Part shown: positions 1-64,000 of the stretch, piece after piece
Position numbering within the stretch: position 1 is the stretch's first letter
Layout: every line of letters starts with the position of its first letter
Assembly: GCF_030546645.1 (NCBI RefSeq)
Contig: NZ_JAUOTO010000005.1
Coordinates: forward strand, 496,001-560,000
Direction: 5' to 3'
DNA: 64,000 bases
Origin: Flavitalea plasmicola
Lineage (GTDB): Bacteria > Bacteroidota > Bacteroidia > Chitinophagales > Chitinophagaceae
Position numbers and translations under genes: made by a program
Notes under the pieces: model-generated
The model's input: the letters and a program-made list of their open reading frames with translations, nothing else
Database searches by the model: none
Told to the model about the DNA's origin: nothing

Positions 1-163
1 TGGTGTCGACGCCGTAGACCGTGCTTTGGAGCGGTAGCAAATGCGTGAGTGCTTCCGTGAAGAGCCCGGTGCCGCAACCCAGGTCCGCCCAGTGTTGCGG
101 ATGTGCGGATGGCAGGAGTGGCGTGGCGGCGTCAATGAGGGCAATGGCTTCACGAAGTGTCAT
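1..163 (-). CDS. Class I SAM-dependent methyltransferase, N-terminal part (cut by window edge)
   Basis: Reading minus from the ATG at 163 gives an uninterrupted frame to the window edge (54 codons). It contains the SAM-binding motif I WADLGCGTGLFTEAL at about residues 25-39, followed by a second strand ending YGVD. This is the start of a Rossmann-fold methyltransferase; the substrate cannot be told from this part. Its start is only 19 bp from the divergent AraC gene, so the promoters must overlap the coding ends. On the minus strand positions 178-171 read TACCTTTG, a perfect Bacteroidota -7 element, but no matching -33 box is seen. Confidence 0.85.
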   Translation of the reverse strand, partial: MTLREAIALIDAATPLLPSAHPQHWADLGCGTGLFTEALTHLLPLQSTVYGVDT

Positions 164-182
164 GGGACGTCAAAGGTATTAA

Positions 183-1037
183 ATGAAAAACATTCCGATC
201 AGGCATATTCAGGTGGCCCAGAAAGAGCCGGACTTCTTCGGAGGATTCAGTATCCGGGATGTCAGGACGCTGCTGGATGGGAAGGACATGGTCCAGGAAC
301 TTCACCGGCATGATTTCTTTTATGTGCTGGCGTTGAAAAAAGGCGCAGGTCGTCATGAGATAGATTTTACATCGTACGAGGTTTGCGACCATTCCGTCGC
401 CTTCATGCGCCCGGGGCAGGTGCATCAGCTTACCCTGAAAGCGGGCGCCATAGGGTATCTGCTGGCGTTTGAGACCGGGACCTACTATCCGAATGACAAG
501 GGATCAAAGCAGCTGCTGCGAAAGGCAGGTATTCGGAACCATTACCTTTTTGAGGCCGCCAGGTTTAAAAAGTTGATCGCCGGCTTGGATCACCTATTCC
601 AGGAGTATACTGACAAACAAGAGGGCTATCAAAAGGTGATCAAGGCATACCTGGATATTTTCCTGGTAGAGCTGGTGCGGCAGCATCGTGAAAGCGCTCC
701 GGGTGTCGTTAGCTATGCACAGGAAAAACTGGAGGAGCTATTAGAGCTTTTAGAGACGGATATTTCCCACCATAAGGAGGTGTCTGCATATGCTGCGATG
801 TTGCACCTTTCCCCCTACCAGCTGAATGCGATCACGAAGGCGATGCTGGGTAAAACGTGCTCGGCGCTGATCCATGAATATATCATCCTGGAGTCGAAAA
901 GACTGCTGCTGGCCACCTCCAACCAGGTGAGCCAGATCGCCTATCAACTGGGCTATGAAGATGTCGCTTACTTTATCCGGTTCTTTAAAAAGCATACAGG
1001 GCATTCACCCGAGGTTTTCAGGCAGCATTTCAGGTAA
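183..1037 (+). CDS. AraC family transcriptional regulator
   Basis: A 284-residue regulator with a cupin-type sensor domain (about residues 20-120; HRHDFFYVLALKKGAGRHEI is the usual entry into the beta barrel) and a C-terminal double helix-turn-helix (about 185-283). The second helix-turn-helix carries the family signature: SQIAYQLGYEDVAYFIRFFK, then HTGHSPEVFR. Length is normal for AraC/XylS proteins. It is divergent from the methyltransferase at 163 and is followed in the same direction by a methyltransferase and a cupin-like gene that it may control (inferred). The inducer is unknown. Confidence 0.93.
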   Translation: MKNIPIRHIQVAQKEPDFFGGFSIRDVRTLLDGKDMVQELHRHDFFYVLALKKGAGRHEIDFTSYEVCDHSVAFMRPGQVHQLTLKAGAIGYLLAFETGTYYPNDKGSKQLLRKAGIRNHYLFEAARFKKLIAGLDHLFQEYTDKQEGYQKVIKAYLDIFLVELVRQHRESAPGVVSYAQEKLEELLELLETDISHHKEVSAYAAMLHLSPYQLNAITKAMLGKTCSALIHEYIILESKRLLLATSNQVSQIAYQLGYEDVAYFIRFFKKHTGHSPEVFRQHFR

Positions 1038-1108
1038 GTCCTGCTCAACTTTATTTTTGTCCTATCCTGCTGACGACTGGGAGAGCTACCTTTGGGGTAA
1101 ATAAAATT

Positions 1109-1738
1109 ATGATGGATCAGAAATGGGATGAGCGATACAAAGACCAGGAATTCGCTTATGGCAAAACGCCGAATTTATTCTTTAAGGAATGGCTTGAAAA
1201 ATTTCAGCCAGGGTCGATCCTCATGCCGGCCGATGGGGAAGGACGCAATGGGGTATTTGCCGCCCGGCTTGGATGGAAAGTGACTTCATTCGATCAAAGC
1301 GCGGAAGGGCGATCGAAAGCATTGGCGCTTGCAAAAGAGCAGGGTATTACGCTGGACTATATCGTGGGAGACCTGGAGCAACTGCCATTTGAAAAGGAAT
1401 CATTCGATGCCATTGGGCTGGTGTATGCACATTTTGACGCTGAGAAGAAGCCGGTCTTTCACCGGAAGCTGGATGGCTATCTCCGGCCAGGCGGGATCAT
1501 TATTTTTGAGGCTTTCAGCAAAAGCCATCTGCATTACGTCCAACTGGATCCGAAGGTCGGGGGACCAAGGGACATCGATATGTTGTACGCGACGGCAGAA
1601 ATAATGACCGATTTTCCAAATTATGACACGCTGGTGCTGGAGGAAGCCGAAATCCAATTAAATGAAGGGAAATATCACAATGGGAAGGGTTCTGTGATTA
1701 GATTTGTGGGAAGAAAAAAGAACTATGCGCAGCAATAA
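1109..1738 (+). CDS. Class I SAM-dependent methyltransferase, TehB-like
   Basis: A 209-residue soluble enzyme. It opens with WDERYKDQEFAYGKTPNLFF, typical of the small TehB/thiopurine-like methyltransferases. Motif I is PADGEGRNGVFAARLGW (about residues 41-57), then an acidic strand end (SFDQS) and LDYIVGDLEQLPF (motif II region). The GEGRNG variant of motif I is common in Bacteroidota members. It probably transfers methyl from SAM to a small molecule or metalloid; the substrate is unknown. Its last 14 bases overlap the next gene, so the two are probably translationally coupled. Confidence 0.85.
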   Translation: MMDQKWDERYKDQEFAYGKTPNLFFKEWLEKFQPGSILMPADGEGRNGVFAARLGWKVTSFDQSAEGRSKALALAKEQGITLDYIVGDLEQLPFEKESFDAIGLVYAHFDAEKKPVFHRKLDGYLRPGGIIIFEAFSKSHLHYVQLDPKVGGPRDIDMLYATAEIMTDFPNYDTLVLEEAEIQLNEGKYHNGKGSVIRFVGRKKNYAQQ

Positions 1739-2384
1739 TATTTTGATCGTGCTGGCCATGCTGATAGCACCAGCGGGTTTTGCCCAGGTACAGGTGAGTG
1801 AAGAGCCCATGCATCATAAGGTGTTTGACAACGGCTGGGTACGGATCCTGGATGTCCATGTTCCTGCCGGGGATACGTCCCGCTGGCATAAGCATTCGAC
1901 GCCTTCTGTATTTCTTATTCTCAGTGATACCAAGACGGGCTCGGAGGTGCGGATCGAACCGAAGGGCAGACCAGCCTTTACGGACGGTCGCATTTGGTTC
2001 GAGGGATTTTATGACACGCCGCGGGTCCACCGGGTGTGGAATGAGGACGACCATGAGTTCCATGTCATCGATATGGAGCTGCCCCATCAGCCGTATCAGG
2101 AGCTGGGTGCTCCATTTGCGGATAGCGCTTTCCATCTTTTGTTCGATGAGCGGCCAGTAAGGGGCTACCGGATGACGATGGCTGCAGGACTGGTGCGGCA
2201 CGCGGGTACTCGCAAGGGGCCCGTGGTGATTATCAGGGTGGGTGATGGATCGGCGGCAGTGGGGGTGGCTGGTGCAACGTTGGGAAAGAAAGGAGATTAT
2301 GTATTTGTCGCGGCCGGTGGTAAGCTGGATTTTGTGAACATGGGACAGTCGGAGGCGAAGCTGGCGGTGTTCGAGCTGAAATAA
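1725..2384 (+). CDS. Secreted cupin-like protein
   Basis: The ATG at 1725 is preferred over the upstream TTG at 1704 because it begins a clean signal peptide (MRSNNILIVLAMLIAPAGFA, cleaved near residue 20). The 219-residue product has two beta-rich halves. The first carries WHKHSTPSVFLIL and VHRVWN, histidines placed as in cupin metal sites, and the second half repeats the barrel pattern. It is likely an exported small-molecule-binding or dioxygenase-like cupin. It overlaps the upstream methyltransferase by 14 bp. The substrate is not recognisable; the cupin assignment is inferred from pattern only. Confidence 0.7.
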   Translation: MRSNNILIVLAMLIAPAGFAQVQVSEEPMHHKVFDNGWVRILDVHVPAGDTSRWHKHSTPSVFLILSDTKTGSEVRIEPKGRPAFTDGRIWFEGFYDTPRVHRVWNEDDHEFHVIDMELPHQPYQELGAPFADSAFHLLFDERPVRGYRMTMAAGLVRHAGTRKGPVVIIRVGDGSAAVGVAGATLGKKGDYVFVAAGGKLDFVNMGQSEAKLAVFELK

Positions 2385-2477
2385 AACAGGGAGATCTATT
2401 TGCCGTTGGTACGCGCAATCCCGCCGATGGGTAGTTAGGGCCGGGCGCGTACAACGGGGCGAACCGATCGGGTGTCA

Positions 2478-3581
2478 ATGAGCAAAACGTTCAGTATGAC
2501 ACCTGTTCAGCGACAATGCACGCACGTTGCGGTGATTGGCCTCATGGTCACCGCCCTCCATATAGGATGTAAAAAAGGCAATCACGATGCCGGGTCCGAC
2601 CAGCCGGATAAAAAAGCCATCGTCTCCACTATTGCGGGTGACGGCTCCAATGCCTTTGCCGACGGACCGCTGCTGTCCGCCAAATTCCGCAGCCCTGCCG
2701 ATGTCGTGGTCGCTCCTGACGGAACGATCTATGTGGCGGATTTCAACGATCACCGGGTCCGGAAATTAGCTAATGGCCAGGTGACTACCCTGGCGGGGAG
2801 CGATATATCCGATGTCAAAGACGGTGATGGCGCCCTGGCGCGCTTCAAGAACCCCAACCGCATTGTGGTGGATCCGGCCGGCAATTGTTATGTGCTGGAT
2901 GAAACTGACCCAAGGATCCGTAAAATCACTCCTGCAGGTCATGTCACCACGTATGCCGGATCCGATACCCCGGGATTTCGCGATGGTGATGCACTGGTTG
3001 CACAATTCCTGATCAATGCGGAAGGGCTTGCCGCCGATGGGGCGGGGAATGTCTACCTGGGCGATACTTTCAACGGTCGCATCCGAAAGATCAGCGTGGC
3101 CGCGCAAGTGAACACGATAGCCGGTGACGGCAGCGAAGGCCTGAGGAACGGCAACGGAGCTACTGCCAAATTCAGTTTTCCCGGAGGCGTCACCTGTGAT
3201 CAGCAAGGCAATATCTATGTATCGGATCAGGGGAACAACTGTATCCGGAAAATAACGGCGGGTGGCGTGGTGTCTACGTTTGCCGGCAGCGGAACGATCG
3301 GGGACGCCGACGGGGCCGGTGATGTGGCTCAATTTCGCGGACTGTTGGACCTTGCCGCCGACGTCCAGGGAAATATCTATGTCATCGACGAGGACCGCAT
3401 TCGGAAGGTGACGCCGGAAGGCGTGGTGTCCACCGTGGCAGGCAGCGTGGCAGGCTATGCAGATGGAGAAGGCACCGTTGCAAAATTCAAAGACCCCGTA
3501 GGACTCGGTATCGATGCACAGGGGAATCTCTATGTGGCTGATCTCAATAATTTCCGGATCCGGAAGATCACTTTTCAATAA
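2478..3581 (+). CDS. NHL-repeat lipoprotein, copy 1 of 3
   Basis: Predicted extracytoplasmic beta-propeller lipoprotein. A short N-terminus and hydrophobic segment end in a lipobox-like LHIGC, followed by KKG; the rest is about six NHL-type blades of the form GxAxFxxPxGVxxDxxGNIYVADxxNxRIRKI. The ATG at 2478 is chosen; a GTG at 2472 and an ATG at 2496 are also in frame. It is the first of three tandem paralogues separated by 6-bp gaps, clearly one operon that arose by duplication. NHL propellers bind proteins or ligands; some are lyases, but no catalytic residues can be assigned here. Confidence 0.88.
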   Translation: MSKTFSMTPVQRQCTHVAVIGLMVTALHIGCKKGNHDAGSDQPDKKAIVSTIAGDGSNAFADGPLLSAKFRSPADVVVAPDGTIYVADFNDHRVRKLANGQVTTLAGSDISDVKDGDGALARFKNPNRIVVDPAGNCYVLDETDPRIRKITPAGHVTTYAGSDTPGFRDGDALVAQFLINAEGLAADGAGNVYLGDTFNGRIRKISVAAQVNTIAGDGSEGLRNGNGATAKFSFPGGVTCDQQGNIYVSDQGNNCIRKITAGGVVSTFAGSGTIGDADGAGDVAQFRGLLDLAADVQGNIYVIDEDRIRKVTPEGVVSTVAGSVAGYADGEGTVAKFKDPVGLGIDAQGNLYVADLNNFRIRKITFQ

Positions 3582-3587
3582 AATATT

Positions 3588-4700
3588 ATGATGAAAGCGA
3601 AGCTTCACGAACACCTTCAGGAGATAAAATTGAACGTGCGTAAAGCTGGAGTAAAATACGTCCTGATCGTAGTGCTAAGCATAGGATGTAAAAAAGGCAA
3701 TCACTATGGCGGGTCCGACCAGCCGGACAAAAAAGCCATCGTCTCCACTATTGCGGGTGACGGCACGGATGCCGTTGTAAATGGACCCGCTTTGTCCGCG
3801 GCATTCTCTACTCCTGCCGACGTGGCGGTGGCCCCGGATGGAACGATCTATGTGGTGGATTATAATGATCACCGGGTCCGGAAGATAGCCGGGGGCCAAG
3901 TGAGCACTTTGGCCGGGAGCGATTCCACCGGCATCGTAAATGGCCATGGCGGGGCGGCGCGTTTTAAGGATCCTTATCGCATTGCCACAGACCCGGCGGG
4001 TAATTGCTATGTGATAGATGAGGTGGACCCCCGGATCCGGAAGATCACGCCCAACGGTGATGTCACCACGTATGCCGGCACCAATGCACCGGGGTTTGCA
4101 AACGGCCCTGCATTATCGGCGCAATTCCTTATCAATGCAGAAGGCCTGGCTTCCGACGAGCACGGCAATATCTATGTAGGAGATACTTTCAACGGCCGGA
4201 TCAGGGCGGTGTCCCAGGCTGCACAAGTCACCACCGCGGCTGGCGACGGAGCCGAAGGCTTCAGGAATGGGGACAAAGGGACTGCCGAGTTCCGGTATCC
4301 CGGCGCCGTCACCTGCGATCAGCAAAATAATATCTATGTAATGGATGCGGGGAACCTCGTCATCCGGAAGATCACACCCGGCGGTGTCGTCTCCACGTTT
4401 GCCGGGAGCGGTGTGCGGGGCACTGCCGATGGGGATGCTACGACGGCCCAGTTCGATCAGCCGCTGGACCTGGTGGCCGACGCCCAGGGAAATATATACG
4501 TCATCGATGATCAACGGATCCGCAAGGTGACGACGCAAGGCAAAGTGTCTACGGTGGCGGGCGGCGTGAAAGGCTATGCCGACGGAGACGGGGCCGATGC
4601 AAAATTCAATACCCCTTTTGGACTGGGAATAGACGCCCAGGGAAATGTGTATGTGGCGGATGCCAATAACAACCGGATCCGGAAGATCACTTTTCAATAA
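3588..4700 (+). CDS. NHL-repeat lipoprotein, copy 2 of 3
   Basis: A 370-residue paralogue of its two neighbours. The signal segment ends VKYVLIVVLSIGCKKG, so the conserved lipobox cysteine is kept. After the cysteine the sequence PDKKAIVSTIAGDG is nearly identical to copy 1, then six NHL blades follow (for example GNIYVGDTFNGRIR and GNVYVADANNNRIRKI). The N-terminus has about 15 extra residues compared with copy 3. It starts 6 bp after copy 1. The role is unknown; blade-level divergence among copies suggests different ligands (inferred). Confidence 0.88.
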   Translation: MMKAKLHEHLQEIKLNVRKAGVKYVLIVVLSIGCKKGNHYGGSDQPDKKAIVSTIAGDGTDAVVNGPALSAAFSTPADVAVAPDGTIYVVDYNDHRVRKIAGGQVSTLAGSDSTGIVNGHGGAARFKDPYRIATDPAGNCYVIDEVDPRIRKITPNGDVTTYAGTNAPGFANGPALSAQFLINAEGLASDEHGNIYVGDTFNGRIRAVSQAAQVTTAAGDGAEGFRNGDKGTAEFRYPGAVTCDQQNNIYVMDAGNLVIRKITPGGVVSTFAGSGVRGTADGDATTAQFDQPLDLVADAQGNIYVIDDQRIRKVTTQGKVSTVAGGVKGYADGDGADAKFNTPFGLGIDAQGNVYVADANNNRIRKITFQ

Positions 4701-4706
4701 AATAGT

Positions 4707-5771
4707 ATGATGAAGCCTTCAGTAAAATACGTCCTGATCGTGGTATTAAGTATGGGATGTAAGAAAAGCAAACACGATGGCAACCCGCAGCCGCCGGAGA
4801 AAAAAGCTATCGTCACTACTATTGCGGGCGACGGCACCGATGGCTTTGCCAACGGACCTGCTTTGGCCGCCCAATTCAAATATCCCGTCGACGTGGCGGT
4901 GGCTGCTGACGGCACCCTCTATATAGCGGATTACACCGATCACCGGGTGCGCCAACTGGCCAATGGACAGGTGACGACGCTGGCGGGGGATGGCAATTTC
5001 GGATTCGCCAACGGGGATGGCCCGTCGGCCCGATTGATGGATCCCTATCGTCTTGCGGTGGATCAGGCCGGTAATTGTTATCTGATAGACCAGGTGGACG
5101 CCCGCATCCGTAAAATAACGCCGGGCGGCTATGTGACCACGTATGCCGGAATGGAAGCGGTGGGATTCCTGGATGGACCTTCTTTAACGGCCAGGTTCAT
5201 GGTAAATGCCGGAGGGCTTGCCGCCGATGCGGCAGGGAATATTTATGAGGGTGATAGTTTCAACCACAGGGTCAGAAAGGTCAGCGTGGCAGCGATGGTG
5301 AGCACGATGGCCGGGGATGGTCAGCGGGGTCTTCATAATGGTGATGGCGCCACGGCGGAGTTCAGGTTTCCAGGGGGCGTCACCTGCGACCGGCAAGGGA
5401 ATATTTATGTGTCGGACCAGGGGAATTTCTGTATCCGGAAAATAACGGTGAATGGGGTGGTGTCCACCTTAGCCGGAAACGGTGTAAATATCATTGTCGA
5501 CGGCGATCCCGGCGTCGCTCAATTCCGTCAGCCGGGTGACCTGGCGGCGGACAGCCAGGGGAATATTTACGTCATCGATGGGGCGCGGATCCGGAAAGTG
5601 ACGCCGCAAGGCGTGGTGTCCACCGTCGCGGGCAGTACGGAAGGTTATGCCGATGGGGATGGGTCGCAGGCAAAGTTCCTGGGACCCGGTGGATTGGGCA
5701 TCGATGCGCAGGATAATGTGTATGTGGCGGATTACGCGGATCATAGGATACGGAAGATTAGTTTTCAGTGA
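4707..5771 (+). CDS. NHL-repeat lipoprotein, copy 3 of 3
   Basis: A 354-residue paralogue with the shortest N-terminus. MMKPSVKYVLIVVLSMGCKK is a compact lipoprotein signal peptide. NHL blades run to the C-terminus (DNVYVADYADHRIRKISFQ). It starts 6 bp after copy 2 and ends four bases before the convergent anti-sigma-like gene, so this closes the operon. The post-cysteine linker has diverged (NPQPPEKKAIVTT). The assignment to the NHL family is secure; function is not. Confidence 0.88.
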   Translation: MMKPSVKYVLIVVLSMGCKKSKHDGNPQPPEKKAIVTTIAGDGTDGFANGPALAAQFKYPVDVAVAADGTLYIADYTDHRVRQLANGQVTTLAGDGNFGFANGDGPSARLMDPYRLAVDQAGNCYLIDQVDARIRKITPGGYVTTYAGMEAVGFLDGPSLTARFMVNAGGLAADAAGNIYEGDSFNHRVRKVSVAAMVSTMAGDGQRGLHNGDGATAEFRFPGGVTCDRQGNIYVSDQGNFCIRKITVNGVVSTLAGNGVNIIVDGDPGVAQFRQPGDLAADSQGNIYVIDGARIRKVTPQGVVSTVAGSTEGYADGDGSQAKFLGPGGLGIDAQDNVYVADYADHRIRKISFQ

Positions 5772-5774
5772 ATG

Positions 5775-7916
5775 TTATTGATTTGTGATCCAACAAGGGA
5801 AGAGCATGGCTATCAGCCGCCGCTGCAACGCTTCGAGTTCCCGGTTGTGCTGCTGCCTCTTTTGATCCTTTATGTCAAACTGGAAAAAGGAGTTCTCTTT
5901 TTGCAGATCGGATGACTGGCCCAGGCTGCCTGCTTTGTTCAATGCGCGGGTGAGCGCCTCCGGGGTGATGCTGTTGAGCCGAATGCCTGCATAGCTCCTG
6001 GCTTGTACGTTGCGCTGATGATAATACCAGGGCTGATCCCCTTTATAGCCAATGCAGACGAGATCATATTTCAGCAACTCATTTAACTTTTCGGTGTATT
6101 TGCCGTCGGCGCCGGAGACAAGCATAAAACTGCTGAGGCGGTCGGGCAAAAGATAGACATAGAGCCTGTCGTAGGTTTTCCAATCGGGGATCAGGAAACT
6201 TGCTTCAGCATATTTGATGATGGCCCGCCGGCCTGTTGCGGGGTCGGTTACGTTCAGGGTCGTGCGACTGGCCGTGGCTTCTATCACTGCCTTATCGATG
6301 TTGTACCAACCGGTGCTGGTGATAGTGGCGGTGTAGAAAGCAGGGGGTGGCGGATTGGGTACAAATTTATATCCCAATTGACGGTAAGTCTCTTTTAAGT
6401 TCACCATCAATTCTTCTCCATCATTTTTAGCCTGACGCTGGCCGGCCTCAACTGTGCGCTGAACCCTTTTACCCGTGGCGATGCTGTCCAGGTAGGCCTG
6501 GCGGTCCCAGTAATCATTTTCTGTTTTTTTAATGGCTGCGGCATAGGCGCGGGCTTTCATGGTATAGTATTCGGCCAGTTGGCGGAACTGCGTCGAGGAT
6601 TGGTTGACCTTACCGTCATGCAGCCGCGCAAAGTAACCGAAGATCTCCTTTTGTTCTCCGACGGATTGGGTCGCTACCAGGGAATCGATGTCCGAAAGGT
6701 TCCAATCCAGGTGCGTCACATAGAGGTCCAGCATTTTGCCGGCATCGGCGGCCCGATGGAGCCACTGGAGGCGTTGCTCGAATTCGCGGGTGGCGATGAT
6801 CGTGTTCTTAAATTCCGGGGCCCAGATGGTCTTTATTTTGGCAGGGTCGATGCCGCAAGGGCGGGGGTGGTAATAAGGGCCGCGCGAGGAGTCGTTGCGG
6901 GGGGCGGCAGTATCTTGTTGAGGTTCGATGCGGTCTTTGGGGCCTGCTTCTGCCTGTGCGGGCGCGGCATGAAAGCCGGCGGCAAGCGAATAGTACAGGC
7001 TATCCGTAAAATGCCTGTCCCGACTATTATATCCCCATTTGCGCAGCGAGTCCAGGTAATGCGGGGGGTAGAAGTCCAATAGGTGTGGGTCTACGGCCAC
7101 CAACCCATGTTCCAGGGGACGTGGATCCACCCAGTCGATGGTGCTATCTGGCAGGCGCCTTCCTTTGTACAGCCGCATATCGCGCTGGTCGCCCGATGCG
7201 GGGACCTGCACCACGATGGGACGGGTGGTGTCCATGTGCAGGACATGATAACCCTGCCGGGCATCGACAAAGAACATGCCGCCCGTGGACAATGGCTGCG
7301 CGCCACTGCGGGTGGAGAGGCCTGCCGTCATGATGGAGGCGGGATCGAGGGCTTCTTTCAGGACCAGCAGCACCCTACCTGTTACCGCCCGATCGTCTTC
7401 ATCGAGGAAAGTATTGGCAGGAATGGACAGGACGATGCCTTTTTTGGTTTCGATCACGGTGTCACGGGACACGTTGAGAAAAAAGGGCTGGAGCATGCTG
7501 TCTTTTTTCCCATGGGCGTCCACATAGGCGCTGACGATGGCGGCGCTATCGGCGGGCCGGAGAATAGGCAGATTGGGCACTTGCTGCGTGCCCGATGGAT
7601 CCGGCTGGGTTGCGTTGTGGAAGATGGGGATGTGTTTATAATACAGGAGCGCGGCAATTACAGCGGCAACGATCAATCCACCCAGTCCCCATTTGAGGAT
7701 GCGCTGCCGGATCGTATATCTTTTCTTCGCCGTCAGTACTTCTTCTTTAAGCCCAGCCCTGTCGATGCCCGTCATCAATTGCCGTTGCAGCTCCACTTCG
7801 GCCTGTAATGCGGGATCGCCTGCTATTTGTTCTTCGAACGTTTGTGTTTCGGCAGGACTGAGCCTGCCTTGGAGATAGGCTTCGATCTTTTCGATGAGCT
7901 CCAGTTCTTTGCGCAT
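5775..7916 (-). CDS. Large anti-sigma-factor-like single-pass membrane protein
   Basis: A 713-residue protein. Residues 1-60 are a helical domain (LIEKIEAYLQGRLSPAETQT, then FEEQIAGDPALQAEVELQRQ) typical of Bacteroidota anti-sigma partners that lack zinc ligands. One membrane helix lies at about 75-93, followed by a long periplasmic part of unknown fold. It lies 10 bp downstream of the ECF sigma gene on the same strand, so it most likely holds that sigma factor at the membrane and releases it on an envelope signal (inferred from context). The periplasmic region is far larger than in FecR-type regulators, suggesting its own sensing module. Confidence 0.7.
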   Translation of the reverse strand: MRKELELIEKIEAYLQGRLSPAETQTFEEQIAGDPALQAEVELQRQLMTGIDRAGLKEEVLTAKKRYTIRQRILKWGLGGLIVAAVIAALLYYKHIPIFHNATQPDPSGTQQVPNLPILRPADSAAIVSAYVDAHGKKDSMLQPFFLNVSRDTVIETKKGIVLSIPANTFLDEDDRAVTGRVLLVLKEALDPASIMTAGLSTRSGAQPLSTGGMFFVDARQGYHVLHMDTTRPIVVQVPASGDQRDMRLYKGRRLPDSTIDWVDPRPLEHGLVAVDPHLLDFYPPHYLDSLRKWGYNSRDRHFTDSLYYSLAAGFHAAPAQAEAGPKDRIEPQQDTAAPRNDSSRGPYYHPRPCGIDPAKIKTIWAPEFKNTIIATREFEQRLQWLHRAADAGKMLDLYVTHLDWNLSDIDSLVATQSVGEQKEIFGYFARLHDGKVNQSSTQFRQLAEYYTMKARAYAAAIKKTENDYWDRQAYLDSIATGKRVQRTVEAGQRQAKNDGEELMVNLKETYRQLGYKFVPNPPPPAFYTATITSTGWYNIDKAVIEATASRTTLNVTDPATGRRAIIKYAEASFLIPDWKTYDRLYVYLLPDRLSSFMLVSGADGKYTEKLNELLKYDLVCIGYKGDQPWYYHQRNVQARSYAGIRLNSITPEALTRALNKAGSLGQSSDLQKENSFFQFDIKDQKRQQHNRELEALQRRLIAMLFPCWITNQ

Positions 7917-7926
7917 GGGGAGGGTA

Positions 7927-8481
7927 TTAGAGGGTTTGGTGGATCTGTTGGAGTTGTTTCAGGCGGACCTTAGCGGCTTCCAGGCACTTGTATTTCTGGT
8001 TTTTGGCCGTGTTCTCCGCGCTATAGCCCATCCGGGTGGCGATGTCCTTTAGTTTCAGGCCGCCATGATAAAAGAGGAGGAGCAGCTCGCGGCAACGTTC
8101 GCCCAGCTCGTCCAGGGCTTTTTCCGCCAGCCGGGCCTGCTGCTCTTTTTCTTCGTGTAAGGCGGGTGCTTCCGGCCCGGCGGGGTCATGGGCCAGCTCA
8201 TGCGGGATGGGGCGGTTGCGTCTTCGGAGCTCCTCTTTCCAGAGGAGGCGGCAGATGCCATATAAGTAGGTGCTTAGCTTAGCGGTGAGGGTAAAGTCGC
8301 GCTGGCGGACATTGCGTACGAGGAGGATCAGCGCTTCCTGGAAGATGTCTTCGGCGTCGGCGGCATTGCCTCCGTTGGTCCGGATCATTTTCCGGACCAT
8401 GGGGAAGTGGTGATAAAGGGTGGCCAGTGCTTTGTCGCTTCGGCCGGACCGGATACGGAGGAGCAGGTGTTGATCGGGCAT
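7927..8481 (-). CDS. ECF-type RNA polymerase sigma factor
   Basis: Sigma-70 family, extracytoplasmic function type. Region 2 is seen in ADAEDIFQEALILLVRNV and region 4 in RCRELLLLFYHGGLKLKDIA with a helix-turn-helix (ATRMGYSAENTAKNQKYKCL). I start it at the ATG at 8481 (MPDQHLLLRIRSG); an upstream in-frame start at 8529 would add an unlikely proline-rich 16 residues. About 184 residues, normal for the family. Co-transcribed with the membrane anti-sigma-like protein that follows. Confidence 0.9.
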   Translation of the reverse strand: MPDQHLLLRIRSGRSDKALATLYHHFPMVRKMIRTNGGNAADAEDIFQEALILLVRNVRQRDFTLTAKLSTYLYGICRLLWKEELRRRNRPIPHELAHDPAGPEAPALHEEKEQQARLAEKALDELGERCRELLLLFYHGGLKLKDIATRMGYSAENTAKNQKYKCLEAAKVRLKQLQQIHQTL

Positions 8482-8547
8482 GGGGCAAGGGATTTTACTA
8501 ATATATGGTGGAAATGGCGTAAAGGTCACCCTGCCCGGTAAACTTTT

Positions 8548-8898
8548 TTATAGCCCACCCAACAGCCCCGCCGACATGGCTTTTATAGTAATGGCTGCCA
8601 GGGTTCCTACAACCTCGGACACTTTCTTGATGGTGGCCGCCAGCTTGCCCAGCTTTTCACTGGTGTTTTCCATTTTGGCCGTAAGGGCCTCCAGGTCCGC
8701 ATTGGCGGCGTTGATCTTATCCACCATGGCCTGCAAGGAATCCTGGATCAGCGTGTCCTGGAGATCCATCTGGTCATTGATGGCTTGCCGGATCAGCGTT
8801 TTTTCCTGGGGTGTGAGGGACGTGTCCTTGAGGGCATCCTGTAATTGAGCAATGAGGGTATTGACCTGTTTTAATGCATTGAGTGTTTCCGTATTCAT
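8548..8898 (-). CDS. Small all-helical protein with hydrophobic C-terminus, function unknown
   Basis: 116 residues, predicted almost entirely helical. It has heptad-like spacing over about 1-85 (LNALKQVNTLIAQLQDALKD, later ALTAKMENTSEKLGKLAATI) and a small-residue-rich hydrophobic tail (VVGTLAAITIKAMSAGLLGG). No signal peptide. It follows the helical lipoprotein gene at 8932-9903 by about 30 bp on the same strand, so the two are probably made together. The helical bundle plus amphipathic tail recalls alpha-helical membrane-active proteins, but I cannot name a family. Confidence 0.6.
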   Translation of the reverse strand: MNTETLNALKQVNTLIAQLQDALKDTSLTPQEKTLIRQAINDQMDLQDTLIQDSLQAMVDKINAANADLEALTAKMENTSEKLGKLAATIKKVSEVVGTLAAITIKAMSAGLLGGL

Positions 8899-8931
8899 AT
8901 CCGATAAAGTTTATGGCCGTTGGATGATTCG

Positions 8932-9903
8932 TTAGATGGGGAGTTTGATCAGGCCGGACAAGGACGAGAAGGCGCTGCCGGCCGCCTGTACATCCTGGAT
9001 CAGCTGTTGCGTCTCCTGGATGATCTCTTTCAGGTCTTTTTTCTCTTTTACATTCTTTGCCAGCTCGGCATGGGCCCTGGCAAGACTTTTCGATGCCTGG
9101 ACCACCTGCTGGCGAAGCAGTTCCGTATTATCGTGCGCCGTCAGCTCGTCATAATAGAATTTGATGGCCCAGTAGTTGGTGCGGGTGCTATCGCTGAGGA
9201 CTGACCGCTTGCAGCTCTGTATAAAAAAATCTCTTTCCACTGCCAGCAGGGATTTCAACGAGGGGAAGGAATTGCCGTGCGCATCGGTGAAGGTCTCTCC
9301 ATCCAATACCGTAACGAGGTTGCGGGTCGTCACCTGGACCAGGGTGTCGGCTGCCAGGACGAACTCCTTGAGGGCGGCTGTCTGTTTGTGTTTGGTCAGC
9401 TGTTTGCCCACCAATAATATCACTTTGGAAATCGTGTTGGCGAGGCCGGAGGGCAGGGAATCTTTGGCTTTGCTGTTGTAGATCGATACGAGATTGCCCA
9501 GGTTCTCGCCCAGGGAAGTGGTGTTGGCGCTAAGGTCCGAGATATAGTGGTCGCTGCTTAGTTTGGTGAGGAGACCTGCATATTGCTGGATGAGCTGCAG
9601 GGACAGATCGAATTGTGAGGAGAGCTGGACGGTGTTGTTATAGCTTTTCCGGGCCGACTCCATCCGGCGGGCGATCTGCTCGGCATCTGCGAACTGGCTT
9701 TGACTGGCTACCACCATTTCACTGTGGAGGTGGAGTTCGGCGCGCTGCCGTACCACTGTGCCGGGAAAGGCGCTGTAGCTGTTGGCAGTGGCGGCGAAGG
9801 CGTTGATGTTCTTCACCTGGCTGTCGGTGAGGACGGCGCAGCTGGTGAAGGTCAGGGAGACGGCAAGGGCAAGAACGATAGTTTTGGTTGGTGCGATCTT
9901 CAT
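8932..9903 (-). CDS. Helical lipoprotein, function unknown
   Basis: Start set at the ATG at 9903, which gives a lipoprotein signal (MKIAPTKTIVLALAVSLTFT, then SCAV with the lipobox cysteine). The in-frame ATG at 9936 would prepend 11 residues of no use. The mature part, about 300 residues, is long amphipathic helices ending in a hydrophobic AAGSAFSSLSGLIKLPI. It sits in one transcription unit with the small helical protein downstream. I do not recognise the family. Confidence 0.7.
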   Translation of the reverse strand: MKIAPTKTIVLALAVSLTFTSCAVLTDSQVKNINAFAATANSYSAFPGTVVRQRAELHLHSEMVVASQSQFADAEQIARRMESARKSYNNTVQLSSQFDLSLQLIQQYAGLLTKLSSDHYISDLSANTTSLGENLGNLVSIYNSKAKDSLPSGLANTISKVILLVGKQLTKHKQTAALKEFVLAADTLVQVTTRNLVTVLDGETFTDAHGNSFPSLKSLLAVERDFFIQSCKRSVLSDSTRTNYWAIKFYYDELTAHDNTELLRQQVVQASKSLARAHAELAKNVKEKKDLKEIIQETQQLIQDVQAAGSAFSSLSGLIKLPI

Positions 9904-9939
9904 TAGATAGGTTCCTTTTAGGAACCAAAAATACAATAT

Positions 9940-10350
9940 TTACTGTATCTCCCCATCCTTCAACTGAGGGATCGTCGCCATCATGCCACCACCCGTACCG
10001 ACAATCGTAATTTCAGCACCTTTTTTAAGGGTGGCCGCCTTCTGCCCATCTGTCAAATGGCATTGCACGCCCATGGAGACCTCGCCTCCTGTCAACTGGA
10101 CATATACATCGTCGAGGATGTCTTTGTTGATGCTTTCCACCGTACCCGTGATGGCGACCTTCTTATCTTTGAATAAATTATCGGCGGCCACTTCATTGTC
10201 GTGGTATTTTTTATCATATTCGGTAGCTGTCACCTGGATTGCCTGCGCGGATGATGCAGTAGATTGGGTGTTGGAGTTGGCGGAAGTATCGCCACAGCTG
10301 GCAAAACAGAAGGAAGCAGCCGCGACTAACAAGATGGTAAGCAATTTCAT
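9940..10350 (-). CDS. OB-fold lipoprotein, tRNA_anti-like
   Basis: 136 residues. The lipoprotein signal peptide ends FASCGDT. The mature part has the pattern of the tRNA_anti-like OB-fold family: TATEYDKKYHDNEVAADNLF, KDKKVAITGTVESI, then YVQLTGG and the GAEITIVGTGGG strand. Members are usually small envelope proteins of unknown ligand. It is 36 bp upstream of the helical lipoprotein on the same strand and could be its operon leader. Confidence 0.8.
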   Translation of the reverse strand: MKLLTILLVAAASFCFASCGDTSANSNTQSTASSAQAIQVTATEYDKKYHDNEVAADNLFKDKKVAITGTVESINKDILDDVYVQLTGGEVSMGVQCHLTDGQKAATLKKGAEITIVGTGGGMMATIPQLKDGEIQ

Positions 10351-10467
10351 AGATGATGAGTTTTGATCTTTAAAACACAGAGGTAGGAAAAAAGGACGCC
10401 TGAGCGGGAGAGGTTTAGGGGACAGTTATAATTAGTAGGTACAATTACTTAGGATTTAATAAGAGCA

Positions 10468-10498
10468 TTTGCATATTATTTCTAACGTCGTATATTGG
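10468..10498 (+). promoter_or_regulatory. Bacteroidota-type promoter upstream of rmuC
   Basis: TTTG at 10468-10471, a 19-base spacer, and TATATTGG at 10491-10498, one base off the TAnnTTTG -7 consensus. Transcription would start about 10504, just before the ATG at 10514. This argues against the earlier in-frame ATG at 10469. Confidence 0.4.
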
Positions 10499-10513
10499 CT
10501 GCACAAACACATT

Positions 10514-11965
10514 ATGCCAACCATCTTTTATCTCCTCATAGGACTGGTCGCCGGCAGTGCCCTCGGCTATCTGCTGGCCCGGCTGGCCATACAGGCCAGC
10601 CTCCTCCGGCTCACGGCGGAGGTGAACAGCCGCCTCACCCGGGAAGAGGTGGCCGCGGGGTACGTTGCGTTGGAGTCATTTAGGTTTGTCCAGGAAAAAT
10701 TAGCGCTGGCAGAAGCAAAGCTGACCAGCCAGGAGCAGGAGCTCTCGGGGCTGACCAACCAGCTCACCGTGCTGGAGCAAAATGAAAAGCACCTGCAGGA
10801 GAAGATCACGGGATTTAAAGACGAGCTGCAAAGCATGCACGACCTCTCGCACGAGCAGTTCCGGAACATCGCGGCAAAGATCCTGGAGGACAGGCAAACG
10901 GCCTTTGTGGCCACCAATAAGAAGGAGCTGAACGACATCCTCACGCCTTTTAAGGACGGCCTGTCCGAGTTCCGCAAAAAAGTGGAAGACACCCGGAAGG
11001 AAGATATTGCCGACCTCACCTCGCTGAAGAAAGAGATCGAGTCGCTGGAAAAGCTGAACTCCCAGCTGAGCGAGGATGCCCGCAACCTGGCGACGGCGCT
11101 GAAGTCGGAGGTCAAGATCCAGGGTAACTGGGGGGAAGATAGATTGAACATGATCCTGGAGGCGGAGGGATTGCAGCAATACATCGACTTCACCCGGGAG
11201 GAACAGTATGTCGACGAAGACAAGGACCGGGTGCGGCGGCCGGACTATATCCTGCGGCTGCCGAACGGGAAGCATATCATCATCGACAGCAAGGTGTCGC
11301 TCACGGCCTACAGCAATTACTTCAATGCGGACACTCCGGAGCAGAAAGCGGGATTCTTAAAGCAGCATGTAAAAAGTATCTCGGACCATATTCGTTCCCT
11401 GGCGGATAAGAATTATCAATCGCTGGCGGGCCTTCATACGCCGGACTATATCTTTATGTTCATGCCCATCGAGTCGGCGCTGACCCTGGCGATGAACCAG
11501 AACGGAGAGCTTTTTACGCAGGCGCTGAACCGGAAGATCGTGCTGATCACGCCCACGACGCTGGTGGCGACCCTGAAGGTAGTGCGTTTGTTGTGGCAGA
11601 AGGAGAACCAGGTGAAGAACGTGGAAGAGATCTTTAAACAATGCGGGGCCCTGTATGATAAATTCGTGGATTTCATAGGGGACATGGACAGGATCGAAGA
11701 GGCCTTGAACGGGGCGGGGGCGGCTTACCGGGATGCGATGTATAAATTGCAGTCGGGTGAACGGAAGGGTTATACGATCATGGGAAGGATGGAGGCCATC
11801 CGCCGACTCGAAGCCAGGGTGAGCAAGGTGATCCCGGCGAAGCACCTGACGGACCTGGATACGCCGGAAGAGGAGGACAACAGCACATATGGAAAAACTG
11901 ATCATAGCACTGACGGTCCTGTCGCTGGCTCTATCGCCGGGACGGACACAAACGCTCCCCATTAA
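10514..11965 (+). CDS. rmuC: DNA recombination protein RmuC
   Basis: 483 residues. N-terminal membrane anchor (IFYLLIGLVAGSALGYLLA, about 4-22), a long coiled coil (about 30-200), and the RmuC domain (about 205-440). The domain holds GNWGEDRLNMILEAEGLQ and the nuclease-fold motif RPDYILRLPNGKHIIIDSKV, with the D...D-x-K arrangement of PD-(D/E)xK enzymes. RmuC limits inversions and rearrangements at repeats. The start at 10514 is preferred over 10469. Its C-terminal 77 bases overlap the next gene in another frame. Confidence 0.95.
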   Translation: MPTIFYLLIGLVAGSALGYLLARLAIQASLLRLTAEVNSRLTREEVAAGYVALESFRFVQEKLALAEAKLTSQEQELSGLTNQLTVLEQNEKHLQEKITGFKDELQSMHDLSHEQFRNIAAKILEDRQTAFVATNKKELNDILTPFKDGLSEFRKKVEDTRKEDIADLTSLKKEIESLEKLNSQLSEDARNLATALKSEVKIQGNWGEDRLNMILEAEGLQQYIDFTREEQYVDEDKDRVRRPDYILRLPNGKHIIIDSKVSLTAYSNYFNADTPEQKAGFLKQHVKSISDHIRSLADKNYQSLAGLHTPDYIFMFMPIESALTLAMNQNGELFTQALNRKIVLITPTTLVATLKVVRLLWQKENQVKNVEEIFKQCGALYDKFVDFIGDMDRIEEALNGAGAAYRDAMYKLQSGERKGYTIMGRMEAIRRLEARVSKVIPAKHLTDLDTPEEEDNSTYGKTDHSTDGPVAGSIAGTDTNAPH

Positions 11966-12389
11966 GGGAGACTTCGCACTGAAGAACGTGCACACGGGCA
12001 AGTATGTCCGCATCAAGGATGCCAACGGCGCGAACGGCACCCCCATCGTTGCGTATTCGCCCGTGAACTGGAAATGCGTGACGTGGCATTTTCAGCCGGC
12101 CGACAAAGGGGGCTATACGCTGAAGAACCTCTTTTCGGGGAAGACGCTGCAGCCCCTGCAAGGGGAGGCAAAGGCCGGCGTGGCCATGGAGGAACAGCCT
12201 TTGAAGGATCAGCAATATGAGCTGATCGCCGCCGGGGATCAGCAGTATTACATCCGGGTGAAGGGAACGGACCTTTACCTGACGCCTGGTGACCCGGGCG
12301 GCGCCACCAATAGCTCCATCATCCTGGAAACGAAGCAGACGGGTGATCTTCAACGCTGGACCCTGGTGGAGCAGAATCCCACGATGTGA
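11889..12389 (+). CDS. Secreted ricin-type (RICIN) beta-trefoil lectin-like protein
   Basis: 166 residues. Signal peptide MEKLIIALTVLSLALSPGRT, then a beta-trefoil with repeated strands (YVRIKDANGANGTPIV, KGGYTLKNLFSGKTLQPL, DLYLTPGDPGGATNSS) and a closing QRWTLVEQ, the Q-x-W-type motif of ricin-B folds. Probably binds carbohydrate outside the cell. Its start lies inside rmuC, out of frame, a 77-bp overlap that is unusually long but both reading frames look genuine. Confidence 0.75.
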   Translation: MEKLIIALTVLSLALSPGRTQTLPIKGDFALKNVHTGKYVRIKDANGANGTPIVAYSPVNWKCVTWHFQPADKGGYTLKNLFSGKTLQPLQGEAKAGVAMEEQPLKDQQYELIAAGDQQYYIRVKGTDLYLTPGDPGGATNSSIILETKQTGDLQRWTLVEQNPTM

Positions 12390-12392
12390 GCA

Positions 12393-12773
12393 TTACTTCG
12401 CTTGGCCTAACAAAAAGATGCAAACGAGGATAACCAGGAACAGGACCTTTGCGCAGGTCTTCTTTACATTTCCCAGATGGTTGACAGCGGGCGTAAGCGA
12501 AAAAATGGTTACCAGCACAGAGAGGGACGCCAGCAGGATATCAGCGAGATCGGAAGCGCTGTTGGTGAACAGGGTGTAATAGACCAGAAGGAGCAAAATA
12601 AGCACTGCTGCATCCAGCGTGATATGCAGCCAGTCCAGGAAGCTCCTGGACGCGGACCTGACAGATCGGACGACGTTGCCCACTTTTAGAGAGTGTAGTT
12701 TTCGTACTATAATATTACTAAAAATAGTATTACATATGACAGTAGGAGACAAATAAATTTTTCCTTGGGACAA
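12393..12773 (-). CDS. Small membrane protein, unknown
   Basis: 126 residues with three predicted membrane segments: ITLDAAVLILLLLVYYTLF (about 51-69), LADILLASLSVLVTIFSL (about 76-93) and CAKVLFLVILVCIFLLG (about 107-123). A basic N-terminal stretch (VRKLHSLKVGNVVRSVRSAS) precedes them. Converges with the lectin gene at a 3-bp gap. The true start may be downstream of 12773, since the first 25 residues look uncharacteristic. No family recognised. Confidence 0.5.
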   Translation of the reverse strand: MSQGKIYLSPTVICNTIFSNIIVRKLHSLKVGNVVRSVRSASRSFLDWLHITLDAAVLILLLLVYYTLFTNSASDLADILLASLSVLVTIFSLTPAVNHLGNVKKTCAKVLFLVILVCIFLLGQAK

Positions 12774-12881
12774 ATCCCAGCGTCTGCCGTTTAGATTCCG
12801 TTAACAATCCATTTGATTTCTATTGACAGCCTGGAGGGGCGTTATAGGAGTAAATTCATATATCATTAAACCTTTTGATCC

Positions 12882-12962
12882 ATGAGCAGGCCTTATCTCT
12901 TTGTTATACCCGTATGCCTTTCATTTGCAACGGGTTATGCTGATAGCATACTAACTGTCTAA
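12882..12962 (+). CDS. 26-residue leader-like mini-ORF
   Basis: ATG at 12882 to TAA at 12960-12962. The product (MSRPYLFVIPVCLSFATGYA, then DSILTV) looks like an isolated signal peptide ending in a cleavage-like AT-GYA-D. The next gene begins two bases after its stop. It may be a leader peptide coupling translation of the next gene, or the remnant of an exported gene. Too short to be certain that it is translated. Confidence 0.3.
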   Translation: MSRPYLFVIPVCLSFATGYADSILTV

Positions 12963-12964
12963 AT

Positions 12965-13663
12965 ATGAGAACACAACTTCATCTGACGTCAACATCGGAC
13001 CCTGCCATCGCGGGCCCGGAAGCAGAAGCCTTCTGCCTGATCTATTCGTTCTTACTGCATGCCTGCGGGCTCGATCACTACAAGCGAATCGACATTACCC
13101 TGGTGGGAGCCGACAAAGATGAAGGGGTGACAAAATATCCCGGAAAAAAGATAGCCGTCGCGACGCGTTATTCCTTGCCGGAGGACCTTGCTGCTAAAGG
13201 TCGTGAAGGTAGGAGCAAGGCCTTCCTGGAAGTGATCCATGCCGCCTTGTTACGGGTGGCTGCCCTGGAATATAAGCTGGATGCCGGCGTCCTCGAAAGT
13301 ATCAGAAAACGCATGCTGCACAGTGAACCTTCCTTCGAATTTGCCTGCCAGTCGGTGACGAGGGGCGCCGTTCAGGCCACCCTGCGCGTACATGCGGACA
13401 TGACCCGATTGGATTATTATGTGCTGGTCGTGGAAGGCGGCCGGATCAAGTTCAAGCTTTGGATCTATAGCCGCAGCACCAGCGGAGTGAATGTCGCCGA
13501 TGTTGCGTTGGACATGACCTGGAAGGATGACAATGAACTGGTCATTTCCGGAAAATCGATGGACGTGGAGATCCACGTGCTGATCAATGAAGGGAGGGCG
13601 TGGTCGAGGAGGGTGCCCCGAAATGGGAGGGTGAGGACGGCGAGGAAGGTGGTGATGGCGTAG
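12965..13663 (+). CDS. Hypothetical cytoplasmic protein
   Basis: 232 residues, no signal peptide or membrane segment. The N-terminal half is mixed helix/strand (YSFLLHACGLDHYKRIDITL, later ALLRVAALEYKLDAGVLESI); the C-terminal half is beta-rich with an arginine-rich tail (SRRVPRNGRVRTARKVV). Good coding character throughout and a clear start directly after the leader-like mini-ORF. No family recognised. A hairpin follows the stop. Confidence 0.6.
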   Translation: MRTQLHLTSTSDPAIAGPEAEAFCLIYSFLLHACGLDHYKRIDITLVGADKDEGVTKYPGKKIAVATRYSLPEDLAAKGREGRSKAFLEVIHAALLRVAALEYKLDAGVLESIRKRMLHSEPSFEFACQSVTRGAVQATLRVHADMTRLDYYVLVVEGGRIKFKLWIYSRSTSGVNVADVALDMTWKDDNELVISGKSMDVEIHVLINEGRAWSRRVPRNGRVRTARKVVMA

Positions 13664-13673
13664 GGGGCGGGAT

Positions 13674-13717
13674 CCTTGCCGGGACGATCACCCGGCAAGG
13701 TGTTATTCGCTTTTTTT
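13674..13717 (+). terminator. Hairpin after 13663, weak terminator
   Basis: A perfect 10-bp stem (13674-13683 with 13691-13700, CCTTGCCGGG / CCCGGCAAGG) and a 7-base loop. A run of seven T follows, but 10 bases after the stem, so termination is likely but not ideal. Confidence 0.5.
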
Positions 13718-13754
13718 GCAATGTTTTTCTATCTTAGCGGACGACCTCCCGGAC

Positions 13755-16700
13755 ATGACCAGACCCTATTCCCTGTTATTGTGCTTTATCCCCCTTTTGC
13801 TTTCACTTTCCGTCTCGGGACAGCTGCACGCGGATTTTACAGGTGACAAGACGGGTGGCTGCCGGCCATTGATCGTCCATTTTTCCAACCAAACGACAGG
13901 GGCGTCCTCCAATGCCGTGTACCTATGGGATTTTGGCAACGGCAATACTGCCAGCCTTGCTTCACCCGAAGCGGTGTATGTCGATGAAGGGAATTATACC
14001 GTTATCCTTACTGTAAAGGATGGGACGAATTCTGTCACGGCCACGCATACTGTTACCGTTTATCAGCCGCCTGCAGTCGATTTTTCCACCAGCTCCGGCT
14101 CCGCCTGTGTCTCCACCTCTGTACCATTCAGCAGCGCCTCCACCGCCGGCAGTGGCTCTATCAGCGCGTACTTATGGGATTTTGGCGACGGCGTCGTTCA
14201 GCAGGGGAGTGAAGTTCAACCGCATATCTACCAACATGCGGGTGATGCAACCGTCAGTCTCACCGTAACCAATAGCAATGGCTGCAGCAGCATCCTCACC
14301 AAGACGGGCATCGTGAAGATCCTGCCATCCGTGACGGCTGCCTTCACCACCGACAAAAAAGTGCTTTGTAACGTATCCGATCCCGTGCAGTTTACCAATA
14401 CCAGCACGGGCGCCGGGGCGCTGACCTATCTCTGGGATTTTGGAGATGGCCATACTTCCACACAGGCTGATCCTTCCTATTCCTTTTGGCAGAAAGGCAC
14501 TTATAGTGTCAAACTAACCGCCACCAGTGGGGACGGTTGTTCCGCCACTGTCACGCAGGCCGATTATCTCAACGTAGCCAATTATAAAACCGATTTCGAT
14601 CTGCCGGCTACAGGCTGCCAGGGCGCAACGCTGACCCTTTCCGACAAGAGCCTGCCCAGTCCGGATAGCCGGGCCTGGGAGCTGGTGGGTGGGAGCACCG
14701 GCACTGCCCCTGTTTTCGATGCAAGTTTCCCCAGTCCGGGTATCTATACGGTGAAGCTGACCGACGCGTTCGGCGCTTGCAGTCAGACCTTGTCGAAGCA
14801 AATCACCATCGGGACGGCGCCTGCGCTCACCGACTTCGATGTCGATGTCCAGGGCAAATGCGGCGCCCCTGCTGCAGTGAATTTTACGGACCATACTGCC
14901 GGGGCCGTGGCGTGGGACTGGAATTTCAATTATGATCCCTCCGACCCTTTCCCCACCATCGTACACCAGGGTCCATCTGTCTCCAATCAATTTTATACCA
15001 ACTACCGGGTGTATACCGTCCAGCTCACTGTCACTGGCGCCAATGGCTGCAGCGCCAGCATGACCAAGCAGGTGTCTGTCAAGCCGCCCGTCGTCTATAT
15101 CGACGAACCTGTCGGCGCCCCCGAATCTTCCTGCAATGCCCCAATCACCAAGACATATGAGATCCAGCATCTCGAGCTGCTGCAATCATGGACCTGGGAC
15201 TTTGGGGATGGAACTACCTCTACCGCGCCGACCCCCACGCATACCTTTAGTGCCATCGGGCAATACATCATCGTATTGAACTATGTCACCAAAGACGGAT
15301 GCACCGGTGTCTCCAACGCCCTCTACACCATCGTGGCACGCCCCCTGAACCTGGATTTCACCATTCCATCCACCACGGTGTGTGCCAATACGAACCTGCT
15401 GTTCGAGTCACCGTCGCTGTATGCCTCCGACGCCCTCTGGTCCAGCTGGGAATTCGGCGATGGCAGCATCTCTTCTTTTTACCCGCAGCATGTGTACACG
15501 ACCCCGGGCGTATATACCGTAACGCTGCATGCCCAGAATGCCGCCTGCCAGACCACGGTTGAAAAGACGGGGTATATCACCGTGCTACCCCCGGTGGGCG
15601 CGTATACAGGGTTCAGCAACACCTGCGACGGGGAACGCAATGTGGTGACCTTCCATTTCACGCCGGGTGGCGCCACTACCAGCCTGCTGTGGGATTTCGG
15701 CGATGGAAATACTGCCAGGTCGGATGGTACGGTGTCACAGTTGACGCATACGTATGCCGATAACGGCGTTTATTTCATGAGCGTCAGTGGAGGAAACGGC
15801 ACCTGCAATATATCGGGCTCCGACCAAGTGGATATCTTCAAGAAACAACATCCCGTACTTACCGCTGACCAGGCGGCTATTTGTCCCGACGGCACCCTGG
15901 CCGTCAGCGTGTCGAATTATGACATCAACCCCTGGACCGGCATCTCCTCCAGCAATTATTCCGCGCGGTTCCAATACGGCGACAACAGGGATTTTCAGGG
16001 CACGGCAACACCGGATTATTTCCAATGGGGCAATGTCTATTCCGGGAAGCTTACGCATTTCGAAGGGGGAGAGAGCGGTCTGCGGCTTATCACTACCTCC
16101 GTTCATTTCGGATGTGCCGATACCACCAATATTGTTCCGCTGACCATCAAAGGCGCCGCCGCCGGATATGAGATCATCGCCGACGATGCCTGCTTTCAAT
16201 CACCGGTGGTGCTGCAGGACACCTCGAAGGTCAGCGCGGGCAATTCCATCCAGTCATGGCTTTGGGATTTCGGTGACGGCCAAACGTCCGCACAGGGAGG
16301 GACTGTTTCGCATAACTATGCGGAGCCGGGGAACTATACCGTGAAGCTGACGGTGCAGGATGGTTCCGGCTGCAGCGCTACCACGCCTACCGCGATAGCA
16401 CAGGTGACCGTCAACGGGCCTAAGGCAAGCTTCACACCGTCGGGAACGACGGTGCCACTGAATAGCACCGTCTCGTTCTCCAATACGACCAATAGCTTTG
16501 GCAGTAATCCTGACTGGACATGGGATTTTGGAGACGGGGGGACCTCCGCGGCTGATGCGAGTCCTTCGCATACCTATACGCAGGCTGGGACCTATTCGGT
16601 GACCCTGACGGCAAAGGACCCTGTGACGGGCTGCAGCTCGACGGCTACGGCGACCATCGTGGTAGACCCTTTCGGCGCCAGCTTCAGCGCTTCAGCCTCC

Positions 16701-18164
16701 TATGTGGCCCAAGGTCATTGTCCACCTTTGCTCGTGCAATTCACCAACCACTCCGTCAACTACACCAGCATTCACTGGGACTTTGGCGACGGGACTACCG
16801 CCGACGAGCTGAACACGCCCAGTCATGTGTACGAAAAGGCCGGTGAGTACACCGTCACGCTCACCGTCAGCGGCGCCAATGGACTATCGGGGCAGTATAT
16901 CCAACAAGTGACCGTCGACCAGCCCACGGCGGCTTTGACTGCAGCCGCCACTGCCATCTGTTCCGGGCAGCAGGCGCAATTGAAGGCGACGGCTGTCAGC
17001 GCTGTGGAATATACCTGGGACTTTGGGGACGGTAGCGTGGCCAGCGGGACCGATGCTTCCATCACGCACGTATATACGGGAGGCGGCGCCTATCAATTGA
17101 AATTACTGGTCACTGATGTCGATGGCTGCACTGCCTCTGCTGATGCGGGCATCAGCCTACAGGTCCATCCGCCCCCTGTGGTGTCGGTGACGCCGGCAGC
17201 GGCCTTTGTCTGTCTTAACAGCTCGGTGACGCTGACTGCATCCGGCGGTCAAACCTATTCCTGGCTGCCCGTCCTCGGGCTGGACCGCGCGGATATCGCT
17301 GCACCCGTGGCCTCCCCTGCTGTCAATACAGATTACCAGGTGACCGTCACGGACGACATCGGCTGTCAGAACACCGGGCATGTTGCCGTCGAAGTGATAC
17401 AGCCTTTGTCCCTTACCGTCACGCCCGTCACGGCATCGTTGTGCCCCGGAAAAAGCGTGCCCTTGCATGCTTCCGGCGCGTACAGCTACTCCTGGATCGA
17501 CAATACCAACGGCCTCAGCAATACCCAGTCCGCCGAAGTGGTGGCAAGGCCTGACCGCTCCGGCGTTTATACTGTCACGGGTACGGATGCCCATTCCTGC
17601 TTTAGCGATACCGCGGAAGTTAATATTACCATCTTGCCCGTGCCCACTGTCATCGCCGGTCCGGATGTCGAGGTGCTGGCCGGCGCTTCCGTCACGCTGA
17701 ATGCCAACGCGGGCAGTGATGTCACCTGGACCTGGAGCCCGGCACAGTATCTCAGCTGCGCGGATTGCGCAGCCCCTGTCTGCACGCCGAAAAAGACGAT
17801 GCAATATATCGCAACGGGAACGAATGGCGAAGGCTGCAGCGCCAGCGATACGGTGGTCGTCAAACTGGCTTGTGACGCGGCCCATGTGGGGGTGCCCAGC
17901 GGCTTTACGCCGAATGGCGACGGCCATAACGACCGATTTGTCATCCAGGGGATCGCGGAAGTAGATCATCTCGTGATCTATGGCCGCTGGGGCCAGAAGG
18001 TCTTCGAAAGATCCCATTTCATCGCCTCGGATCCCTCCAACTGCTGGGATGGAACGATACAAGGACAGCCATGCCCTACCGGGGTGTATACTTATTTCAT
18101 CGAGATGCGATGCCCGGCGGGGGGCGTGTTTAGTATGAAGGGGACGGTGGTGGTGGTGAGGTGA
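13755..18164 (+). CDS. Multi-PKD-domain surface protein with CHU_C (T9SS type B) C-terminus
   Basis: Start at ATG 13755, giving the signal peptide MTRPYSLLLCFIPLLLSLSV (the upstream in-frame start at 13716 spoils it). The 1469-residue product carries about ten PKD repeats, each with the W-[DE]-FG-[DN]-G motif, spread over residues about 25-1130. Immunoglobulin-like repeats follow, then a C-terminal gliding-motility-associated domain (CHU_C): PSGFTPNGDGHNDRFVIQGI, LVIYGRWGQKVFE, CWDGTIQGQPCPTGVYTYFI. That domain directs proteins to the type IX secretion system for release or anchoring at the surface. Likely an adhesin or polymer-binding protein; no enzyme domain is seen. Confidence 0.92.
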   Translation: MTRPYSLLLCFIPLLLSLSVSGQLHADFTGDKTGGCRPLIVHFSNQTTGASSNAVYLWDFGNGNTASLASPEAVYVDEGNYTVILTVKDGTNSVTATHTVTVYQPPAVDFSTSSGSACVSTSVPFSSASTAGSGSISAYLWDFGDGVVQQGSEVQPHIYQHAGDATVSLTVTNSNGCSSILTKTGIVKILPSVTAAFTTDKKVLCNVSDPVQFTNTSTGAGALTYLWDFGDGHTSTQADPSYSFWQKGTYSVKLTATSGDGCSATVTQADYLNVANYKTDFDLPATGCQGATLTLSDKSLPSPDSRAWELVGGSTGTAPVFDASFPSPGIYTVKLTDAFGACSQTLSKQITIGTAPALTDFDVDVQGKCGAPAAVNFTDHTAGAVAWDWNFNYDPSDPFPTIVHQGPSVSNQFYTNYRVYTVQLTVTGANGCSASMTKQVSVKPPVVYIDEPVGAPESSCNAPITKTYEIQHLELLQSWTWDFGDGTTSTAPTPTHTFSAIGQYIIVLNYVTKDGCTGVSNALYTIVARPLNLDFTIPSTTVCANTNLLFESPSLYASDALWSSWEFGDGSISSFYPQHVYTTPGVYTVTLHAQNAACQTTVEKTGYITVLPPVGAYTGFSNTCDGERNVVTFHFTPGGATTSLLWDFGDGNTARSDGTVSQLTHTYADNGVYFMSVSGGNGTCNISGSDQVDIFKKQHPVLTADQAAICPDGTLAVSVSNYDINPWTGISSSNYSARFQYGDNRDFQGTATPDYFQWGNVYSGKLTHFEGGESGLRLITTSVHFGCADTTNIVPLTIKGAAAGYEIIADDACFQSPVVLQDTSKVSAGNSIQSWLWDFGDGQTSAQGGTVSHNYAEPGNYTVKLTVQDGSGCSATTPTAIAQVTVNGPKASFTPSGTTVPLNSTVSFSNTTNSFGSNPDWTWDFGDGGTSAADASPSHTYTQAGTYSVTLTAKDPVTGCSSTATATIVVDPFGASFSASASYVAQGHCPPLLVQFTNHSVNYTSIHWDFGDGTTADELNTPSHVYEKAGEYTVTLTVSGANGLSGQYIQQVTVDQPTAALTAAATAICSGQQAQLKATAVSAVEYTWDFGDGSVASGTDASITHVYTGGGAYQLKLLVTDVDGCTASADAGISLQVHPPPVVSVTPAAAFVCLNSSVTLTASGGQTYSWLPVLGLDRADIAAPVASPAVNTDYQVTVTDDIGCQNTGHVAVEVIQPLSLTVTPVTASLCPGKSVPLHASGAYSYSWIDNTNGLSNTQSAEVVARPDRSGVYTVTGTDAHSCFSDTAEVNITILPVPTVIAGPDVEVLAGASVTLNANAGSDVTWTWSPAQYLSCADCAAPVCTPKKTMQYIATGTNGEGCSASDTVVVKLACDAAHVGVPSGFTPNGDGHNDRFVIQGIAEVDHLVIYGRWGQKVFERSHFIASDPSNCWDGTIQGQPCPTGVYTYFIEMRCPAGGVFSMKGTVVVVR

Positions 18165-18185
18165 TGGGAGGAGCGCCGGGAGTCG

Positions 18186-18436
18186 TTTGGAGAGATTGAA
18201 ACCGAGCACCCTGGATATCTCGGATCCCAGAATACTTACCATGTCGGCAATATCAAGGGCGTCGGTCGCATTTGCAAGCAGACCTTTATCGACACTTACA
18301 GCCCGCATGGCTTTTGCCAAACTCTATGAGACCAAGCATGCTATTACCTCTGCAGATATTTTCAATGAGCGTGTCCTGCCGTTCTTTGATGACCATCAAA
18401 TTCCATTGCTTCGGATCCTGACGGACAGGGGTACAA
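18186..18436 (+). pseudogene. IS481-family transposase fragment, frameshifted
   Basis: From 18186 one frame reads FGEIETEHPGYLGSQNTYHV, then GNIKGVGRICKQTFIDTYS, the start of the DDE integrase core of IS481-type transposases. At about 18300 the match moves to another frame, RMAFAKLYETKHAITSADIF, then DDHQIPLLRILTDRGT, after which homology stops. A single frameshift and loss of both ends make this a dead remnant. It abuts the IS4-like remnant on the opposite strand. Confidence 0.75.
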
Positions 18437-18439
18437 ATA

Positions 18440-18900
18440 GATATAAGCCGGTGATTTGGGAAATTCTTGCCTGAAGCGGTCATAGTACTTGTCCAGCAAT
18501 GTCAAGGTTACGATAGTATCACGCTTCCGGCTGACTCTAAACTCCCTGACTTGCAACCAATGCTCCCACATCCGTAAGATGAAATGAATGCCGCCGGATT
18601 GTAAGCCGGCAAACAGTGCCGTGCCGGGATACCCTCGATCCAACAGTAAAATGTCTCCTCGTTCCACCTTCGGCAAATGTTTCAACGGTAACTCCTGTTC
18701 GTTGCCATCCGTCGAACCTGTCTGTACATCCAATGTCAGATAGTTCACCGCATCATACGGCGCAGAGAGCAGACGCATGCTCTTCGGTAGGTCTTTCTTC
18801 TTTCCCTTTCCCATCCCCCGTCTGTCAAACTCCTAGTAGTCGACTTCCTGATAAAAGTCTTGCCAGATAATATCGGTGAGCTCCAAGAACGCCTTCAACA
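18440..18900 (-). pseudogene. IS4-like transposase fragment with in-frame stop
   Basis: Minus-strand frame: AFLELTDIIWQDFYQEVDY, a TAG stop at 18835-18833, EFDRRGMGKGKKKDLPKSMR, and the catalytic region GDILLLDRGYPGTALFAGLQ (second Asp of the DDE triad) followed by HFILRM. N-terminus, first Asp and C-terminal Glu region are missing or degraded after about 18500. A decayed IS4-type element whose 3' side is joined to the IS481 remnant. Confidence 0.7.
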
Positions 18901-18941
18901 TTAGAAGGAACAGGGAAGGATATACCGACCGGCCTGAAAGC

Positions 18942-20474
18942 CTATAAATCCAGATTCAAATTATAACTCACCCCCACAAACCATCCCACCTTAGGAAATA
19001 CCGACACCGTCGGTATATCATCCGGCGAAGCCTTCACAGCATAAGATGTATTCATCTGTAACTGCTGATCCAGTACCTTGGAAGACTTCAAGGTCATCCC
19101 TGCCGTAAGTATAACCCGGTTCTTATTTCCCAGGATCAGCGAAGGCCCGATATGGAAATTGAGGTCATCGAAATCCGCCGTAGTGCTGGCGCCGATGCTC
19201 CCGCCTAATTTCACCACGCTCGGTGACCGCTTGTAAAAATGTACCAGTCCGCCAATTGAAAGCATCAGTCGTTTGCCCCGCTGTGCGGAAATAATCTGCC
19301 GGGTGGTGTCGGTCAAATTTTGATAGTAATAAGTGCGACCTAGGAAATCTTCACTTCCACCATTTACAAACAGGCCCGTGCTGAAGTCGATCTTCAGTCC
19401 CCCTGTTGCATTGAAAGTAAGCGTAGTACTCTTCTTATCGGGAATATCGCAATCAGTAAGATCCTGGGGTGTAAAAGTCAGCGTGACAGTCGTCTGGTCT
19501 TTTTTAGGAATATACACATCCGAAGTGTAAATGTAATTGGCCGGATTGGCGGTAACGCTGAATTGCTTGACAATCGTAAAGAGCTTATTGTCTTTGTCGA
19601 AATCGAACATGTCCGCCACCGTCTTTTCCGCCTCGCCAAGATTGTCCGTTAACTCGGACACTGCCTTCTTGAATCCTTCCTTACCCTGCACCTGCTTCAG
19701 CCTGTCATCTTCAAACCCCTTCAGTTTCTCTTCGAAGCTTTTCCTGTCATCCCTGCTAAGCCTCGGATTACTCAATTCCTTTTTAAGCTCCGCAATTCCC
19801 TTTTCATCCTCGGTAATGGCAAGATCAACCTGATGATTCACCGTCTCAATATACTCTGGGATGGCCTTCTTTAGCCATGCTACCAATTCTTCAGCCCTGG
19901 GCCGCAAGCCGAATAAGGTGTCCTTCATCTGTTTATAGAGCTGACTCCGCGTCTGACCCGCATCCGCTGCCGACAAATAGTTGCGGGCAAGAGTTTTTGC
20001 CATTCCCGGAACGTCGACGCCAGGGTCACAAACTTCGGCCAGATCGCTCAGTTTGTTATAAAAAAGAATAGCGCCGTTTAACTTATCAGCACAATGTTGA
20101 ATCTCCTCAAAGGCAATTTCGATCGATTCTTTTGGATGGGTCTCCTTACCATGCGTTGCCTTGTCCTTGGCCGGCGTCTGCGCCAGTGCCGGGGCTGCCG
20201 GTAAGCCGTGTAAAAAAAGAAAACTAGGCGCCTTAATCCCTGTCAGGGCATCCGGCACGGTAGTATTCAGGTTGGCGTCCGTCTTCGCATCATCCACTTT
20301 CCACACCTTCTTGTTTACGTGGTTGACAATGATTTGAAACGGTTTATTGAATTTCACCGACTCGGTTTTTTCCGGAGGCAAATTAGTGAGATCATAAGTA
20401 AATTTTTGCTGTGCGCTCACTTGACTTCCGGCCAGCAGAAGCATTATAAGTCCGGAAAAATGGCTCTTTTTCAT
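18942..20474 (-). CDS. Secreted protein with coiled coil and beta-rich C-terminus, unknown
   Basis: 510 residues. Signal peptide MKKSHFSGLIMLLLAGSQVS (cut near AQQ). Residues about 105-280 are helical with a charged coiled coil (ELKKELSNPRLSRDDRKSFE, then EKLKGFEDDRLKQVQGKEGF). Residues about 300-510 are alternating beta strands ending WFVGVSYNLNLDL, a terminal aromatic/leucine strand like those of outer-membrane barrels. Probably periplasmic/outer membrane. It lies 15 bp downstream of the metalloprotease lipoprotein on the same strand, so the two may function together. No family recognised. Confidence 0.65.
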   Translation of the reverse strand: MKKSHFSGLIMLLLAGSQVSAQQKFTYDLTNLPPEKTESVKFNKPFQIIVNHVNKKVWKVDDAKTDANLNTTVPDALTGIKAPSFLFLHGLPAAPALAQTPAKDKATHGKETHPKESIEIAFEEIQHCADKLNGAILFYNKLSDLAEVCDPGVDVPGMAKTLARNYLSAADAGQTRSQLYKQMKDTLFGLRPRAEELVAWLKKAIPEYIETVNHQVDLAITEDEKGIAELKKELSNPRLSRDDRKSFEEKLKGFEDDRLKQVQGKEGFKKAVSELTDNLGEAEKTVADMFDFDKDNKLFTIVKQFSVTANPANYIYTSDVYIPKKDQTTVTLTFTPQDLTDCDIPDKKSTTLTFNATGGLKIDFSTGLFVNGGSEDFLGRTYYYQNLTDTTRQIISAQRGKRLMLSIGGLVHFYKRSPSVVKLGGSIGASTTADFDDLNFHIGPSLILGNKNRVILTAGMTLKSSKVLDQQLQMNTSYAVKASPDDIPTVSVFPKVGWFVGVSYNLNLDL

Positions 20475-20489
20475 ATCACTGGTTTATGG

Positions 20490-21251
20490 TTATTTTTTAA
20501 TGGGATACCAAATACCGATATCTTTTTCATCGGTAGAAGAAAGGCCTTTCGGCCACGGGATGGAAAAGGTATGTCCGATCGTTAGTTCTGCCGGGACCGC
20601 ATAGACCATAATTGAGGTAGAGTCAAACTCCTCATACGGCTTTTCAACGGGGAACTGGTCGAAAATATTCCGATAGACTTCCTCCCTGGGCCATTTATAC
20701 AAGTCCTTATAGTAACTCACCACCGCCTCGGTGTCCCAGGGTATTTTTACCGTGGACTTTTGGAGTTCGTGCTCCAGGCCAATGGCATGCCCGAATTCAT
20801 GCAGAACAACCCGAGTAAACTCGGCATCATCGGAAAGAGTGTCCAGACCTTCCAGGAACATACTTGGACCGTTGAGATAAGGAGACTCATTGGCCTCCTT
20901 GCCAACGGCCGAAGCATAGCCTCCGCTTCGGAATGTAACCCGGATATCCGAAAGGGGCTTTTTCTCGGTCAGCGTAAAGGTAACGTTACAGTATTTGGAC
21001 CAGGCAGCCGCCGTCCGGAGCAACCTTGCGCTTATCGGCCGGGCGCTGTCCAGCAGAAATACCCTAATCTCTTTATGCTGGCCCCATTGCCGGATATAAT
21101 TGGGTGCAAAAGCGGGCTGTCTTCCGGAGATCTTCACTTTTTTCAGCCGCGTGCAAAAATGCAGGACAGGCGTCTTTTTGTCCCGGCAGGCCACCCCAAA
21201 AACTAAGCAAATTCCCAACCCCCAAAGCAGATATCTGACCTTATTTACCAT
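20490..21251 (-). CDS. Matrixin-like zinc metalloprotease lipoprotein
   Basis: 253 residues. Lipoprotein signal with Cys at about 22 (LVFGVACRD). The zinc site HEFGHAIGLEH (H151, E152, H155, H161) is the extended HExxHxxGxxH of metzincins, and a Met-turn-like SIMVY follows about 60 residues later, as in matrixin (M10)/M57-type enzymes. Predicted to cleave proteins at the cell envelope or outside. First gene of a pair with the secreted protein at 18942-20474, possibly its substrate or partner (inferred). Confidence 0.85.
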   Translation of the reverse strand: MVNKVRYLLWGLGICLVFGVACRDKKTPVLHFCTRLKKVKISGRQPAFAPNYIRQWGQHKEIRVFLLDSARPISARLLRTAAAWSKYCNVTFTLTEKKPLSDIRVTFRSGGYASAVGKEANESPYLNGPSMFLEGLDTLSDDAEFTRVVLHEFGHAIGLEHELQKSTVKIPWDTEAVVSYYKDLYKWPREEVYRNIFDQFPVEKPYEEFDSTSIMVYAVPAELTIGHTFSIPWPKGLSSTDEKDIGIWYPIKK

Positions 21252-21447
21252 AGTTAGGTAAGTCTGAAGTTAAATGAGATAAATATAGCCCGCGTCTTCA
21301 GGAAACGCAACGGGAAAAACACCCTTTCTCAACAACTGCGCTTACTACAGGTTCTTCATTGATATTCTGCCGATATACAGGACACATCTTCCTTTTGGAC
21401 TATCCAATGGATCTGCTTTGCCAGTAAAGGAATTGTTGACAACATTG

Positions 21448-21849
21448 CCTGTGATGGTGATTGCGGACTATTGTCCCCCCCGCTGAAACATCCATTTTGC
21501 TTAGATCAACGACATTAGTGTTTTCACGGGTATTTCCGAGCATGGAAAATTGTATCCTTATGAAAAATGGTTCCCGAAATGGAACAAGCCCCCTTTTTAA
21601 AGTATTGCCATTCATGAATACATATCCCCGCACCCCCTGGGCGCCTTACTGGATGGTAAGCGATTTTCAGAAACACCCAGTAAAATATTTGCCAATGAAA
21701 AAAGATTGCATTTGCCGGATGCCTTTTTTCTGAATGCCCCACCCATAGGCAAGCAAGGACATATGAGTTCCTGCGTGGGATCGGGGCGGAAGTACAGAAT
21801 CAATGGAGAACCGACGGTAGTGAAAAAGATCTTTTTGGGCGACCTATGA
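21448..21849 (+). pseudogene. Decayed gene, possibly papain-like (C1A) cysteine peptidase
   Basis: The 650 bp between 21252 and 21904 have no intact gene. In one plus frame, interrupted by stops at 21481-21483 and at 21598-21600, there is coherent coding sense: HGKLYPYEKWFPKWNKPPF, then ALLDGKRFSETPSKIFANEK, then APPIGKQGHMSSCVGSG, ending at a TGA at 21847. The PPIG-x-QG-x-x-SSCVG stretch resembles the active-site cysteine region of papain-type peptidases. The His/Asn half is absent. Assignment is tentative. Confidence 0.35.
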
Positions 21850-21904
21850 TTTGATTCGAAAAGGATGTTTCCACGAAGCGTATTTTCTAAATGTTCTATG
21901 GAAA

Positions 21905-22552
21905 TCAGCCGTCTATTTTTATTATATTATGCCTGATGGCATAAATCACCATTCCCGTGCGGGACCTCACCTGAAACTTGTCGAAGATCATTTCCCTGTA
22001 GCCATCCACCGTCCTTGGGCTTACATGCATCTGATCTGCAATCTCTTTGTATGTTAGCTCGGTTGAGCAAAGCTCGAGAAAGCAAAGCTCGCGTGTACTT
22101 AGCTGTTTTTCCTTTTCTGATCTATCGTCTTTGATATTTCTCATTAGTCTACCTGAAATAAGATCATTGATATAAAATCCGGTGGCTTTTACGGATGAAA
22201 TTGCGCGAACCAGTTCGTCCGCATTGGATTCTTTCAATACATATCCGCCGGCTCCATTGCGGAGCATCCTTATGATGCTCGATTCATCCTCATGCATGGT
22301 GAGCGCAATGATCCCGATGTCCGGAAAATTGCTCTTCAGCCAACGAGTGGCTTCATGGCCATCCATGCTGGGCATATTGATATCCATCAGGATGACGTCC
22401 GGTAAATTTTTCTTTTGAAGGTTTTCTTTCAATTGTATTCCACTCTTGGCCTGAAACAGCACTTCTATGAAATCATATTCTCTTAACAAGTTGACCAACC
22501 CGTCCCTGAAAAGTGTATGATCATCAACGATGGCCAGCGTTACGTTTTCCAT
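21905..22552 (-). CDS. NarL/LuxR-type response regulator
   Basis: 215 residues. Receiver domain at 1-120 with the acidic pocket at D10/D11, phospho-acceptor D57 (VILMDINMPSMDG) and GYVLKES around the conserved Lys. LuxR helix-turn-helix at about 148-210 (LSTRELCFLELCSTELTYKE, then IADQMHVSPRTVDGYREMIF). It is 10 bp downstream of the histidine kinase gene and is its evident partner. The targets are unknown; the divergent 24.9-36.8 kb operon is a candidate by proximity only. Confidence 0.95.
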   Translation of the reverse strand: MENVTLAIVDDHTLFRDGLVNLLREYDFIEVLFQAKSGIQLKENLQKKNLPDVILMDINMPSMDGHEATRWLKSNFPDIGIIALTMHEDESSIIRMLRNGAGGYVLKESNADELVRAISSVKATGFYINDLISGRLMRNIKDDRSEKEKQLSTRELCFLELCSTELTYKEIADQMHVSPRTVDGYREMIFDKFQVRSRTGMVIYAIRHNIIKIDG

Positions 22553-22562
22553 ACTTTTTGGT

Positions 22563-23354
22563 TTATAGAGGAATGTTTAAGGTTGCCGTGGTTCCTTTCC
22601 CTTCTTCAGAGGTGAGGGTTAGTTCACCTTCGATCATTTGCGCCCTCTTAAATAAATTATTCAAGCCCATACCCCGTGAATCGGCCACGGCCTGCCTGAC
22701 GTCAAAGCCTTTTCCATTATCCCTGATCTGAATTTCGTAGGCTTTTTCGAGGTATTGGAAATCTACGTTGATCGCTGTTGCTTCCGCATGTTTGATGATG
22801 TTGTTCAGCAACTCCTGGATCAGACGGAAAGCAATCAGCTCTTTTTGGGGGCTTTGCATGGACTTTCGATCTCCTGTGCAGCGCCACGTGATCTCAAAGC
22901 GCTCGCTTTTAGCTAACCAGCCTAGTTCGTTCTCTATTGCTTTTTCAAGGCCCTCCTTCAGCAGGTTTTCGGCATGGACGACGGAGGCAAGCTGCCGGAG
23001 GTCTTTAATGGACATGCCTAGCAGATGCAGGGCGGTGTCGATCTTATGTTGCTCTTTAGGCGAGCCGCCGCCGATGGCGATAGTGCTTAAAGTCACTTTT
23101 GTAAGGCTTAACAGCTGGCCGATGTTGTCATGAATGTCTGAACCGATGGTTTGGAGGGTTTGCTCCTGTACTTCCATTTGTGATTTAACCAGCTCCTCTT
23201 CAAAAGACCGTTTCATTTTTTCTTTTTCTTCGGCATGCCGCTTTTTTCTTTTGTTGTACAAGCCGATATATAATATCAGGAAGCAGCCTCCCAAAAGGAA
23301 AATAAGCGTGATGATGCTTACTAAGAGGACAATTTGGTTTGTCGATACTTCCAT
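22563..23354 (-). CDS. NarL-type sensor histidine kinase (HisKA_3)
   Basis: Start set at the ATG at 23354 (MEVSTNQIVLLVSIITLIFL), giving 263 residues: one membrane helix (about 8-32), a coiled coil, the HisKA_3 dimer/phospho-acceptor motif with H75 (GSDIHDNIGQLL), and a HATPase domain with N-box (ELLNNIIKHAEA) and G-box (DNGKGFDVR). There is almost no periplasmic domain, so sensing is through the membrane or a partner. Its start overlaps the end of the upstream membrane-protein gene by 34 bp, which argues for coupled expression with it. Confidence 0.93.
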   Translation of the reverse strand: MEVSTNQIVLLVSIITLIFLLGGCFLILYIGLYNKRKKRHAEEKEKMKRSFEEELVKSQMEVQEQTLQTIGSDIHDNIGQLLSLTKVTLSTIAIGGGSPKEQHKIDTALHLLGMSIKDLRQLASVVHAENLLKEGLEKAIENELGWLAKSERFEITWRCTGDRKSMQSPQKELIAFRLIQELLNNIIKHAEATAINVDFQYLEKAYEIQIRDNGKGFDVRQAVADSRGMGLNNLFKRAQMIEGELTLTSEEGKGTTATLNIPL

Positions 23355-23968
23355 CTGAACGCAATTATCCAGGACCCATAGAGGATGCCGTTTAAAACTG
23401 TCAATATTATATATCGAAGATAGATCCCTTTGGCGATGTTGATCTCCATCAATTCCGTGAAAAAAATATTGATAGCCGTGCTCACAAAATAAAACAAAAA
23501 AATACCAGTGACAAGCCAAAATGGCGGATGGGTGGTAAGATCGACAAAAGATTCTGCTTGCAGCAGCTGAAAAAAGAACAGCCCGGATGCAATTACAAAG
23601 ATCACTGCAGCAAGGGAATCGCTGAGATCGATGTAAATTTCATAATTATAAAGGTATCCTTCCGACAGAAAGATGAAAGTGTAAAGGACGGCGGCCGCAG
23701 ACAGCCAGAGTGTCTTGTGGAAGCTGCCTGTATATAATTTGTAAAATAGCCAGCCGATGAAAAAGACTTCCACCGGCTGCTCGATGTTGTAAACCCAATG
23801 ATTGTGTCTTTTGAAAAAGACGGCTATCACCCAGCCCGCGCCGTCCAAAAGCGTCGTTGCCAACATAAACCAGATCAGGGCGTACCAATGAATGTCTTTA
23901 TCCTTCCGTAAATATCGCACGGCTGCCAGAAAACAAATCAGCTCAATTAATAAGGTCGATGGGAACAT
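23321..23968 (-). CDS. Seven-helix integral membrane protein, putative kinase partner
   Basis: 215 residues with about six or seven hydrophobic helices (for example LIELICFLAAVRYL, LWLSAAAVLYTFIFL, FWLVTGIFLFYFVSTAINIF). No recognised domain. Similar proteins are often encoded directly upstream of NarL-type kinases in Chitinophagaceae (recalled, not checked). The 34-bp overlap with the kinase gene suggests it supplies the membrane sensing part of that system (inferred). Confidence 0.7.
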   Translation of the reverse strand: MFPSTLLIELICFLAAVRYLRKDKDIHWYALIWFMLATTLLDGAGWVIAVFFKRHNHWVYNIEQPVEVFFIGWLFYKLYTGSFHKTLWLSAAAVLYTFIFLSEGYLYNYEIYIDLSDSLAAVIFVIASGLFFFQLLQAESFVDLTTHPPFWLVTGIFLFYFVSTAINIFFTELMEINIAKGIYLRYIILTVLNGILYGSWIIAFRWKYRQTKLSS

Positions 23969-23986
23969 ACCAGGAATTTATACAAG

Positions 23987-24538
23987 TTAGGGCCAGAGGT
24001 GACCGGCATCATAGCCCGGAATAGTATTGGGGGTAAGGTTTACAGGGTCCTGCGCCGAATTTGTCCTTCGATATCTATGCGCACTGTCGATATAATCATA
24101 CACTATGTGGTCAATAGTGTCATAGGCGGCAGGGATGACAAGAAAGTCCATTCTTTTGTGCGTGACAGAATCTATCTTTTTCATAAAATAGAACCCAACG
24201 ACCCAGGTGCAATGATCGGGTAAGGTATATAAATTAGTAACACTGTCGTACGTAACGTTGACATAATGCAATATCTCTTCTTTCGTGTAATAAACACCAT
24301 ATGACCTTTTGGTGGTAACCGGAAACGAGGGGATATCACGGTAGTTCTTAACCATCTTATAGGCAGTAGCCGGGTCTACTGGGTCTACAAAGCTTGGTTT
24401 GTGGACGACGGAATATAAAAGCGCCTCCTTTCTGTATAGGTAATAAATGCTTATACCTAGTAAAACCAGCAATATTGCTATAACGATCAGCAGCTTTTTA
24501 CTCAGCCGGCGGTAGAATTCGAGCGATACTTCAGCCAT
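23987..24538 (-). CDS. Single-pass membrane protein, unknown
   Basis: 183 residues. Basic N-terminus then one helix (LLIVIAILLVLLGISIYYLY, about 16-35), followed by a soluble domain with many tyrosines and DxxxDHIVYDY-type strands. It lies 18 bp upstream of the seven-helix protein on the same strand and is probably the first gene of the sensor operon 24538-21905. No family recognised. Confidence 0.6.
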   Translation of the reverse strand: MAEVSLEFYRRLSKKLLIVIAILLVLLGISIYYLYRKEALLYSVVHKPSFVDPVDPATAYKMVKNYRDIPSFPVTTKRSYGVYYTKEEILHYVNVTYDSVTNLYTLPDHCTWVVGFYFMKKIDSVTHKRMDFLVIPAAYDTIDHIVYDYIDSAHRYRRTNSAQDPVNLTPNTIPGYDAGHLWP

Positions 24539-24900
24539 AGAATAGCGTTTAGAGAGTTAATAAAAGAAGAAAAACATGTTGCAGTAAAGGTATCGGCGTT
24601 TCGTTTTCGCGAATGGGGTATAAAAACTCATTTTTTAGGGTATAAATACGGGATAGGTAATATTTAAAGATGGCATTTTACAGTGGTGGACGAGGAGAAG
24701 GTATTCATTCTTCCCGGTCTGAAAAACGTGAAAAACACCCTAATTTCCTTGTCTCAAACCCTTTAAATTCACCGAATAGTCTGATATGTGCTCCTGTCAT
24801 AACCGCTGTCATACGTCTGCCGTATCCCCCTGTGTAATTGTATCTGATCCAGCTCTGCCCGTCAGATGAATAATATCTCTAAACTCAAACCGACATCCAT
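24539..24900. promoter_or_regulatory. Divergent intergenic region with paired GGGTATAAA repeats
   Basis: This gene-free 362 bp separates the minus-strand sensor operon from the plus-strand large-protein operon. GGGTATAAA occurs at 24616-24624 and again at 24638-24646, exactly 22 bp apart, about two helical turns, so both copies face the same side of the DNA. That arrangement suits a dimeric activator such as the neighbouring response regulator (inference). No clear TTTG / TAnnTTTG promoter was found. Confidence 0.3.
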
Positions 24901-26430
24901 ATGTTCCGGTACAGGATATTTTTATGTCTTTTACAGCTGGCCGTTTTGGCTGCCAAGGCCCAGGATGCTGACTACATCCGGGCGCTGAGAAATTATAGCA
25001 CCGTCGACCTTTATTCCGGCAAAATGGCAGACATCGGCGGAAGTAACCACCTGGCTATTCCTGTTAAAATAAAAGCCGATTCCGTCTCCGACTCCTGGAT
25101 CCTCTATGACGCCACGGCGCAGAAGCCGTTGATAAAAGACACCTTTGATTTTATTTTTGACTATTCCATCAGCAGCACTCTCTCCGGTGTTCTCTATAAA
25201 AAAACGATCCAGGGAAAACAAGCGCTATTCTATCGTACATGGCCCGGATATCCAGGTACAGCTGATGCTGCTACTACGATCGACATCGATGTGCTGCATC
25301 AAGATAAGTTTGTCCATGACTATATTGGAATAACCGAGACTGGGAAGCAGCAACCCTGCTACCTGCATATCAGTGGTAATCGCGTCCAATTACCCCAGGT
25401 ACCCGACAGCGCCTACCTTTATCCTTTCAAAGATGATGTTTTCCAGGTTGTTGGCGTTCCGGCCGGCCCCCTGCTGTTGCTGGTGAACAAACTGAATTAT
25501 ACTACTTATACTTCCATCAGCGCCCAGCCTGATAATATACTGCTGGTGAACAAAAACAACAGGTATTGGTACCTCCGTTTTGCCGGGGGGCACCTGGATT
25601 CTATCGGCCCGTATACAGCCGCGCAGGATTTCGCTGAAGACCAGGATTACGGCATCGTCAAGGATGATAAGGGTGTTTACGAGATAGTTTCACTCAATAA
25701 TTTCACGAGCTACCCTATTCCCTGGCAGGCTGGAGAAGAAGTCGATGCGTTGGTCAGGCTAAAGGATACCAATCTGATTGCCTGCAAGTACCGGACTCCT
25801 GCGCGTATCTGGAGACTGTTCAAATGGGCCGGCACCCATTTGGATACCGTGGATCGCGATTTGAAACTTTCGTATGACCAGGATATTTTCCCTGTGTACA
25901 AAGCTGCCGTAGTAGTTAGCGATCCCGGGGGAGACCCCTTGCTGTTACCAGCTATCGGCAAACCGGGGGGGGCGGCCGAATCCCTTCCCGGTGTCGCGTT
26001 CTCTTCTCTCGGCATATACCGGCACTATTATGAGATCCCACCCCCTATAAAGAAAAAAGGAAAACTCATGGCCGTGTCGATCGTCGTTACAGGGCAAAAT
26101 GTCAATGACAACTCACTCAAAAATTTATATTTTATTCAAAACGGAAAGCTCCTGGCTCATAAGGACAGCGTCTCGGCGCTTTCTTTTCCGGGGGGACGTT
26201 TTTTGGTCTATAAAAGGCGGAATAACTGGCATTGGCAGGATGTCGAATCACCAACTACGAACCTGCGACAGGCGGGAACTTATAGGTGGATAACGCCCTT
26301 TATCGCCCTGGAAAGAACAGCCCCCAGATATTTTGCGACGGCGTTGAAAGACGATATTCCCGAACCCAAAGTCGTCTACCTGGACGAGAAGGAAGAACTG
26401 CTGGATACCAAAACCGAAGTAAAAAAATAA
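24901..26430 (+). CDS. Secreted protein of unknown function, first gene of the large operon
   Basis: 509 residues. Signal peptide MFRYRIFLCLLQLAVLAAKA, mature start QDADYI. The rest looks beta-rich with many aspartates and repeated short strands (DNILLVNKNNRYWYLRFAGG, GIVKDDKGVYEIVSLNNF), suggestive of a beta-propeller-like or WG-repeat-like extracellular domain, though I cannot assign a family. It ends 4 bp before the 1508-residue gene. Likely periplasmic or surface-exposed. Confidence 0.65.
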   Translation: MFRYRIFLCLLQLAVLAAKAQDADYIRALRNYSTVDLYSGKMADIGGSNHLAIPVKIKADSVSDSWILYDATAQKPLIKDTFDFIFDYSISSTLSGVLYKKTIQGKQALFYRTWPGYPGTADAATTIDIDVLHQDKFVHDYIGITETGKQQPCYLHISGNRVQLPQVPDSAYLYPFKDDVFQVVGVPAGPLLLLVNKLNYTTYTSISAQPDNILLVNKNNRYWYLRFAGGHLDSIGPYTAAQDFAEDQDYGIVKDDKGVYEIVSLNNFTSYPIPWQAGEEVDALVRLKDTNLIACKYRTPARIWRLFKWAGTHLDTVDRDLKLSYDQDIFPVYKAAVVVSDPGGDPLLLPAIGKPGGAAESLPGVAFSSLGIYRHYYEIPPPIKKKGKLMAVSIVVTGQNVNDNSLKNLYFIQNGKLLAHKDSVSALSFPGGRFLVYKRRNNWHWQDVESPTTNLRQAGTYRWITPFIALERTAPRYFATALKDDIPEPKVVYLDEKEELLDTKTEVKK

Positions 26431-26434
26431 CCCC

Positions 26435-29400
26435 ATGCCTGGTAAACCTACTATTCATAGAAGAGCTTTCCTGAAAGGCATTTCGCTAACGGGTCTCACC
26501 ATTTTGCCGGGTGCGAAAGTTATCGCAGGGCTTGTCGCGGGCGCTCACAAAGCCGATACTTCTAAATTCGTGCAACACGCTGTTCGTCTTATGCAATATG
26601 AGAACCTATTGCACCTGGAGTTCTATTTTATCAATGTCACCGAGAGCGAGGGTTGGATAAGCCCAAGAAAATACGGTTCGGACGATCCTTATTACGACCA
26701 ACGTGAAAGTTATATGGTCGTGAGGCTGCCTCAGCAGCACATTGCCGAAGAATCGTTTAAAATCGACGGTCAGCATCCCCTTGCATCCCCTGTTTATGCG
26801 AGTACAACCATCTCCGGCTATAGCTTCCTGGTGTTCCGCATTTTCTTCGACCGCCTGCCCGCCAAATCCCAGGGCAGGCTCCGGCAGTCAGTTGAAGAGC
26901 TCATGAATTGGAACGCTGCGCATTTCAATCTTATCGTACGTAAAAATATAAGAGACTATATTTTCCAGTTGGATGGAACAAAGGCAGAGAATCAATACCC
27001 GCTTGGTTATACCAAGAATGCCGCCGGCGTAAATACGTTCGATCCAGAGAATATTCCAAAGGAAAAACACCTTTCCATTTCCTGGAAGGACCGGCAATTC
27101 GGCGATTCTTCTCCTTTTACGGCTATCGAAGTTCCCTGGGGACTTGTGCTCAGCCCGGCTTTACCCGACCAGACCCATTTCAGGTTTAGATGGAACTTTA
27201 CGAGCAACGGCTTGAAAAAAATGCCGGCCGGCCCGGTGAAGGCCAGCGAGCTATGGATGGCCACCCTACAGGTGGAGCGAATCAAACAGGCAGCCTTGAC
27301 CCTTGCAAAACCGGAAGTGAACAAGAATGCGCCCAACGCAACCAAGGAGAACCCTCTCGTGGCGGCGGAATTCCAAAACAGCGGCGACAACCTGATGCAA
27401 TTGTTGCTTGTAGGAGTCTATTATGATGAACCGTTAAAGGGTCCCCAAGCCTTATACCTGCCCTCCAAGGACGACAGGAAAAACCTCGTCGATGCCTACC
27501 TCCGCTTCCACATAAAGGCCAGCACCCGAAAAATGGCATTTACACCCTTGGGTATCTCGACTGAAATGAAATTCCGGAATACCCATGCGGACACGGATAG
27601 CATCAATCTCTTCGGCTGGCGTCAATCCATTTCTTTTGGCAGAGACCAGGAGGTAAAAGTCGCCCACCTCTTTGTCGACTCGTGTTTTGGACTTAAAATG
27701 CTGGTCGTCTCCTGCACCAAGCGTCGCACCATACGAGGGGTGGCCATTCTGGAATACTATACGCTGCTGATGCCTTTGGAAATGGAGAAAGACTATTCAC
27801 TTTATGACAATAATAAGAATATCAAGAGCTATCAGACCGACAATTACAAATACAACACTTCCTATAAAAAGATCACTTTTGGCAGTCTGACCCCCAAAAG
27901 GATACAGGACCCCAAGGATGATCGGATAAATAATGTACTGGATGGAGATACCGTCCTTGCATTTTGGGCCAAAACGCCTCAACTGCTGGACCTGGAATGG
28001 GATTTCATCGCAACAGACTGGCACGGCAAGGAACGTCCATTCAAAAGCAAACTGTTCTTGCTAAGTCAATCATTGGCGGATAAGGTCTCCGACACGCCCA
28101 AATACCCTCTTCAATTCGATAGGAACATTCTTGCTATGGGCGACGATATTAAATCCAGGATCGCCCAGTTAAGCGCCGGCACCCTGCTGGATCTTGAAAG
28201 CATTGACCATGCCATCACGGAGTATCAAGGCGCTATAGCAGCATCGGGCAATTTCTGGCATAAGATCGAGAACGCTTCCGGCCAGTTCAAACTTGGAATT
28301 GCAGACCAATACCGGGATATCCTCACGGCGCTGCTGGCGCAGATCGAGTCAGGTATCCGGGCCAAAGCCTGGCAGATCGAGGACGAGATCATGGAAGAGT
28401 ATATGATCTTTAAGAAGCGCATTCTCGATATCGGCGCAGTCATTTGGGAAAACATCGGCGCCGCGCAACAACAGGCATTGGCGATCATCCAGGCCCTGCA
28501 AAATAGCCTCCACCCATTGCCTGACCCGGACGGGATCAAACGGTCGCTGCAGGGGTTGGCCGATGATATACAAACAAGACTTCGCACACTTGCAGACTGG
28601 GATGCCTTACAGACGGCTATCGATGATTATATAAAGAGGCTAAGCGACCAGATCAATGTCTTTCTCGCCAATGCCGATGCCGCCATCCGGCAGATGGTCG
28701 ACGAAATGAATAATGTGCTTGCTGCCGCGAAGAGCTACCGGGTTAAGGATTATTTTGAAACGGAGAAACAACGGTTTCTACGTGCGATCCCGCTTGCCGT
28801 CAGGGGCAGTATTATCAAGGACTTTGACGCCAAAGGAGCGAAAATAAAAAACGCGCTGGAGACCATCCGGTCTACTGAAGCCGGCTTCAAAGGCCGAATC
28901 GATCTTTATGGGAAAGAACTAGGCTACGCCGTATACGGGGTAGAGGAGGAATTGGAGAAAATGAAAGCGGCCATTATCATTAAATTCCCGGATGACTGGC
29001 AACAACGATATGAAGATTTCCGGCAGGAATACCAAAAGGAAAATGCGAAGATCTCCAATCTGAAAACCGACTTTATTATCTTCCGGAACAACTATCGTCA
29101 GGCGGAAGGCCAGATCTTGTTCGATTTTCACCAGGACTATGCCTGCTTTCCGCAGATGCACACGGCCCAGGTGTATGTGCAGACCATCACGGATATAGTC
29201 CACAAGGAGATCCCCATCCGGATGAAGTTTGCCGAAGACTACTACAAAAACCAGGCAGACGATTTTGTACTCGAGACCAAGCATAATGTAGCCCGGGTGT
29301 TCGCAGAGATAAAAGCCGACACGAAAGAGCTCGTAAAAACCTCGATGCGCGAAATAGCGCATGAACTGGGCGGGCTGGTGAACCCCGAATTGGCCGCCGA

Positions 29401-30961
29401 CTTTATGACCTATATGAAAGACGGTCGCGATGCCGCCACCAACATCCTGGCAAATGCACAGAAAGAAGGACGGCAGCTGGAAGACAGTGCAAAAGCGCAG
29501 CTGCAGGCTGCAGCCGATCATTACGCCAACAGTGAGGTGGTAAATAATCTGAAGCGACAATTCGGGGACCTGAAGTCCCTCATCGATGAGCACGGCAATG
29601 ATCTCCGGCAGGCCCAACAGGCGTTGATCTTGATGGGCAAGGAGGCCAAAGAACAGATCAAGAGCAATGTGAAGGAGATCGAGATCCAGGCCCAGGATTA
29701 TTTCAAAGGACTCGAGGCCAAGATCCTGGGGTCCATCCATCTCAAGGACATCCTGGGGGTGGGCTTCGAGTTGCCGAAGATAGACCGTCGAACGAAAGAA
29801 ATATCCTACCAATTCATCACGGAAAAATTACAGCCCGTGTCTCTCGGGCCTTTTGCTTTCTACAACAAATCCGCAGGCAAAGCTTCCCGGCTGACGGCCT
29901 TCTTCAAAAAGCAGCTGACCACTGGCGGCCAGTTCTATTCCAGCACAGCGCTCACCGATTTCAGTGTCGGTATTTTTGACGACCGGCTGCTCGTGTCCTT
30001 TGAGAAGCTCGAGATATTGACGAACAACGATGTTAAGAACAAGGTCTCTGTGAAGATTGCCGACGTACAATTTCAAAAGGAATTGGCTTTTCTGCAGGCG
30101 TTGTCAAAAAATATCCAGGTACCCGGCACGGGCATCGTATTGAACATCACGCCTCAGCAGATCAGCGCGGAATATGCGTATACTTTTCCTGCCATCAGCG
30201 GCGGCGCTTTTACGATGGCCAATCTTAAATTCCGGGTGGGGGTGATCATTCCCCTGTCCATTGGCGGCAGCAAATCGACCACACCCATCATTGCTATGTT
30301 TGGAATCAACGGGCCGGATGATAAATTCGTCGTTGCGGCCGGCATCTATGGCGGGAGGGGGCATTTCGTTATTGAAACTACGCCAAAATACCTCCGGTCT
30401 ATCGATACCGGCATTGAATTCGGGGGATATTTCGCTCTCGACCTGACCATTGCAAAAGGGGAGGCTTTTTTGATGGCGGGCATCCGCTTTGTATATACCC
30501 GGGATGATATCGGGAACACCACTATCGACCTTTATTGTACCCTTTCCTGCGGCGGCTCTGTTACCGTCTTCGGCTTTATTACGGTGTCAGTGCTCTTCAT
30601 GCTTATTCTCCACTACCAGCAATACCAGGGTGGTTCCAGCCTATATGGCATCGCCAGCGTTTCGTATTCCATCAAGATCGGGTTTTTCAAGAAATCGTTC
30701 ACGCTGAGCTATACCAAACGATTGGCGGGAACGGACTCCCGGCAGTCACCCTCCGATACCTCCCTGAACAGGCCGCCTGTCCGTTATGAGGCCTACCTGG
30801 TGGCTGGGAGGGACACTGACCCGCCTTTGTACATCGAGCAAGCGGACTACCGGGAAGAAGCGTGGATCAACAAAAAGCATGGGCTTAAGAAAACCTATGC
30901 CGGCAGCAGATGGACAAAATTCTGCCGGTGCTATAAATTAACCTGCAATACCAACCAGTAG
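26435..30961 (+). CDS. 1508-residue Tat-signal protein with long coiled coil and beta-rich C-terminus
   Basis: The N-terminus HRRAFLKGISLTGLTILPGA carries a twin-arginine (Tat) signal, so it should cross the membrane folded. Residues about 40-560 are mixed alpha/beta; about 570-1110 are almost continuous amphipathic helix/coiled coil. About 1110-1460 is beta-rich and glycine-rich (VVAAGIYGGRGHFVIETTPK, GYFALDLTIAKGEAFLMAGI, LYCTLSCGGSVTVFGFITVS), ending in IKIGFFKKSFTLSYTKRLAG. The C-terminal pattern resembles large uncharacterised proteins I associate with actinobacteria and cyanobacteria (recall, unverified). One base separates it from the next gene. Function unknown. Confidence 0.7.
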   Translation: MPGKPTIHRRAFLKGISLTGLTILPGAKVIAGLVAGAHKADTSKFVQHAVRLMQYENLLHLEFYFINVTESEGWISPRKYGSDDPYYDQRESYMVVRLPQQHIAEESFKIDGQHPLASPVYASTTISGYSFLVFRIFFDRLPAKSQGRLRQSVEELMNWNAAHFNLIVRKNIRDYIFQLDGTKAENQYPLGYTKNAAGVNTFDPENIPKEKHLSISWKDRQFGDSSPFTAIEVPWGLVLSPALPDQTHFRFRWNFTSNGLKKMPAGPVKASELWMATLQVERIKQAALTLAKPEVNKNAPNATKENPLVAAEFQNSGDNLMQLLLVGVYYDEPLKGPQALYLPSKDDRKNLVDAYLRFHIKASTRKMAFTPLGISTEMKFRNTHADTDSINLFGWRQSISFGRDQEVKVAHLFVDSCFGLKMLVVSCTKRRTIRGVAILEYYTLLMPLEMEKDYSLYDNNKNIKSYQTDNYKYNTSYKKITFGSLTPKRIQDPKDDRINNVLDGDTVLAFWAKTPQLLDLEWDFIATDWHGKERPFKSKLFLLSQSLADKVSDTPKYPLQFDRNILAMGDDIKSRIAQLSAGTLLDLESIDHAITEYQGAIAASGNFWHKIENASGQFKLGIADQYRDILTALLAQIESGIRAKAWQIEDEIMEEYMIFKKRILDIGAVIWENIGAAQQQALAIIQALQNSLHPLPDPDGIKRSLQGLADDIQTRLRTLADWDALQTAIDDYIKRLSDQINVFLANADAAIRQMVDEMNNVLAAAKSYRVKDYFETEKQRFLRAIPLAVRGSIIKDFDAKGAKIKNALETIRSTEAGFKGRIDLYGKELGYAVYGVEEELEKMKAAIIIKFPDDWQQRYEDFRQEYQKENAKISNLKTDFIIFRNNYRQAEGQILFDFHQDYACFPQMHTAQVYVQTITDIVHKEIPIRMKFAEDYYKNQADDFVLETKHNVARVFAEIKADTKELVKTSMREIAHELGGLVNPELAADFMTYMKDGRDAATNILANAQKEGRQLEDSAKAQLQAAADHYANSEVVNNLKRQFGDLKSLIDEHGNDLRQAQQALILMGKEAKEQIKSNVKEIEIQAQDYFKGLEAKILGSIHLKDILGVGFELPKIDRRTKEISYQFITEKLQPVSLGPFAFYNKSAGKASRLTAFFKKQLTTGGQFYSSTALTDFSVGIFDDRLLVSFEKLEILTNNDVKNKVSVKIADVQFQKELAFLQALSKNIQVPGTGIVLNITPQQISAEYAYTFPAISGGAFTMANLKFRVGVIIPLSIGGSKSTTPIIAMFGINGPDDKFVVAAGIYGGRGHFVIETTPKYLRSIDTGIEFGGYFALDLTIAKGEAFLMAGIRFVYTRDDIGNTTIDLYCTLSCGGSVTVFGFITVSVLFMLILHYQQYQGGSSLYGIASVSYSIKIGFFKKSFTLSYTKRLAGTDSRQSPSDTSLNRPPVRYEAYLVAGRDTDPPLYIEQADYREEAWINKKHGLKKTYAGSRWTKFCRCYKLTCNTNQ

Positions 30962-30962
30962 T

Positions 30963-33900
30963 ATGGGAAAAAATACAAAGATCATCGCTACAGCTATACC
31001 CACCAGGATGGGACCCAAACCGAATTGCATTACATTTCATGTATTTTTGTCTCCCCGGCTTCCGGACTCGGGTCTCCTCAGCGATTATTACGAGATCTAT
31101 CATTGGCCAAAATTTGTCGATCATCTGAAAACGCGCCTCATCGGGCTCAACTTCTTTTTCCTTAAATACGTCGTAGCTGAAGATGGTACGGTGGGATATA
31201 CCAATCCCATTGGAAGACCGCTGAAAGACGCCATCCATGTTGAAGTAAACCAGGATCCTCGCATCCGATACCGTTTTGATGACGGGTCTTTCTTTTATTC
31301 CGACAACGACGGCGGGTATCCCCTTTCAAAAGAAAATCCAATTTCCGAGGTGTTGTGGAAGCAAATGTTCCGGCCGGAAACTCCCGTCAGCGGATGGCTG
31401 ACCAATGAGGTGGATTTCGAACTGGCTGATATCCTGGGAAGGAAACAACTAAAAAACAATATTTCGGCGGCCATCGACAGAACCATTGAAGAATTGCTCT
31501 CGTCCGGCGACTACAACGATACCCCGGACCCTTACCATCCTGACCATGAAGCTTTCCGGCAAACAAAAAGTGAGATCTCCTCGTTTATTTTTTACTTGCA
31601 GCAATTGAAGCAAAAAGAGCCGGAGGTTGTGCTGCAAGACCCCCTTTTAAAAGATAACCCGGTGAATAATATGCATCGCCGGCTGATAAAGAACCTGTCC
31701 GGCACGATGAATAGTTTAAACGAAGATTACCGAAGGCAGTTAATTGACCTTTCCATCCGGATCTCGGCGCAGGATCTGGAACAACAAAATAGTTATGAAA
31801 TGGGAGAATTCCATAAGAAATTCTCCGCCTATTCCAATTATCCCTTCTTGCTGCGAAACACCGGGTGGATATGGGAAGTGACGGTCGACCTCGACAAGAT
31901 ACGCGACGAGGAACTCCTGCGTCTGCTTGACCGATCGGCGGATGATACCTTGAAATTCCTTCAGTTGGAGTTCGATGACAAGTTTCGGGACCAATTCGAA
32001 GTCGATGAAAAAACTGAACTGGATGTCCTGGATCCAAAGGACGTGCCCGGGCATATTCGCGAGGTCCTATTCGACCGGGAAATCGATGTCAAATGCCCGT
32101 ACACTTGTTTTGAGCTCGACAGGAAAGAACAAGTATTTACTCCGGGGGTAAGTCCGGAATTTGGGCAGGAATATTTCCAGGTAGATCATGGATTTGTCCG
32201 GGTGCGAAACGATCAGAATAATGCCGGTGCTGATTACGGGCTGACCCCCTCCCTGGTGGATAAGGACCAACTTATGGCGAAGATCGGCGATATCGTGCGC
32301 AACAATAAGAACTTTTCCAAAGATGACGGGCAGCCTGCGGATGACCAGGCAAATTCCCAGGCGATGCAGGAGGAACTGAATACGATGGCGGGCCAGTCGC
32401 GAAGCTCTTCGGCGGGCAACGAATATGTATCCAACGGGATCGCCCTTTCCATCAAAGGGCTTAGGCACATTCTAGCCAGTCTGAAAAATGCCAACCCGGA
32501 TGCCCAATCCGACCGTTTAAACGATGCCATCCGAAATGCCTTGATGGGAGTCAAGGAAGGACTGGTGTACTCACACAATTTGCACGTGGGCTACCGGGTA
32601 GACGTTGCTCGTGTCGAAGGACGAAAATTCCTGCTGATGGATTCGCTTTGCCGACGGGACGAGTTCTACTGTGTGTGTGCGAGTAAACGCCGTGTATGGG
32701 CCGAAACCCCCTTAGGCACTGCGGAAGGATGGCTGATGGAGTCCACGCAAGCCAGTCAGTCGGGTCTCACTTATGTGGATGAGGAGCTCTTCCGGTGGAA
32801 TGACTGGAGTCTCGTCTGCCCCCAGATCGGCGATCATGAAGATGTCCAGCATAAGAATAATGACGACAGTGATCCCGCGCCGCTGGTGATCACGGAGGTG
32901 CCCCCCGATTGCAGCCTGGTTCCCCTACGGTTCGGCGGCTACTATCGGTTCCGGCTGCGGGTGGTCGATCTCTGCGGCAATAATTCGGGCTACCGGGAGG
33001 AGTACGTCATTCCGCAGGAAGAGATAGACAATTATTGGACTACCCCCATTCAATACCAGCGCCAGGATCCCGTCAACACGCCCATTCTTATCCCTGGCAT
33101 GCGGATCTACAGCGGATACGAGCGCGTGGCCGGCGACCCGGAGAAAAAAAATCTCGTTTGGAATCATAAATGCTGGGGAGAGAGCGTCGAAAAACTAGTG
33201 ATCCGGGCCTATTATAGCAATGGTAAATTAACGACCGAGCAGATCAGCATCCGATATATCGGCCCTCCGAAGGCCAACCTGCAATTTGTCATAAAACACG
33301 GCGTGCTGGATCCTTTTCTTGGCAACGAATTTAAGGCCGAGGCCATACGAAACGAATTATTCGAATACGCCGACCGGGAAACTATGCCTTCCGAGATCTA
33401 TTACAAAAGGTCCCAGGAGGAGATCAATTATCTCTTCGACCCCATGGTAAGAGGATTTGAAATTCTTTACGACAGGAAACAATATCAAAAGGAAGTGACT
33501 ACCCTTTTCCCTTTGCAGCCTACGGCTGACCCTTATTGGAAGAATTGGCAATATCTCAAGCTCAGCCTCCAGCGGTTGGACCCTGTTACTATAGGAAGCC
33601 CCGGGCCCAGGGTAATGACCGATCCTGGTGGTATCCGTAGCCATGAAATGGTTTTTGCGCTGAAACAAGGCGTCGAGACGGATTTCCTGCTGGGATGCCT
33701 CTACTTTCAACAGATGGAAGGCTGGCTGCATGAATGTGTGGACAAGGTCAAGAGATCACGGCTGCAGCTTGTGCACGCCGTGCAGAAACCCTGTCTTATC
33801 GACCATGATTATGGGCAGGGGTCAGGATCATTTAGTGAGCATATCCCCTGCCAGATCCTTAGCGATGCCGGAGCCCGGATGCCTGAGACAAAGGACTTTA

Positions 33901-35336
33901 TTTTCCGGATGTATTTTTCCCTCTACCCGGTGTATACGGCCGAAGCTACTACGTTGGAAATACAGTACGTTGATATTGTCAGCGACCGGACCACGACAAC
34001 GGGCTCCAAGCTTGAAATCGTGGAAAAGGTAGTAAAAAGCGGGCTGCAACCACCGGCCGGGGCCACGGAAAAGGACATTTTTTTCAATGGACTTGCCTTT
34101 ACTTTCCCAGATACCAAATTCAGGCGGGTGAACTTCCGGCTCGAAATTCCGTCCCGGTTTAAACAATATTTTAAAAACGAGAATGACTTCAGCATTTTTG
34201 CCGGCGCCGCAACCTGGATAGAACCTAAGGGCTTTTCGTCGCCGGATATTCTGAGCGATGGGACGAGAGACAAATGGACAAAAGTGTTGAATACGAACCG
34301 CCCCGAACCTATTGTCATTGAACGCATCGTGCCTATCCTCTCCTGGGCCGTTGGCGGCGGCAGCAATACGATCGTCGAGCGGTATACGGATACCATCCGC
34401 ATCTATTTCGACGGGGATTGGTATAGTTCGGGAGAGGGAGAGCAGGTAGCATTATTTTTCCTGGCCGAAGATGGCGTCAACAGTACCTGTGTCCCGATTG
34501 AATTCGAATCCATCATCAGCCAGTTTGGCGTCGACCCTGCTGCCGAACCCCAGGAACTGAGCGACCGGCTGGATATCCTGAATTTATTGAAGAGCCAGAC
34601 GATGTTCCTAAACGCCGCCAGCTACCTGGACAATATTAAAACCGAAGGGCTGGAATTCGACCCCTCCCCCGATGCCAGCGGTCAGCTGTTTTGTCATCCT
34701 AAGGATCTTCCTTCTGCTGTCAGCGCGGCCATCTTTCCCGTCGACTTTGATCCGGCGGAAATACCAGGCCAGAACGGAAGATTCTTTATCGATGTAAAGA
34801 TCAACAGGCTGCTGTCAGAAAACCTATATTTCCCTTTTATCCGCTTTGCCGTCGCCCGATACCAACCGAATACGGTGGAATCGCAGACCGCCCCGGACCA
34901 GACAACGAAAAATTACCCATTCTCGAAGATCACCATTACTGATTACGTGCAGCCCCTGCCTCATCGCAAGATCGAGATAAAAGACGGCATCCCTTTCAAA
35001 TATCATGCGAAGGCGCGCAGAAAAAATTCTGATAGGGCCGGCACCAATAAGATCTATGTGTTTGCTGAACAAAACTTCGACGGTGGTGGGGAGCAGCTAT
35101 TCGACCCGATGAAAGACCCTAAACTCCTGGTGATCTCCAAAGACGGCAACAGCCAGAGCAAAATAGTGGATCGCGACGCAACTGATATTGAAATCCAGCA
35201 GCCACAAGTGCGACCGTATAAATACATCGTTGAGGAATATGAGGAATATGAAACCAAGCTGACGGTGGACCAGAAGCCCGGACCCAGAAACGATTTTTCT
35301 CAACGCCTGGTGTTTTCTTATGTCATTGACCTATAA
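30963..35336 (+). CDS. 1457-residue protein of unknown function, partner of the Tat protein
   Basis: No signal peptide or membrane helix. It begins NCITFHVFLSPRLPDSGLLS, then YYEIYHWPKFVDHLKTRL. The middle has a CRRDEFYCVC cysteine cluster (about residue 563) and several immunoglobulin-like beta stretches (VPLRFGGYYRFRLRVVDLCG). Residues about 450-530 are helical. The start follows the 1508-residue gene by one base and the end overlaps the next gene by 17 bases, so it is clearly co-translated. How it would be exported, if it is, is unclear. No family recognised with confidence. Confidence 0.65.
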   Translation: MGKNTKIIATAIPTRMGPKPNCITFHVFLSPRLPDSGLLSDYYEIYHWPKFVDHLKTRLIGLNFFFLKYVVAEDGTVGYTNPIGRPLKDAIHVEVNQDPRIRYRFDDGSFFYSDNDGGYPLSKENPISEVLWKQMFRPETPVSGWLTNEVDFELADILGRKQLKNNISAAIDRTIEELLSSGDYNDTPDPYHPDHEAFRQTKSEISSFIFYLQQLKQKEPEVVLQDPLLKDNPVNNMHRRLIKNLSGTMNSLNEDYRRQLIDLSIRISAQDLEQQNSYEMGEFHKKFSAYSNYPFLLRNTGWIWEVTVDLDKIRDEELLRLLDRSADDTLKFLQLEFDDKFRDQFEVDEKTELDVLDPKDVPGHIREVLFDREIDVKCPYTCFELDRKEQVFTPGVSPEFGQEYFQVDHGFVRVRNDQNNAGADYGLTPSLVDKDQLMAKIGDIVRNNKNFSKDDGQPADDQANSQAMQEELNTMAGQSRSSSAGNEYVSNGIALSIKGLRHILASLKNANPDAQSDRLNDAIRNALMGVKEGLVYSHNLHVGYRVDVARVEGRKFLLMDSLCRRDEFYCVCASKRRVWAETPLGTAEGWLMESTQASQSGLTYVDEELFRWNDWSLVCPQIGDHEDVQHKNNDDSDPAPLVITEVPPDCSLVPLRFGGYYRFRLRVVDLCGNNSGYREEYVIPQEEIDNYWTTPIQYQRQDPVNTPILIPGMRIYSGYERVAGDPEKKNLVWNHKCWGESVEKLVIRAYYSNGKLTTEQISIRYIGPPKANLQFVIKHGVLDPFLGNEFKAEAIRNELFEYADRETMPSEIYYKRSQEEINYLFDPMVRGFEILYDRKQYQKEVTTLFPLQPTADPYWKNWQYLKLSLQRLDPVTIGSPGPRVMTDPGGIRSHEMVFALKQGVETDFLLGCLYFQQMEGWLHECVDKVKRSRLQLVHAVQKPCLIDHDYGQGSGSFSEHIPCQILSDAGARMPETKDFIFRMYFSLYPVYTAEATTLEIQYVDIVSDRTTTTGSKLEIVEKVVKSGLQPPAGATEKDIFFNGLAFTFPDTKFRRVNFRLEIPSRFKQYFKNENDFSIFAGAATWIEPKGFSSPDILSDGTRDKWTKVLNTNRPEPIVIERIVPILSWAVGGGSNTIVERYTDTIRIYFDGDWYSSGEGEQVALFFLAEDGVNSTCVPIEFESIISQFGVDPAAEPQELSDRLDILNLLKSQTMFLNAASYLDNIKTEGLEFDPSPDASGQLFCHPKDLPSAVSAAIFPVDFDPAEIPGQNGRFFIDVKINRLLSENLYFPFIRFAVARYQPNTVESQTAPDQTTKNYPFSKITITDYVQPLPHRKIEIKDGIPFKYHAKARRKNSDRAGTNKIYVFAEQNFDGGGEQLFDPMKDPKLLVISKDGNSQSKIVDRDATDIEIQQPQVRPYKYIVEEYEEYETKLTVDQKPGPRNDFSQRLVFSYVIDL

Positions 35337-36231
35337 ATCGAATATCGTGAAATCTTTTGTTCTGCTGATAGGGCTTTGTTCTTACCGATTGCTGCTTTGC
35401 GGCCAACCCGTCCAGCCTTCGCCGCGATTGGTGCTGCCCAAGCTAATGCATTGCCTGGATGATGTGACGGCAACGGTGGATCCGGCTCAGCCCGGCATAC
35501 TTGTCCGAAGTGATGTCGACGACAGCAGCTTTGTAACTGATGGGGGCCTTCACTTCTACCTGGGACACTTGAAGGGGCCCGGGCTTTATACTATCCGGGA
35601 GGACAGCGTCGATTTTCATTATTTTGTTTTCAGCTGCCGGGATCATACGGCCAGCGATTCCTATTTCCCGCTGACCCGGCTGCCTCGCATTCAAAAGGAT
35701 ACGATCGACCTTGCCGGCGTCCTGGACTCGATGCGGGTGGAAGCATTGAAAGGAAAATCCGACTTTCTTTCCGATGTGGACAATGTTAATTCAACGTTGT
35801 CCAGCTTTGTCGATTCCGGGCAGGTGATGAAGCTCGCGGTTTTCTTCGATAAGGCCGCGGGTTACATCGGGGTGACGGTGGACAATTCGGCTTCAGTGGT
35901 CGTGCCGGACAGAGACAAAATCGTTGCCATCACCGACAGCTTTTTTATCCGGCTGTTCCGCCAGCGACACCCGGAGCGGGCTGATCTTAACAACCAGGAA
36001 CTGGCTGTCTTAGATTTGGCTATGAACATCGTATTGCCTCCCGGAAGGGGCTTGGAGAGGTCGCCCAACTTCCGCTATTCGAAATATCTTGTTGACGATC
36101 TTCTTTCTTCCAGCCGACGCCTGCCATTGGACCCAAATTCGGCATTGGCGAGTGTGGGTTTCGACAAAAAGTATTTCGAGCAGATGGTTTTGTTAATCAG
36201 GATCTATCAAATTCCAAAGGTTCAACAATAA
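35320..36231 (+). CDS. Secreted protein of unknown function
   Basis: 303 residues from ATG 35320; a GTG at 35347 gives a more standard signal peptide (MKSFVLLIGLCSYRLLLCGQ) and would remove the 17-bp overlap with the previous gene. The mature part has a beta-rich first half (GLHFYLGHLKGPGLYTIRED) and a helical second half (RQRHPERADLNNQELAVLDL). Fourth gene of the operon. No family recognised. Confidence 0.6.
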   Translation: MSLTYKSNIVKSFVLLIGLCSYRLLLCGQPVQPSPRLVLPKLMHCLDDVTATVDPAQPGILVRSDVDDSSFVTDGGLHFYLGHLKGPGLYTIREDSVDFHYFVFSCRDHTASDSYFPLTRLPRIQKDTIDLAGVLDSMRVEALKGKSDFLSDVDNVNSTLSSFVDSGQVMKLAVFFDKAAGYIGVTVDNSASVVVPDRDKIVAITDSFFIRLFRQRHPERADLNNQELAVLDLAMNIVLPPGRGLERSPNFRYSKYLVDDLLSSSRRLPLDPNSALASVGFDKKYFEQMVLLIRIYQIPKVQQ

Positions 36232-36249
36232 TAACTAAATACATTCAAC

Positions 36250-36804
36250 ATGAAAAGTATCATTATCTTCTCCACTATCGCGCTATTGCTGTCCTTTTCG
36301 CCTGTTTCCAGCAGGCCGGATGACTGGCAGCAGGATGTCCAGTTGATGTTGGGCGAGTTCCTGACTTGCGGGGGGCCAACTCCGCCGAGCACTCCTTGCA
36401 ATATGTTCCTGGCCAGGGCGCTTAAGCGGGTGTACAACATCAATGATTTCGATCGGCCGGGGGGCGGCTATCTCACCGCCAATGAAATGGCCGATTATGT
36501 GCTGATCCATACGGACCAGTGGACCTCGCTGGGAGATGCAGGTACACAGTCGGCACTGACCCAGGCACAAGGATATGCGAACCTGCAAAAGGCCGTCATT
36601 GCTGTCTTTAAAAATACAGCCGGAGTTGGACATGTGGCGCTGATCGTCCCGGGAGCGCTTCAGCATTCTGGCGCGTGGGGCCTCGATTGTCCCAATTCCG
36701 CCTCCTTCTTTTTGGACAGGCCGGCGAAATCCTATATATCGAAGCATCTTGGATATGCTTTTCAGCAACCCGACAACGTCGTCATCTATGGAAGGAATTA
36801 TTAA
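36250..36804 (+). CDS. Secreted putative Cys/His amidase (NlpC/CHAP-like)
   Basis: 184 residues. Signal peptide MKSIIIFSTIALLLSFSPVS. Residue C50 lies at the start of a helix (TPCNMFLARALKR) and H128 in GVGHVALIVPG, the order and context of the Cys and His of NlpC/P60-, CHAP- and Tae-type peptidoglycan amidases (C-x-x-F on a helix, GHVALV on a strand). Predicted to cut cell-wall peptides outside the inner membrane. Last gene of the large-protein operon, 18 bp after the previous one. No immunity gene is apparent next to it. Fold assignment is inferred from motif only. Confidence 0.55.
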   Translation: MKSIIIFSTIALLLSFSPVSSRPDDWQQDVQLMLGEFLTCGGPTPPSTPCNMFLARALKRVYNINDFDRPGGGYLTANEMADYVLIHTDQWTSLGDAGTQSALTQAQGYANLQKAVIAVFKNTAGVGHVALIVPGALQHSGAWGLDCPNSASFFLDRPAKSYISKHLGYAFQQPDNVVIYGRNY

Positions 36805-36889
36805 GCGTCATTGAACCGACCAGGTGACCTTCAATGGCATGTAAAGAGTGGTTCGATGATAACATAGTGTTTTTTTCCGAATTTAAGTG

Positions 36890-38602
36890 TCACACCAACC
36901 TAAACCCATCCCCATCAAACAAACCCAGATCCCCCAGCTTCAAATGTGGGATGACTAGCAAAGCCATGAATGACAAGGTCATAAAAGGCGCCCGGAGCTT
37001 TGAACCCAGCTCCTTCGCCATATGATCAATAGCCGTGTAGGCTTCGGCTACGGCAAAGCCGTCATTCAGGCTCATGAGTCCCCCGACAGGGAGTGGAAGG
37101 ATGAGCTCTTTGACTTCCGCGCCCGGGTCCACGCAAGCCAGGCCACCTTTCTGGGCGATGATGAGATTGACGGCTTTGCAAATACTTTCGTCATCTACAC
37201 CGACGGCGACAATGTTATGGCTGTCATGGGCGACGGAAGAGGCTATGGCGCCCCGTTTTAAGCCGAAGTTTTTGACGAAAGACTTGGCGACGGGGGCTGG
37301 TCCATAGCGGTTGACTACCACTATTTTCAAGATGTCTTTTTCGACATTGCTTTCCAGCAGGCCGTCGTTGGGATTGACTTCCACCACGGGTGCAATGAGC
37401 TTATTGGTGATCAGCTGTCCGTCCAGGGCTTCGATGACGTAGACCTGCTCGACATTCTCCTGCTCCCCCCATTTATCCAGGGGGTAGGCGAAGTCGGCGA
37501 CGGTGCGGGGCGCAGCATTGAAATTATTTATCGGATCAGCTTCCAGCATAGAGGGGCCTCCGAGAGGTGGGGCAGAGGGTACGAGGTGGGTAGACGCGAT
37601 CCTGGGATTGCCGTTTTCCGCCACTAACTGGCCTTTGACAAAAGTCTTTAAGACTTTGAACTCCTTTAGGTCTTCCACCATGATGCAATCCGCCGGATCG
37701 CCTACGCGAAGGAGGCCGGAATCCAGCTTATAGTGCAGGACCGGGTTGAGACAGGCGGCTTTCAGTACATTGAATAAGGGGATGCCCTTGGCGATGGCCC
37801 GGGCACAGAGCTGGTCAATATGTCCCAGCAGGAGGCTGTCCGGGTGTTTGTCGTCACTGCAGAGCATCATCTGGTCGGAATGATCGTTTAACAGCGGCGC
37901 CAGGGCGTCGAAATTGCGAGCAGCGCTGCCTTCCCGGATGAGGATTTTCATACCGTATTTCAGCTTATCCAGGGCCTCCTCGGCCGTGACACACTCGTGG
38001 TCGGTGCTGATGCCGGCGTCGATGTATTGTTTGGCTTGCTCGCCCAGGATGCCGGGGGCATGACCGTCCACTGGCTTACCCAGGTCGCGGGCGGCAGCGA
38101 TCTTAGACATGACTTCCTGGTCGTGGTTCAGCACACCGGGGAAGTTCATCATCTCGCTGAGGTATTTTATCTCGTTCCTTTGTAATAACTCCTTGACTTT
38201 CACGGCGGATAAGGCAGCCCCGGCCGTTTCGAAAATGGTGGCGGGCACACAGCTGGGAGCGCCGAAATTGAAGTAAAAAGGGACCGTATTGCCATTGCGG
38301 ATCATAAATTCCACGCCGGGCAGGCCACAGACGTTGGCGATCTCATGGGGGTCGCTCACCGTGGCGATGGTGCCATGGATGGTGGCCATGCGGGCAAATT
38401 CAGAGGGTATCAGGAGCGAACTTTCGATATGGACGTGTGCGTCGATGAAGCCGGGGAGAATATAGGGGGATTGTTGGGAGTATCCTTCGTCACCGGGTTT
38501 CAGTGGGGTGATGGATTGGACTTTTCCGTCTGCTAACACTACTTCTGCGGGAAAGATCTTCTCTGCGAAAATGTCTACTAACTGGCCTGTGATCCGGATC
38601 AT
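36890..38602 (-). CDS. ade: Adenine deaminase
   Basis: 570 residues, close to the usual 570-590. Amidohydrolase family: metal-binding PGFIDAHVHIESS (about 52-64) with HEIANVCG downstream, and the adenine deaminase core LCSDDKHPDSLLLGHIDQL. The C-terminal domain contains VAHDSHNIVAVGVDD, also characteristic. Converts adenine to hypoxanthine and ammonia in purine salvage; cytoplasmic. Stands alone, converging with the amidase gene and divergent from the next gene. Confidence 0.96.
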   Translation of the reverse strand: MIRITGQLVDIFAEKIFPAEVVLADGKVQSITPLKPGDEGYSQQSPYILPGFIDAHVHIESSLLIPSEFARMATIHGTIATVSDPHEIANVCGLPGVEFMIRNGNTVPFYFNFGAPSCVPATIFETAGAALSAVKVKELLQRNEIKYLSEMMNFPGVLNHDQEVMSKIAAARDLGKPVDGHAPGILGEQAKQYIDAGISTDHECVTAEEALDKLKYGMKILIREGSAARNFDALAPLLNDHSDQMMLCSDDKHPDSLLLGHIDQLCARAIAKGIPLFNVLKAACLNPVLHYKLDSGLLRVGDPADCIMVEDLKEFKVLKTFVKGQLVAENGNPRIASTHLVPSAPPLGGPSMLEADPINNFNAAPRTVADFAYPLDKWGEQENVEQVYVIEALDGQLITNKLIAPVVEVNPNDGLLESNVEKDILKIVVVNRYGPAPVAKSFVKNFGLKRGAIASSVAHDSHNIVAVGVDDESICKAVNLIIAQKGGLACVDPGAEVKELILPLPVGGLMSLNDGFAVAEAYTAIDHMAKELGSKLRAPFMTLSFMALLVIPHLKLGDLGLFDGDGFRLV

Positions 38603-38679
38603 GTAAGTTATTTATATATATGTAGCTTTCTGAGTGGAAAATTAAAGAAATAATATCTTAGTGGCATAAATCTTATTAC

Positions 38680-39426
38680 ATGAGCGTGTTTAGAATATCC
38701 ATAGCTTTTTTTGTATGCTTATTAGCAGTAGCGGCTAAGGCCCAGACGGCCGACGAGATCGTTGCCAAACATATGGAAGCCCTGGGTGGGAAAGACAAGT
38801 TGCTATCCATCAAATCCATCTACATGGAAGGAGTTGCTGTCATGGGGAACGGGAATGAGATCGATTCCAAAACATGGCAAGTGAAGGATAAGCTGTATCG
38901 GCAGGAGATCTCTTTCGGCATGGGCAATGTGGTGGTTATCGTTACGCCTACCAAAGGCTGGCGGTCCGACCCCAGGAATGGCGGCGCTTTTTCGCCTATC
39001 CCGGATTCAATCATAAAAAATATGCAGTCGCAGCTCGACCCGGCGGGTCCGCTGGTGGACTATGCGGCCAAGGGAAGTAAAGTCGAGCTGTTGGGTAAGG
39101 ACACGGTGGGGGGCAAGGCCTGCTATAAATTGAAGCTGACTTTCGCCGCGGGCAATTATGCTACTTATTTCATCGATGCGCAAAGCTATTATGTGCTTCG
39201 TGTGGCTCGCAAGGGTGGGGGCATGATGGGCGGAGGCGGTGGTGGCGGCCGCCGGGACCCCAATGCAGAATTCAATATCGACTTTGGCGACTATCAGAAG
39301 ACCCCGGACGGGTATATCTTTCCTTTTACCATCGTGGCCGGAGGGTTTGGAGCGAAATCGAGCGTGGAGAAGCTGGAGGTGAATAAGCCGGTGGATGAGG
39401 AGAAGTTGGGGAAGCCGGGGAATTAA
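38680..39426 (+). CDS. Secreted LolA-like / outer-membrane lipoprotein-sorting-type protein
   Basis: 248 residues. Signal peptide MSVFRISIAFFVCLLAVAAK (cut near AQT). Opens with ADEIVAKHMEALGGKDKL, the usual start of a Bacteroidota family with a LolA-like half-barrel, and continues with antiparallel strands (ACYKLKLTFAAGNYATYFID). A glycine run (GGGMMGGGGGGG) sits in a loop at about 183-194. Periplasmic, ligand unknown. It is upstream of the borosin cluster, but a promoter lies between, so it is probably separate. Confidence 0.7.
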   Translation: MSVFRISIAFFVCLLAVAAKAQTADEIVAKHMEALGGKDKLLSIKSIYMEGVAVMGNGNEIDSKTWQVKDKLYRQEISFGMGNVVVIVTPTKGWRSDPRNGGAFSPIPDSIIKNMQSQLDPAGPLVDYAAKGSKVELLGKDTVGGKACYKLKLTFAAGNYATYFIDAQSYYVLRVARKGGGMMGGGGGGGRRDPNAEFNIDFGDYQKTPDGYIFPFTIVAGGFGAKSSVEKLEVNKPVDEEKLGKPGN

Positions 39427-39467
39427 GGAGCTTCTTTGGAACGGATATAAAAAAGGGTGTTTTTCCC

Positions 39468-39499
39468 GTTGTAGCAGAATAGGAAATCTCATAGCTTTC
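39468..39499 (+). promoter_or_regulatory. Putative promoter of the borosin operon
   Basis: GTTG at 39468-39471, a 20-base spacer, and TAGCTTTC at 39492-39499 (7 of 8 with TAnnTTTG). Transcription would start near 39505, about 32 bases before the first precursor ATG at 39537. All following genes to 43549 are on the same strand with gaps of 10-30 bp, so this could drive the entire cluster. Confidence 0.4.
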
Positions 39500-39536
39500 A
39501 GGAGTCACTAATTACTTCACCATTCAAATCAAAGCT

Positions 39537-39776
39537 ATGAGCCAGTTAACGAATTTCCTATTGAAAATGGCTACCGATGAAACGCTAAGAAAAGATTTCA
39601 AGCATAATCCTGACGCTGTTATGGAAAAAGCCGGACTATCGGACATGGATAGGAAGGCTATTCTTTCAAAGAACAATGACGCCATTTCAAAAGCCGTCGC
39701 CAAGGAGAATCAAATGACGGAAGACGCCAGCGCCTTCAACTGGGTAATAGGAATATTTATTACGATCAAGTTCTAA
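39537..39776 (+). CDS. Split-borosin RiPP precursor peptide 1
   Basis: 79 residues. The helical leader, about 1-60, is of the borosin-binding-domain type. It has F21-K-H-N-P25-D-A-V-M29-E-K-A-G33-L-S-D, which matches the characterised Shewanella SonA leader (YKQNPEAVMRAHGLTD, from memory). The C-terminal tail FNWVIGIFITIKF (67-79) is rich in beta-branched and aromatic residues like borosin cores, and its W-V-I start recalls omphalotin. The enzyme gene starts 10 bp downstream. Predicted product: a peptide with alpha-N-methylated backbone amides. No Cys or Ser-rich core argues against a lanthipeptide or Nif11-type product. Confidence 0.85.
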   Translation: MSQLTNFLLKMATDETLRKDFKHNPDAVMEKAGLSDMDRKAILSKNNDAISKAVAKENQMTEDASAFNWVIGIFITIKF

Positions 39777-39786
39777 TTCTATTCTT

Positions 39787-40590
39787 ATGCCATTGCAAGG
39801 AAAACTTACCGTCGTAGGGACGGGTATTACTTCTTTTGCTCATATTAGTGCAGAAACCAAATGGGCCATTGAAAGCGCAGATAAAGTATTTTTCATCGTT
39901 TCTGATCCCCTCACCCAAATTTGGATAAAACAATTACACCCGCAAGCGGTAAGCTTGAGTACGTATTACGCCGAGGATAAGAATCGATTTGAAACTTACC
40001 AGGAAATGGTTCAGACAGTTATAGATGCACTGGTGGCCGGAGGAAATATTTGCCTGGTCTCCTATGGTCATCCTGGGGTTTTCGCTTATCCTACGCATGA
40101 GTCAATACGACGAGCTACCAGCATGGGCTTCGAAGCCAAGATGCTTCCGGGTATTTCCGCGGAGGATTGTCTCTTTGCCGATCTGGGGATCGACCCCGGA
40201 TCATCCGGATGTCAAAGTTTTGAAGCCACCGATTTTCTAGTTTATACAAGGAACTTTGATCCCTATGCCTCATTGATATTATGGCAGCTTGGCGTCATAG
40301 GCGTGCAGGAATATCGCTATTCCAATGAATTGTGGAATCGACGAGGCGTTCAAATCCTTACCGACTATTTGAAACAGTACTATCCTGGTTCTCATGTGGT
40401 CTATATTTATGAAGCTTCTATTTATATGGTAAGTGATGCGAAAATTGTTCCTTCGACCTTAAATGACCTGGCAATCAGTGATATCAGCGCGATATCCACA
40501 CTCTATGTACCCCCGGCGGGCAAAAAACAACCTAACCAGGAAATGATGGATAAGTTGTTTGTAAAGCAAGGTGCTGCTTCAACGGTTTAG
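39787..40590 (+). CDS. Borosin alpha-N-methyltransferase 1 (SonM-like, split type)
   Basis: 267 residues of the tetrapyrrole-methylase fold. SAM-site motifs: VVGTGIT (9-15), SYGHPGVFAYPTHE (92-105) and PGISAEDCLFADLGIDPG (121-138). Y61-R67-Y71 has the same spacing as the catalytic Y66-R72-Y76 of OphMA. Unlike fused fungal OphMA, there is no attached core; the substrate is the precursor encoded 10 bp upstream, as in SonM/SonA. It methylates backbone amide nitrogens of the precursor C-terminus using SAM. It is not a cobalamin or siroheme enzyme, since no such pathway gene is near. Confidence 0.85.
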   Translation: MPLQGKLTVVGTGITSFAHISAETKWAIESADKVFFIVSDPLTQIWIKQLHPQAVSLSTYYAEDKNRFETYQEMVQTVIDALVAGGNICLVSYGHPGVFAYPTHESIRRATSMGFEAKMLPGISAEDCLFADLGIDPGSSGCQSFEATDFLVYTRNFDPYASLILWQLGVIGVQEYRYSNELWNRRGVQILTDYLKQYYPGSHVVYIYEASIYMVSDAKIVPSTLNDLAISDISAISTLYVPPAGKKQPNQEMMDKLFVKQGAASTV

Positions 40591-40604
40591 CTAAATATTT
40601 TTAC

Positions 40605-42440
40605 GTGAGACTTCCCCATATCAGATTTGTGGCGACTCCATTCCTGCCGGAATACCAACCTGCCCTTGGGATAAGCAATTTGCTGTCAATCGTAAAAAGA
40701 AATGGTTATCAAGGCGATATTAAATACTTAAACCTGGATTTCGGTAAAAAATTCGGCTGGGATCTATATAATTTCATCGCGGTGGAGACGCCTCCTGAAC
40801 TACTCATTGGAGAATTTCTTTTCACCAAGGCATTGGGCATTTGTGACGACCATGCTTTTGAAATTTATTTTCAAACGCTTTTTGAGCAATGGGGATCGAC
40901 ATCGTCGCCTCGCATCCCTTTTTCCGAGTTGAAGATCGGAATGAAATTCTTGTTTGACGTATGTCCAAGAGTCGTTGAAAAGTGGGCCGATGAGTTGTTG
41001 GCGGACGACATTCAGGTGGTGGGTTTCACTTCTACGTTTCAACAAAACGTTGCGTCTCTTGCCGTCGCAAAGGTTATTAAGCAGCGTAAGGGAGACCGTG
41101 TCAAGATCGTATTTGGCGGCGCCAACCTCGAAGACATAATGGGGAAAACACTTTTTAAAGCATTCGACTTCATCGATTATGTCATCTCGGGTGAAGCGGA
41201 AAGTAGCATCCTCCCACTCCTTTTTCGATGTACGCAGTCTTTGGGGGGAATGGATCGAGCCTATATCAATGGCGAGATGGTAACGGATATGGATTCGATC
41301 CCCCTTCCGGATTTCGATGATTTTTTTTCATCCCTGCCCAACTCAAAAGTCGAAAGAGATGTTTACTTAAGCTTTGAATCCTCCAGGGGTTGTTGGTGGG
41401 GAATGAAATCGCATTGCACCTTCTGCGGTTTGAACGGGAATACCATGCAATATAGAAGCAAGAGCCCTGGTTTGTTTGTTCAACAAATAGAAAACCTAAG
41501 TACGCTTTATGGAAATAATAGTTTCATGATCACCGATAACATTCTTGATCTATCTTATATTAAGAATGTGTTTCCAGCCATCGCCGCGTCGAAACATCGG
41601 TATAGTTTATTTTATGAAACCAAGAGCAATCTCAGGAAAGATCAATTACAAATCATGGCGGCTGGCGGGGTCAACTGCTTGCAGCCAGGCATCGAAAGTC
41701 TGAGTACTTCGATACTTAAGTTAATGGGGAAGGGTACGACCAAACTTCAGAATATCCAGATTTTAAAGTGGGGCCGTGAGCTCAATATCAACATGATCTG
41801 GAATCTTCTTTTTGGTTTTCCCAACGAAGATGTTGAAGAATATTCAAAAATGGTGCAGCTCATTCCTGCATTGGTGCATTTGACACCTCCCGTGGGATAT
41901 GGAAAGATCAGGATCGATAGGTTCGGCCCCTATTGGAAGGAGCCGGCAAAATATGGCATTCATCATTTGCGGCCTGTATGGTCATACGAACATGTGTATA
42001 GGAACTTGCAAACTGACTTGCATGATATCGCTTATTATTTTGAGTTTGATTATGCGGATGAGCAGCACAACTTATCCTATGTCACAAGGTTAGTACAGGA
42101 GCTCAACATTTGGAAAGAAAGCGGGTCTGACGCCGTATTAGAGCTTGTTCAAGAGAATGGAACTGTATACATATCCGACACAAGGCCATGCGCTTTGCAT
42201 CCAACTTATTGTTTGAATGAATTGGAATATGCCATACTTCTTTGCCTGGATGCTGCTATGACGGGTGTCGCTATTACCCAGCATATTAAAATTGAACATC
42301 CTTCTCTGGCGGCCTGTGAAATGGAAAATGAAATATCCTTCGTGCTGACCCGGTTCCTGCGCTATAACTATATTGTCGCCGAAGGCAATAAATATTTCAG
42401 CTTAGTCTTGAATCCTTCTACAATATTTTTCACTCATTAA
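40605..42440 (+). CDS. Cobalamin-binding radical SAM RiPP-maturation enzyme, predicted C-methyltransferase
   Basis: 611 residues from a GTG start. The N-terminal part is a B12-binding Rossmann-like domain (about 100-210: DIQVVGFTSTFQQNVASLAV, KIVFGGANLEDIMG, YVISGEAE). The radical SAM core has S-S-R-G-C263-W-W-G-M-K-S-H-C271-T-F-C274-G-L-N-G; this C-x7-C-x2-C with CWWG and CGLNG marks RiPP-maturation radical SAM protein 1 (rSAM_ocin_1, TIGR03975 by recall). Members are predicted to methylate unactivated carbons. C-terminus (about 470-611) may bind the peptide. It lies between two precursor/methyltransferase pairs with gaps of 14 and 11 bp. Confidence 0.85.
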   Translation: MRLPHIRFVATPFLPEYQPALGISNLLSIVKRNGYQGDIKYLNLDFGKKFGWDLYNFIAVETPPELLIGEFLFTKALGICDDHAFEIYFQTLFEQWGSTSSPRIPFSELKIGMKFLFDVCPRVVEKWADELLADDIQVVGFTSTFQQNVASLAVAKVIKQRKGDRVKIVFGGANLEDIMGKTLFKAFDFIDYVISGEAESSILPLLFRCTQSLGGMDRAYINGEMVTDMDSIPLPDFDDFFSSLPNSKVERDVYLSFESSRGCWWGMKSHCTFCGLNGNTMQYRSKSPGLFVQQIENLSTLYGNNSFMITDNILDLSYIKNVFPAIAASKHRYSLFYETKSNLRKDQLQIMAAGGVNCLQPGIESLSTSILKLMGKGTTKLQNIQILKWGRELNINMIWNLLFGFPNEDVEEYSKMVQLIPALVHLTPPVGYGKIRIDRFGPYWKEPAKYGIHHLRPVWSYEHVYRNLQTDLHDIAYYFEFDYADEQHNLSYVTRLVQELNIWKESGSDAVLELVQENGTVYISDTRPCALHPTYCLNELEYAILLCLDAAMTGVAITQHIKIEHPSLAACEMENEISFVLTRFLRYNYIVAEGNKYFSLVLNPSTIFFTH

Positions 42441-42451
42441 AAAAAACAATC

Positions 42452-42682
42452 ATGGCACAGCTATTGAAATTTCTAAAAGACACAGCCGGCAATGCTGAAT
42501 CCTTAACAGCATTCCAAAAGGATCCCGAAGCCGCAATGACAGCAGCGGGTCTTTCCGACGCGGAAAAGAAGGCGATTAAAAGTGGCGACAGGGCCCAAAT
42601 TGCCAGCTTGATCGAACCTGGCGCACATGCGGAGGGCGCTTTTCTCAATGTTACAGTTCAACTTATAATACAAATTAGTTAA
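42452..42682 (+). CDS. Split-borosin RiPP precursor peptide 2
   Basis: 76 residues. It has the same leader motif at the same positions as precursor 1: F21, P25, A27, M29, A32-G-L-S-D36, so both are paralogues with a common binding domain. The C-terminal tail EGAFLNVTVQLIIQIS (61-76) differs from that of precursor 1 but is again hydrophobic and beta-branched. The leader-core boundary is marked by a Gly/Ala/His-rich turn (PGAHAEG). Its methyltransferase starts 30 bp downstream. Confidence 0.85.
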   Translation: MAQLLKFLKDTAGNAESLTAFQKDPEAAMTAAGLSDAEKKAIKSGDRAQIASLIEPGAHAEGAFLNVTVQLIIQIS

Positions 42683-42712
42683 ACTTCATTTAACGCATTT
42701 AAATCAGAACCA

Positions 42713-43549
42713 ATGAATGGATCGATCATTGTTGCCGGGAGTGGTATCACTTTAGGGCAAATGACCATGGAGACTCAGAACTATATTAAAACAGCAGATG
42801 TTGTTTATTATGTACTTACGGATATCGTTACTGAATCTTGGGTGACTGAAAATGCCAGGATCGCCCACTCTATGAAAGAGTATTATGAGGAGGGGGTAGG
42901 TAGGATCCATACTTACATCAAAATGGCCAATACCGTTCTTGATGCAGCGCGTCAAGGACACAACGTATGTGCGCTGTTTTATGGGCATCCTGGCATATTC
43001 GTCACTCCATCCCATGAGATTGTCAGGATTGCAAGGGCAGAGGGCATTCCTGCGCGAATGCTGGCGGGTGTGTCTGCCGAGGACTGTCTGGTTGCAGATT
43101 TTGGATTTGATCCGGGGAAGACGGGTTGTGCTGCTTACGAAGCTACTCAGTTGCTTGCCTACCCTAAAAAGTTAGACACGGCTGCGTGGTTGATCATATG
43201 GCAACCTGAAGCTACTGGCGATGTAGCCTATACAAAAAATCGGCAGTATGCCCAAAAGGTTCAAATATTGCGGGATTACTTGTTGAAATTCTATCTGCCT
43301 GATACAAAGGCGGCTGTCTACGAGGCTAACACTTATTCAATTGGCGCGCCTAAAATTGAATGGAAGATGATCAAGGATCTATGTGACTTTGAATTATCGG
43401 GCATTAGTACGCTCGTAATACCTCCTGCGACCAAGGCCGAAATGGATTTGGAGAATGTTTACGCTTTAGGTATTCCGGAGGTTGTTAGCAACAGGCATAC
43501 GTCCGACTATTCGACGGAGTCTGAAGCAGCCGAATGGAATACACCGTAA
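42713..43549 (+). CDS. Borosin alpha-N-methyltransferase 2 (SonM-like, split type)
   Basis: 278 residues, paralogue of the first. Motifs: VAGSGIT (7-13), FYGHPGIFVTPSHE (90-103), AGVSAEDCLVADFGFDPG (119-136). Y58-R64-Y68 keeps the Y-6-R-4-Y spacing of OphMA. The C-terminal extension (about 250-278) is acidic and likely disordered. It probably acts on precursor 2, encoded 30 bp upstream; whether it also takes precursor 1 is open, because both leaders share the motif. Last gene of the cluster. Confidence 0.85.
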   Translation: MNGSIIVAGSGITLGQMTMETQNYIKTADVVYYVLTDIVTESWVTENARIAHSMKEYYEEGVGRIHTYIKMANTVLDAARQGHNVCALFYGHPGIFVTPSHEIVRIARAEGIPARMLAGVSAEDCLVADFGFDPGKTGCAAYEATQLLAYPKKLDTAAWLIIWQPEATGDVAYTKNRQYAQKVQILRDYLLKFYLPDTKAAVYEANTYSIGAPKIEWKMIKDLCDFELSGISTLVIPPATKAEMDLENVYALGIPEVVSNRHTSDYSTESEAAEWNTP

Positions 43550-43555
43550 ATTCAG

Positions 43556-43570
43556 GCCTAAAACTTAGGC
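43556..43570 (+). other. Perfect hairpin between borosin cluster and helicase gene
   Basis: GCCTAA AAC TTAGGC, a 6-bp stem with a 3-base loop, in the 35-bp gap between the second methyltransferase and the helicase. No T-tract, so at most a weak terminator or RNA-processing site. Confidence 0.3.
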
Positions 43571-43584
43571 AATAACATAAACTT

Positions 43585-46500
43585 ATGAAGAAGAATACCA
43601 GATACCAGCTGAAACACTTAAGTATCCGTGTGCCCTGGCATGATAATGCCTGGAATGGAGCAGTGTGTACAAACCCCAAAGCCAATGGCGCCTGTCTTAC
43701 CCTAAGGAATTGTGCTCTTAGCCGGAATGATGAGCAGGAAGAAGCAGTAAAAGGGCAATTGTTAAAAGACCTGGACGAAGAGCAGTATCCGGCATGTGTG
43801 GGTGAAAGAGCTACTTTTATGGCTCCCTTTCCTTTTTACAAAACCTTAAGTCATCCGTATGCCGAAAGTTCGCCTGGTACGCATGGCCATCTCAAACCCA
43901 CCAAAGTACAGTTTCCCGCATTTTCAGCCGCCGCCGTCCCTTATCATTGGATGCTAAAGGAAAATGCAAAAGAGAAAACAGCGCTATATGCTCTGAACTA
44001 CGAAGAAAGCAAAGAGCCGCAACTCGACTGGGCGGCCGATGGCAATGACAACTGGGTGCAGGAAATAAACAACCAACAAGCCCTTCTCAATTGCTTTTTT
44101 GAGCATTTGGAAGCAGAGAAGTCGCTGGTATTTTTCTATGCCAAGCAAACCCCGTTTGTAGAAGAATCGGGCAGGGTACTGGTAGGCGTAGGCAAGATCA
44201 ATAAGATCATTCCTTCGGAAGCATACGATGGGAGCAACAGCCGTTTTGGGGCAGCTTATTGGGAACATATGATTCTACATTCTATTCGACAGGGGAATTC
44301 AAATGGGTTTTTACTACCTTACCACGAAGCCTTGGCGTATCAGAAGGAAAATCCCGGTTTTGATGTGGCGAATCTGGCGGTAACTGTCCCAAACGACAAA
44401 CGGTTTGAATTTTCGTATGCGGCTGAACATGTAAGTAATGACAGCTCAATAAGAGTCCTATTGGAATGCCTGCGTTCATTAGAACGAGCTGAAGCATTGG
44501 GCATTGGCGAGAAAAATGTAGCTAAAATCCAGTGGATACATAATGAAGTCGCCGCGCTTGAAAAACTAAGGGGGGCTTATCCTGGAATGGGAGCCGCCCT
44601 TTGTGCATTTGGCATAGAAAAAGGGCATTTCGTGGCTGCCGAGATTATCAATCAGTTGCAGAACCTGGAAGACAATCCATGGCATTTATTTGAAAAGGCA
44701 TTAGACGATTCTAAAGGCATCTTATCCAATGCGGTGGCGGCATTAATTCCTTTTAACAGCAAAAAACTATATCATCTTTTAAAGAACAAAGGTACACCAA
44801 CTCGGATATGGTTTCTGCATTTATTGAGTCGTTTTGACCTTAGCATCGAGCAGACTAAAACCCTATATGTGCAGGAAGTAAGAGAAGAAATGGGTATTGA
44901 ACGAAGTGATGAACAATATCTTGAAAATCCTTATTTGATTTATGAAGACCTGCGATTAACAGCGGATCCCATTGCACTAAGTACAATTGATTTGGGATTA
45001 TACGTTAAAAATCCCCCTAACAATCTCTTGCCCAATGGCCTGGTATTCCAGGACCCGTTTGAATTTGCCCGTATCAGGGCACTAACGATCCAGCAATTGG
45101 AGAGGGCTTCATTGGCAGGACATACACTGTTGCCACGCCAGGAGATCATCAGGCAAATCCGGGAGCTTTCAATAACACCTGCCTGTGCTGTCAATAGTGA
45201 TTATTTTGAATTGGCTGAAGAAGTGTTTGGCGGCGCTATTGTGTTGGAAGAAATGAAAAAAGGTGATCGGGCTTATCAGTTGCATCGGTTTTCCGACACA
45301 CGAAAGATCATCAATGAAAAGGTTACTCAACGTATCAACGCCAGGCGACTTGAATTAAAAGCGAATTGGACTGCCTTAATGGATAAGGCATTAAAACCTT
45401 TTACGAAAGGAAAGCCTGATGAACAGGAAATAAAAGCCCGCAAAGAAAAAGCTGCAGCCCTGAAAGAAATTGCCGAAAGCAGGTTTTCAGTACTGATAGG
45501 TCCTGCTGGGACCGGCAAAACAACCCTACTTACCATTCTGGCAGGGCAGAAAGAAGTGGAAGAAAATGGAGTATTGCTATTAGCGCCTACCGGGAAGGCA
45601 AGAGTGCGTATGGAAGAAGTTGCAAAAGACCTTTCGGTAACAGCAAAAACATTGGCTCAATTCCTTTCCGGTTTTGGCAGATACGATGGGGATATTCAAC
45701 AATATGTTTTCTCGGACCAACATTGTGAACAATATGAGACCGTAATAATGGACGAAGCTTCTATGCTTACGGAGGAAATGCTGGCAACAACCCTGGATTG
45801 CCTAAAAGGGGTAAAACGCTTTATTCTGGTAGGTGATCATAGACAATTGCCGCCTATCGGCTCAGGCAGACCATTTATAGATATCATCCATTTTCTAAAA
45901 CCTGTGGGCATAGAAACAACCTTTCCAAGAATTGGAAAAGGATATGCCGAATTAACCATCAAACGTAGGCAAGGCGGTGGGAAAAGAGAGGATATGCAAT
46001 TGGCGGAATGGTTTAGCGGTGAACCGCTGGAACCAGGGGCAGATAGTATCATAAATCACATTATCACTACTCCCGATTCTGCATATCTTCGGATCGAATA
46101 TTGGGAAAATGAAACAATCTTCGAAAAGAAATTCGAAGAAGTATTGGTAGCAGAACTGGGAATGGAGTCGTTGGACGATGTGGAAACATTCAACAAAACA
46201 TTAGGCTCTGCTGATGGTACGTATTTTAATTTCAAAGAAGCAGCCAATAAAGCAGAAAACTGGCAGATACTTTCACCGGTGAGGGAGAAAGCATTTGGTG
46301 TAAGAGCGCTGAACAGAAAAATACACAAGCATTTCAGGAAGACCAACGTGGAATTTGCCCGAAATCGGAATGGGAAGACCCCTGCTCCCATTGGTTTGGA
46401 AGAGATCGTTTATGGAGATAAGATCATAAATCTGTATAATAGCCGCAGATATTTTAAAGATGTCTATCCGCAGGAAGATGCATTGAATTTTGTTGCCAAC

Positions 46501-47334
46501 GGTGAGATTGGAATGGTGATTGGGCAATTTAAGAAGCATTTTCATACATTTCCCGGTAGGCCTAAGAACACCGAGATTGAATTCACTTCACAGAAAGGAT
46601 ATAAATACACCTTTAAGAGCAAAGAGTTTTCCGAAGAAGCCAATAATCCACTGGAATTGGCTTATGCGCTCACGGTTCACAAGGCACAGGGAAGCGAGTT
46701 TGGAAAGGTCTTTATCGTCATTCCCAACCCTTGCTTCCTATTGTCAAGGGAGATGCTTTATACAGCCCTTACAAGACAGAAATATAAAGTAATATTGCTG
46801 ATACAGGGCAATGCATTTGATATTAAAGGGTGGGGATCTCCCGCCAGATCAGATGCGCTTAAAAGACTAACCAACTTGTTCCACAAACCCGAATTGGTCG
46901 ATGTTGACGGACATTACTTAGAGAGAAATTTAATACACCAGGCAAGCGATGGGAAAATGCTTCGTTCCAAAAGCGAATTATTGATTTATCAACGATTAGT
47001 AGATAAGAAGCTGAACCCCCTATATGAGAAGAAGCTGACGATCAAAGAAGTGGAAAAGCTACCCGACTTCACCATCGAAAATGATGACACCGGCGAGGTG
47101 TATTACTGGGAACATTGCGGCATGCTTTACGATATAGAATACCAACAACGATGGGAAGAAAAATATGCCTGGTACAGAGAGAACGACATACTACCATTTG
47201 AGGAGGGTGGAGGCAAAAATGGAATTCTCCTTGTTACTGAAGACAAGCCCATTGAAATTGAAGATGGCAGTATTCGTGGCGCCATCTCCGTAAAAGAGAT
47301 CGATGAGATCATAAAAAAAGTATTTGATAGATAA
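43585..47334 (+). CDS. RecD-like SF1 helicase with C-terminal PD-(D/E)xK-like nuclease
   Basis: 1249 residues. Residues 1-600 match nothing I know. The SF1 helicase core is at about 610-1060: Walker A GPAGTGKTTLL (639-649), Walker B VIMDEASM (D723, E724), LVGDHRQLPPIGSG (motif III), and ALTVHKAQGSEFG (1029-1040), the RecD2-type motif V. The C-terminal domain has SKSELLIYQRL, LPDFTI (D1161) and YYWEH (E1176), followed by YAWYREN, a pattern of restriction-endonuclease-like nucleases attached to helicases. Likely DNA repair or anti-phage defence. It starts 35 bp after the borosin cluster but is probably not part of that pathway. AT-rich for this genome. Confidence 0.8.
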   Translation: MKKNTRYQLKHLSIRVPWHDNAWNGAVCTNPKANGACLTLRNCALSRNDEQEEAVKGQLLKDLDEEQYPACVGERATFMAPFPFYKTLSHPYAESSPGTHGHLKPTKVQFPAFSAAAVPYHWMLKENAKEKTALYALNYEESKEPQLDWAADGNDNWVQEINNQQALLNCFFEHLEAEKSLVFFYAKQTPFVEESGRVLVGVGKINKIIPSEAYDGSNSRFGAAYWEHMILHSIRQGNSNGFLLPYHEALAYQKENPGFDVANLAVTVPNDKRFEFSYAAEHVSNDSSIRVLLECLRSLERAEALGIGEKNVAKIQWIHNEVAALEKLRGAYPGMGAALCAFGIEKGHFVAAEIINQLQNLEDNPWHLFEKALDDSKGILSNAVAALIPFNSKKLYHLLKNKGTPTRIWFLHLLSRFDLSIEQTKTLYVQEVREEMGIERSDEQYLENPYLIYEDLRLTADPIALSTIDLGLYVKNPPNNLLPNGLVFQDPFEFARIRALTIQQLERASLAGHTLLPRQEIIRQIRELSITPACAVNSDYFELAEEVFGGAIVLEEMKKGDRAYQLHRFSDTRKIINEKVTQRINARRLELKANWTALMDKALKPFTKGKPDEQEIKARKEKAAALKEIAESRFSVLIGPAGTGKTTLLTILAGQKEVEENGVLLLAPTGKARVRMEEVAKDLSVTAKTLAQFLSGFGRYDGDIQQYVFSDQHCEQYETVIMDEASMLTEEMLATTLDCLKGVKRFILVGDHRQLPPIGSGRPFIDIIHFLKPVGIETTFPRIGKGYAELTIKRRQGGGKREDMQLAEWFSGEPLEPGADSIINHIITTPDSAYLRIEYWENETIFEKKFEEVLVAELGMESLDDVETFNKTLGSADGTYFNFKEAANKAENWQILSPVREKAFGVRALNRKIHKHFRKTNVEFARNRNGKTPAPIGLEEIVYGDKIINLYNSRRYFKDVYPQEDALNFVANGEIGMVIGQFKKHFHTFPGRPKNTEIEFTSQKGYKYTFKSKEFSEEANNPLELAYALTVHKAQGSEFGKVFIVIPNPCFLLSREMLYTALTRQKYKVILLIQGNAFDIKGWGSPARSDALKRLTNLFHKPELVDVDGHYLERNLIHQASDGKMLRSKSELLIYQRLVDKKLNPLYEKKLTIKEVEKLPDFTIENDDTGEVYYWEHCGMLYDIEYQQRWEEKYAWYRENDILPFEEGGGKNGILLVTEDKPIEIEDGSIRGAISVKEIDEIIKKVFDR

Positions 47335-47397
47335 ACAGTTGAAAATAACTTCTTCCGCATTCTCATGCGCAATACACTTAGACCTTAAAAAAATAGC

Positions 47398-47691
47398 ATG
47401 GTAAATATAACGGAAACGATCAGAATCAATTCCGAACATTCTATCGAGTTTGGATCAGCGCGTTGGGACCACAGTGTTGCGACGATAAGGAGAAGAAAAA
47501 ATAGAGCAGATGGGTCTTATGATCCAATTAGTTCAAGTGAAATCCCTATTAATGAGGGCTTCCTTGATATTGGGAGATTGGTTTGCGAGTGCTTACAGAG
47601 GGATTTGATAACCGGAACTGATATGGCGGAAATTTTAAGAGAAACATTAGCCTCTGCCGTAAGGCAGGGAATGGTAATTTCTTTGGTATGA
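47398..47691 (+). CDS. Small hypothetical protein next to the helicase
   Basis: 97 residues, cytoplasmic. Starts VNITETIRINSEHSIEFGSA, then a basic ATIRRRKNRADGS and a helical end (CECLQRDLITGTDMAEILRE). Follows the helicase by 63 bp in the same direction and stops 47 bp before the IS256 element. Before that insertion it would have converged with the PLD-helicase gene with about 33 bp between stops. No family recognised. Confidence 0.5.
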   Translation: MVNITETIRINSEHSIEFGSARWDHSVATIRRRKNRADGSYDPISSSEIPINEGFLDIGRLVCECLQRDLITGTDMAEILRETLASAVRQGMVISLV

Positions 47692-47730
47692 AGAGATTAT
47701 ATGGGATTCAGTGAAGCTGATTATTTACGG

Positions 47731-47761
47731 CTTTTTCCGAGAGTGTAAAATAAACTGTGTC
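47731..47761 (+). repeat. Left target duplication and left inverted repeat of the IS256 element
   Basis: Target duplication CTTTTTCC at 47731-47738, then the 23-bp inverted repeat at 47739-47761, outer part GAGAGTGTAAAATAAACTGT. Confidence 0.85.
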
Positions 47762-47794
47762 GAAAGTTAAATTCTTAACTTCAAACACAGTAAA

Positions 47795-49030
47795 ATGAAA
47801 AAGAAAGTCCCATCACCTTCGGAACCATTCGATTACGAATTAGCCAAGCAAAAGGTAAAGGAACAATTACGTAGTGGCAAATCTTTATTCGGTAAAGATG
47901 GTGCCTTTGCGCCGTTATTGCAAGAGATGCTCAACTCGATCCTGGAGGGCGAGATGGAGGGCCACTTGGATGAGGAAGAACGGGATGCCGGCAACCGCAA
48001 AAATGGGAAGACCAAGAGGCAACTGAAGACGTCCTCCGGCACTATCGAAGTAACGACCCCGCGGGACCGTCTGAGCAGTTTTGAGCCGGAGATGGTCAAA
48101 AAGCGGGAGACGATCATGGCGCAGAACCTGGAAGATAAAATCGTTGGCTTATACGGTTTGGGAACAAGCCTCCGTGATATCAGCGCCCACATCAAAGAGA
48201 CATACGATACGGATATCTTTGCAGCTACCCTGAGCGCCATTACCGACAAAGTCATCCCCCTGGTGAAGGACTGGCAGCAGCGACCGCTGGAAGAGCTGTA
48301 TTGCATTGTATGGCTCGATGCGATGTACTACAAGGTAAAGGAGGAAGGCCGTGTCCAGACGCGGTGCGTCTACAATATCCTTGGAATTAACAAGGAGGGC
48401 AAAAAGGATGTGTTGGGGATGTACGTTTCCCAGAGCGAAGGGGCGAATTTCTGGCTCGGGGTGATCACCGATCTGAAGCAAAGAGGAGTCATCGATATCC
48501 TGATCGCCTGTATTGATAACTTGAAGGGCTTTGAGGAGGCGATCCGGACGATCTACTCTGCTACAGAGGTCCAGACCTGCGTAGTGCACCAGATCCGCAA
48601 TTCACTGAAGTATGTGGCCAGCAAGGACCAGAAGGTATTTATGGCTGATTTAAAGCCGGTTTATCAGGCGATGAATAGAGACCAGGCCGAGGCCAACCTG
48701 CTGGATCTGGAAGAGAAATGGGGCAGGAAATATCCAGTGGTGATCGATTCCTGGAGGCGTAACTGGGATAAGCTGACCACCTACTTCCGGTATCCAGATG
48801 CGATTCGAAAAATGATCTATACGACCAATACGATCGAAGGTTATCACCGCCAAATCCGGAAAGTGACTAAGAGTAAGGGTGCCTTTACCGGTGATATGGC
48901 CCTGTTGAAATTGATCTACCTGGCTACCGAGCGGGTTGCCAAAAAATGGACCATGCCATTACAGGGATGGGCCATATCCGCCTCACAGCTAAAGATTATA
49001 TTTGGCGACAGAATGAGTACCGATCTATGA
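47795..49030 (+). CDS. IS256-family (mutator) transposase
   Basis: 411 residues, full length. DDE catalytic residues are visible: Asp in VWLDAMYYKV, Asp in IACIDNLKGF and Glu in TTNTIEGYHRQIRK, with the family C/H-type signature VVHQIRNSLKYV between. N-terminal DNA-binding part includes GHLDEEERDAGNRKNGKTKR. It cuts at the 23-bp ends and inserts with an 8-9 bp duplication, matching what flanks this element. No frameshift or missing residue. Confidence 0.96.
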   Translation: MKKKVPSPSEPFDYELAKQKVKEQLRSGKSLFGKDGAFAPLLQEMLNSILEGEMEGHLDEEERDAGNRKNGKTKRQLKTSSGTIEVTTPRDRLSSFEPEMVKKRETIMAQNLEDKIVGLYGLGTSLRDISAHIKETYDTDIFAATLSAITDKVIPLVKDWQQRPLEELYCIVWLDAMYYKVKEEGRVQTRCVYNILGINKEGKKDVLGMYVSQSEGANFWLGVITDLKQRGVIDILIACIDNLKGFEEAIRTIYSATEVQTCVVHQIRNSLKYVASKDQKVFMADLKPVYQAMNRDQAEANLLDLEEKWGRKYPVVIDSWRRNWDKLTTYFRYPDAIRKMIYTTNTIEGYHRQIRKVTKSKGAFTGDMALLKLIYLATERVAKKWTMPLQGWAISASQLKIIFGDRMSTDL

Positions 49031-49041
49031 TAAGGCTCCGT

Positions 49042-49088
49042 AAAAAAGAGGCGGCGACTTGCTCTTTGGATGGAGCCGTCGCCGCCTC
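49042..49088 (-). terminator. Strong minus-direction terminator inside the IS256 element
   Basis: An 11-bp perfect stem (49048-49058 GAGGCGGCGAC with 49078-49088) which on the minus strand is followed by six T (A-run at 49042-49047). It would stop transcripts entering from the convergent PLD-helicase gene before they run antisense through the transposase. GGCTCC at 49034-49039 can instead pair with GGAGCC at 49072-49077, an alternative fold. Confidence 0.55.
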
Positions 49089-49121
49089 AATTAAACTAGT
49101 CCCAGTTACAAAAGATGCATC

Positions 49122-49454
49122 ATGAAATTTAAATGTCACTTCCCTGCTGGTTATACTGCAACAAATATTAGCAATGACAATATTGACATCAACGTCGTAA
49201 CGGAGGACGAAAATGTCTATTTTGCTACCCTATTTACTTTGGAGAATATTCACTCACTGATGGCAAAAGACGAATCTCCTTATTTTTGGGCCACCAATAT
49301 GCTGATCGTGAAAGATTTGAGTTTATATTCAATTAGATCAGCAATAGACCGTATTGTAAATGATGGTTATTTAGAATCAGCTGCCTGTAAAATTGGGGAC
49401 ACACAAAAAGTATTCGGTGAAACATATACCTTTGATTCTTTGCCAGATAAATAA
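49122..49454 (+). CDS. Passenger gene of the IS256 element, unknown
   Basis: 110 residues, cytoplasmic, acidic. Starts MKFKCHFPAGYTATNISNDN and has a mixed alpha/beta pattern (LYSIRSAIDRIVNDGYLESA). Its stop is 3 bp before the right inverted repeat, so it is inside the mobile unit and moves with it. It is 91 bp downstream of the transposase, past the hairpin. No family recognised; it could be a regulator of transposition or an unrelated cargo. Confidence 0.6.
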   Translation: MKFKCHFPAGYTATNISNDNIDINVVTEDENVYFATLFTLENIHSLMAKDESPYFWATNMLIVKDLSLYSIRSAIDRIVNDGYLESAACKIGDTQKVFGETYTFDSLPDK

Positions 49455-49457
49455 GCT

Positions 49458-49488
49458 GACACAGTTTAATTTACACTCCCCTTTTTCC
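49458..49488 (-). repeat. Right inverted repeat and right target duplication of the IS256 element
   Basis: Inverted repeat at 49458-49480 (inner part GACACAGTTTAATTTACACT) and duplication CTTTTTCC at 49481-49488. The last four sense codons and the stop of the minus-strand helicase gene lie within this repeat. Confidence 0.85.
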
Positions 49489-52400
49489 TCTCTGCAATTC
49501 CAATTATACAGGAAGCTATTTTACTGTCGATATCATCTGTAGTGGGGGCGTTTTCCAAAATGGCAGCAAAAATATCCGCTGAAAAGTCAATTTTTTTATA
49601 CTCACTCTTCAAACTGGATAAATTTATTACTGTACGTTTGCGTCTGAGGTTGTCCCTTTTTTCATTGAGATAAGGTTGCAGGATCGAAATCCATTCGTCG
49701 GCCAGCCATTCATAGTCTATGGCAAATTGATTGTGAGGCTTAAGCAGCTCCAAATGTGATTGAATGATTCTTTTCGTAACTATATTTATTTCCCGTCGTC
49801 TTAAACTGCGTTCCAGTATGTACTTCGCTACATCCAGCGCCCGTTTCTTTTTGGGTGGCAAAAGAGCTCTTTCTTTGACTTTAAAATAGACGATGTACCT
49901 TTTTAGGGCTGCGTCGTTCCATTCTAGTCCCTTCGATTTCTTTGTGAGGTGTATTCTCAGCTGTGCACAAACATCCGAAAATTCAGTATGGATCGTGTCT
50001 TCATCGTCGATGAAATACCATTTGGGACTGCGATTTTTCTCTCCCCTTAGTGCAATGAAACACCAGTTTTTGTCGTTGCCCACGAAACTGACACGCGTTC
50101 GAACAGAAGCCTGCACCCCCTTATAGGCTTCATAGGTTTCCTTCCGGATAAGGGGATTGTCGCCCTCTTTCAATTCTATAATTGGCTGAAAACTATCGGT
50201 TAGACCTTTCCAGGATTCGTCTTTATCAATAAAATCCTTGTATTCCTGGATTATGCTGGATATATTCTCCACATTTTCAAAGTGCCGTTCCCGTAGTTCT
50301 TCCGGCACATTAAAATTTGACCCGTATATCTGATCTACCCAGGCGTTAGTTTGAACGAGCCGACGATCTGCCTTTAAGGAAAACTCTTCCGAGTCTTTTG
50401 GCCAATAAATGTCTATTGCTTCATGCACACTATCCATCCTGTCAGCGCGACCTATTCGCTGCTCCACAATACGTAATACGCTGGGCATGTCCAGGAGCAT
50501 GACGCAAGACGCCCTTTGAAGGTCGATGCTTTCGGACATTTTATCGGAGCACAGGGCAATTGTCTTTACATTAGATCCGGAAGTGATGTTAAACGTATCC
50601 ATTACTTTACGGCTCTCCTTGTCACTATCGCTTCCAGAGGCTACGAGAACATTTTGTTTCGGGTATTGGTTGGAAAAAAGATGACGGAGGTAGTGTAACG
50701 TGATAACAGTGCTATCGAACGCAAGAATGAATTTATGCTTTCGGGCTATTTGCTCTAGTTGCTTCACTTTACCCAGTTCTCTTTTACCTGAAAGTCGTTT
50801 GGCCAGCTTGCTGACATCTTCATAAATTTTCAGATCACTTGAACAAGCGTCGATATATTCCTTATTGTTAATAAGCCAGGAGGGAAAGTATTCATCTTTA
50901 AACAGTTTATTCCTTGAAGGTAGTTTGCCAGTCGCTATCAAATCTTGTAAAATCTTAATTTTATTCCCTGTTGAAGTTGTTTTCCCTTTGAACTTAAAAA
51001 TGCGCATTGCTTCTTCCGTTCCTTCAATATGCTCTACCAGTGCTACATGAGAGGAACGAAGCGCAGACCGGATTATATAAATTGACAAGGCCTTGGCTGC
51101 GCTAAGACGTTTGTCGATATACCCTCTAATGCTCTCTTCGTTTGTCATCTCAAAACTCGGTTTATGAAAAGTGGTGAGATAGGTGACACCTTGCAAGCGT
51201 GACACTAAATTGCTAATTTCCATGACAATTTCTAAGTCTCCAGAAGTCTCTTCGGTGTCATATGTTCGCTCCACCTGACTCGGGAACTTACAGGTTTTGT
51301 TGAGTTTGTTTTTATACATCTCCGGTTCCTTGTCAATTTCTGCATTCAACGACTTTTTCGTTCTGCGGACCATGAACTGGCTGATGAATTTGCGTAGTTT
51401 TCTGATATGTTGTTCCTGGTTTCTCAATTGGGGATTCCGTATCAGGTCTTCATAGCTTTTAAAATCGCCATCCGACAGATTATCCAGGTCGAGTAAATCG
51501 ATCAGCCGCAACAAGTCTTCTACTTTTTTGCTAATTGGCGTTGCCGTCACCAGTATCTTGTACTCCGCGCGATTGCCTTTAATGAGACGAGTGCGGTTTG
51601 AATTTTCCGACAGGTAATTATGAGCTTCGTCGACCGTTAAGATCTTAGCAATCTCGAGGCTTTCTTTTACTTTCTTTTTGTTTGGGCCACCGGCATTGCT
51701 CAATAAGCCCATTGATAACTGGGACGAATTGAGCTTTTTTAATGAACGGAACTCTTCTTCCCATTTCGACACTACTAAAGGCGGACAAATAACCAGTGAG
51801 CTAGTACTGTAGTTTTTACCCACTTGGTAAAGCCAATGTTTTAGAGCCAGAATCAGTGAGGTGCTGAGTTTGGTTTTGCCAGCTCCCGTGGGATCGGCCA
51901 GGAGTACATTATATTGGCTTTGCAGGATGGAAACTGCCTGTGCAAGCCCCTTCCACTGGGTAGGCCATAGATTGCTGCTTTTCAGCTTATCCAGGATTTC
52001 GCGATACTCGGCCAGCCATTCTCCGTCTAGAAGTTCCGCTATAGCCCGAGCAAGAGCTTCTTCCCAATCCGTGTGTTGAATCAGCTCCTTCAAGAGTTCC
52101 TTAATCTTATCGTTGTATTCATGGGCTTCTTCAAAATAGTTTTCAGCTATTTTCTTAATTGAATTATATTGGGTGTATTCATGCTCATTGATTCTACCAA
52201 CTCTTATATTGGCTTCCTCCTGGATTGTCAATCCTGTTTTACTGAAATTTGAGGAACCTAAAACAACAAAGTCATCTCCAACATATAGTTTTGCATGTTG
52301 CTTATCACGATAACGAAATATTATCAAACCCGTGTCTATTTTTTGAATGAGCTTCATTACAGCACCACCGGACATTATGGAAAGCCCCTTTTTCAGCCAA

Positions 52401-52726
52401 TATTCCTTAATTTCCTTATCTAACTTAACAGTCTGATATTTTCTTCGCCCTCTTATATTTGGCTCAAAACCTATGAGAATTCGGATGGTTTTCAACTTTG
52501 CAAATTCATTGGATCCGAAATAGTCAACCAGGTTGGAAAGAGAAGTGAAGCCGGTGATGATCAAATAATTTGTGCTGGTTTCTATGTCTGTGTAAATAAC
52601 ATCTTCGACGGTTGCATTCCCAACTTTCTTGTTAAGAGGGAAAGATGTATGTTCAGGCCATTTGACTGCTTCAAAGTCCAATGAAGTCTGTGAGGTATTA
52701 GGTGTCGCTTTCTTTATTCTCTCCAT
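49466..52726 (-). CDS. Phospholipase-D nuclease / SF2 helicase fusion, putative defence protein
   Basis: 1086 residues. N-terminal PLD-like domain (about 40-185) with one HKD-type motif, H144-A-K146-LYVGDDFVVLG and SSNFSKTG, which usually works as a dimer. SF2 helicase: Walker A DPTGAGKT (278-285), DEAH box (366-369), ILVTATPIS (motif III), and QRIGRADRMDS (756-766, motif VI). The last 300 residues are unknown. PLD-helicase fusions occur in DNA repair and anti-phage systems. The IS256 element replaced the final residues: without it the gene would end KKP-stop, now KKGSVN-stop, so function is probably kept. Confidence 0.8.
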   Translation of the reverse strand: MERIKKATPNTSQTSLDFEAVKWPEHTSFPLNKKVGNATVEDVIYTDIETSTNYLIITGFTSLSNLVDYFGSNEFAKLKTIRILIGFEPNIRGRRKYQTVKLDKEIKEYWLKKGLSIMSGGAVMKLIQKIDTGLIIFRYRDKQHAKLYVGDDFVVLGSSNFSKTGLTIQEEANIRVGRINEHEYTQYNSIKKIAENYFEEAHEYNDKIKELLKELIQHTDWEEALARAIAELLDGEWLAEYREILDKLKSSNLWPTQWKGLAQAVSILQSQYNVLLADPTGAGKTKLSTSLILALKHWLYQVGKNYSTSSLVICPPLVVSKWEEEFRSLKKLNSSQLSMGLLSNAGGPNKKKVKESLEIAKILTVDEAHNYLSENSNRTRLIKGNRAEYKILVTATPISKKVEDLLRLIDLLDLDNLSDGDFKSYEDLIRNPQLRNQEQHIRKLRKFISQFMVRRTKKSLNAEIDKEPEMYKNKLNKTCKFPSQVERTYDTEETSGDLEIVMEISNLVSRLQGVTYLTTFHKPSFEMTNEESIRGYIDKRLSAAKALSIYIIRSALRSSHVALVEHIEGTEEAMRIFKFKGKTTSTGNKIKILQDLIATGKLPSRNKLFKDEYFPSWLINNKEYIDACSSDLKIYEDVSKLAKRLSGKRELGKVKQLEQIARKHKFILAFDSTVITLHYLRHLFSNQYPKQNVLVASGSDSDKESRKVMDTFNITSGSNVKTIALCSDKMSESIDLQRASCVMLLDMPSVLRIVEQRIGRADRMDSVHEAIDIYWPKDSEEFSLKADRRLVQTNAWVDQIYGSNFNVPEELRERHFENVENISSIIQEYKDFIDKDESWKGLTDSFQPIIELKEGDNPLIRKETYEAYKGVQASVRTRVSFVGNDKNWCFIALRGEKNRSPKWYFIDDEDTIHTEFSDVCAQLRIHLTKKSKGLEWNDAALKRYIVYFKVKERALLPPKKKRALDVAKYILERSLRRREINIVTKRIIQSHLELLKPHNQFAIDYEWLADEWISILQPYLNEKRDNLRRKRTVINLSSLKSEYKKIDFSADIFAAILENAPTTDDIDSKIASCIIGIAERKKGSVN

Positions 52727-53007
52727 ATGAATAAATCCATTACCGAAAGTGATGATTAGTCGAAGGATTACTCAACATATTCATAAATATAAAATCTAAT
52801 TATACTACATTAATGAATCTTTGACCCATTTCCGGCCCTTGGGAAACTTTTGGAAGAAGCTAAGCAAGGCGTGTCCTGCTATCCCCCCGTAACCCTACTA
52901 CGTAATTCCCCTATCTTTCCAACAATAGAACCACGCATTTTTCGTTTAAAAGAGTTCAGAGAACCCGGTGAGGGTGAATATCCTATACAAAAACCAAGAC
53001 CCGTAGT

Positions 53008-55095
53008 ATGAACACTGTGAAGTCCTATATCCTTGTGCGTCAAGGAAAAGCGATGGCATCCCTCCTGGTGGCCCTGGCGATCGGCCTGTCTGCCTCCTCC
53101 CAGTCCTTTATCGGCTACGGCTATGATAACTATTCGGGCGTCAACAGCATCATCCTCAATCCCGGCATGCTGGCAGGCAGCAAATACAAAGTCAATGTAA
53201 ACATCATATCCGCCAGCGCGTATGCAGGCAACAATGCGTATGAGCTGGACCGGAAAAAGCTTTTTAGCCTCAAATTCGATCACCTTGAAGAAGGCAATGG
53301 GTATTATAAGTCCACCAATAAGGACTATAAGTATATGTACCTCAATACGGACATACTCGGTCCTTCCGCCATGTTCAACATCGACAGGAAGGATGCCATC
53401 GGCATCATCACCCGGGTGCGTAGCCTGGGGAATGTCTTTAATCTGAGCGACCCGGTGTTCCGCCTGTTGGGGAATACGGACCCGGCCTATTATAATACGG
53501 ATATCTTCAACCGGAGCCTGCAGGTGAAGACCATGGCTTTTGCGGAAGTCGGGTTGTCCCTGGGCAGGATCCTCATGCAGAATGACCATAGTTTGTTTAA
53601 GGTGGGTGTCACGGGTAAATATATCTCCGGCATCTCCTATAGCAGCTTGTCTACGGGACAGGTGAATGTGAACATTGATCCTACTAATACCATCTTTAAC
53701 CTCCAGGCGGATGTGAATGCCCGGTACTCCCCCAATCTGGATAACCTGGGTAATGGCGGAAGCATCAAAGATGCGCTGACGAAGCAGCAGGGTAAAGGAT
53801 GGGGCCTGGACCTGGGAATGGTGTATGAGTGGCGTCCCAAGGGAGATAATTACAAGTTGCGGCTAGGACTTTCATTGACGGATCTGGGTTCTGTGAATTA
53901 CAATAACTCACCTAATGGCAAGATCTATACGGTGACGGCGGACGGCCATAATACCAGCGAGCTGCAGAAAGTGTCCAATGAGACCTTCGACCAGTATTTC
54001 AATCGCCTGCAGACGGCGGGCCTCGTGGTATCTAAGGGTAATTCCTCGAAGATCAATGCAAAGCTGCCTACGGCAGTGCATCTGAATGCCGACTACAATA
54101 TCTATAAGAAATTATATATCAATGCGGACGCCATGATCAATACGGTGGCGAATACCAACCAGGTCACGCCGAATTATGTCAGCAATTTCACGGTGACACC
54201 CCGGCTGGAAAAGAAATGGTTCAGCATTTATTCGCCCGTGTCCTATAACGCCAACGGGCAATTGGCCTGGGGCGCTGGGGCCAGGATGGGCCCTTTATTT
54301 GTAGGCAGCGGCTCGGTGCTGAGCAGCCTGTTCAAGAACAGGATCCAGCACGCGGATGTGCATATCGGTCTCACCATCCCCATCTTCCAGCATAATAAGG
54401 AAGACGAGAAGAAGAAGAAAGACAAGAACAAGACGGATACGCTGTATAAGAAAATTATTATCACCCATGACCGCGATAGTGATGGGGTGGTGGATGAGAA
54501 GGATCTCTGCCCGGATAGCGCTGGTCCGATCCAGCTGCTGGGCTGCCCTGATGACGACGGTGACATGGTGCCGAACAACAAGGATAAATGCCCGGGTGTC
54601 AAGGGTTCAGTGAATTTCGAAGGCTGCCCTGCGCCGGATACGGATGGGGATGGAGTGAACGATGACGACGATAAGTGCCCGCTGGTGAAAGGATCGACGG
54701 GGAACCATGGATGTCCGCCCATCCGACCGGACTTGATCATGAAGGTAAACCGGGCGGCCGACCGGATCTTCTTTGTACGAGCAAAGGCCAATATCGAGAA
54801 GAACTGTCTGCCGGAACTGGACCGTATCGTCACTATCCTGAAGTCGGATTCGAGCTTACGACTGGTGATCCAGGGCCATACGGATAGTGAGGGAACGGTG
54901 GAACGGAATGCGGCACTTTCTGTAAGGCGAGCCAAAGCTGTAAAACAATACCTTGTATCACAAGGCATTGCGCCTGACAGGCTGGAGACCCATGCCTATG
55001 GCGCCAACAGGCCCCTGGCGTCCAATGAGACGGCGGAAGGCATGGCCCAGAACAGGCGTGTGGAGATGGAGTTGAGGAACTGGCAGAAAAAATAA
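53008..55095 (+). CDS. OmpA-family outer membrane protein (DUF5723, TSP3 repeats)
   Basis: 695 residues. Signal peptide at the start (MASLLVALAIGLSASSQ from residue 16). Residues about 33-470 are a DUF5723-type beta barrel (GVNSIILNPGMLAGSKYKVN). Calcium-binding TSP3-like repeats at about 490-570 (DSDGVVDEKDLCPDSAG, DTDGDGVNDDDDKCP). C-terminal OmpA domain at about 575-695 with the peptidoglycan-binding LVIQGHTDSEGTVERNAALS and QNRRVEMEL. Links the outer membrane to peptidoglycan. Followed by a terminator; single-gene unit. Confidence 0.93.
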   Translation: MNTVKSYILVRQGKAMASLLVALAIGLSASSQSFIGYGYDNYSGVNSIILNPGMLAGSKYKVNVNIISASAYAGNNAYELDRKKLFSLKFDHLEEGNGYYKSTNKDYKYMYLNTDILGPSAMFNIDRKDAIGIITRVRSLGNVFNLSDPVFRLLGNTDPAYYNTDIFNRSLQVKTMAFAEVGLSLGRILMQNDHSLFKVGVTGKYISGISYSSLSTGQVNVNIDPTNTIFNLQADVNARYSPNLDNLGNGGSIKDALTKQQGKGWGLDLGMVYEWRPKGDNYKLRLGLSLTDLGSVNYNNSPNGKIYTVTADGHNTSELQKVSNETFDQYFNRLQTAGLVVSKGNSSKINAKLPTAVHLNADYNIYKKLYINADAMINTVANTNQVTPNYVSNFTVTPRLEKKWFSIYSPVSYNANGQLAWGAGARMGPLFVGSGSVLSSLFKNRIQHADVHIGLTIPIFQHNKEDEKKKKDKNKTDTLYKKIIITHDRDSDGVVDEKDLCPDSAGPIQLLGCPDDDGDMVPNNKDKCPGVKGSVNFEGCPAPDTDGDGVNDDDDKCPLVKGSTGNHGCPPIRPDLIMKVNRAADRIFFVRAKANIEKNCLPELDRIVTILKSDSSLRLVIQGHTDSEGTVERNAALSVRRAKAVKQYLVSQGIAPDRLETHAYGANRPLASNETAEGMAQNRRVEMELRNWQKK

Positions 55096-55127
55096 AATAG
55101 AACCTGAAGTTAGAATAGCCATAACAC

Positions 55128-55157
55128 GGGCGGGGTCTTTTGGCCCTGCCTTTTTTT
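55128..55157 (+). terminator. Rho-independent terminator of the OmpA gene
   Basis: Stem GGCGGGG (55129-55135) with CCCTGCC (55144-55150), one G-U pair, then seven T (55151-55157). 33 bp after the stop at 55095. Confidence 0.8.
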
Positions 55158-55473
55158 ATATAAGAATTAAAATAATCTATAGGTTTTCTTCTAGACGGAT
55201 AGTTCAATATCCTGGGATCCGTGTTTTATATAGACAATGTAGATAATGCCGGGAACGACCGTTTCCAACTCCATTAAACCTTCTCTCCGGAATTAGCAAA
55301 CCTAAAAGTGATTTTAAAGTTCAACCAGATAAGTGGAACTTATCCTCTGTTGACCGGACCTTACTACCTGCTGACCGGGACAAACGATTGCCCTGCCTGT
55401 GAGCCGCCAACTGCCGGTTTGTGGCTGCGTGTGTCAATGGTGCAAAATCTTAACATTTATAACTAACTATTCA
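55158..55473. other. Intergenic region without a gene
   Basis: 316 bp between the OmpA terminator and the DUF4397 lipoprotein gene. I see no coding sense, no clear TTTG / TAnnTTTG promoter and no strong hairpin. It includes the long upstream extension of the lipoprotein frame (from 55399), which has no signal-peptide features and is probably not translated. Confidence 0.5.
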
Positions 55474-56208
55474 ATGAGAGTCTCCTACCTGACCTTCGTA
55501 GTTGCATTCGCATCGGCCACTGCCATTTTCTCGTGTGAAAAAACGAAATACATTGCTCCACCAGTCAGCTTCGTCGTGATAAACGCAATGCCCGGCAGTA
55601 ACGATATTGTCCCTAAATTGGGGGCGGACACAGCCGGAAGATATTTCAACAGCCCTGAAAGCGGCAGAAATATAGCAAGAGTCAGTTATGGTACGTCTCA
55701 ATTATATTCCATCGGACCTGGTCAGACTTCGCTCACGGTGGTTCCCATTACTGACACTACGTTCAATATTTTTAAAACTGATCTGACGCTGGAATCCGGC
55801 ACTATCTACTCTTTCTACCTCTCCGGCGATACGGCCCATGCCGACACGATGATGGTGAAAGAGAACCTTCCGCCTATCACGGACAGTAGCGCAGGCGCAC
55901 GTTTTGTCAACCTGGCCTCAGGAGGTAAGTCCCTTACTATCAACCTGGCATCAGACAATACACATACACCGATTGCTTCGCTGGCTTATCACAACCTCTC
56001 TGATTTTAAGAATTATGACGCGGGGATGAACGTTGGGGGGCACTACGATTTCGAGATCAGAGACCAGGCTACAGGAGATTCCTTGACGACGTTTACCTGG
56101 ACCTATGCAAGGTACAGATGCACGACCATTGTCATTTCCGGATCCACGGATCCTTTAAGTCCGACGCCACTGAATGTTTTCGCCGTAAATAATTTTGTAA
56201 CTTATTAG
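55474..56208 (+). CDS. DUF4397 lipoprotein
   Basis: Start at ATG 55474 (MRVSYLTFVVAFASATAIFS, then CEK with the lipobox cysteine). An upstream in-frame start at 55399 lacks signal-peptide features. 244 residues. Two DUF4397-like beta sandwiches: VVINAMPGSNDIV and ARFVNLASGGKSLTINLASD, each with the VNA/VNL start typical of this Bacteroidota family. Outer-membrane lipoprotein of unknown role. A strong terminator follows. Confidence 0.85.
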   Translation: MRVSYLTFVVAFASATAIFSCEKTKYIAPPVSFVVINAMPGSNDIVPKLGADTAGRYFNSPESGRNIARVSYGTSQLYSIGPGQTSLTVVPITDTTFNIFKTDLTLESGTIYSFYLSGDTAHADTMMVKENLPPITDSSAGARFVNLASGGKSLTINLASDNTHTPIASLAYHNLSDFKNYDAGMNVGGHYDFEIRDQATGDSLTTFTWTYARYRCTTIVISGSTDPLSPTPLNVFAVNNFVTY

Positions 56209-56225
56209 CCCTCTAACTCTAAGTA

Positions 56226-56259
56226 CCCCCTTACGGATTTTTCCGGAGGGGGCTTTTTT
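56226..56259 (+). terminator. Rho-independent terminator of the DUF4397 gene
   Basis: CCCCC (56226-56230) pairs with GGGGG (56248-56252) and an inner CGG with CCG, loop ATTTTT, followed by CTTTTTT (56253-56259). 17 bp after the stop. Confidence 0.85.
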
Positions 56260-56326
56260 AGTACAATGGATACAAGAAAAAGTGAATGTTTTTGCAATTT
56301 GGGAAATGCCCCGAGAGGACATTTTT

Positions 56327-56358
56327 TTTGCCATTTCAGGAATATTTAGGTAGTTTAG
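56327..56358 (+). promoter_or_regulatory. Bacteroidota-type promoter upstream of the ECF sigma gene
   Basis: TTTG at 56327-56330, a 20-base spacer and TAGTTTAG at 56351-56358 (one base off TAnnTTTG). Transcription would start near 56364 and give a 5' leader of about 200 bases before the ATG at 56572. The rest of the 362-bp gap 56209-56571 holds only this and the terminator. Confidence 0.45.
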
Positions 56359-56571
56359 AGGCACCACATCTGAACACAAAAATTTTGTACGATTGCCATC
56401 TTTGAAAAAGCCTTGATGGATTTTGTGTTTCTGCTATAATGATTATAAGGCCTTATTTGTAAACCTTCTATTAGATAAACCACCTTTAAGTGTAAGAACG
56501 AACTGGATTTTCCACCGAGGAGGATCCGCTGATAACAATCATTATAAAGTAGCTAAAACCAGAGATTACAC

Positions 56572-57177
56572 ATGGACCATCCTGAGTTAAATCCGGATCT
56601 CATCAATGAATTTCAAAAGGGTGATCCACATGCATTCACGTACTTCTTCCAGCTGCATTATCGCCCCCTCTGTTATTTTGCCAGTCAGCTGGTAGGGAGT
56701 CAGCAGGATGCCGAAGACATCGTAAAAGATACTTACGTGAAGCTTTGGCAGAAGCATACCGATTTTGCCACTCCCCAGAATATAAAAGCATTCCTGTATA
56801 TTACTACCCGTAATGCCTGTCTCAACTTCCTCCGGCATCTCCAGGTGAAAGAATCTTCCCGTAAAGAGCTGCTGTACCTGGAAGCAGAAAAAGGCCAGGA
56901 ACTGGTGGTAAATCAGATGATCCGGGCGGAGCTGATGCAGGAGATCTACACCGAGATAGAGAAGCTGCCCGAAAAACGCCGCATGGTCTTCAAGATGGCC
57001 TACCTGGATGGCCTGAAGAACGACGAGATAGCCGATCAGATGCACATCTCCATTCACACCGTAAAAGAACATAAAGGCAAGGCGCTGCAATTCCTTCGGC
57101 TACGCTTCTCCGACAAGAACATCATCCTGTTTATCCTGCTTTGTAGCCAATGCATGGAGGTGGTGGAAAAGCATTAG
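56572..57177 (+). CDS. ECF-type RNA polymerase sigma factor
   Basis: 201 residues. Region 2 at about 25-90 (QLVGSQQDAEDIVKDTYVKL, YITTRNACLNFLRH) and region 4 at about 125-185 (LPEKRRMVFKMAYLDGLKND, EIADQMHISIHTVKEHKGKA). A hydrophobic tail (IILFILLCSQCM) is common in Bacteroidota sigma factors of the SusCD-linked type. It is the first of two sigma genes before FecR and SusC, so either could drive that system. Confidence 0.92.
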   Translation: MDHPELNPDLINEFQKGDPHAFTYFFQLHYRPLCYFASQLVGSQQDAEDIVKDTYVKLWQKHTDFATPQNIKAFLYITTRNACLNFLRHLQVKESSRKELLYLEAEKGQELVVNQMIRAELMQEIYTEIEKLPEKRRMVFKMAYLDGLKNDEIADQMHISIHTVKEHKGKALQFLRLRFSDKNIILFILLCSQCMEVVEKH

Positions 57178-57375
57178 GGGACAGACAGCCAGGAGCATCA
57201 GCCCGAAGACTAACGGTTTGAACACCAGCCTGTAAAAGAGGAACCCGCAGCAGGTGAGCATGAATCCCCCGGTACAGAGGGCCAGGAACCCATAGTATAA
57301 AATATGCTGTGTTATGGTGGATGGGCGTGCCATGGATAAGGTGTATCCTAAAGTTCGTACTTCGTAATAATCCAT
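57100..57375 (-). CDS. Possible small membrane protein in the gap between two sigma genes
   Basis: 91 codons on the minus strand with two hydrophobic stretches (YYGFLALCTGGFMLTCCGFL and LVFGLMLLAVCPLMLFHHLH). Its last 78 bases overlap the upstream sigma gene antisense. The 432 bp between the two sigma genes (57178-57609) otherwise show nothing I can support. It may be a chance reading frame. Confidence 0.25.
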   Translation of the reverse strand: MDYYEVRTLGYTLSMARPSTITQHILYYGFLALCTGGFMLTCCGFLFYRLVFKPLVFGLMLLAVCPLMLFHHLHALATKQDKQDDVLVGEA

Positions 57376-57609
57376 CCGGGAAAAAGGATGGTCGCAATGG
57401 TAATGTTATTTTTTGACAGTAACGGCAAACCTTTTAGGAGGTCTTGTCGTTTTTTTATTACTTTTACGGCTCGTCGCAAATCAGTCAATCTCCTGTTACA
57501 GCACCGGTCTTCCGCCGGAGGTTTAGTTTTCTCTCGTCTTTGCTTTATGTTCCAGCTCAACCTTGTCCTGTCAGGTATTGACATTAGTAACCAGAACTGT
57601 GAATCAACC

Positions 57610-58215
57610 ATGGAACAGGAGTACGCAGACCCGCTTTTGATCGAAAAGATCCGCAGGGGGGAAAACCAGGCTTTCAAGGTAGTAATGGATATGCTCAAAG
57701 ACCGGCTGGCCGTCATGGCCTATGCGCTGTTGTCCCACCATCAGAATGCAGAAGACGCTGTCGCTCACGGCTTTTTCAAATTATTCCAACACCGGGAGAA
57801 AATGGAATCCATGCAGCATGTGGAAGGCTTCCTCCATGACACCGTACAGCATAAATGCCTGGAAGGGCGGCGTAAGGACCGGCGGCGCAAAGAGTTGTGG
57901 GCACTGCGGCCTGCCTGGATGGCCCGGAGTGAAGCAGCGGAGAAGGGTGGAGAGGCTGACCAGAAAGTGCTGAAGTCGGAGTTAGTGTATTGTATACAGT
58001 CAGCGTTGGACAGGATGCCGGCGCAATGGCGGGAAGCCTACCAATTATATATCGTGGAGGATCGCAAAGCTAGAGAAGTAGCTGACCGGATGGGGATCAG
58101 TGAGCAGACGGTCCGGCAGTATGCCCACCGCGCCGCCGGGGAAATATATGGGGAGGCCGTGAGTAAGGGATTGCATATCCTGCTGATCCTCTGGATCTTG
58201 AAGATGCTGTTCTAA
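57610..58215 (+). CDS. Divergent ECF-type sigma factor
   Basis: Start at ATG 57610 (MEQEYADPLLIEKIRRGENQ); the frame stays open upstream to 57388 but that part has no sigma features. 201 residues. Region 2 is degenerate (HHQNAEDAVAHGFFKLFQHR), region 4 is clear (LDRMPAQWREAYQLYIVEDR, VADRMGISEQTVRQYAHRAA). A hydrophobic tail ILLILWILKMLF follows. It is 119 bp before FecR and the better candidate for control of the SusCD genes. Confidence 0.85.
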   Translation: MEQEYADPLLIEKIRRGENQAFKVVMDMLKDRLAVMAYALLSHHQNAEDAVAHGFFKLFQHREKMESMQHVEGFLHDTVQHKCLEGRRKDRRRKELWALRPAWMARSEAAEKGGEADQKVLKSELVYCIQSALDRMPAQWREAYQLYIVEDRKAREVADRMGISEQTVRQYAHRAAGEIYGEAVSKGLHILLILWILKMLF

Positions 58216-58334
58216 AAAATTTAAAAAAAGTTCGTTTTTCCGTATCGTTTTGGTTCCGTCGCGCGTCTTTATCATCGTACAGGACGATTGTCTATCCCGT
58301 ATGAAAGCTATCCATTAAACCATTTAAGATCCTC

Positions 58335-59546
58335 ATGGCGAATGAATCCCATATCGCGAACCTGATAGCCAGGCAATTGCGCCGGGACATCACAGCGACT
58401 GAAGCGCAGGAGCTGGAATCCTGGCGGGACGCCTACCCTTCACACCGCACTTTCCTGGAGGAAGAGACGCGGGAAGAGGTGCTGATCGGGACGTTGCGGG
58501 AAGGGCGCCAGATGAGCAAGGACGCCACCTGGAGGAAGTTCGAAATATTGAGAGACCAATACCTGTTGTCTCAACAGCGGGCTCCTATAATACGCCGGTA
58601 CTGGCAGATGGCGGCAGCCGTACTCATCGTTCTGGCTGGTATCGGCCTGTATCTTTGGCGGAGTGCTTCGAAAGATGGAATAACGGAAACACCCAATCCC
58701 CTCCTGGCAGCATTGCCAGTGACGGCCGACAAGGCTTCCTTATTCCTGGAAGACGGGACTTCCATCGGGATCGATCCGGCCCTGCAAGGTTGGGTAGCTA
58801 TACAGAGAGCCACGGTTACTGCCGTAGGCGACAGCAACCGGGTAAGCTACTCTTCTGACGTCCTGAACCTGCCGGGTTTTCTTTTCCGTACTACATCGCC
58901 CTCACCTGCGATCCCGTACAATGTGCTGCACGTTCCCTATGGCGCGAAATATGAGCTGACATTGCCGGACGGCGTGCAAGTGATCCTGAACGCAGGATCA
59001 ACCCTTCGATATCCTATCACGGGCGCCGGCCACCAGCGCAACGTGGCGCTCACCGGCCAGGCTTACTTTTCCGTACCGCATGACCCCCAACATCCTTTCA
59101 TTGTCAGGACGGGTGGACGGCAGATAGAAGTATTGGGGACGGAGTTCGCCGTACGCAATTATCCCGGCGAACAATTGCAAACCATCACCCTGCAGAAAGG
59201 GAAGGTAAAAGTGCACAGCGGGAAACAAATTGTCGAACTGCATCCCGGCCAGGAGGCGCAGGTGAGCGACAACGATGCCGTAAAAGTCATCAACGTCAAT
59301 CTTGATAATGCCCTATCCTGGAAAGAAGGCTACTTTAATTTCGACGACCTGGACCTGCGTGCCGCCGTCTGCCAGTTGGCGCAGTGGCACGGCATGAAGG
59401 TCCGCATAGAAAAAGACGTTAAGACCAAATCCTTGGGCATTGGCAATATCGCACAGGGTATCCCCCTGCCGAAATTGCTGAAGCTGTTAGAATTACCTGA
59501 TTTGCATTTTGAGATTCGCGATAGTACGATCATCGTTAGAAAGTAA
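58335..59546 (+). CDS. FecR-family anti-sigma regulator
   Basis: 403 residues. Cytoplasmic helical N-terminus (NLIARQLRRDITATEAQELE), one membrane helix (YWQMAAAVLIVLAGIGLYLW, about 93-112), periplasmic FecR domain (VPYGAKYELTLPDGVQVILN, GSTLRYP) and C-terminal DUF4974 (GYFNFDDLDLRAAVCQLAQW). Transmits a signal from the SusC-type receptor to the sigma factor across the inner membrane. Standard size and order for the family. Confidence 0.94.
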   Translation: MANESHIANLIARQLRRDITATEAQELESWRDAYPSHRTFLEEETREEVLIGTLREGRQMSKDATWRKFEILRDQYLLSQQRAPIIRRYWQMAAAVLIVLAGIGLYLWRSASKDGITETPNPLLAALPVTADKASLFLEDGTSIGIDPALQGWVAIQRATVTAVGDSNRVSYSSDVLNLPGFLFRTTSPSPAIPYNVLHVPYGAKYELTLPDGVQVILNAGSTLRYPITGAGHQRNVALTGQAYFSVPHDPQHPFIVRTGGRQIEVLGTEFAVRNYPGEQLQTITLQKGKVKVHSGKQIVELHPGQEAQVSDNDAVKVINVNLDNALSWKEGYFNFDDLDLRAAVCQLAQWHGMKVRIEKDVKTKSLGIGNIAQGIPLPKLLKLLELPDLHFEIRDSTIIVRK

Positions 59547-59689
59547 TTTGGGGTTGCCAATCAGTTCCATTGCCATTAAACCTTTACTCGAACATTGACC
59601 CAGACCAGACCAACTCCTGTCGTAATTAGCGCATAAACCTTGGCGCTGTAATCTTATCCAATCGGAATTTCCTATTAGTAACCCAACTG

Positions 59690-59735
59690 CCAGGCTCGTC
59701 TCCGGTGAATTTACCGGAGCGCCTGGTAATTTTTG
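59690..59735 (+). promoter_or_regulatory. Double hairpin in the leader of the SusC gene
   Basis: Outer stem CCAGGC (59690-59695) with GCCTGG (59721-59726), inner stem CTCCGGT (59700-59706) with ACCGGAG (59713-59719), followed by TAATTTTTG. Located 144 bp after fecR and 34 bp before the SusC start. Could be the fecR terminator or an attenuator in the susC leader. Confidence 0.5.
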
Positions 59736-59759
59736 TAAACCAAACTTTAAAATGTCAGA

Positions 59760-62700
59760 ATGGCGGCTACCGCCCAATGCACACCGTCGCGAAAGTATGG
59801 GTGTTGTATACTGGCTGTGTTAGTAGTGTCCATATGCTTGTCATCTTCCGTCAAAGCACAGATGGATCCTGCGCATGCCGTATTCACCATCAGTGAGCAG
59901 GATCTTACGCCGGCGAGGCTCCGGCGTGCCCTGGAGAAACAGTGTCATTGTGAAACGCATATTGCAGGGCTGGACCGCAGTCTTCATTTCCCCCTTCATG
60001 TTCGCAACGCCTCCATCGAGGTGCTGAACCAGCAGCTGAAACCTTACGGGTTGGTGCTGGTGCCCGAATATCCCATGATCTTCATCAAGCCGGTGGCAGT
60101 GAAGCCGGCAACTACGGCACCCCAGGGTGAGGCCGGCGCCGACAGCATCATCACCCTGCATGTCTTCAATGACCTGCGGGAACCACTGGCAGGCGCCAAC
60201 GTGAGCCTCAAAGGTCCCGGAAAAGTCTCCCGTACCTCCAGGGATGGCGTCTTCATCCTCACCAATGTAGTGAGAGGCGACAGCATAGAAGTGACGCACA
60301 TCGGGCGAAAGACGATCGACACGATCCTGGCCGACGCGGCAGTCATGCAGGTGGTCCTGCGTTCCTATCCCAGGGAACTGGGTGAGATCCAGGTCATCCA
60401 CTATTACAAGGATTTCCCGCGCCTGTCCACGGGGGACATCGCTACGATGAAGGCCCATGAATTCGAGATCCAGCCTGTGTCGAATTTTTTGCTGATGCTG
60501 TCCGGCTGGATGCCCGGACTTTCCGTGACACAGACCAGCGGGGTGAATGGCGCCGGCGTGAAGATGGTGGTCCGTGGCCCCGGCTCCATCGCCAATATCA
60601 CGGACCCTTTGCTCCTGATCAACGGTATCCCCTATGCGCCCAATAATATTAGTCTGAGCAACCTGCCCATCGGCAATGCAGCGGGATCGCTCAGCCCGGC
60701 GGTGGTCATCAACCCTGCCGATATCGAAAGTATCAAAGTATTGAAAGATGCGGATGCCACCGCCATCTACGGCTCCAGGGGCGCCAACGGTGTCATCCTG
60801 GTCACTACGAAAAAAGCCAGGAAAGGAGAGCCGGCATGGAACCTGCAATGCAGCATGGGAGCCAGCCAGGTGACCCGGGTCCCTGCGTTGTTGAATACGG
60901 AAGCCTATCTCCGTATGCGGCGGGAAGCCCTGGCCAACGATGGGATCAAGGAAGACATCGTTCATGCCCCGGACCTTATCGCCTGGGACACGAGCCGATA
61001 TACCAACTACCCCCGACAGCTGATCGGCCATACAACACCGCGGGTGACGGCAGATGCCTGGTATGCCCATGCCGGCACGTACACGGGACTCCGGGCGGCC
61101 CTCCATTACCTGCGGGAGACGAATGTCTTCCCCGGCCGGCCATCGAATACGCAGGGCGCCCTCACTTCCAGCCTGGAACATTGTTCGAAGAATGGGTTGC
61201 TGAATGTGCAGGTGACGAGCCTTTTGGGCCTGGATCATAACCGTCAGTATATCGGCGATCCCAGCTCGCTGATCATGATGGCGCCCAATACACCTTCCCC
61301 GTATGATTCCACCGGACATCTGCAATTCGAACCCGGGGGCATCGCCGTCACCAACCCTTATGCCGCCATGCTGGAGACTTACGAGGCGAGGACCAGCAAC
61401 GTGCTGATGAATGTCCGCATCCAATATGACCTTTCGAAAAGCCGGCGTTTCTGGCGGCATTGGTCGGCGCTGGTCAACGGGGGCGCCAACAACGTCCATG
61501 TGGAAGAGAACGGGATCATTCCTATCCTGGCCCAGGATCCCGCCTTTCAACCCACTGGCAGCAGCTATGCGGCGACGACCAACTACCGCAGCTGGATCAT
61601 CGAACCGCAGCTGGAGCGGAAGGACACGGTGGGTAAGCTGGCCCTGAATTTCCTTGCCGGCAGCAGCTGGCAATGGCTGCGCAATACCATTTCCACGCTG
61701 GCCGCCACGGGCTTTACCAATGATGCGCTGCTGGGTACGCTCTCCGCTGCCGGTCAGACGTCGGATGACAAACAAGTAACTGACTACCGGTATGCCGCCG
61801 TATTCGGGAGGGCACATCTCAACTGGGACAATACCTATATCGTGAACTTCACGGCGCGAAGGGATGGCTCCAGCCGATTTGGTCCCGGGAGGCAGTTTGG
61901 CAATTTCGGGGCCATCGGGGTGGCATGGATCTTCACCAACGGGAAGTTCTTCCAGGAAAAGCTACCCTGGTTCAGCCTGGGCAAACTGGTCGGCAGCTAT
62001 GGCGTGACGGGCAACGACGCCATCGGCGATTACAGGTACCGTACTGCCTGGGCTGCTACCAACACCGTGCCTTACCAGGGCGTCACGGGGTTTTATCCCA
62101 CCACCCTGGCCAATCCCAACCTTGCATGGGAGAAAGTAGTGAAACAGGAAGTGGGGATGGAGATGGGGTTCTGGCAGGAAAGGGTCTTCCTGAAAGCGGC
62201 GCATTTTGTCAATACCTGCTCGAACCAATTGATACCGTATTCCTTGCCGTCGCAGACAGGCTTTGTATCGGAGATCCGTAATTCGGAAGCCGTGCTCAGG
62301 GTGTCGGGCTGGGAGCTCAGCCTGCGGGCGGACCTCATTCGTACGAAGAAAGTACAATGGACGATGGGGGTCAATGGCAGCGCGCCCAAGACCCGGCTGG
62401 TGGCTTTCCCCAACCTGAAATTAAGCGCATATGCCAGTACGTTGGTGATCGGGCAATCCCTCAACGTGCTGAAGACTTACCGGCTCCTGGGTGTGGACCG
62501 CCAGACGGGCCTGTACCAGTTCAAAGATGTCATTCGTGACGGCGAGATCAACGACTCGGACAGGATTGTTGTCGGGGATTGGGACCCGCGCTGGTATGGC
62601 GGCGCCTTCAGCAGTCTCCGCATCGGGCATTGCCGGATCGATGTGCATATAGAAGGCCGCGTCCAAAAAGGCGTCAGCTACGAAGCCTTCATTTATACCA

Positions 62701-63089
62701 ATAACCCGCCGGGGATGCTGGGACCCGGCATGCTGACCAACCAGTCGACGGCCGTAGAAGACCGTTGGACCCATGCAGGGCAATCGGCGGCTTACCAGCA
62801 ATTGACCACGAGCCCGGGCACTGCGGCCGGCGCGTTGCTGAGTAATTATACGGCCAGCAGCGCCATCATGACGGATGCCTCCTTTTTGCGGCTGAAGACC
62901 CTCGCCCTGTCATGGCAGCTGGCGGATGCATGGATGCGATCCGTGCACTGCTCCGGAGGACGGCTGTTCCTCCAGGCGCAGAACCTCCTTACGATGACCC
63001 ATTATAAAGGAACCGACCCTGAAACGCAGGGATTGGTGCTGCCGCCCCTGCGAACCATGGAGGCGGGGATCCAGGTGACATTCAAATAA
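59760..63089 (+). CDS. SusC/RagA-family TonB-dependent outer membrane receptor with STN domain
   Basis: 1109 residues. Signal peptide to about residue 34 (CILAVLVVSICLSSSVKAQ). STN signalling domain at about 50-100 (RLRRALEKQCHCETHIAGLD), which contacts FecR; carboxypeptidase-D-like domain at about 125-200 (REPLAGANVSLKGPGK); plug with IESIKVLKDADATAIYGSRG; then a 22-strand-type barrel ending MEAGIQVTFK. Imports an oligosaccharide or other polymer fragment with the SusD partner, powered by TonB. The STN domain explains the sigma/FecR genes upstream: a ligand-triggered autoregulatory loop. Confidence 0.95.
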   Translation: MAATAQCTPSRKYGCCILAVLVVSICLSSSVKAQMDPAHAVFTISEQDLTPARLRRALEKQCHCETHIAGLDRSLHFPLHVRNASIEVLNQQLKPYGLVLVPEYPMIFIKPVAVKPATTAPQGEAGADSIITLHVFNDLREPLAGANVSLKGPGKVSRTSRDGVFILTNVVRGDSIEVTHIGRKTIDTILADAAVMQVVLRSYPRELGEIQVIHYYKDFPRLSTGDIATMKAHEFEIQPVSNFLLMLSGWMPGLSVTQTSGVNGAGVKMVVRGPGSIANITDPLLLINGIPYAPNNISLSNLPIGNAAGSLSPAVVINPADIESIKVLKDADATAIYGSRGANGVILVTTKKARKGEPAWNLQCSMGASQVTRVPALLNTEAYLRMRREALANDGIKEDIVHAPDLIAWDTSRYTNYPRQLIGHTTPRVTADAWYAHAGTYTGLRAALHYLRETNVFPGRPSNTQGALTSSLEHCSKNGLLNVQVTSLLGLDHNRQYIGDPSSLIMMAPNTPSPYDSTGHLQFEPGGIAVTNPYAAMLETYEARTSNVLMNVRIQYDLSKSRRFWRHWSALVNGGANNVHVEENGIIPILAQDPAFQPTGSSYAATTNYRSWIIEPQLERKDTVGKLALNFLAGSSWQWLRNTISTLAATGFTNDALLGTLSAAGQTSDDKQVTDYRYAAVFGRAHLNWDNTYIVNFTARRDGSSRFGPGRQFGNFGAIGVAWIFTNGKFFQEKLPWFSLGKLVGSYGVTGNDAIGDYRYRTAWAATNTVPYQGVTGFYPTTLANPNLAWEKVVKQEVGMEMGFWQERVFLKAAHFVNTCSNQLIPYSLPSQTGFVSEIRNSEAVLRVSGWELSLRADLIRTKKVQWTMGVNGSAPKTRLVAFPNLKLSAYASTLVIGQSLNVLKTYRLLGVDRQTGLYQFKDVIRDGEINDSDRIVVGDWDPRWYGGAFSSLRIGHCRIDVHIEGRVQKGVSYEAFIYTNNPPGMLGPGMLTNQSTAVEDRWTHAGQSAAYQQLTTSPGTAAGALLSNYTASSAIMTDASFLRLKTLALSWQLADAWMRSVHCSGGRLFLQAQNLLTMTHYKGTDPETQGLVLPPLRTMEAGIQVTFK

Positions 63090-63107
63090 ACAAACAATGC
63101 GCGCAAG

Positions 63108-64000
63108 ATGCTGAAAAAATATATGGTATGGGCGATGATCACCGGGATGCTATTGCCGGGTTGCCGGAAGTTCGTCCAGGTGGGAGACCCGGAGACTTCG
63201 CTCGGGACAGCCACGGTCTTCTCCGGAGATGAGACGGCCACGGCGGCACTCATGGGCATGTATAGCCGCGCCATGACGGCACAAGGATCTTTTTTGAATG
63301 GAGGTAATAGCCTCTATCCTGCTTTGTCTGCCGACGAATGCGCGTTGACACAGGCATCTCCTGGCCTGGAAGCTTTCAGGGACAATGCCCTGGCCAGCAA
63401 CAATACCTATATCGCCCAGCTGTACAGCTCCGCCTACAATACTATCTATAATGCCAACATGCTGCTGGAGAACGTGGACCGCAGCAAGCAAAAACTGTCC
63501 ACCTCCGTATGGCGCCAGATCAAGGGAGAAGCCCTGTTCGTCCGGGCACTCGTGTACAGCCGGCTGGTGGTGCTATGGGGCGGCGTGCCGCGGGTGATCA
63601 CCACGAACGCAGATGATAATGCCACCAAGGGAGGCAGCGTTCCCGACAGTATTTACAGCCAGGTGATCGGCGACCTGCAGGGAGCGGACAGCCTGCTGGA
63701 TATAACGTATGCCTGGGCAGGGTCCGGACCGCCCGAAAGGACAAGGCCCAACCGGTGGGCGGCGAAAGCCCTGGCTGCGCGTATCTGGCTGACCATGGGC
63801 CACTGGGTGGAGGTGGAAGCCGCGGCCACCGCAGTGATCGAAAGCGGCGACTACCAACTGGAAGCCTCCCCCGACAGCGTATTCCTCAAAGGCAGCCGGG
63901 AGGCCATCCTGCAATTCCAGCCCGTCGGCAACAGTATCAACAGTGCGGAAGGCTATTCTTATCTGCCTGCGGACAACCCGCTGGCCAAACCCGCCTTCGT
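63108..64000 (+). CDS. SusD/RagB-family nutrient-binding lipoprotein, 5' part (cut by window edge)
   Basis: ATG at 63108, open to the window end (297 codons). Lipoprotein signal MLKKYMVWAMITGMLLPGC, then RKFVQVGDPETSLGTATVFS. SusD-like helices follow: YNTIYNANMLLENVDRSKQK, IKGEALFVRALVYSRLVVLW, GGVPRVIT, and the TPR-like RPNRWAAKALAARIWLTMGH. It forms the lid on the SusC barrel and binds the substrate outside the cell. Starts 18 bp after susC. Confidence 0.93.
   Translation, partial: MLKKYMVWAMITGMLLPGCRKFVQVGDPETSLGTATVFSGDETATAALMGMYSRAMTAQGSFLNGGNSLYPALSADECALTQASPGLEAFRDNALASNNTYIAQLYSSAYNTIYNANMLLENVDRSKQKLSTSVWRQIKGEALFVRALVYSRLVVLWGGVPRVITTNADDNATKGGSVPDSIYSQVIGDLQGADSLLDITYAWAGSGPPERTRPNRWAAKALAARIWLTMGHWVEVEAAATAVIESGDYQLEASPDSVFLKGSREAILQFQPVGNSINSAEGYSYLPADNPLAKPAF

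Follow-up and report, generated by a model that had tools for sequence, protein, structure and literature searches.

A probable split borosin locus with a PoyC-class B12-radical SAM gene in Flavitalea plasmicola

The operon and its precursors

The window analysed here, meaning the whole stretch of 64,000 nucleotides, carries at 39537-43549 of the plus strand an operon in the order precursor 1, methyltransferase 1 (MT1), B12-radical SAM enzyme, precursor 2 and methyltransferase 2 (MT2). The five open reading frames (ORFs) claimed in an earlier note on this DNA are all present on that one strand, separated by gaps of 10 bp (from the end of the precursor 1 gene to the start of MT1), 14, 11 and 30 bp, and no additional precursor-sized ORF was found on the operon strand within these gaps. 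Promoter and terminator scans returned no more sites than in shuffled sequences. The three enzymes match their families far above chance, with E values from 1e-49 to 1e-173.

Precursor 1 (39537-39776, plus strand, 79 residues) combines a borosin binding domain leader, approximately residues 1-55, with a C-terminal core (...SAFNWVIGIFITIKF), and precursor 2 (42452-42682, plus strand, 76 residues) likewise joins a binding domain leader to a core (...AFLNVTVQLIIQIS). The best solved match of both is SonA, at a phmmer E value of 4.5e-5 against the SonA chains for precursor 1 and, weakly, at 0.0022 for precursor 2. The leader of precursor 2 is modelled as five helices, and its ten best PDB folds are all SonA, none of them with E < 0.1. 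Separate precursors with a borosin binding domain are thus present, the first recognised by sequence and the second by a weak sequence match together with the predicted fold. A leader motif common to the two had been noted earlier and is real: the precursors are 32% identical and each contains GLSD and KAI. The Pfam model LigA matches precursor 1 at 5.6e-5, slightly under cut-off, and precursor 2 at 9.3e-5, also under cut-off.

Models of the nitrile-hydratase-like and Nif11 leaders of proteusin/NHLP RiPPs all scored below their cut-offs (in brackets, in bits), for precursor 1 with TIGR04509 at 21.9 (34), TIGR03798 at 18.7 (32.3), NF038399 at 15.7 (40) and TIGR03793 at 12.8 (50.9), and for precursor 2 with NF038399 at 21.6 (40) and TIGR04509 at 13.7 (34). 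The top NCBIfam match of both precursors is the IniB N-terminal domain, sub-cut-off at 30.3 and 24.5 against 40 bits.

Both cores are rich in valine, isoleucine and threonine. This richness is stronger in the cores of some borosin loci that have no radical SAM enzyme, so the core alone does not show C-methylation, and composition was rejected as proof of it; the comparison covers 58 rows, with precursor 2 entered twice, and is restricted to ORFs in which the domain is followed by no more than 60 residues. Of the 79 other borosin loci, 64 had a binding-domain ORF separate from the methyltransferase, as detected by a profile that was built from these same ORFs and run without a negative control.

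The modifying enzymes

MT1 (39787-40590, plus strand, 267 residues) matches SonM with an E value of about 7e-58, and MT2 (42713-43549, plus strand, 278 residues) matches MroMA at 2e-49 and SonM at 2.6e-47. All eight of the SonM residues Y58, R67, Y71, Y93, F99, E146, W166 and Q167 are kept in both. The Y-6-R-4-Y spacing described in the earlier note is exact, as Y61-R67-Y71 in MT1 and Y58-R64-Y68 in MT2; the SonM spacing is longer (Y58-9-R67-4-Y71), and in a pairwise alignment it is Y57 of MT2, not the adjacent Y58, that lies opposite SonM Y58. Judged by sequence, MT1 and MT2 are homologues of SonM and OphMA with the catalytic Tyr/Arg/Tyr, one of the marks of a type IV split borosin. Types V-X reportedly have their definition in Cho 2022 and Imani 2022. 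In the whole genome these are the only two matches to MT1.

Methyltransferases of this fold also act as tetrapyrrole (cobalamin or siroheme) C-methylases, and MT1 and MT2 do share the Pfam superfamily PF00590 with them, at 65.7 and 63.7 bits. That they are such enzymes, merely alike in fold to the borosin type, is nevertheless hardly conceivable. The NCBIfam models of the superfamily reach at most 42.2 bits, far below their cut-offs, the borosin catalytic residues are present in both proteins, and among the solved matches listed for each methyltransferase 25 of 25 are borosin enzymes. CobA, CbiF and their kin were accordingly rejected as identifications, the best score being 42.2 bits against a cut-off of 525 (YabN, with MT1) and the others lower. 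The earlier note had staked its claim in part on this distinction, and scores and residues agree on the borosin type.

Between the two pairs lies the gene for a cobalamin-type radical SAM enzyme, a predicted peptide C-methyltransferase (40605-42440, plus strand, 611 residues, GTG start). It belongs to the family previously named for it, TIGR03975 (rSAM_ocin_1), at 577.1 bits against a cut-off of 281.85, and is the only enzyme in the whole genome above that cut-off. The expected radical SAM signature is found as C263-x7-C271-x2-C274 within CWWGMKSHCTFCGLNG, and the three cluster cysteines do not vary across an alignment of 23 sequences that includes the one from the window. PoyC is presumably itself a member of TIGR03975, and the enzyme has the Cx7Cx2C by which PoyC-like proteins are recognised. 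In the available portions of two papers, PoyC is described as having this motif and as methylating the Cβ of valine and isoleucine (PMC5682303, PMC11285071). The Pfam B12-binding domain scores 26.3 bits, under its cut-off of 32.1. The structural model (pLDDT 88.7) has the cobalamin enzymes OxsB and TsrM as its top Foldseek matches, and its 13 significant fold matches also include two enzymes that do not C-methylate peptides, MiaB and AprD4. Gene order, enzyme families, catalytic residues, predicted folds and the island location described below can be taken as established.

Known systems, distribution and origin

Backbone N-methylation of ribosomal peptides by borosin enzymes has been well studied, and enzymes of the PoyC type offer a way to methylate unactivated carbons. 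The type IV split borosin SonM/SonA of Shewanella oneidensis, in the part of its description available (PMC8429565), resembles the operon in its separate precursor and α-N-methyltransferase genes, its helical binding-domain leader, its catalytic residues and its short hydrophobic core; the operon differs in that it has a second precursor/methyltransferase pair, contains a B12-radical SAM gene and shows Y-6-R where SonM has Y-9-R. As of 2021, according to the same partial source, no split-borosin pathway had been linked to a final natural product (PMC8429565). The proteusin pythonamide (ere), as far as the available text describes it, has backbone N-methylation and B12-radical SAM C-methylation on one RiPP core (EreM, EreB; PMC9259500), so this pairing of modifications was already known. 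Unlike the operon, that pathway uses an N-methyltransferase of the FkbM family, which is not of borosin type, together with a 46-residue proteusin core, an epimerase and a hydroxylase (PMC9259500, same portion). PoyC and PoyB of polytheonamide are likewise B12-radical SAM enzymes with Cx7Cx2C, but their substrate is the polytheonamide (proteusin) precursor, and the portions of the two papers available mention no accompanying borosin enzyme (PMC5682303, PMC11285071).

Clusters with two borosin methyltransferases occur elsewhere (L167, L025, L045 and L081), so doubling by itself is not new. In L167, on plasmid p155_2 of Bradyrhizobium sp. 155, the two methyltransferases flank a tailoring enzyme and a precursor with a binding domain, as in the operon, but a TauD-type dioxygenase replaces the radical SAM enzyme, one precursor was found, and a prolyl oligopeptidase gene adjoins. 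The joining of a borosin methyltransferase to a B12-radical SAM enzyme is rare in the samples. Among 394 genomes of the same family (the operon's own genome counted), four have the methyltransferase, two a radical SAM relative and one both. In the 79 borosin loci elsewhere, a TIGR03975 enzyme adjoins the methyltransferase once (L037, 651.8 bits) and another B12-radical SAM enzyme once (L088, KedN5-like), so by the scans used the link is not general. L037, from an Acidobacteria MAG, is like the operon in that a borosin methyltransferase is followed directly by the radical SAM gene; it differs in that its single methyltransferase, with which the contig begins, has an in-frame stop, no precursor was seen, and an aspartyl-protease/PDZ gene is next. 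One antisense match to a radical SAM motif was seen among the borosin loci scanned, in L052. The two enzymes together were not described in the literature searched, the main surveys (Lee 2024, Imani 2022, Cho 2022) lying outside that search.

Other radical SAM loci examined lack an adjoining borosin enzyme and have other precursor-like ORFs: none of 29 such loci in the phylum of L037 has a borosin methyltransferase in flanks of up to 1.5 kb (six were tested and all six exceeded the TIGR03975 cut-off), and beside the family sample's only other TIGR03975 enzyme lies a Val/Ile/Thr-rich precursor-like ORF (...AITVTVGVDF; L166, 4649-4852). These loci, and the patchwork nature of the island with its IS element and helicases, would suit a radical SAM gene that is a passenger with its own precursor lost, or is inactive on these precursors, leaving a product N-methylated on the backbone only. 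We think this unlikely, given that a precursor/methyltransferase pair lies on either side of the gene, on one strand and with gaps of 14 and 11 bp, that it has all three cluster cysteines, that the gaps hold no further same-strand precursor-sized ORF, and that a similar neighbour recurs in L037 and L088.

The description of the arrangement as duplicated may mislead, since MT1 and MT2 are only 39% identical and each has a closer relative elsewhere by identity (52% for MT1 with L013, 44% for MT2 with L050). They were sisters in one of 60 FastTree resamples. A likelihood test, in which the constrained tree lies 29.55 log units above a quick free tree, the only kind built, did not reject sisterhood (p-AU 0.843). 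A recent tandem duplication is thus without support from identity, yet sisterhood is allowed by the likelihood test. A viral origin was rejected: neither phage records nor viral contigs contained a match to the methyltransferases, and viral contigs likewise yielded none to the radical SAM enzyme. With the methyltransferases present in one of 33 genomes of the genus, conservation cannot be used to prove that the operon acts as a unit.

Proposed pathway and genomic setting

On balance we regard the operon as a split borosin (type IV-like) locus with a PoyC-class B12-radical SAM enzyme, probably serving one or two ribosomal peptides. Besides families, residues and folds, points in favour are the meeting of two rare enzymes in one genome, the recurrence of a B12-radical SAM neighbour in L037 and L088, the separate binding-domain ORFs of most other borosin loci, and the Val/Ile/Thr-rich cores, a trait shared with the precursor-like ORF of L166. 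The chemical steps, the pairing of enzymes with precursors, their order, export and the biological role are all matters that we infer. The N-terminal helical domain of each precursor would bind a methyltransferase, most simply the product of the gene directly downstream, which would methylate amides along the backbone of the hydrophobic C-terminal core, working from N to C and perhaps on alternate residues by analogy with SonM. Using methylcobalamin and a 5′-deoxyadenosyl radical, the radical SAM enzyme may methylate unactivated Cβ at Val/Ile/Thr-rich positions of one core or of both, either ahead of N-methylation or in between its steps, and putative proteases would then release the peptides. 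Such a locus would be a compact system for N- and C-methylated peptides from precursors of 76-79 residues, and would allow a test of whether a single short leader can be used by two unrelated methylases and of which acts first.

It is quite possible, if somewhat against our expectation, that the radical SAM enzyme acts on one precursor only, a sub-case giving one N-methylated and one N-/C-methylated peptide that may act together. The two precursors differ in core, their methyltransferases are as divergent as noted above, and two-peptide products exist among RiPPs, although we found no sequence feature linking the enzyme to one precursor. In a fuller and more doubtful version of the main reading, a single B12-radical SAM C-methylase would serve two precursor/N-methyltransferase pairs that are orthogonal to each other, all carried on a mobile island of the defence type. 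The products would be two short peptides with backbone N-methyl and side-chain Cβ-methyl groups at alternating positions, a miniature pair resembling proteusins and active on membranes.

A low-GC island (39427-53007) surrounds the operon, with a GC fraction of 0.43-0.44 inside and 0.52-0.53 outside. In the three genomes of the genus that were compared, the island is absent at this site and its flanking genes are separated by 0.24-2.8 kb; the operon was probably acquired. Beginning 35 bp after MT2 is a gene for a RecD-like helicase, the phage-defence candidate PDC-S68 (43585-47334, plus strand; PADLOC PDLC05065, 1474.5 bits), a name with no match in the literature searched. The gene is possibly co-transcribed with the operon, and any part it has in the pathway is conjectural. 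It seems improbable that the product is an island-borne agent of phage defence or competition co-expressed with this helicase: PADLOC PDC entries are candidates only, defence candidates are found in islands alongside unrelated cargo, and the other borosin loci scanned, with limited flanks, have no PDC-S68 relative. The points in favour are the closeness and score of the helicase gene, the low-GC island missing at this site in three relatives and, further along beyond PDC-S68, a gene for an SNF2-family helicase.

The operon and its methyltransferases

Judged from its sequence, the window operon is a split borosin system with a PoyC-class enzyme, in a paired layout that is rare in the samples searched. 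Its five ORFs lie on the plus strand exactly where an earlier note had placed them, with gaps of 10, 14, 11 and 30 bp: precursor 1 (39537–39776), the methyltransferase MT1 (39787–40590), a B12-type radical SAM enzyme with a GTG start codon (40605–42440), precursor 2 (42452–42682) and the methyltransferase MT2 (42713–43549). Inspected by eye, the gene starts have no conspicuous ribosome-binding consensus ahead of them.

MT1 (267 aa) and MT2 (278 aa) score 65.7 and 63.7 bits on Pfam PF00590, above the cut-off of 27.8. A grouping with the cobalamin/siroheme C-methylases is contradicted by the NCBIfam models of the PF00590 superfamily, YabN included, which give either protein at most 42.2 bits, far under cut-offs of 163–525. 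Among the matches listed, all 25 solved sequences for each protein are borosin enzymes, the best being the split borosin methyltransferase SonM for MT1 (E 7.2e-58) and MroMA for MT2 (E 2e-49; SonM E 2.6e-47). When mapped on SonM, both proteins keep Y58, R67, Y71, Y93, F99, E146, W166 and Q167 unchanged, in agreement with the borosin type proposed in the earlier note; at E173, MT1 has E and MT2 has D, and L34, Q55, R68 and Q178 are changed in both. Mutants of Y58, R67, Y71 and Y93 reduced SonM activity (PMC8429565). The Y-6-R-4-Y spacing of MT1 and MT2 equals Y73-R79-Y83 of KchMA (numbering from PMC11395268), whereas SonM has three extra residues between Tyr and Arg. N-methylation by MT1 and MT2 is a prediction well grounded in homology.

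A genome-wide search with MT1 returned MT1 itself and MT2. The genome has five PF00590 matches in all; that only three are other proteins, taken with what the cobalamin pathway needs, suggests that cobalamin is imported rather than made. The nearest relatives of MT1 are titled Eremiobacterota (52% identity), and that of MT2 depends on the measure: path length in the tree points to a rhizobial plasmid, identity (44%) to a deltaproteobacterial MAG. The tree, in which support for the placements is weak, is compatible with MT1 and MT2 being sisters.

Precursors and the radical SAM enzyme

The two precursors are 32% identical. Precursor 1 matches SonA, the SonM system's precursor, at E 4.5e-5, and the top seven solved matches of precursor 2 are all SonA, though weak (best E 0.0022). 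The predicted model of precursor 2 (pLDDT 75.6, pTM 0.58) has five leader helices, and its ten best Foldseek matches are SonA chains, the best with probability 1.00, E 0.11 and an rmsd of 0.9 across 53 columns. Both precursors fall slightly under the cut-off of Pfam LigA and are reached below cut-off by several NCBIfam leader models, IniB N-terminal scoring highest. Their cores end in ...AFNWVIGIFITIKF and ...AFLNVTVQLIIQIS, and these Val/Ile/Thr-rich sequences would suit both N-methylating and C-methylating enzymes: SonM methylates residues two apart, L63 and I65 (PMC8429565), and the enzyme EreB modified V13, V15, V35 and V37 among others (PMC9259500). Such cores are present also in borosin loci without a radical SAM gene. 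Combined N- and C-methylation already occurs in pythonamide (PMC9259500), whose N-methyltransferase family differs from the borosin type of the window. Cyanobacterial binding-domain precursors (L016, L035, L042, L049 and others) end in DPxPDPDP-like acidic proline repeats, in contrast to the hydrophobic cores of the window; poly-Val C-termini were seen in L058, L022 and L075.

The radical SAM family named in the earlier note is upheld by TIGR03975 (rSAM_ocin_1), at 577.1 bits against a cut-off of 281.85; the other NCBIfam models (22 among the matches listed) stay below theirs. The genome has one TIGR03975 enzyme above cut-off and three weaker matches. The cysteines of the Cx7Cx2C motif are invariant in 23 aligned sequences, and this unusual motif is reported for PoyC and bottromycin enzymes (PMC5682303; PoyC also in PMC11285071). 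Because the Pfam B12 domain reached 26.3 bits, under its cut-off of 32.1, the structure was predicted (from 20 sequences; pLDDT 88.7, pTM 0.89, cluster loop 264–280 poorly predicted). Foldseek gave 13 matches at E ≤0.001, with TM-scores of 0.38–0.65 and large rmsd: OxsB (three chains, best E 6.7e-14), TsrM (four, 2.6e-9), MgmA (one, 3.4e-9), MiaB (four, 1.0e-8) and AprD4 (one, 7.6e-7). The structure titles of OxsB and TsrM identify them as cobalamin enzymes; MiaB is not known to be one. No solved chain matched by sequence at E 0.001. C-methylation by this enzyme is predicted from its family name, motif and modelled fold.

Occurrence of the combination

In the family sample of 394 genomes, borosin methyltransferases (E ≤1e-30) occur in four and radical SAM relatives (E 1e-40) in two, this genome included in each count, and both together in this genome only. 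One of 33 genomes of the genus has the methyltransferases, and 3/395 phylum-sample genomes the radical SAM enzyme (E 1e-60). Other genomes of the family show, at L166 (4649–6900, minus strand), a TIGR03975 enzyme (607 bits) adjoined by a 67-aa precursor-like ORF (...AITVTVGVDF) without borosin binding domain, borosin methyltransferases fused behind the binding domain (L092, L093) and, both in one genome, borosin methyltransferases in frames of 744–764 aa (L094, L096).

A genome-contig collection contains 192 stretches with a methyltransferase relative, the best 80 of which gave 79 loci, many ending at contig edges. A TIGR03975 enzyme directly follows the methyltransferase in one, L037 (a MAG titled Acidobacteria; 35% identical to that of the window, 651.8 bits). 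Scanning ORFs of at least 260 aa in these 79 loci for the radical SAM motif gave four matches: L037; L088 (titled Bryobacterales, 1230–4023), where a KedN5-like B12-radical SAM frame extends up to the borosin methyltransferase, a second kind of B12 enzyme adjoining a borosin enzyme; L045, with a radical SAM enzyme closest to SPASM maturases and >7 kb from the methyltransferase; and L052, antisense. A SPASM-like radical SAM ORF was seen by eye further upstream in L088. In L037's phylum, 25/396 genomes have relatives of its radical SAM enzyme (E ≤1e-80) at 38 places; a methyltransferase lies within flanks of ≤1.5 kb only at L037's own place among 31 loci checked (30 of the 38 places plus one repeat, L037's own being counted twice). 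Plasmid records with the methyltransferase number 13 and with the radical SAM enzyme 70; none of seven stretches examined (four and three records, respectively) has both. The L037 methyltransferase (1–828) has an in-frame TAA within its catalytic Tyr/Arg region, either a pseudogene or an assembly error, and an aspartyl-protease/PDZ gene directly after its radical SAM gene (3002–4939) is a candidate processing protease.

Two methyltransferase ORFs are listed in 6/79 loci; those of L018, L037 and L065 resemble one gene split or shifted, and L025, L045 and L081 have two genes each. Of all 79 loci, L025 alone also lists a pair of binding-domain ORFs; these lie on the opposite strand, and no radical SAM match was found in the locus. 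A Bradyrhizobium plasmid (L167, 2706–7775) encodes a methyltransferase, a TauD dioxygenase, a binding-domain precursor (core ...FRVIRIRNIRIRFGV) and a methyltransferase, with a prolyl oligopeptidase gene on the strand opposite to the cluster. The earlier note knew of no described cluster with this duplicated arrangement. With the radical SAM enzyme it is rare in the samples searched, but the window is not the only place where two borosin methyltransferase genes enclose a tailoring gene.

A probable acquired island around the operon

The 13.6 kb between genes 38680–39426 and 53008–55095 has a GC content of 0.43–0.44, against 0.52–0.53 outside, and matches to these genes lie 1.6, 2.8 and 0.24 kb apart in three same-genus genomes compared (of 33); this operon-bearing stretch is therefore most likely an acquired island. 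A RecD-like helicase gene (PDC-S68, a phage-defence candidate; 43585–47334, plus strand; PADLOC 1474.5 bits) begins 35 bp downstream of the operon. Pfam scans of 20 window proteins, with thresholds that varied between scans, matched no protease or transporter family, a sub-threshold transglutaminase-core match in MT2 being disregarded; 8 of the 20 had no match at all. A mutator-family insertion with 21-nt inverted ends (47741–49478), of IS256 type, overlaps at its right end the final bases of a gene for an SNF2-family helicase (49466–52726, minus strand), also on the island. This helicase has weak DrmD/DpdE/ZorD matches and, by eye, a PLD-like N-terminal stretch.
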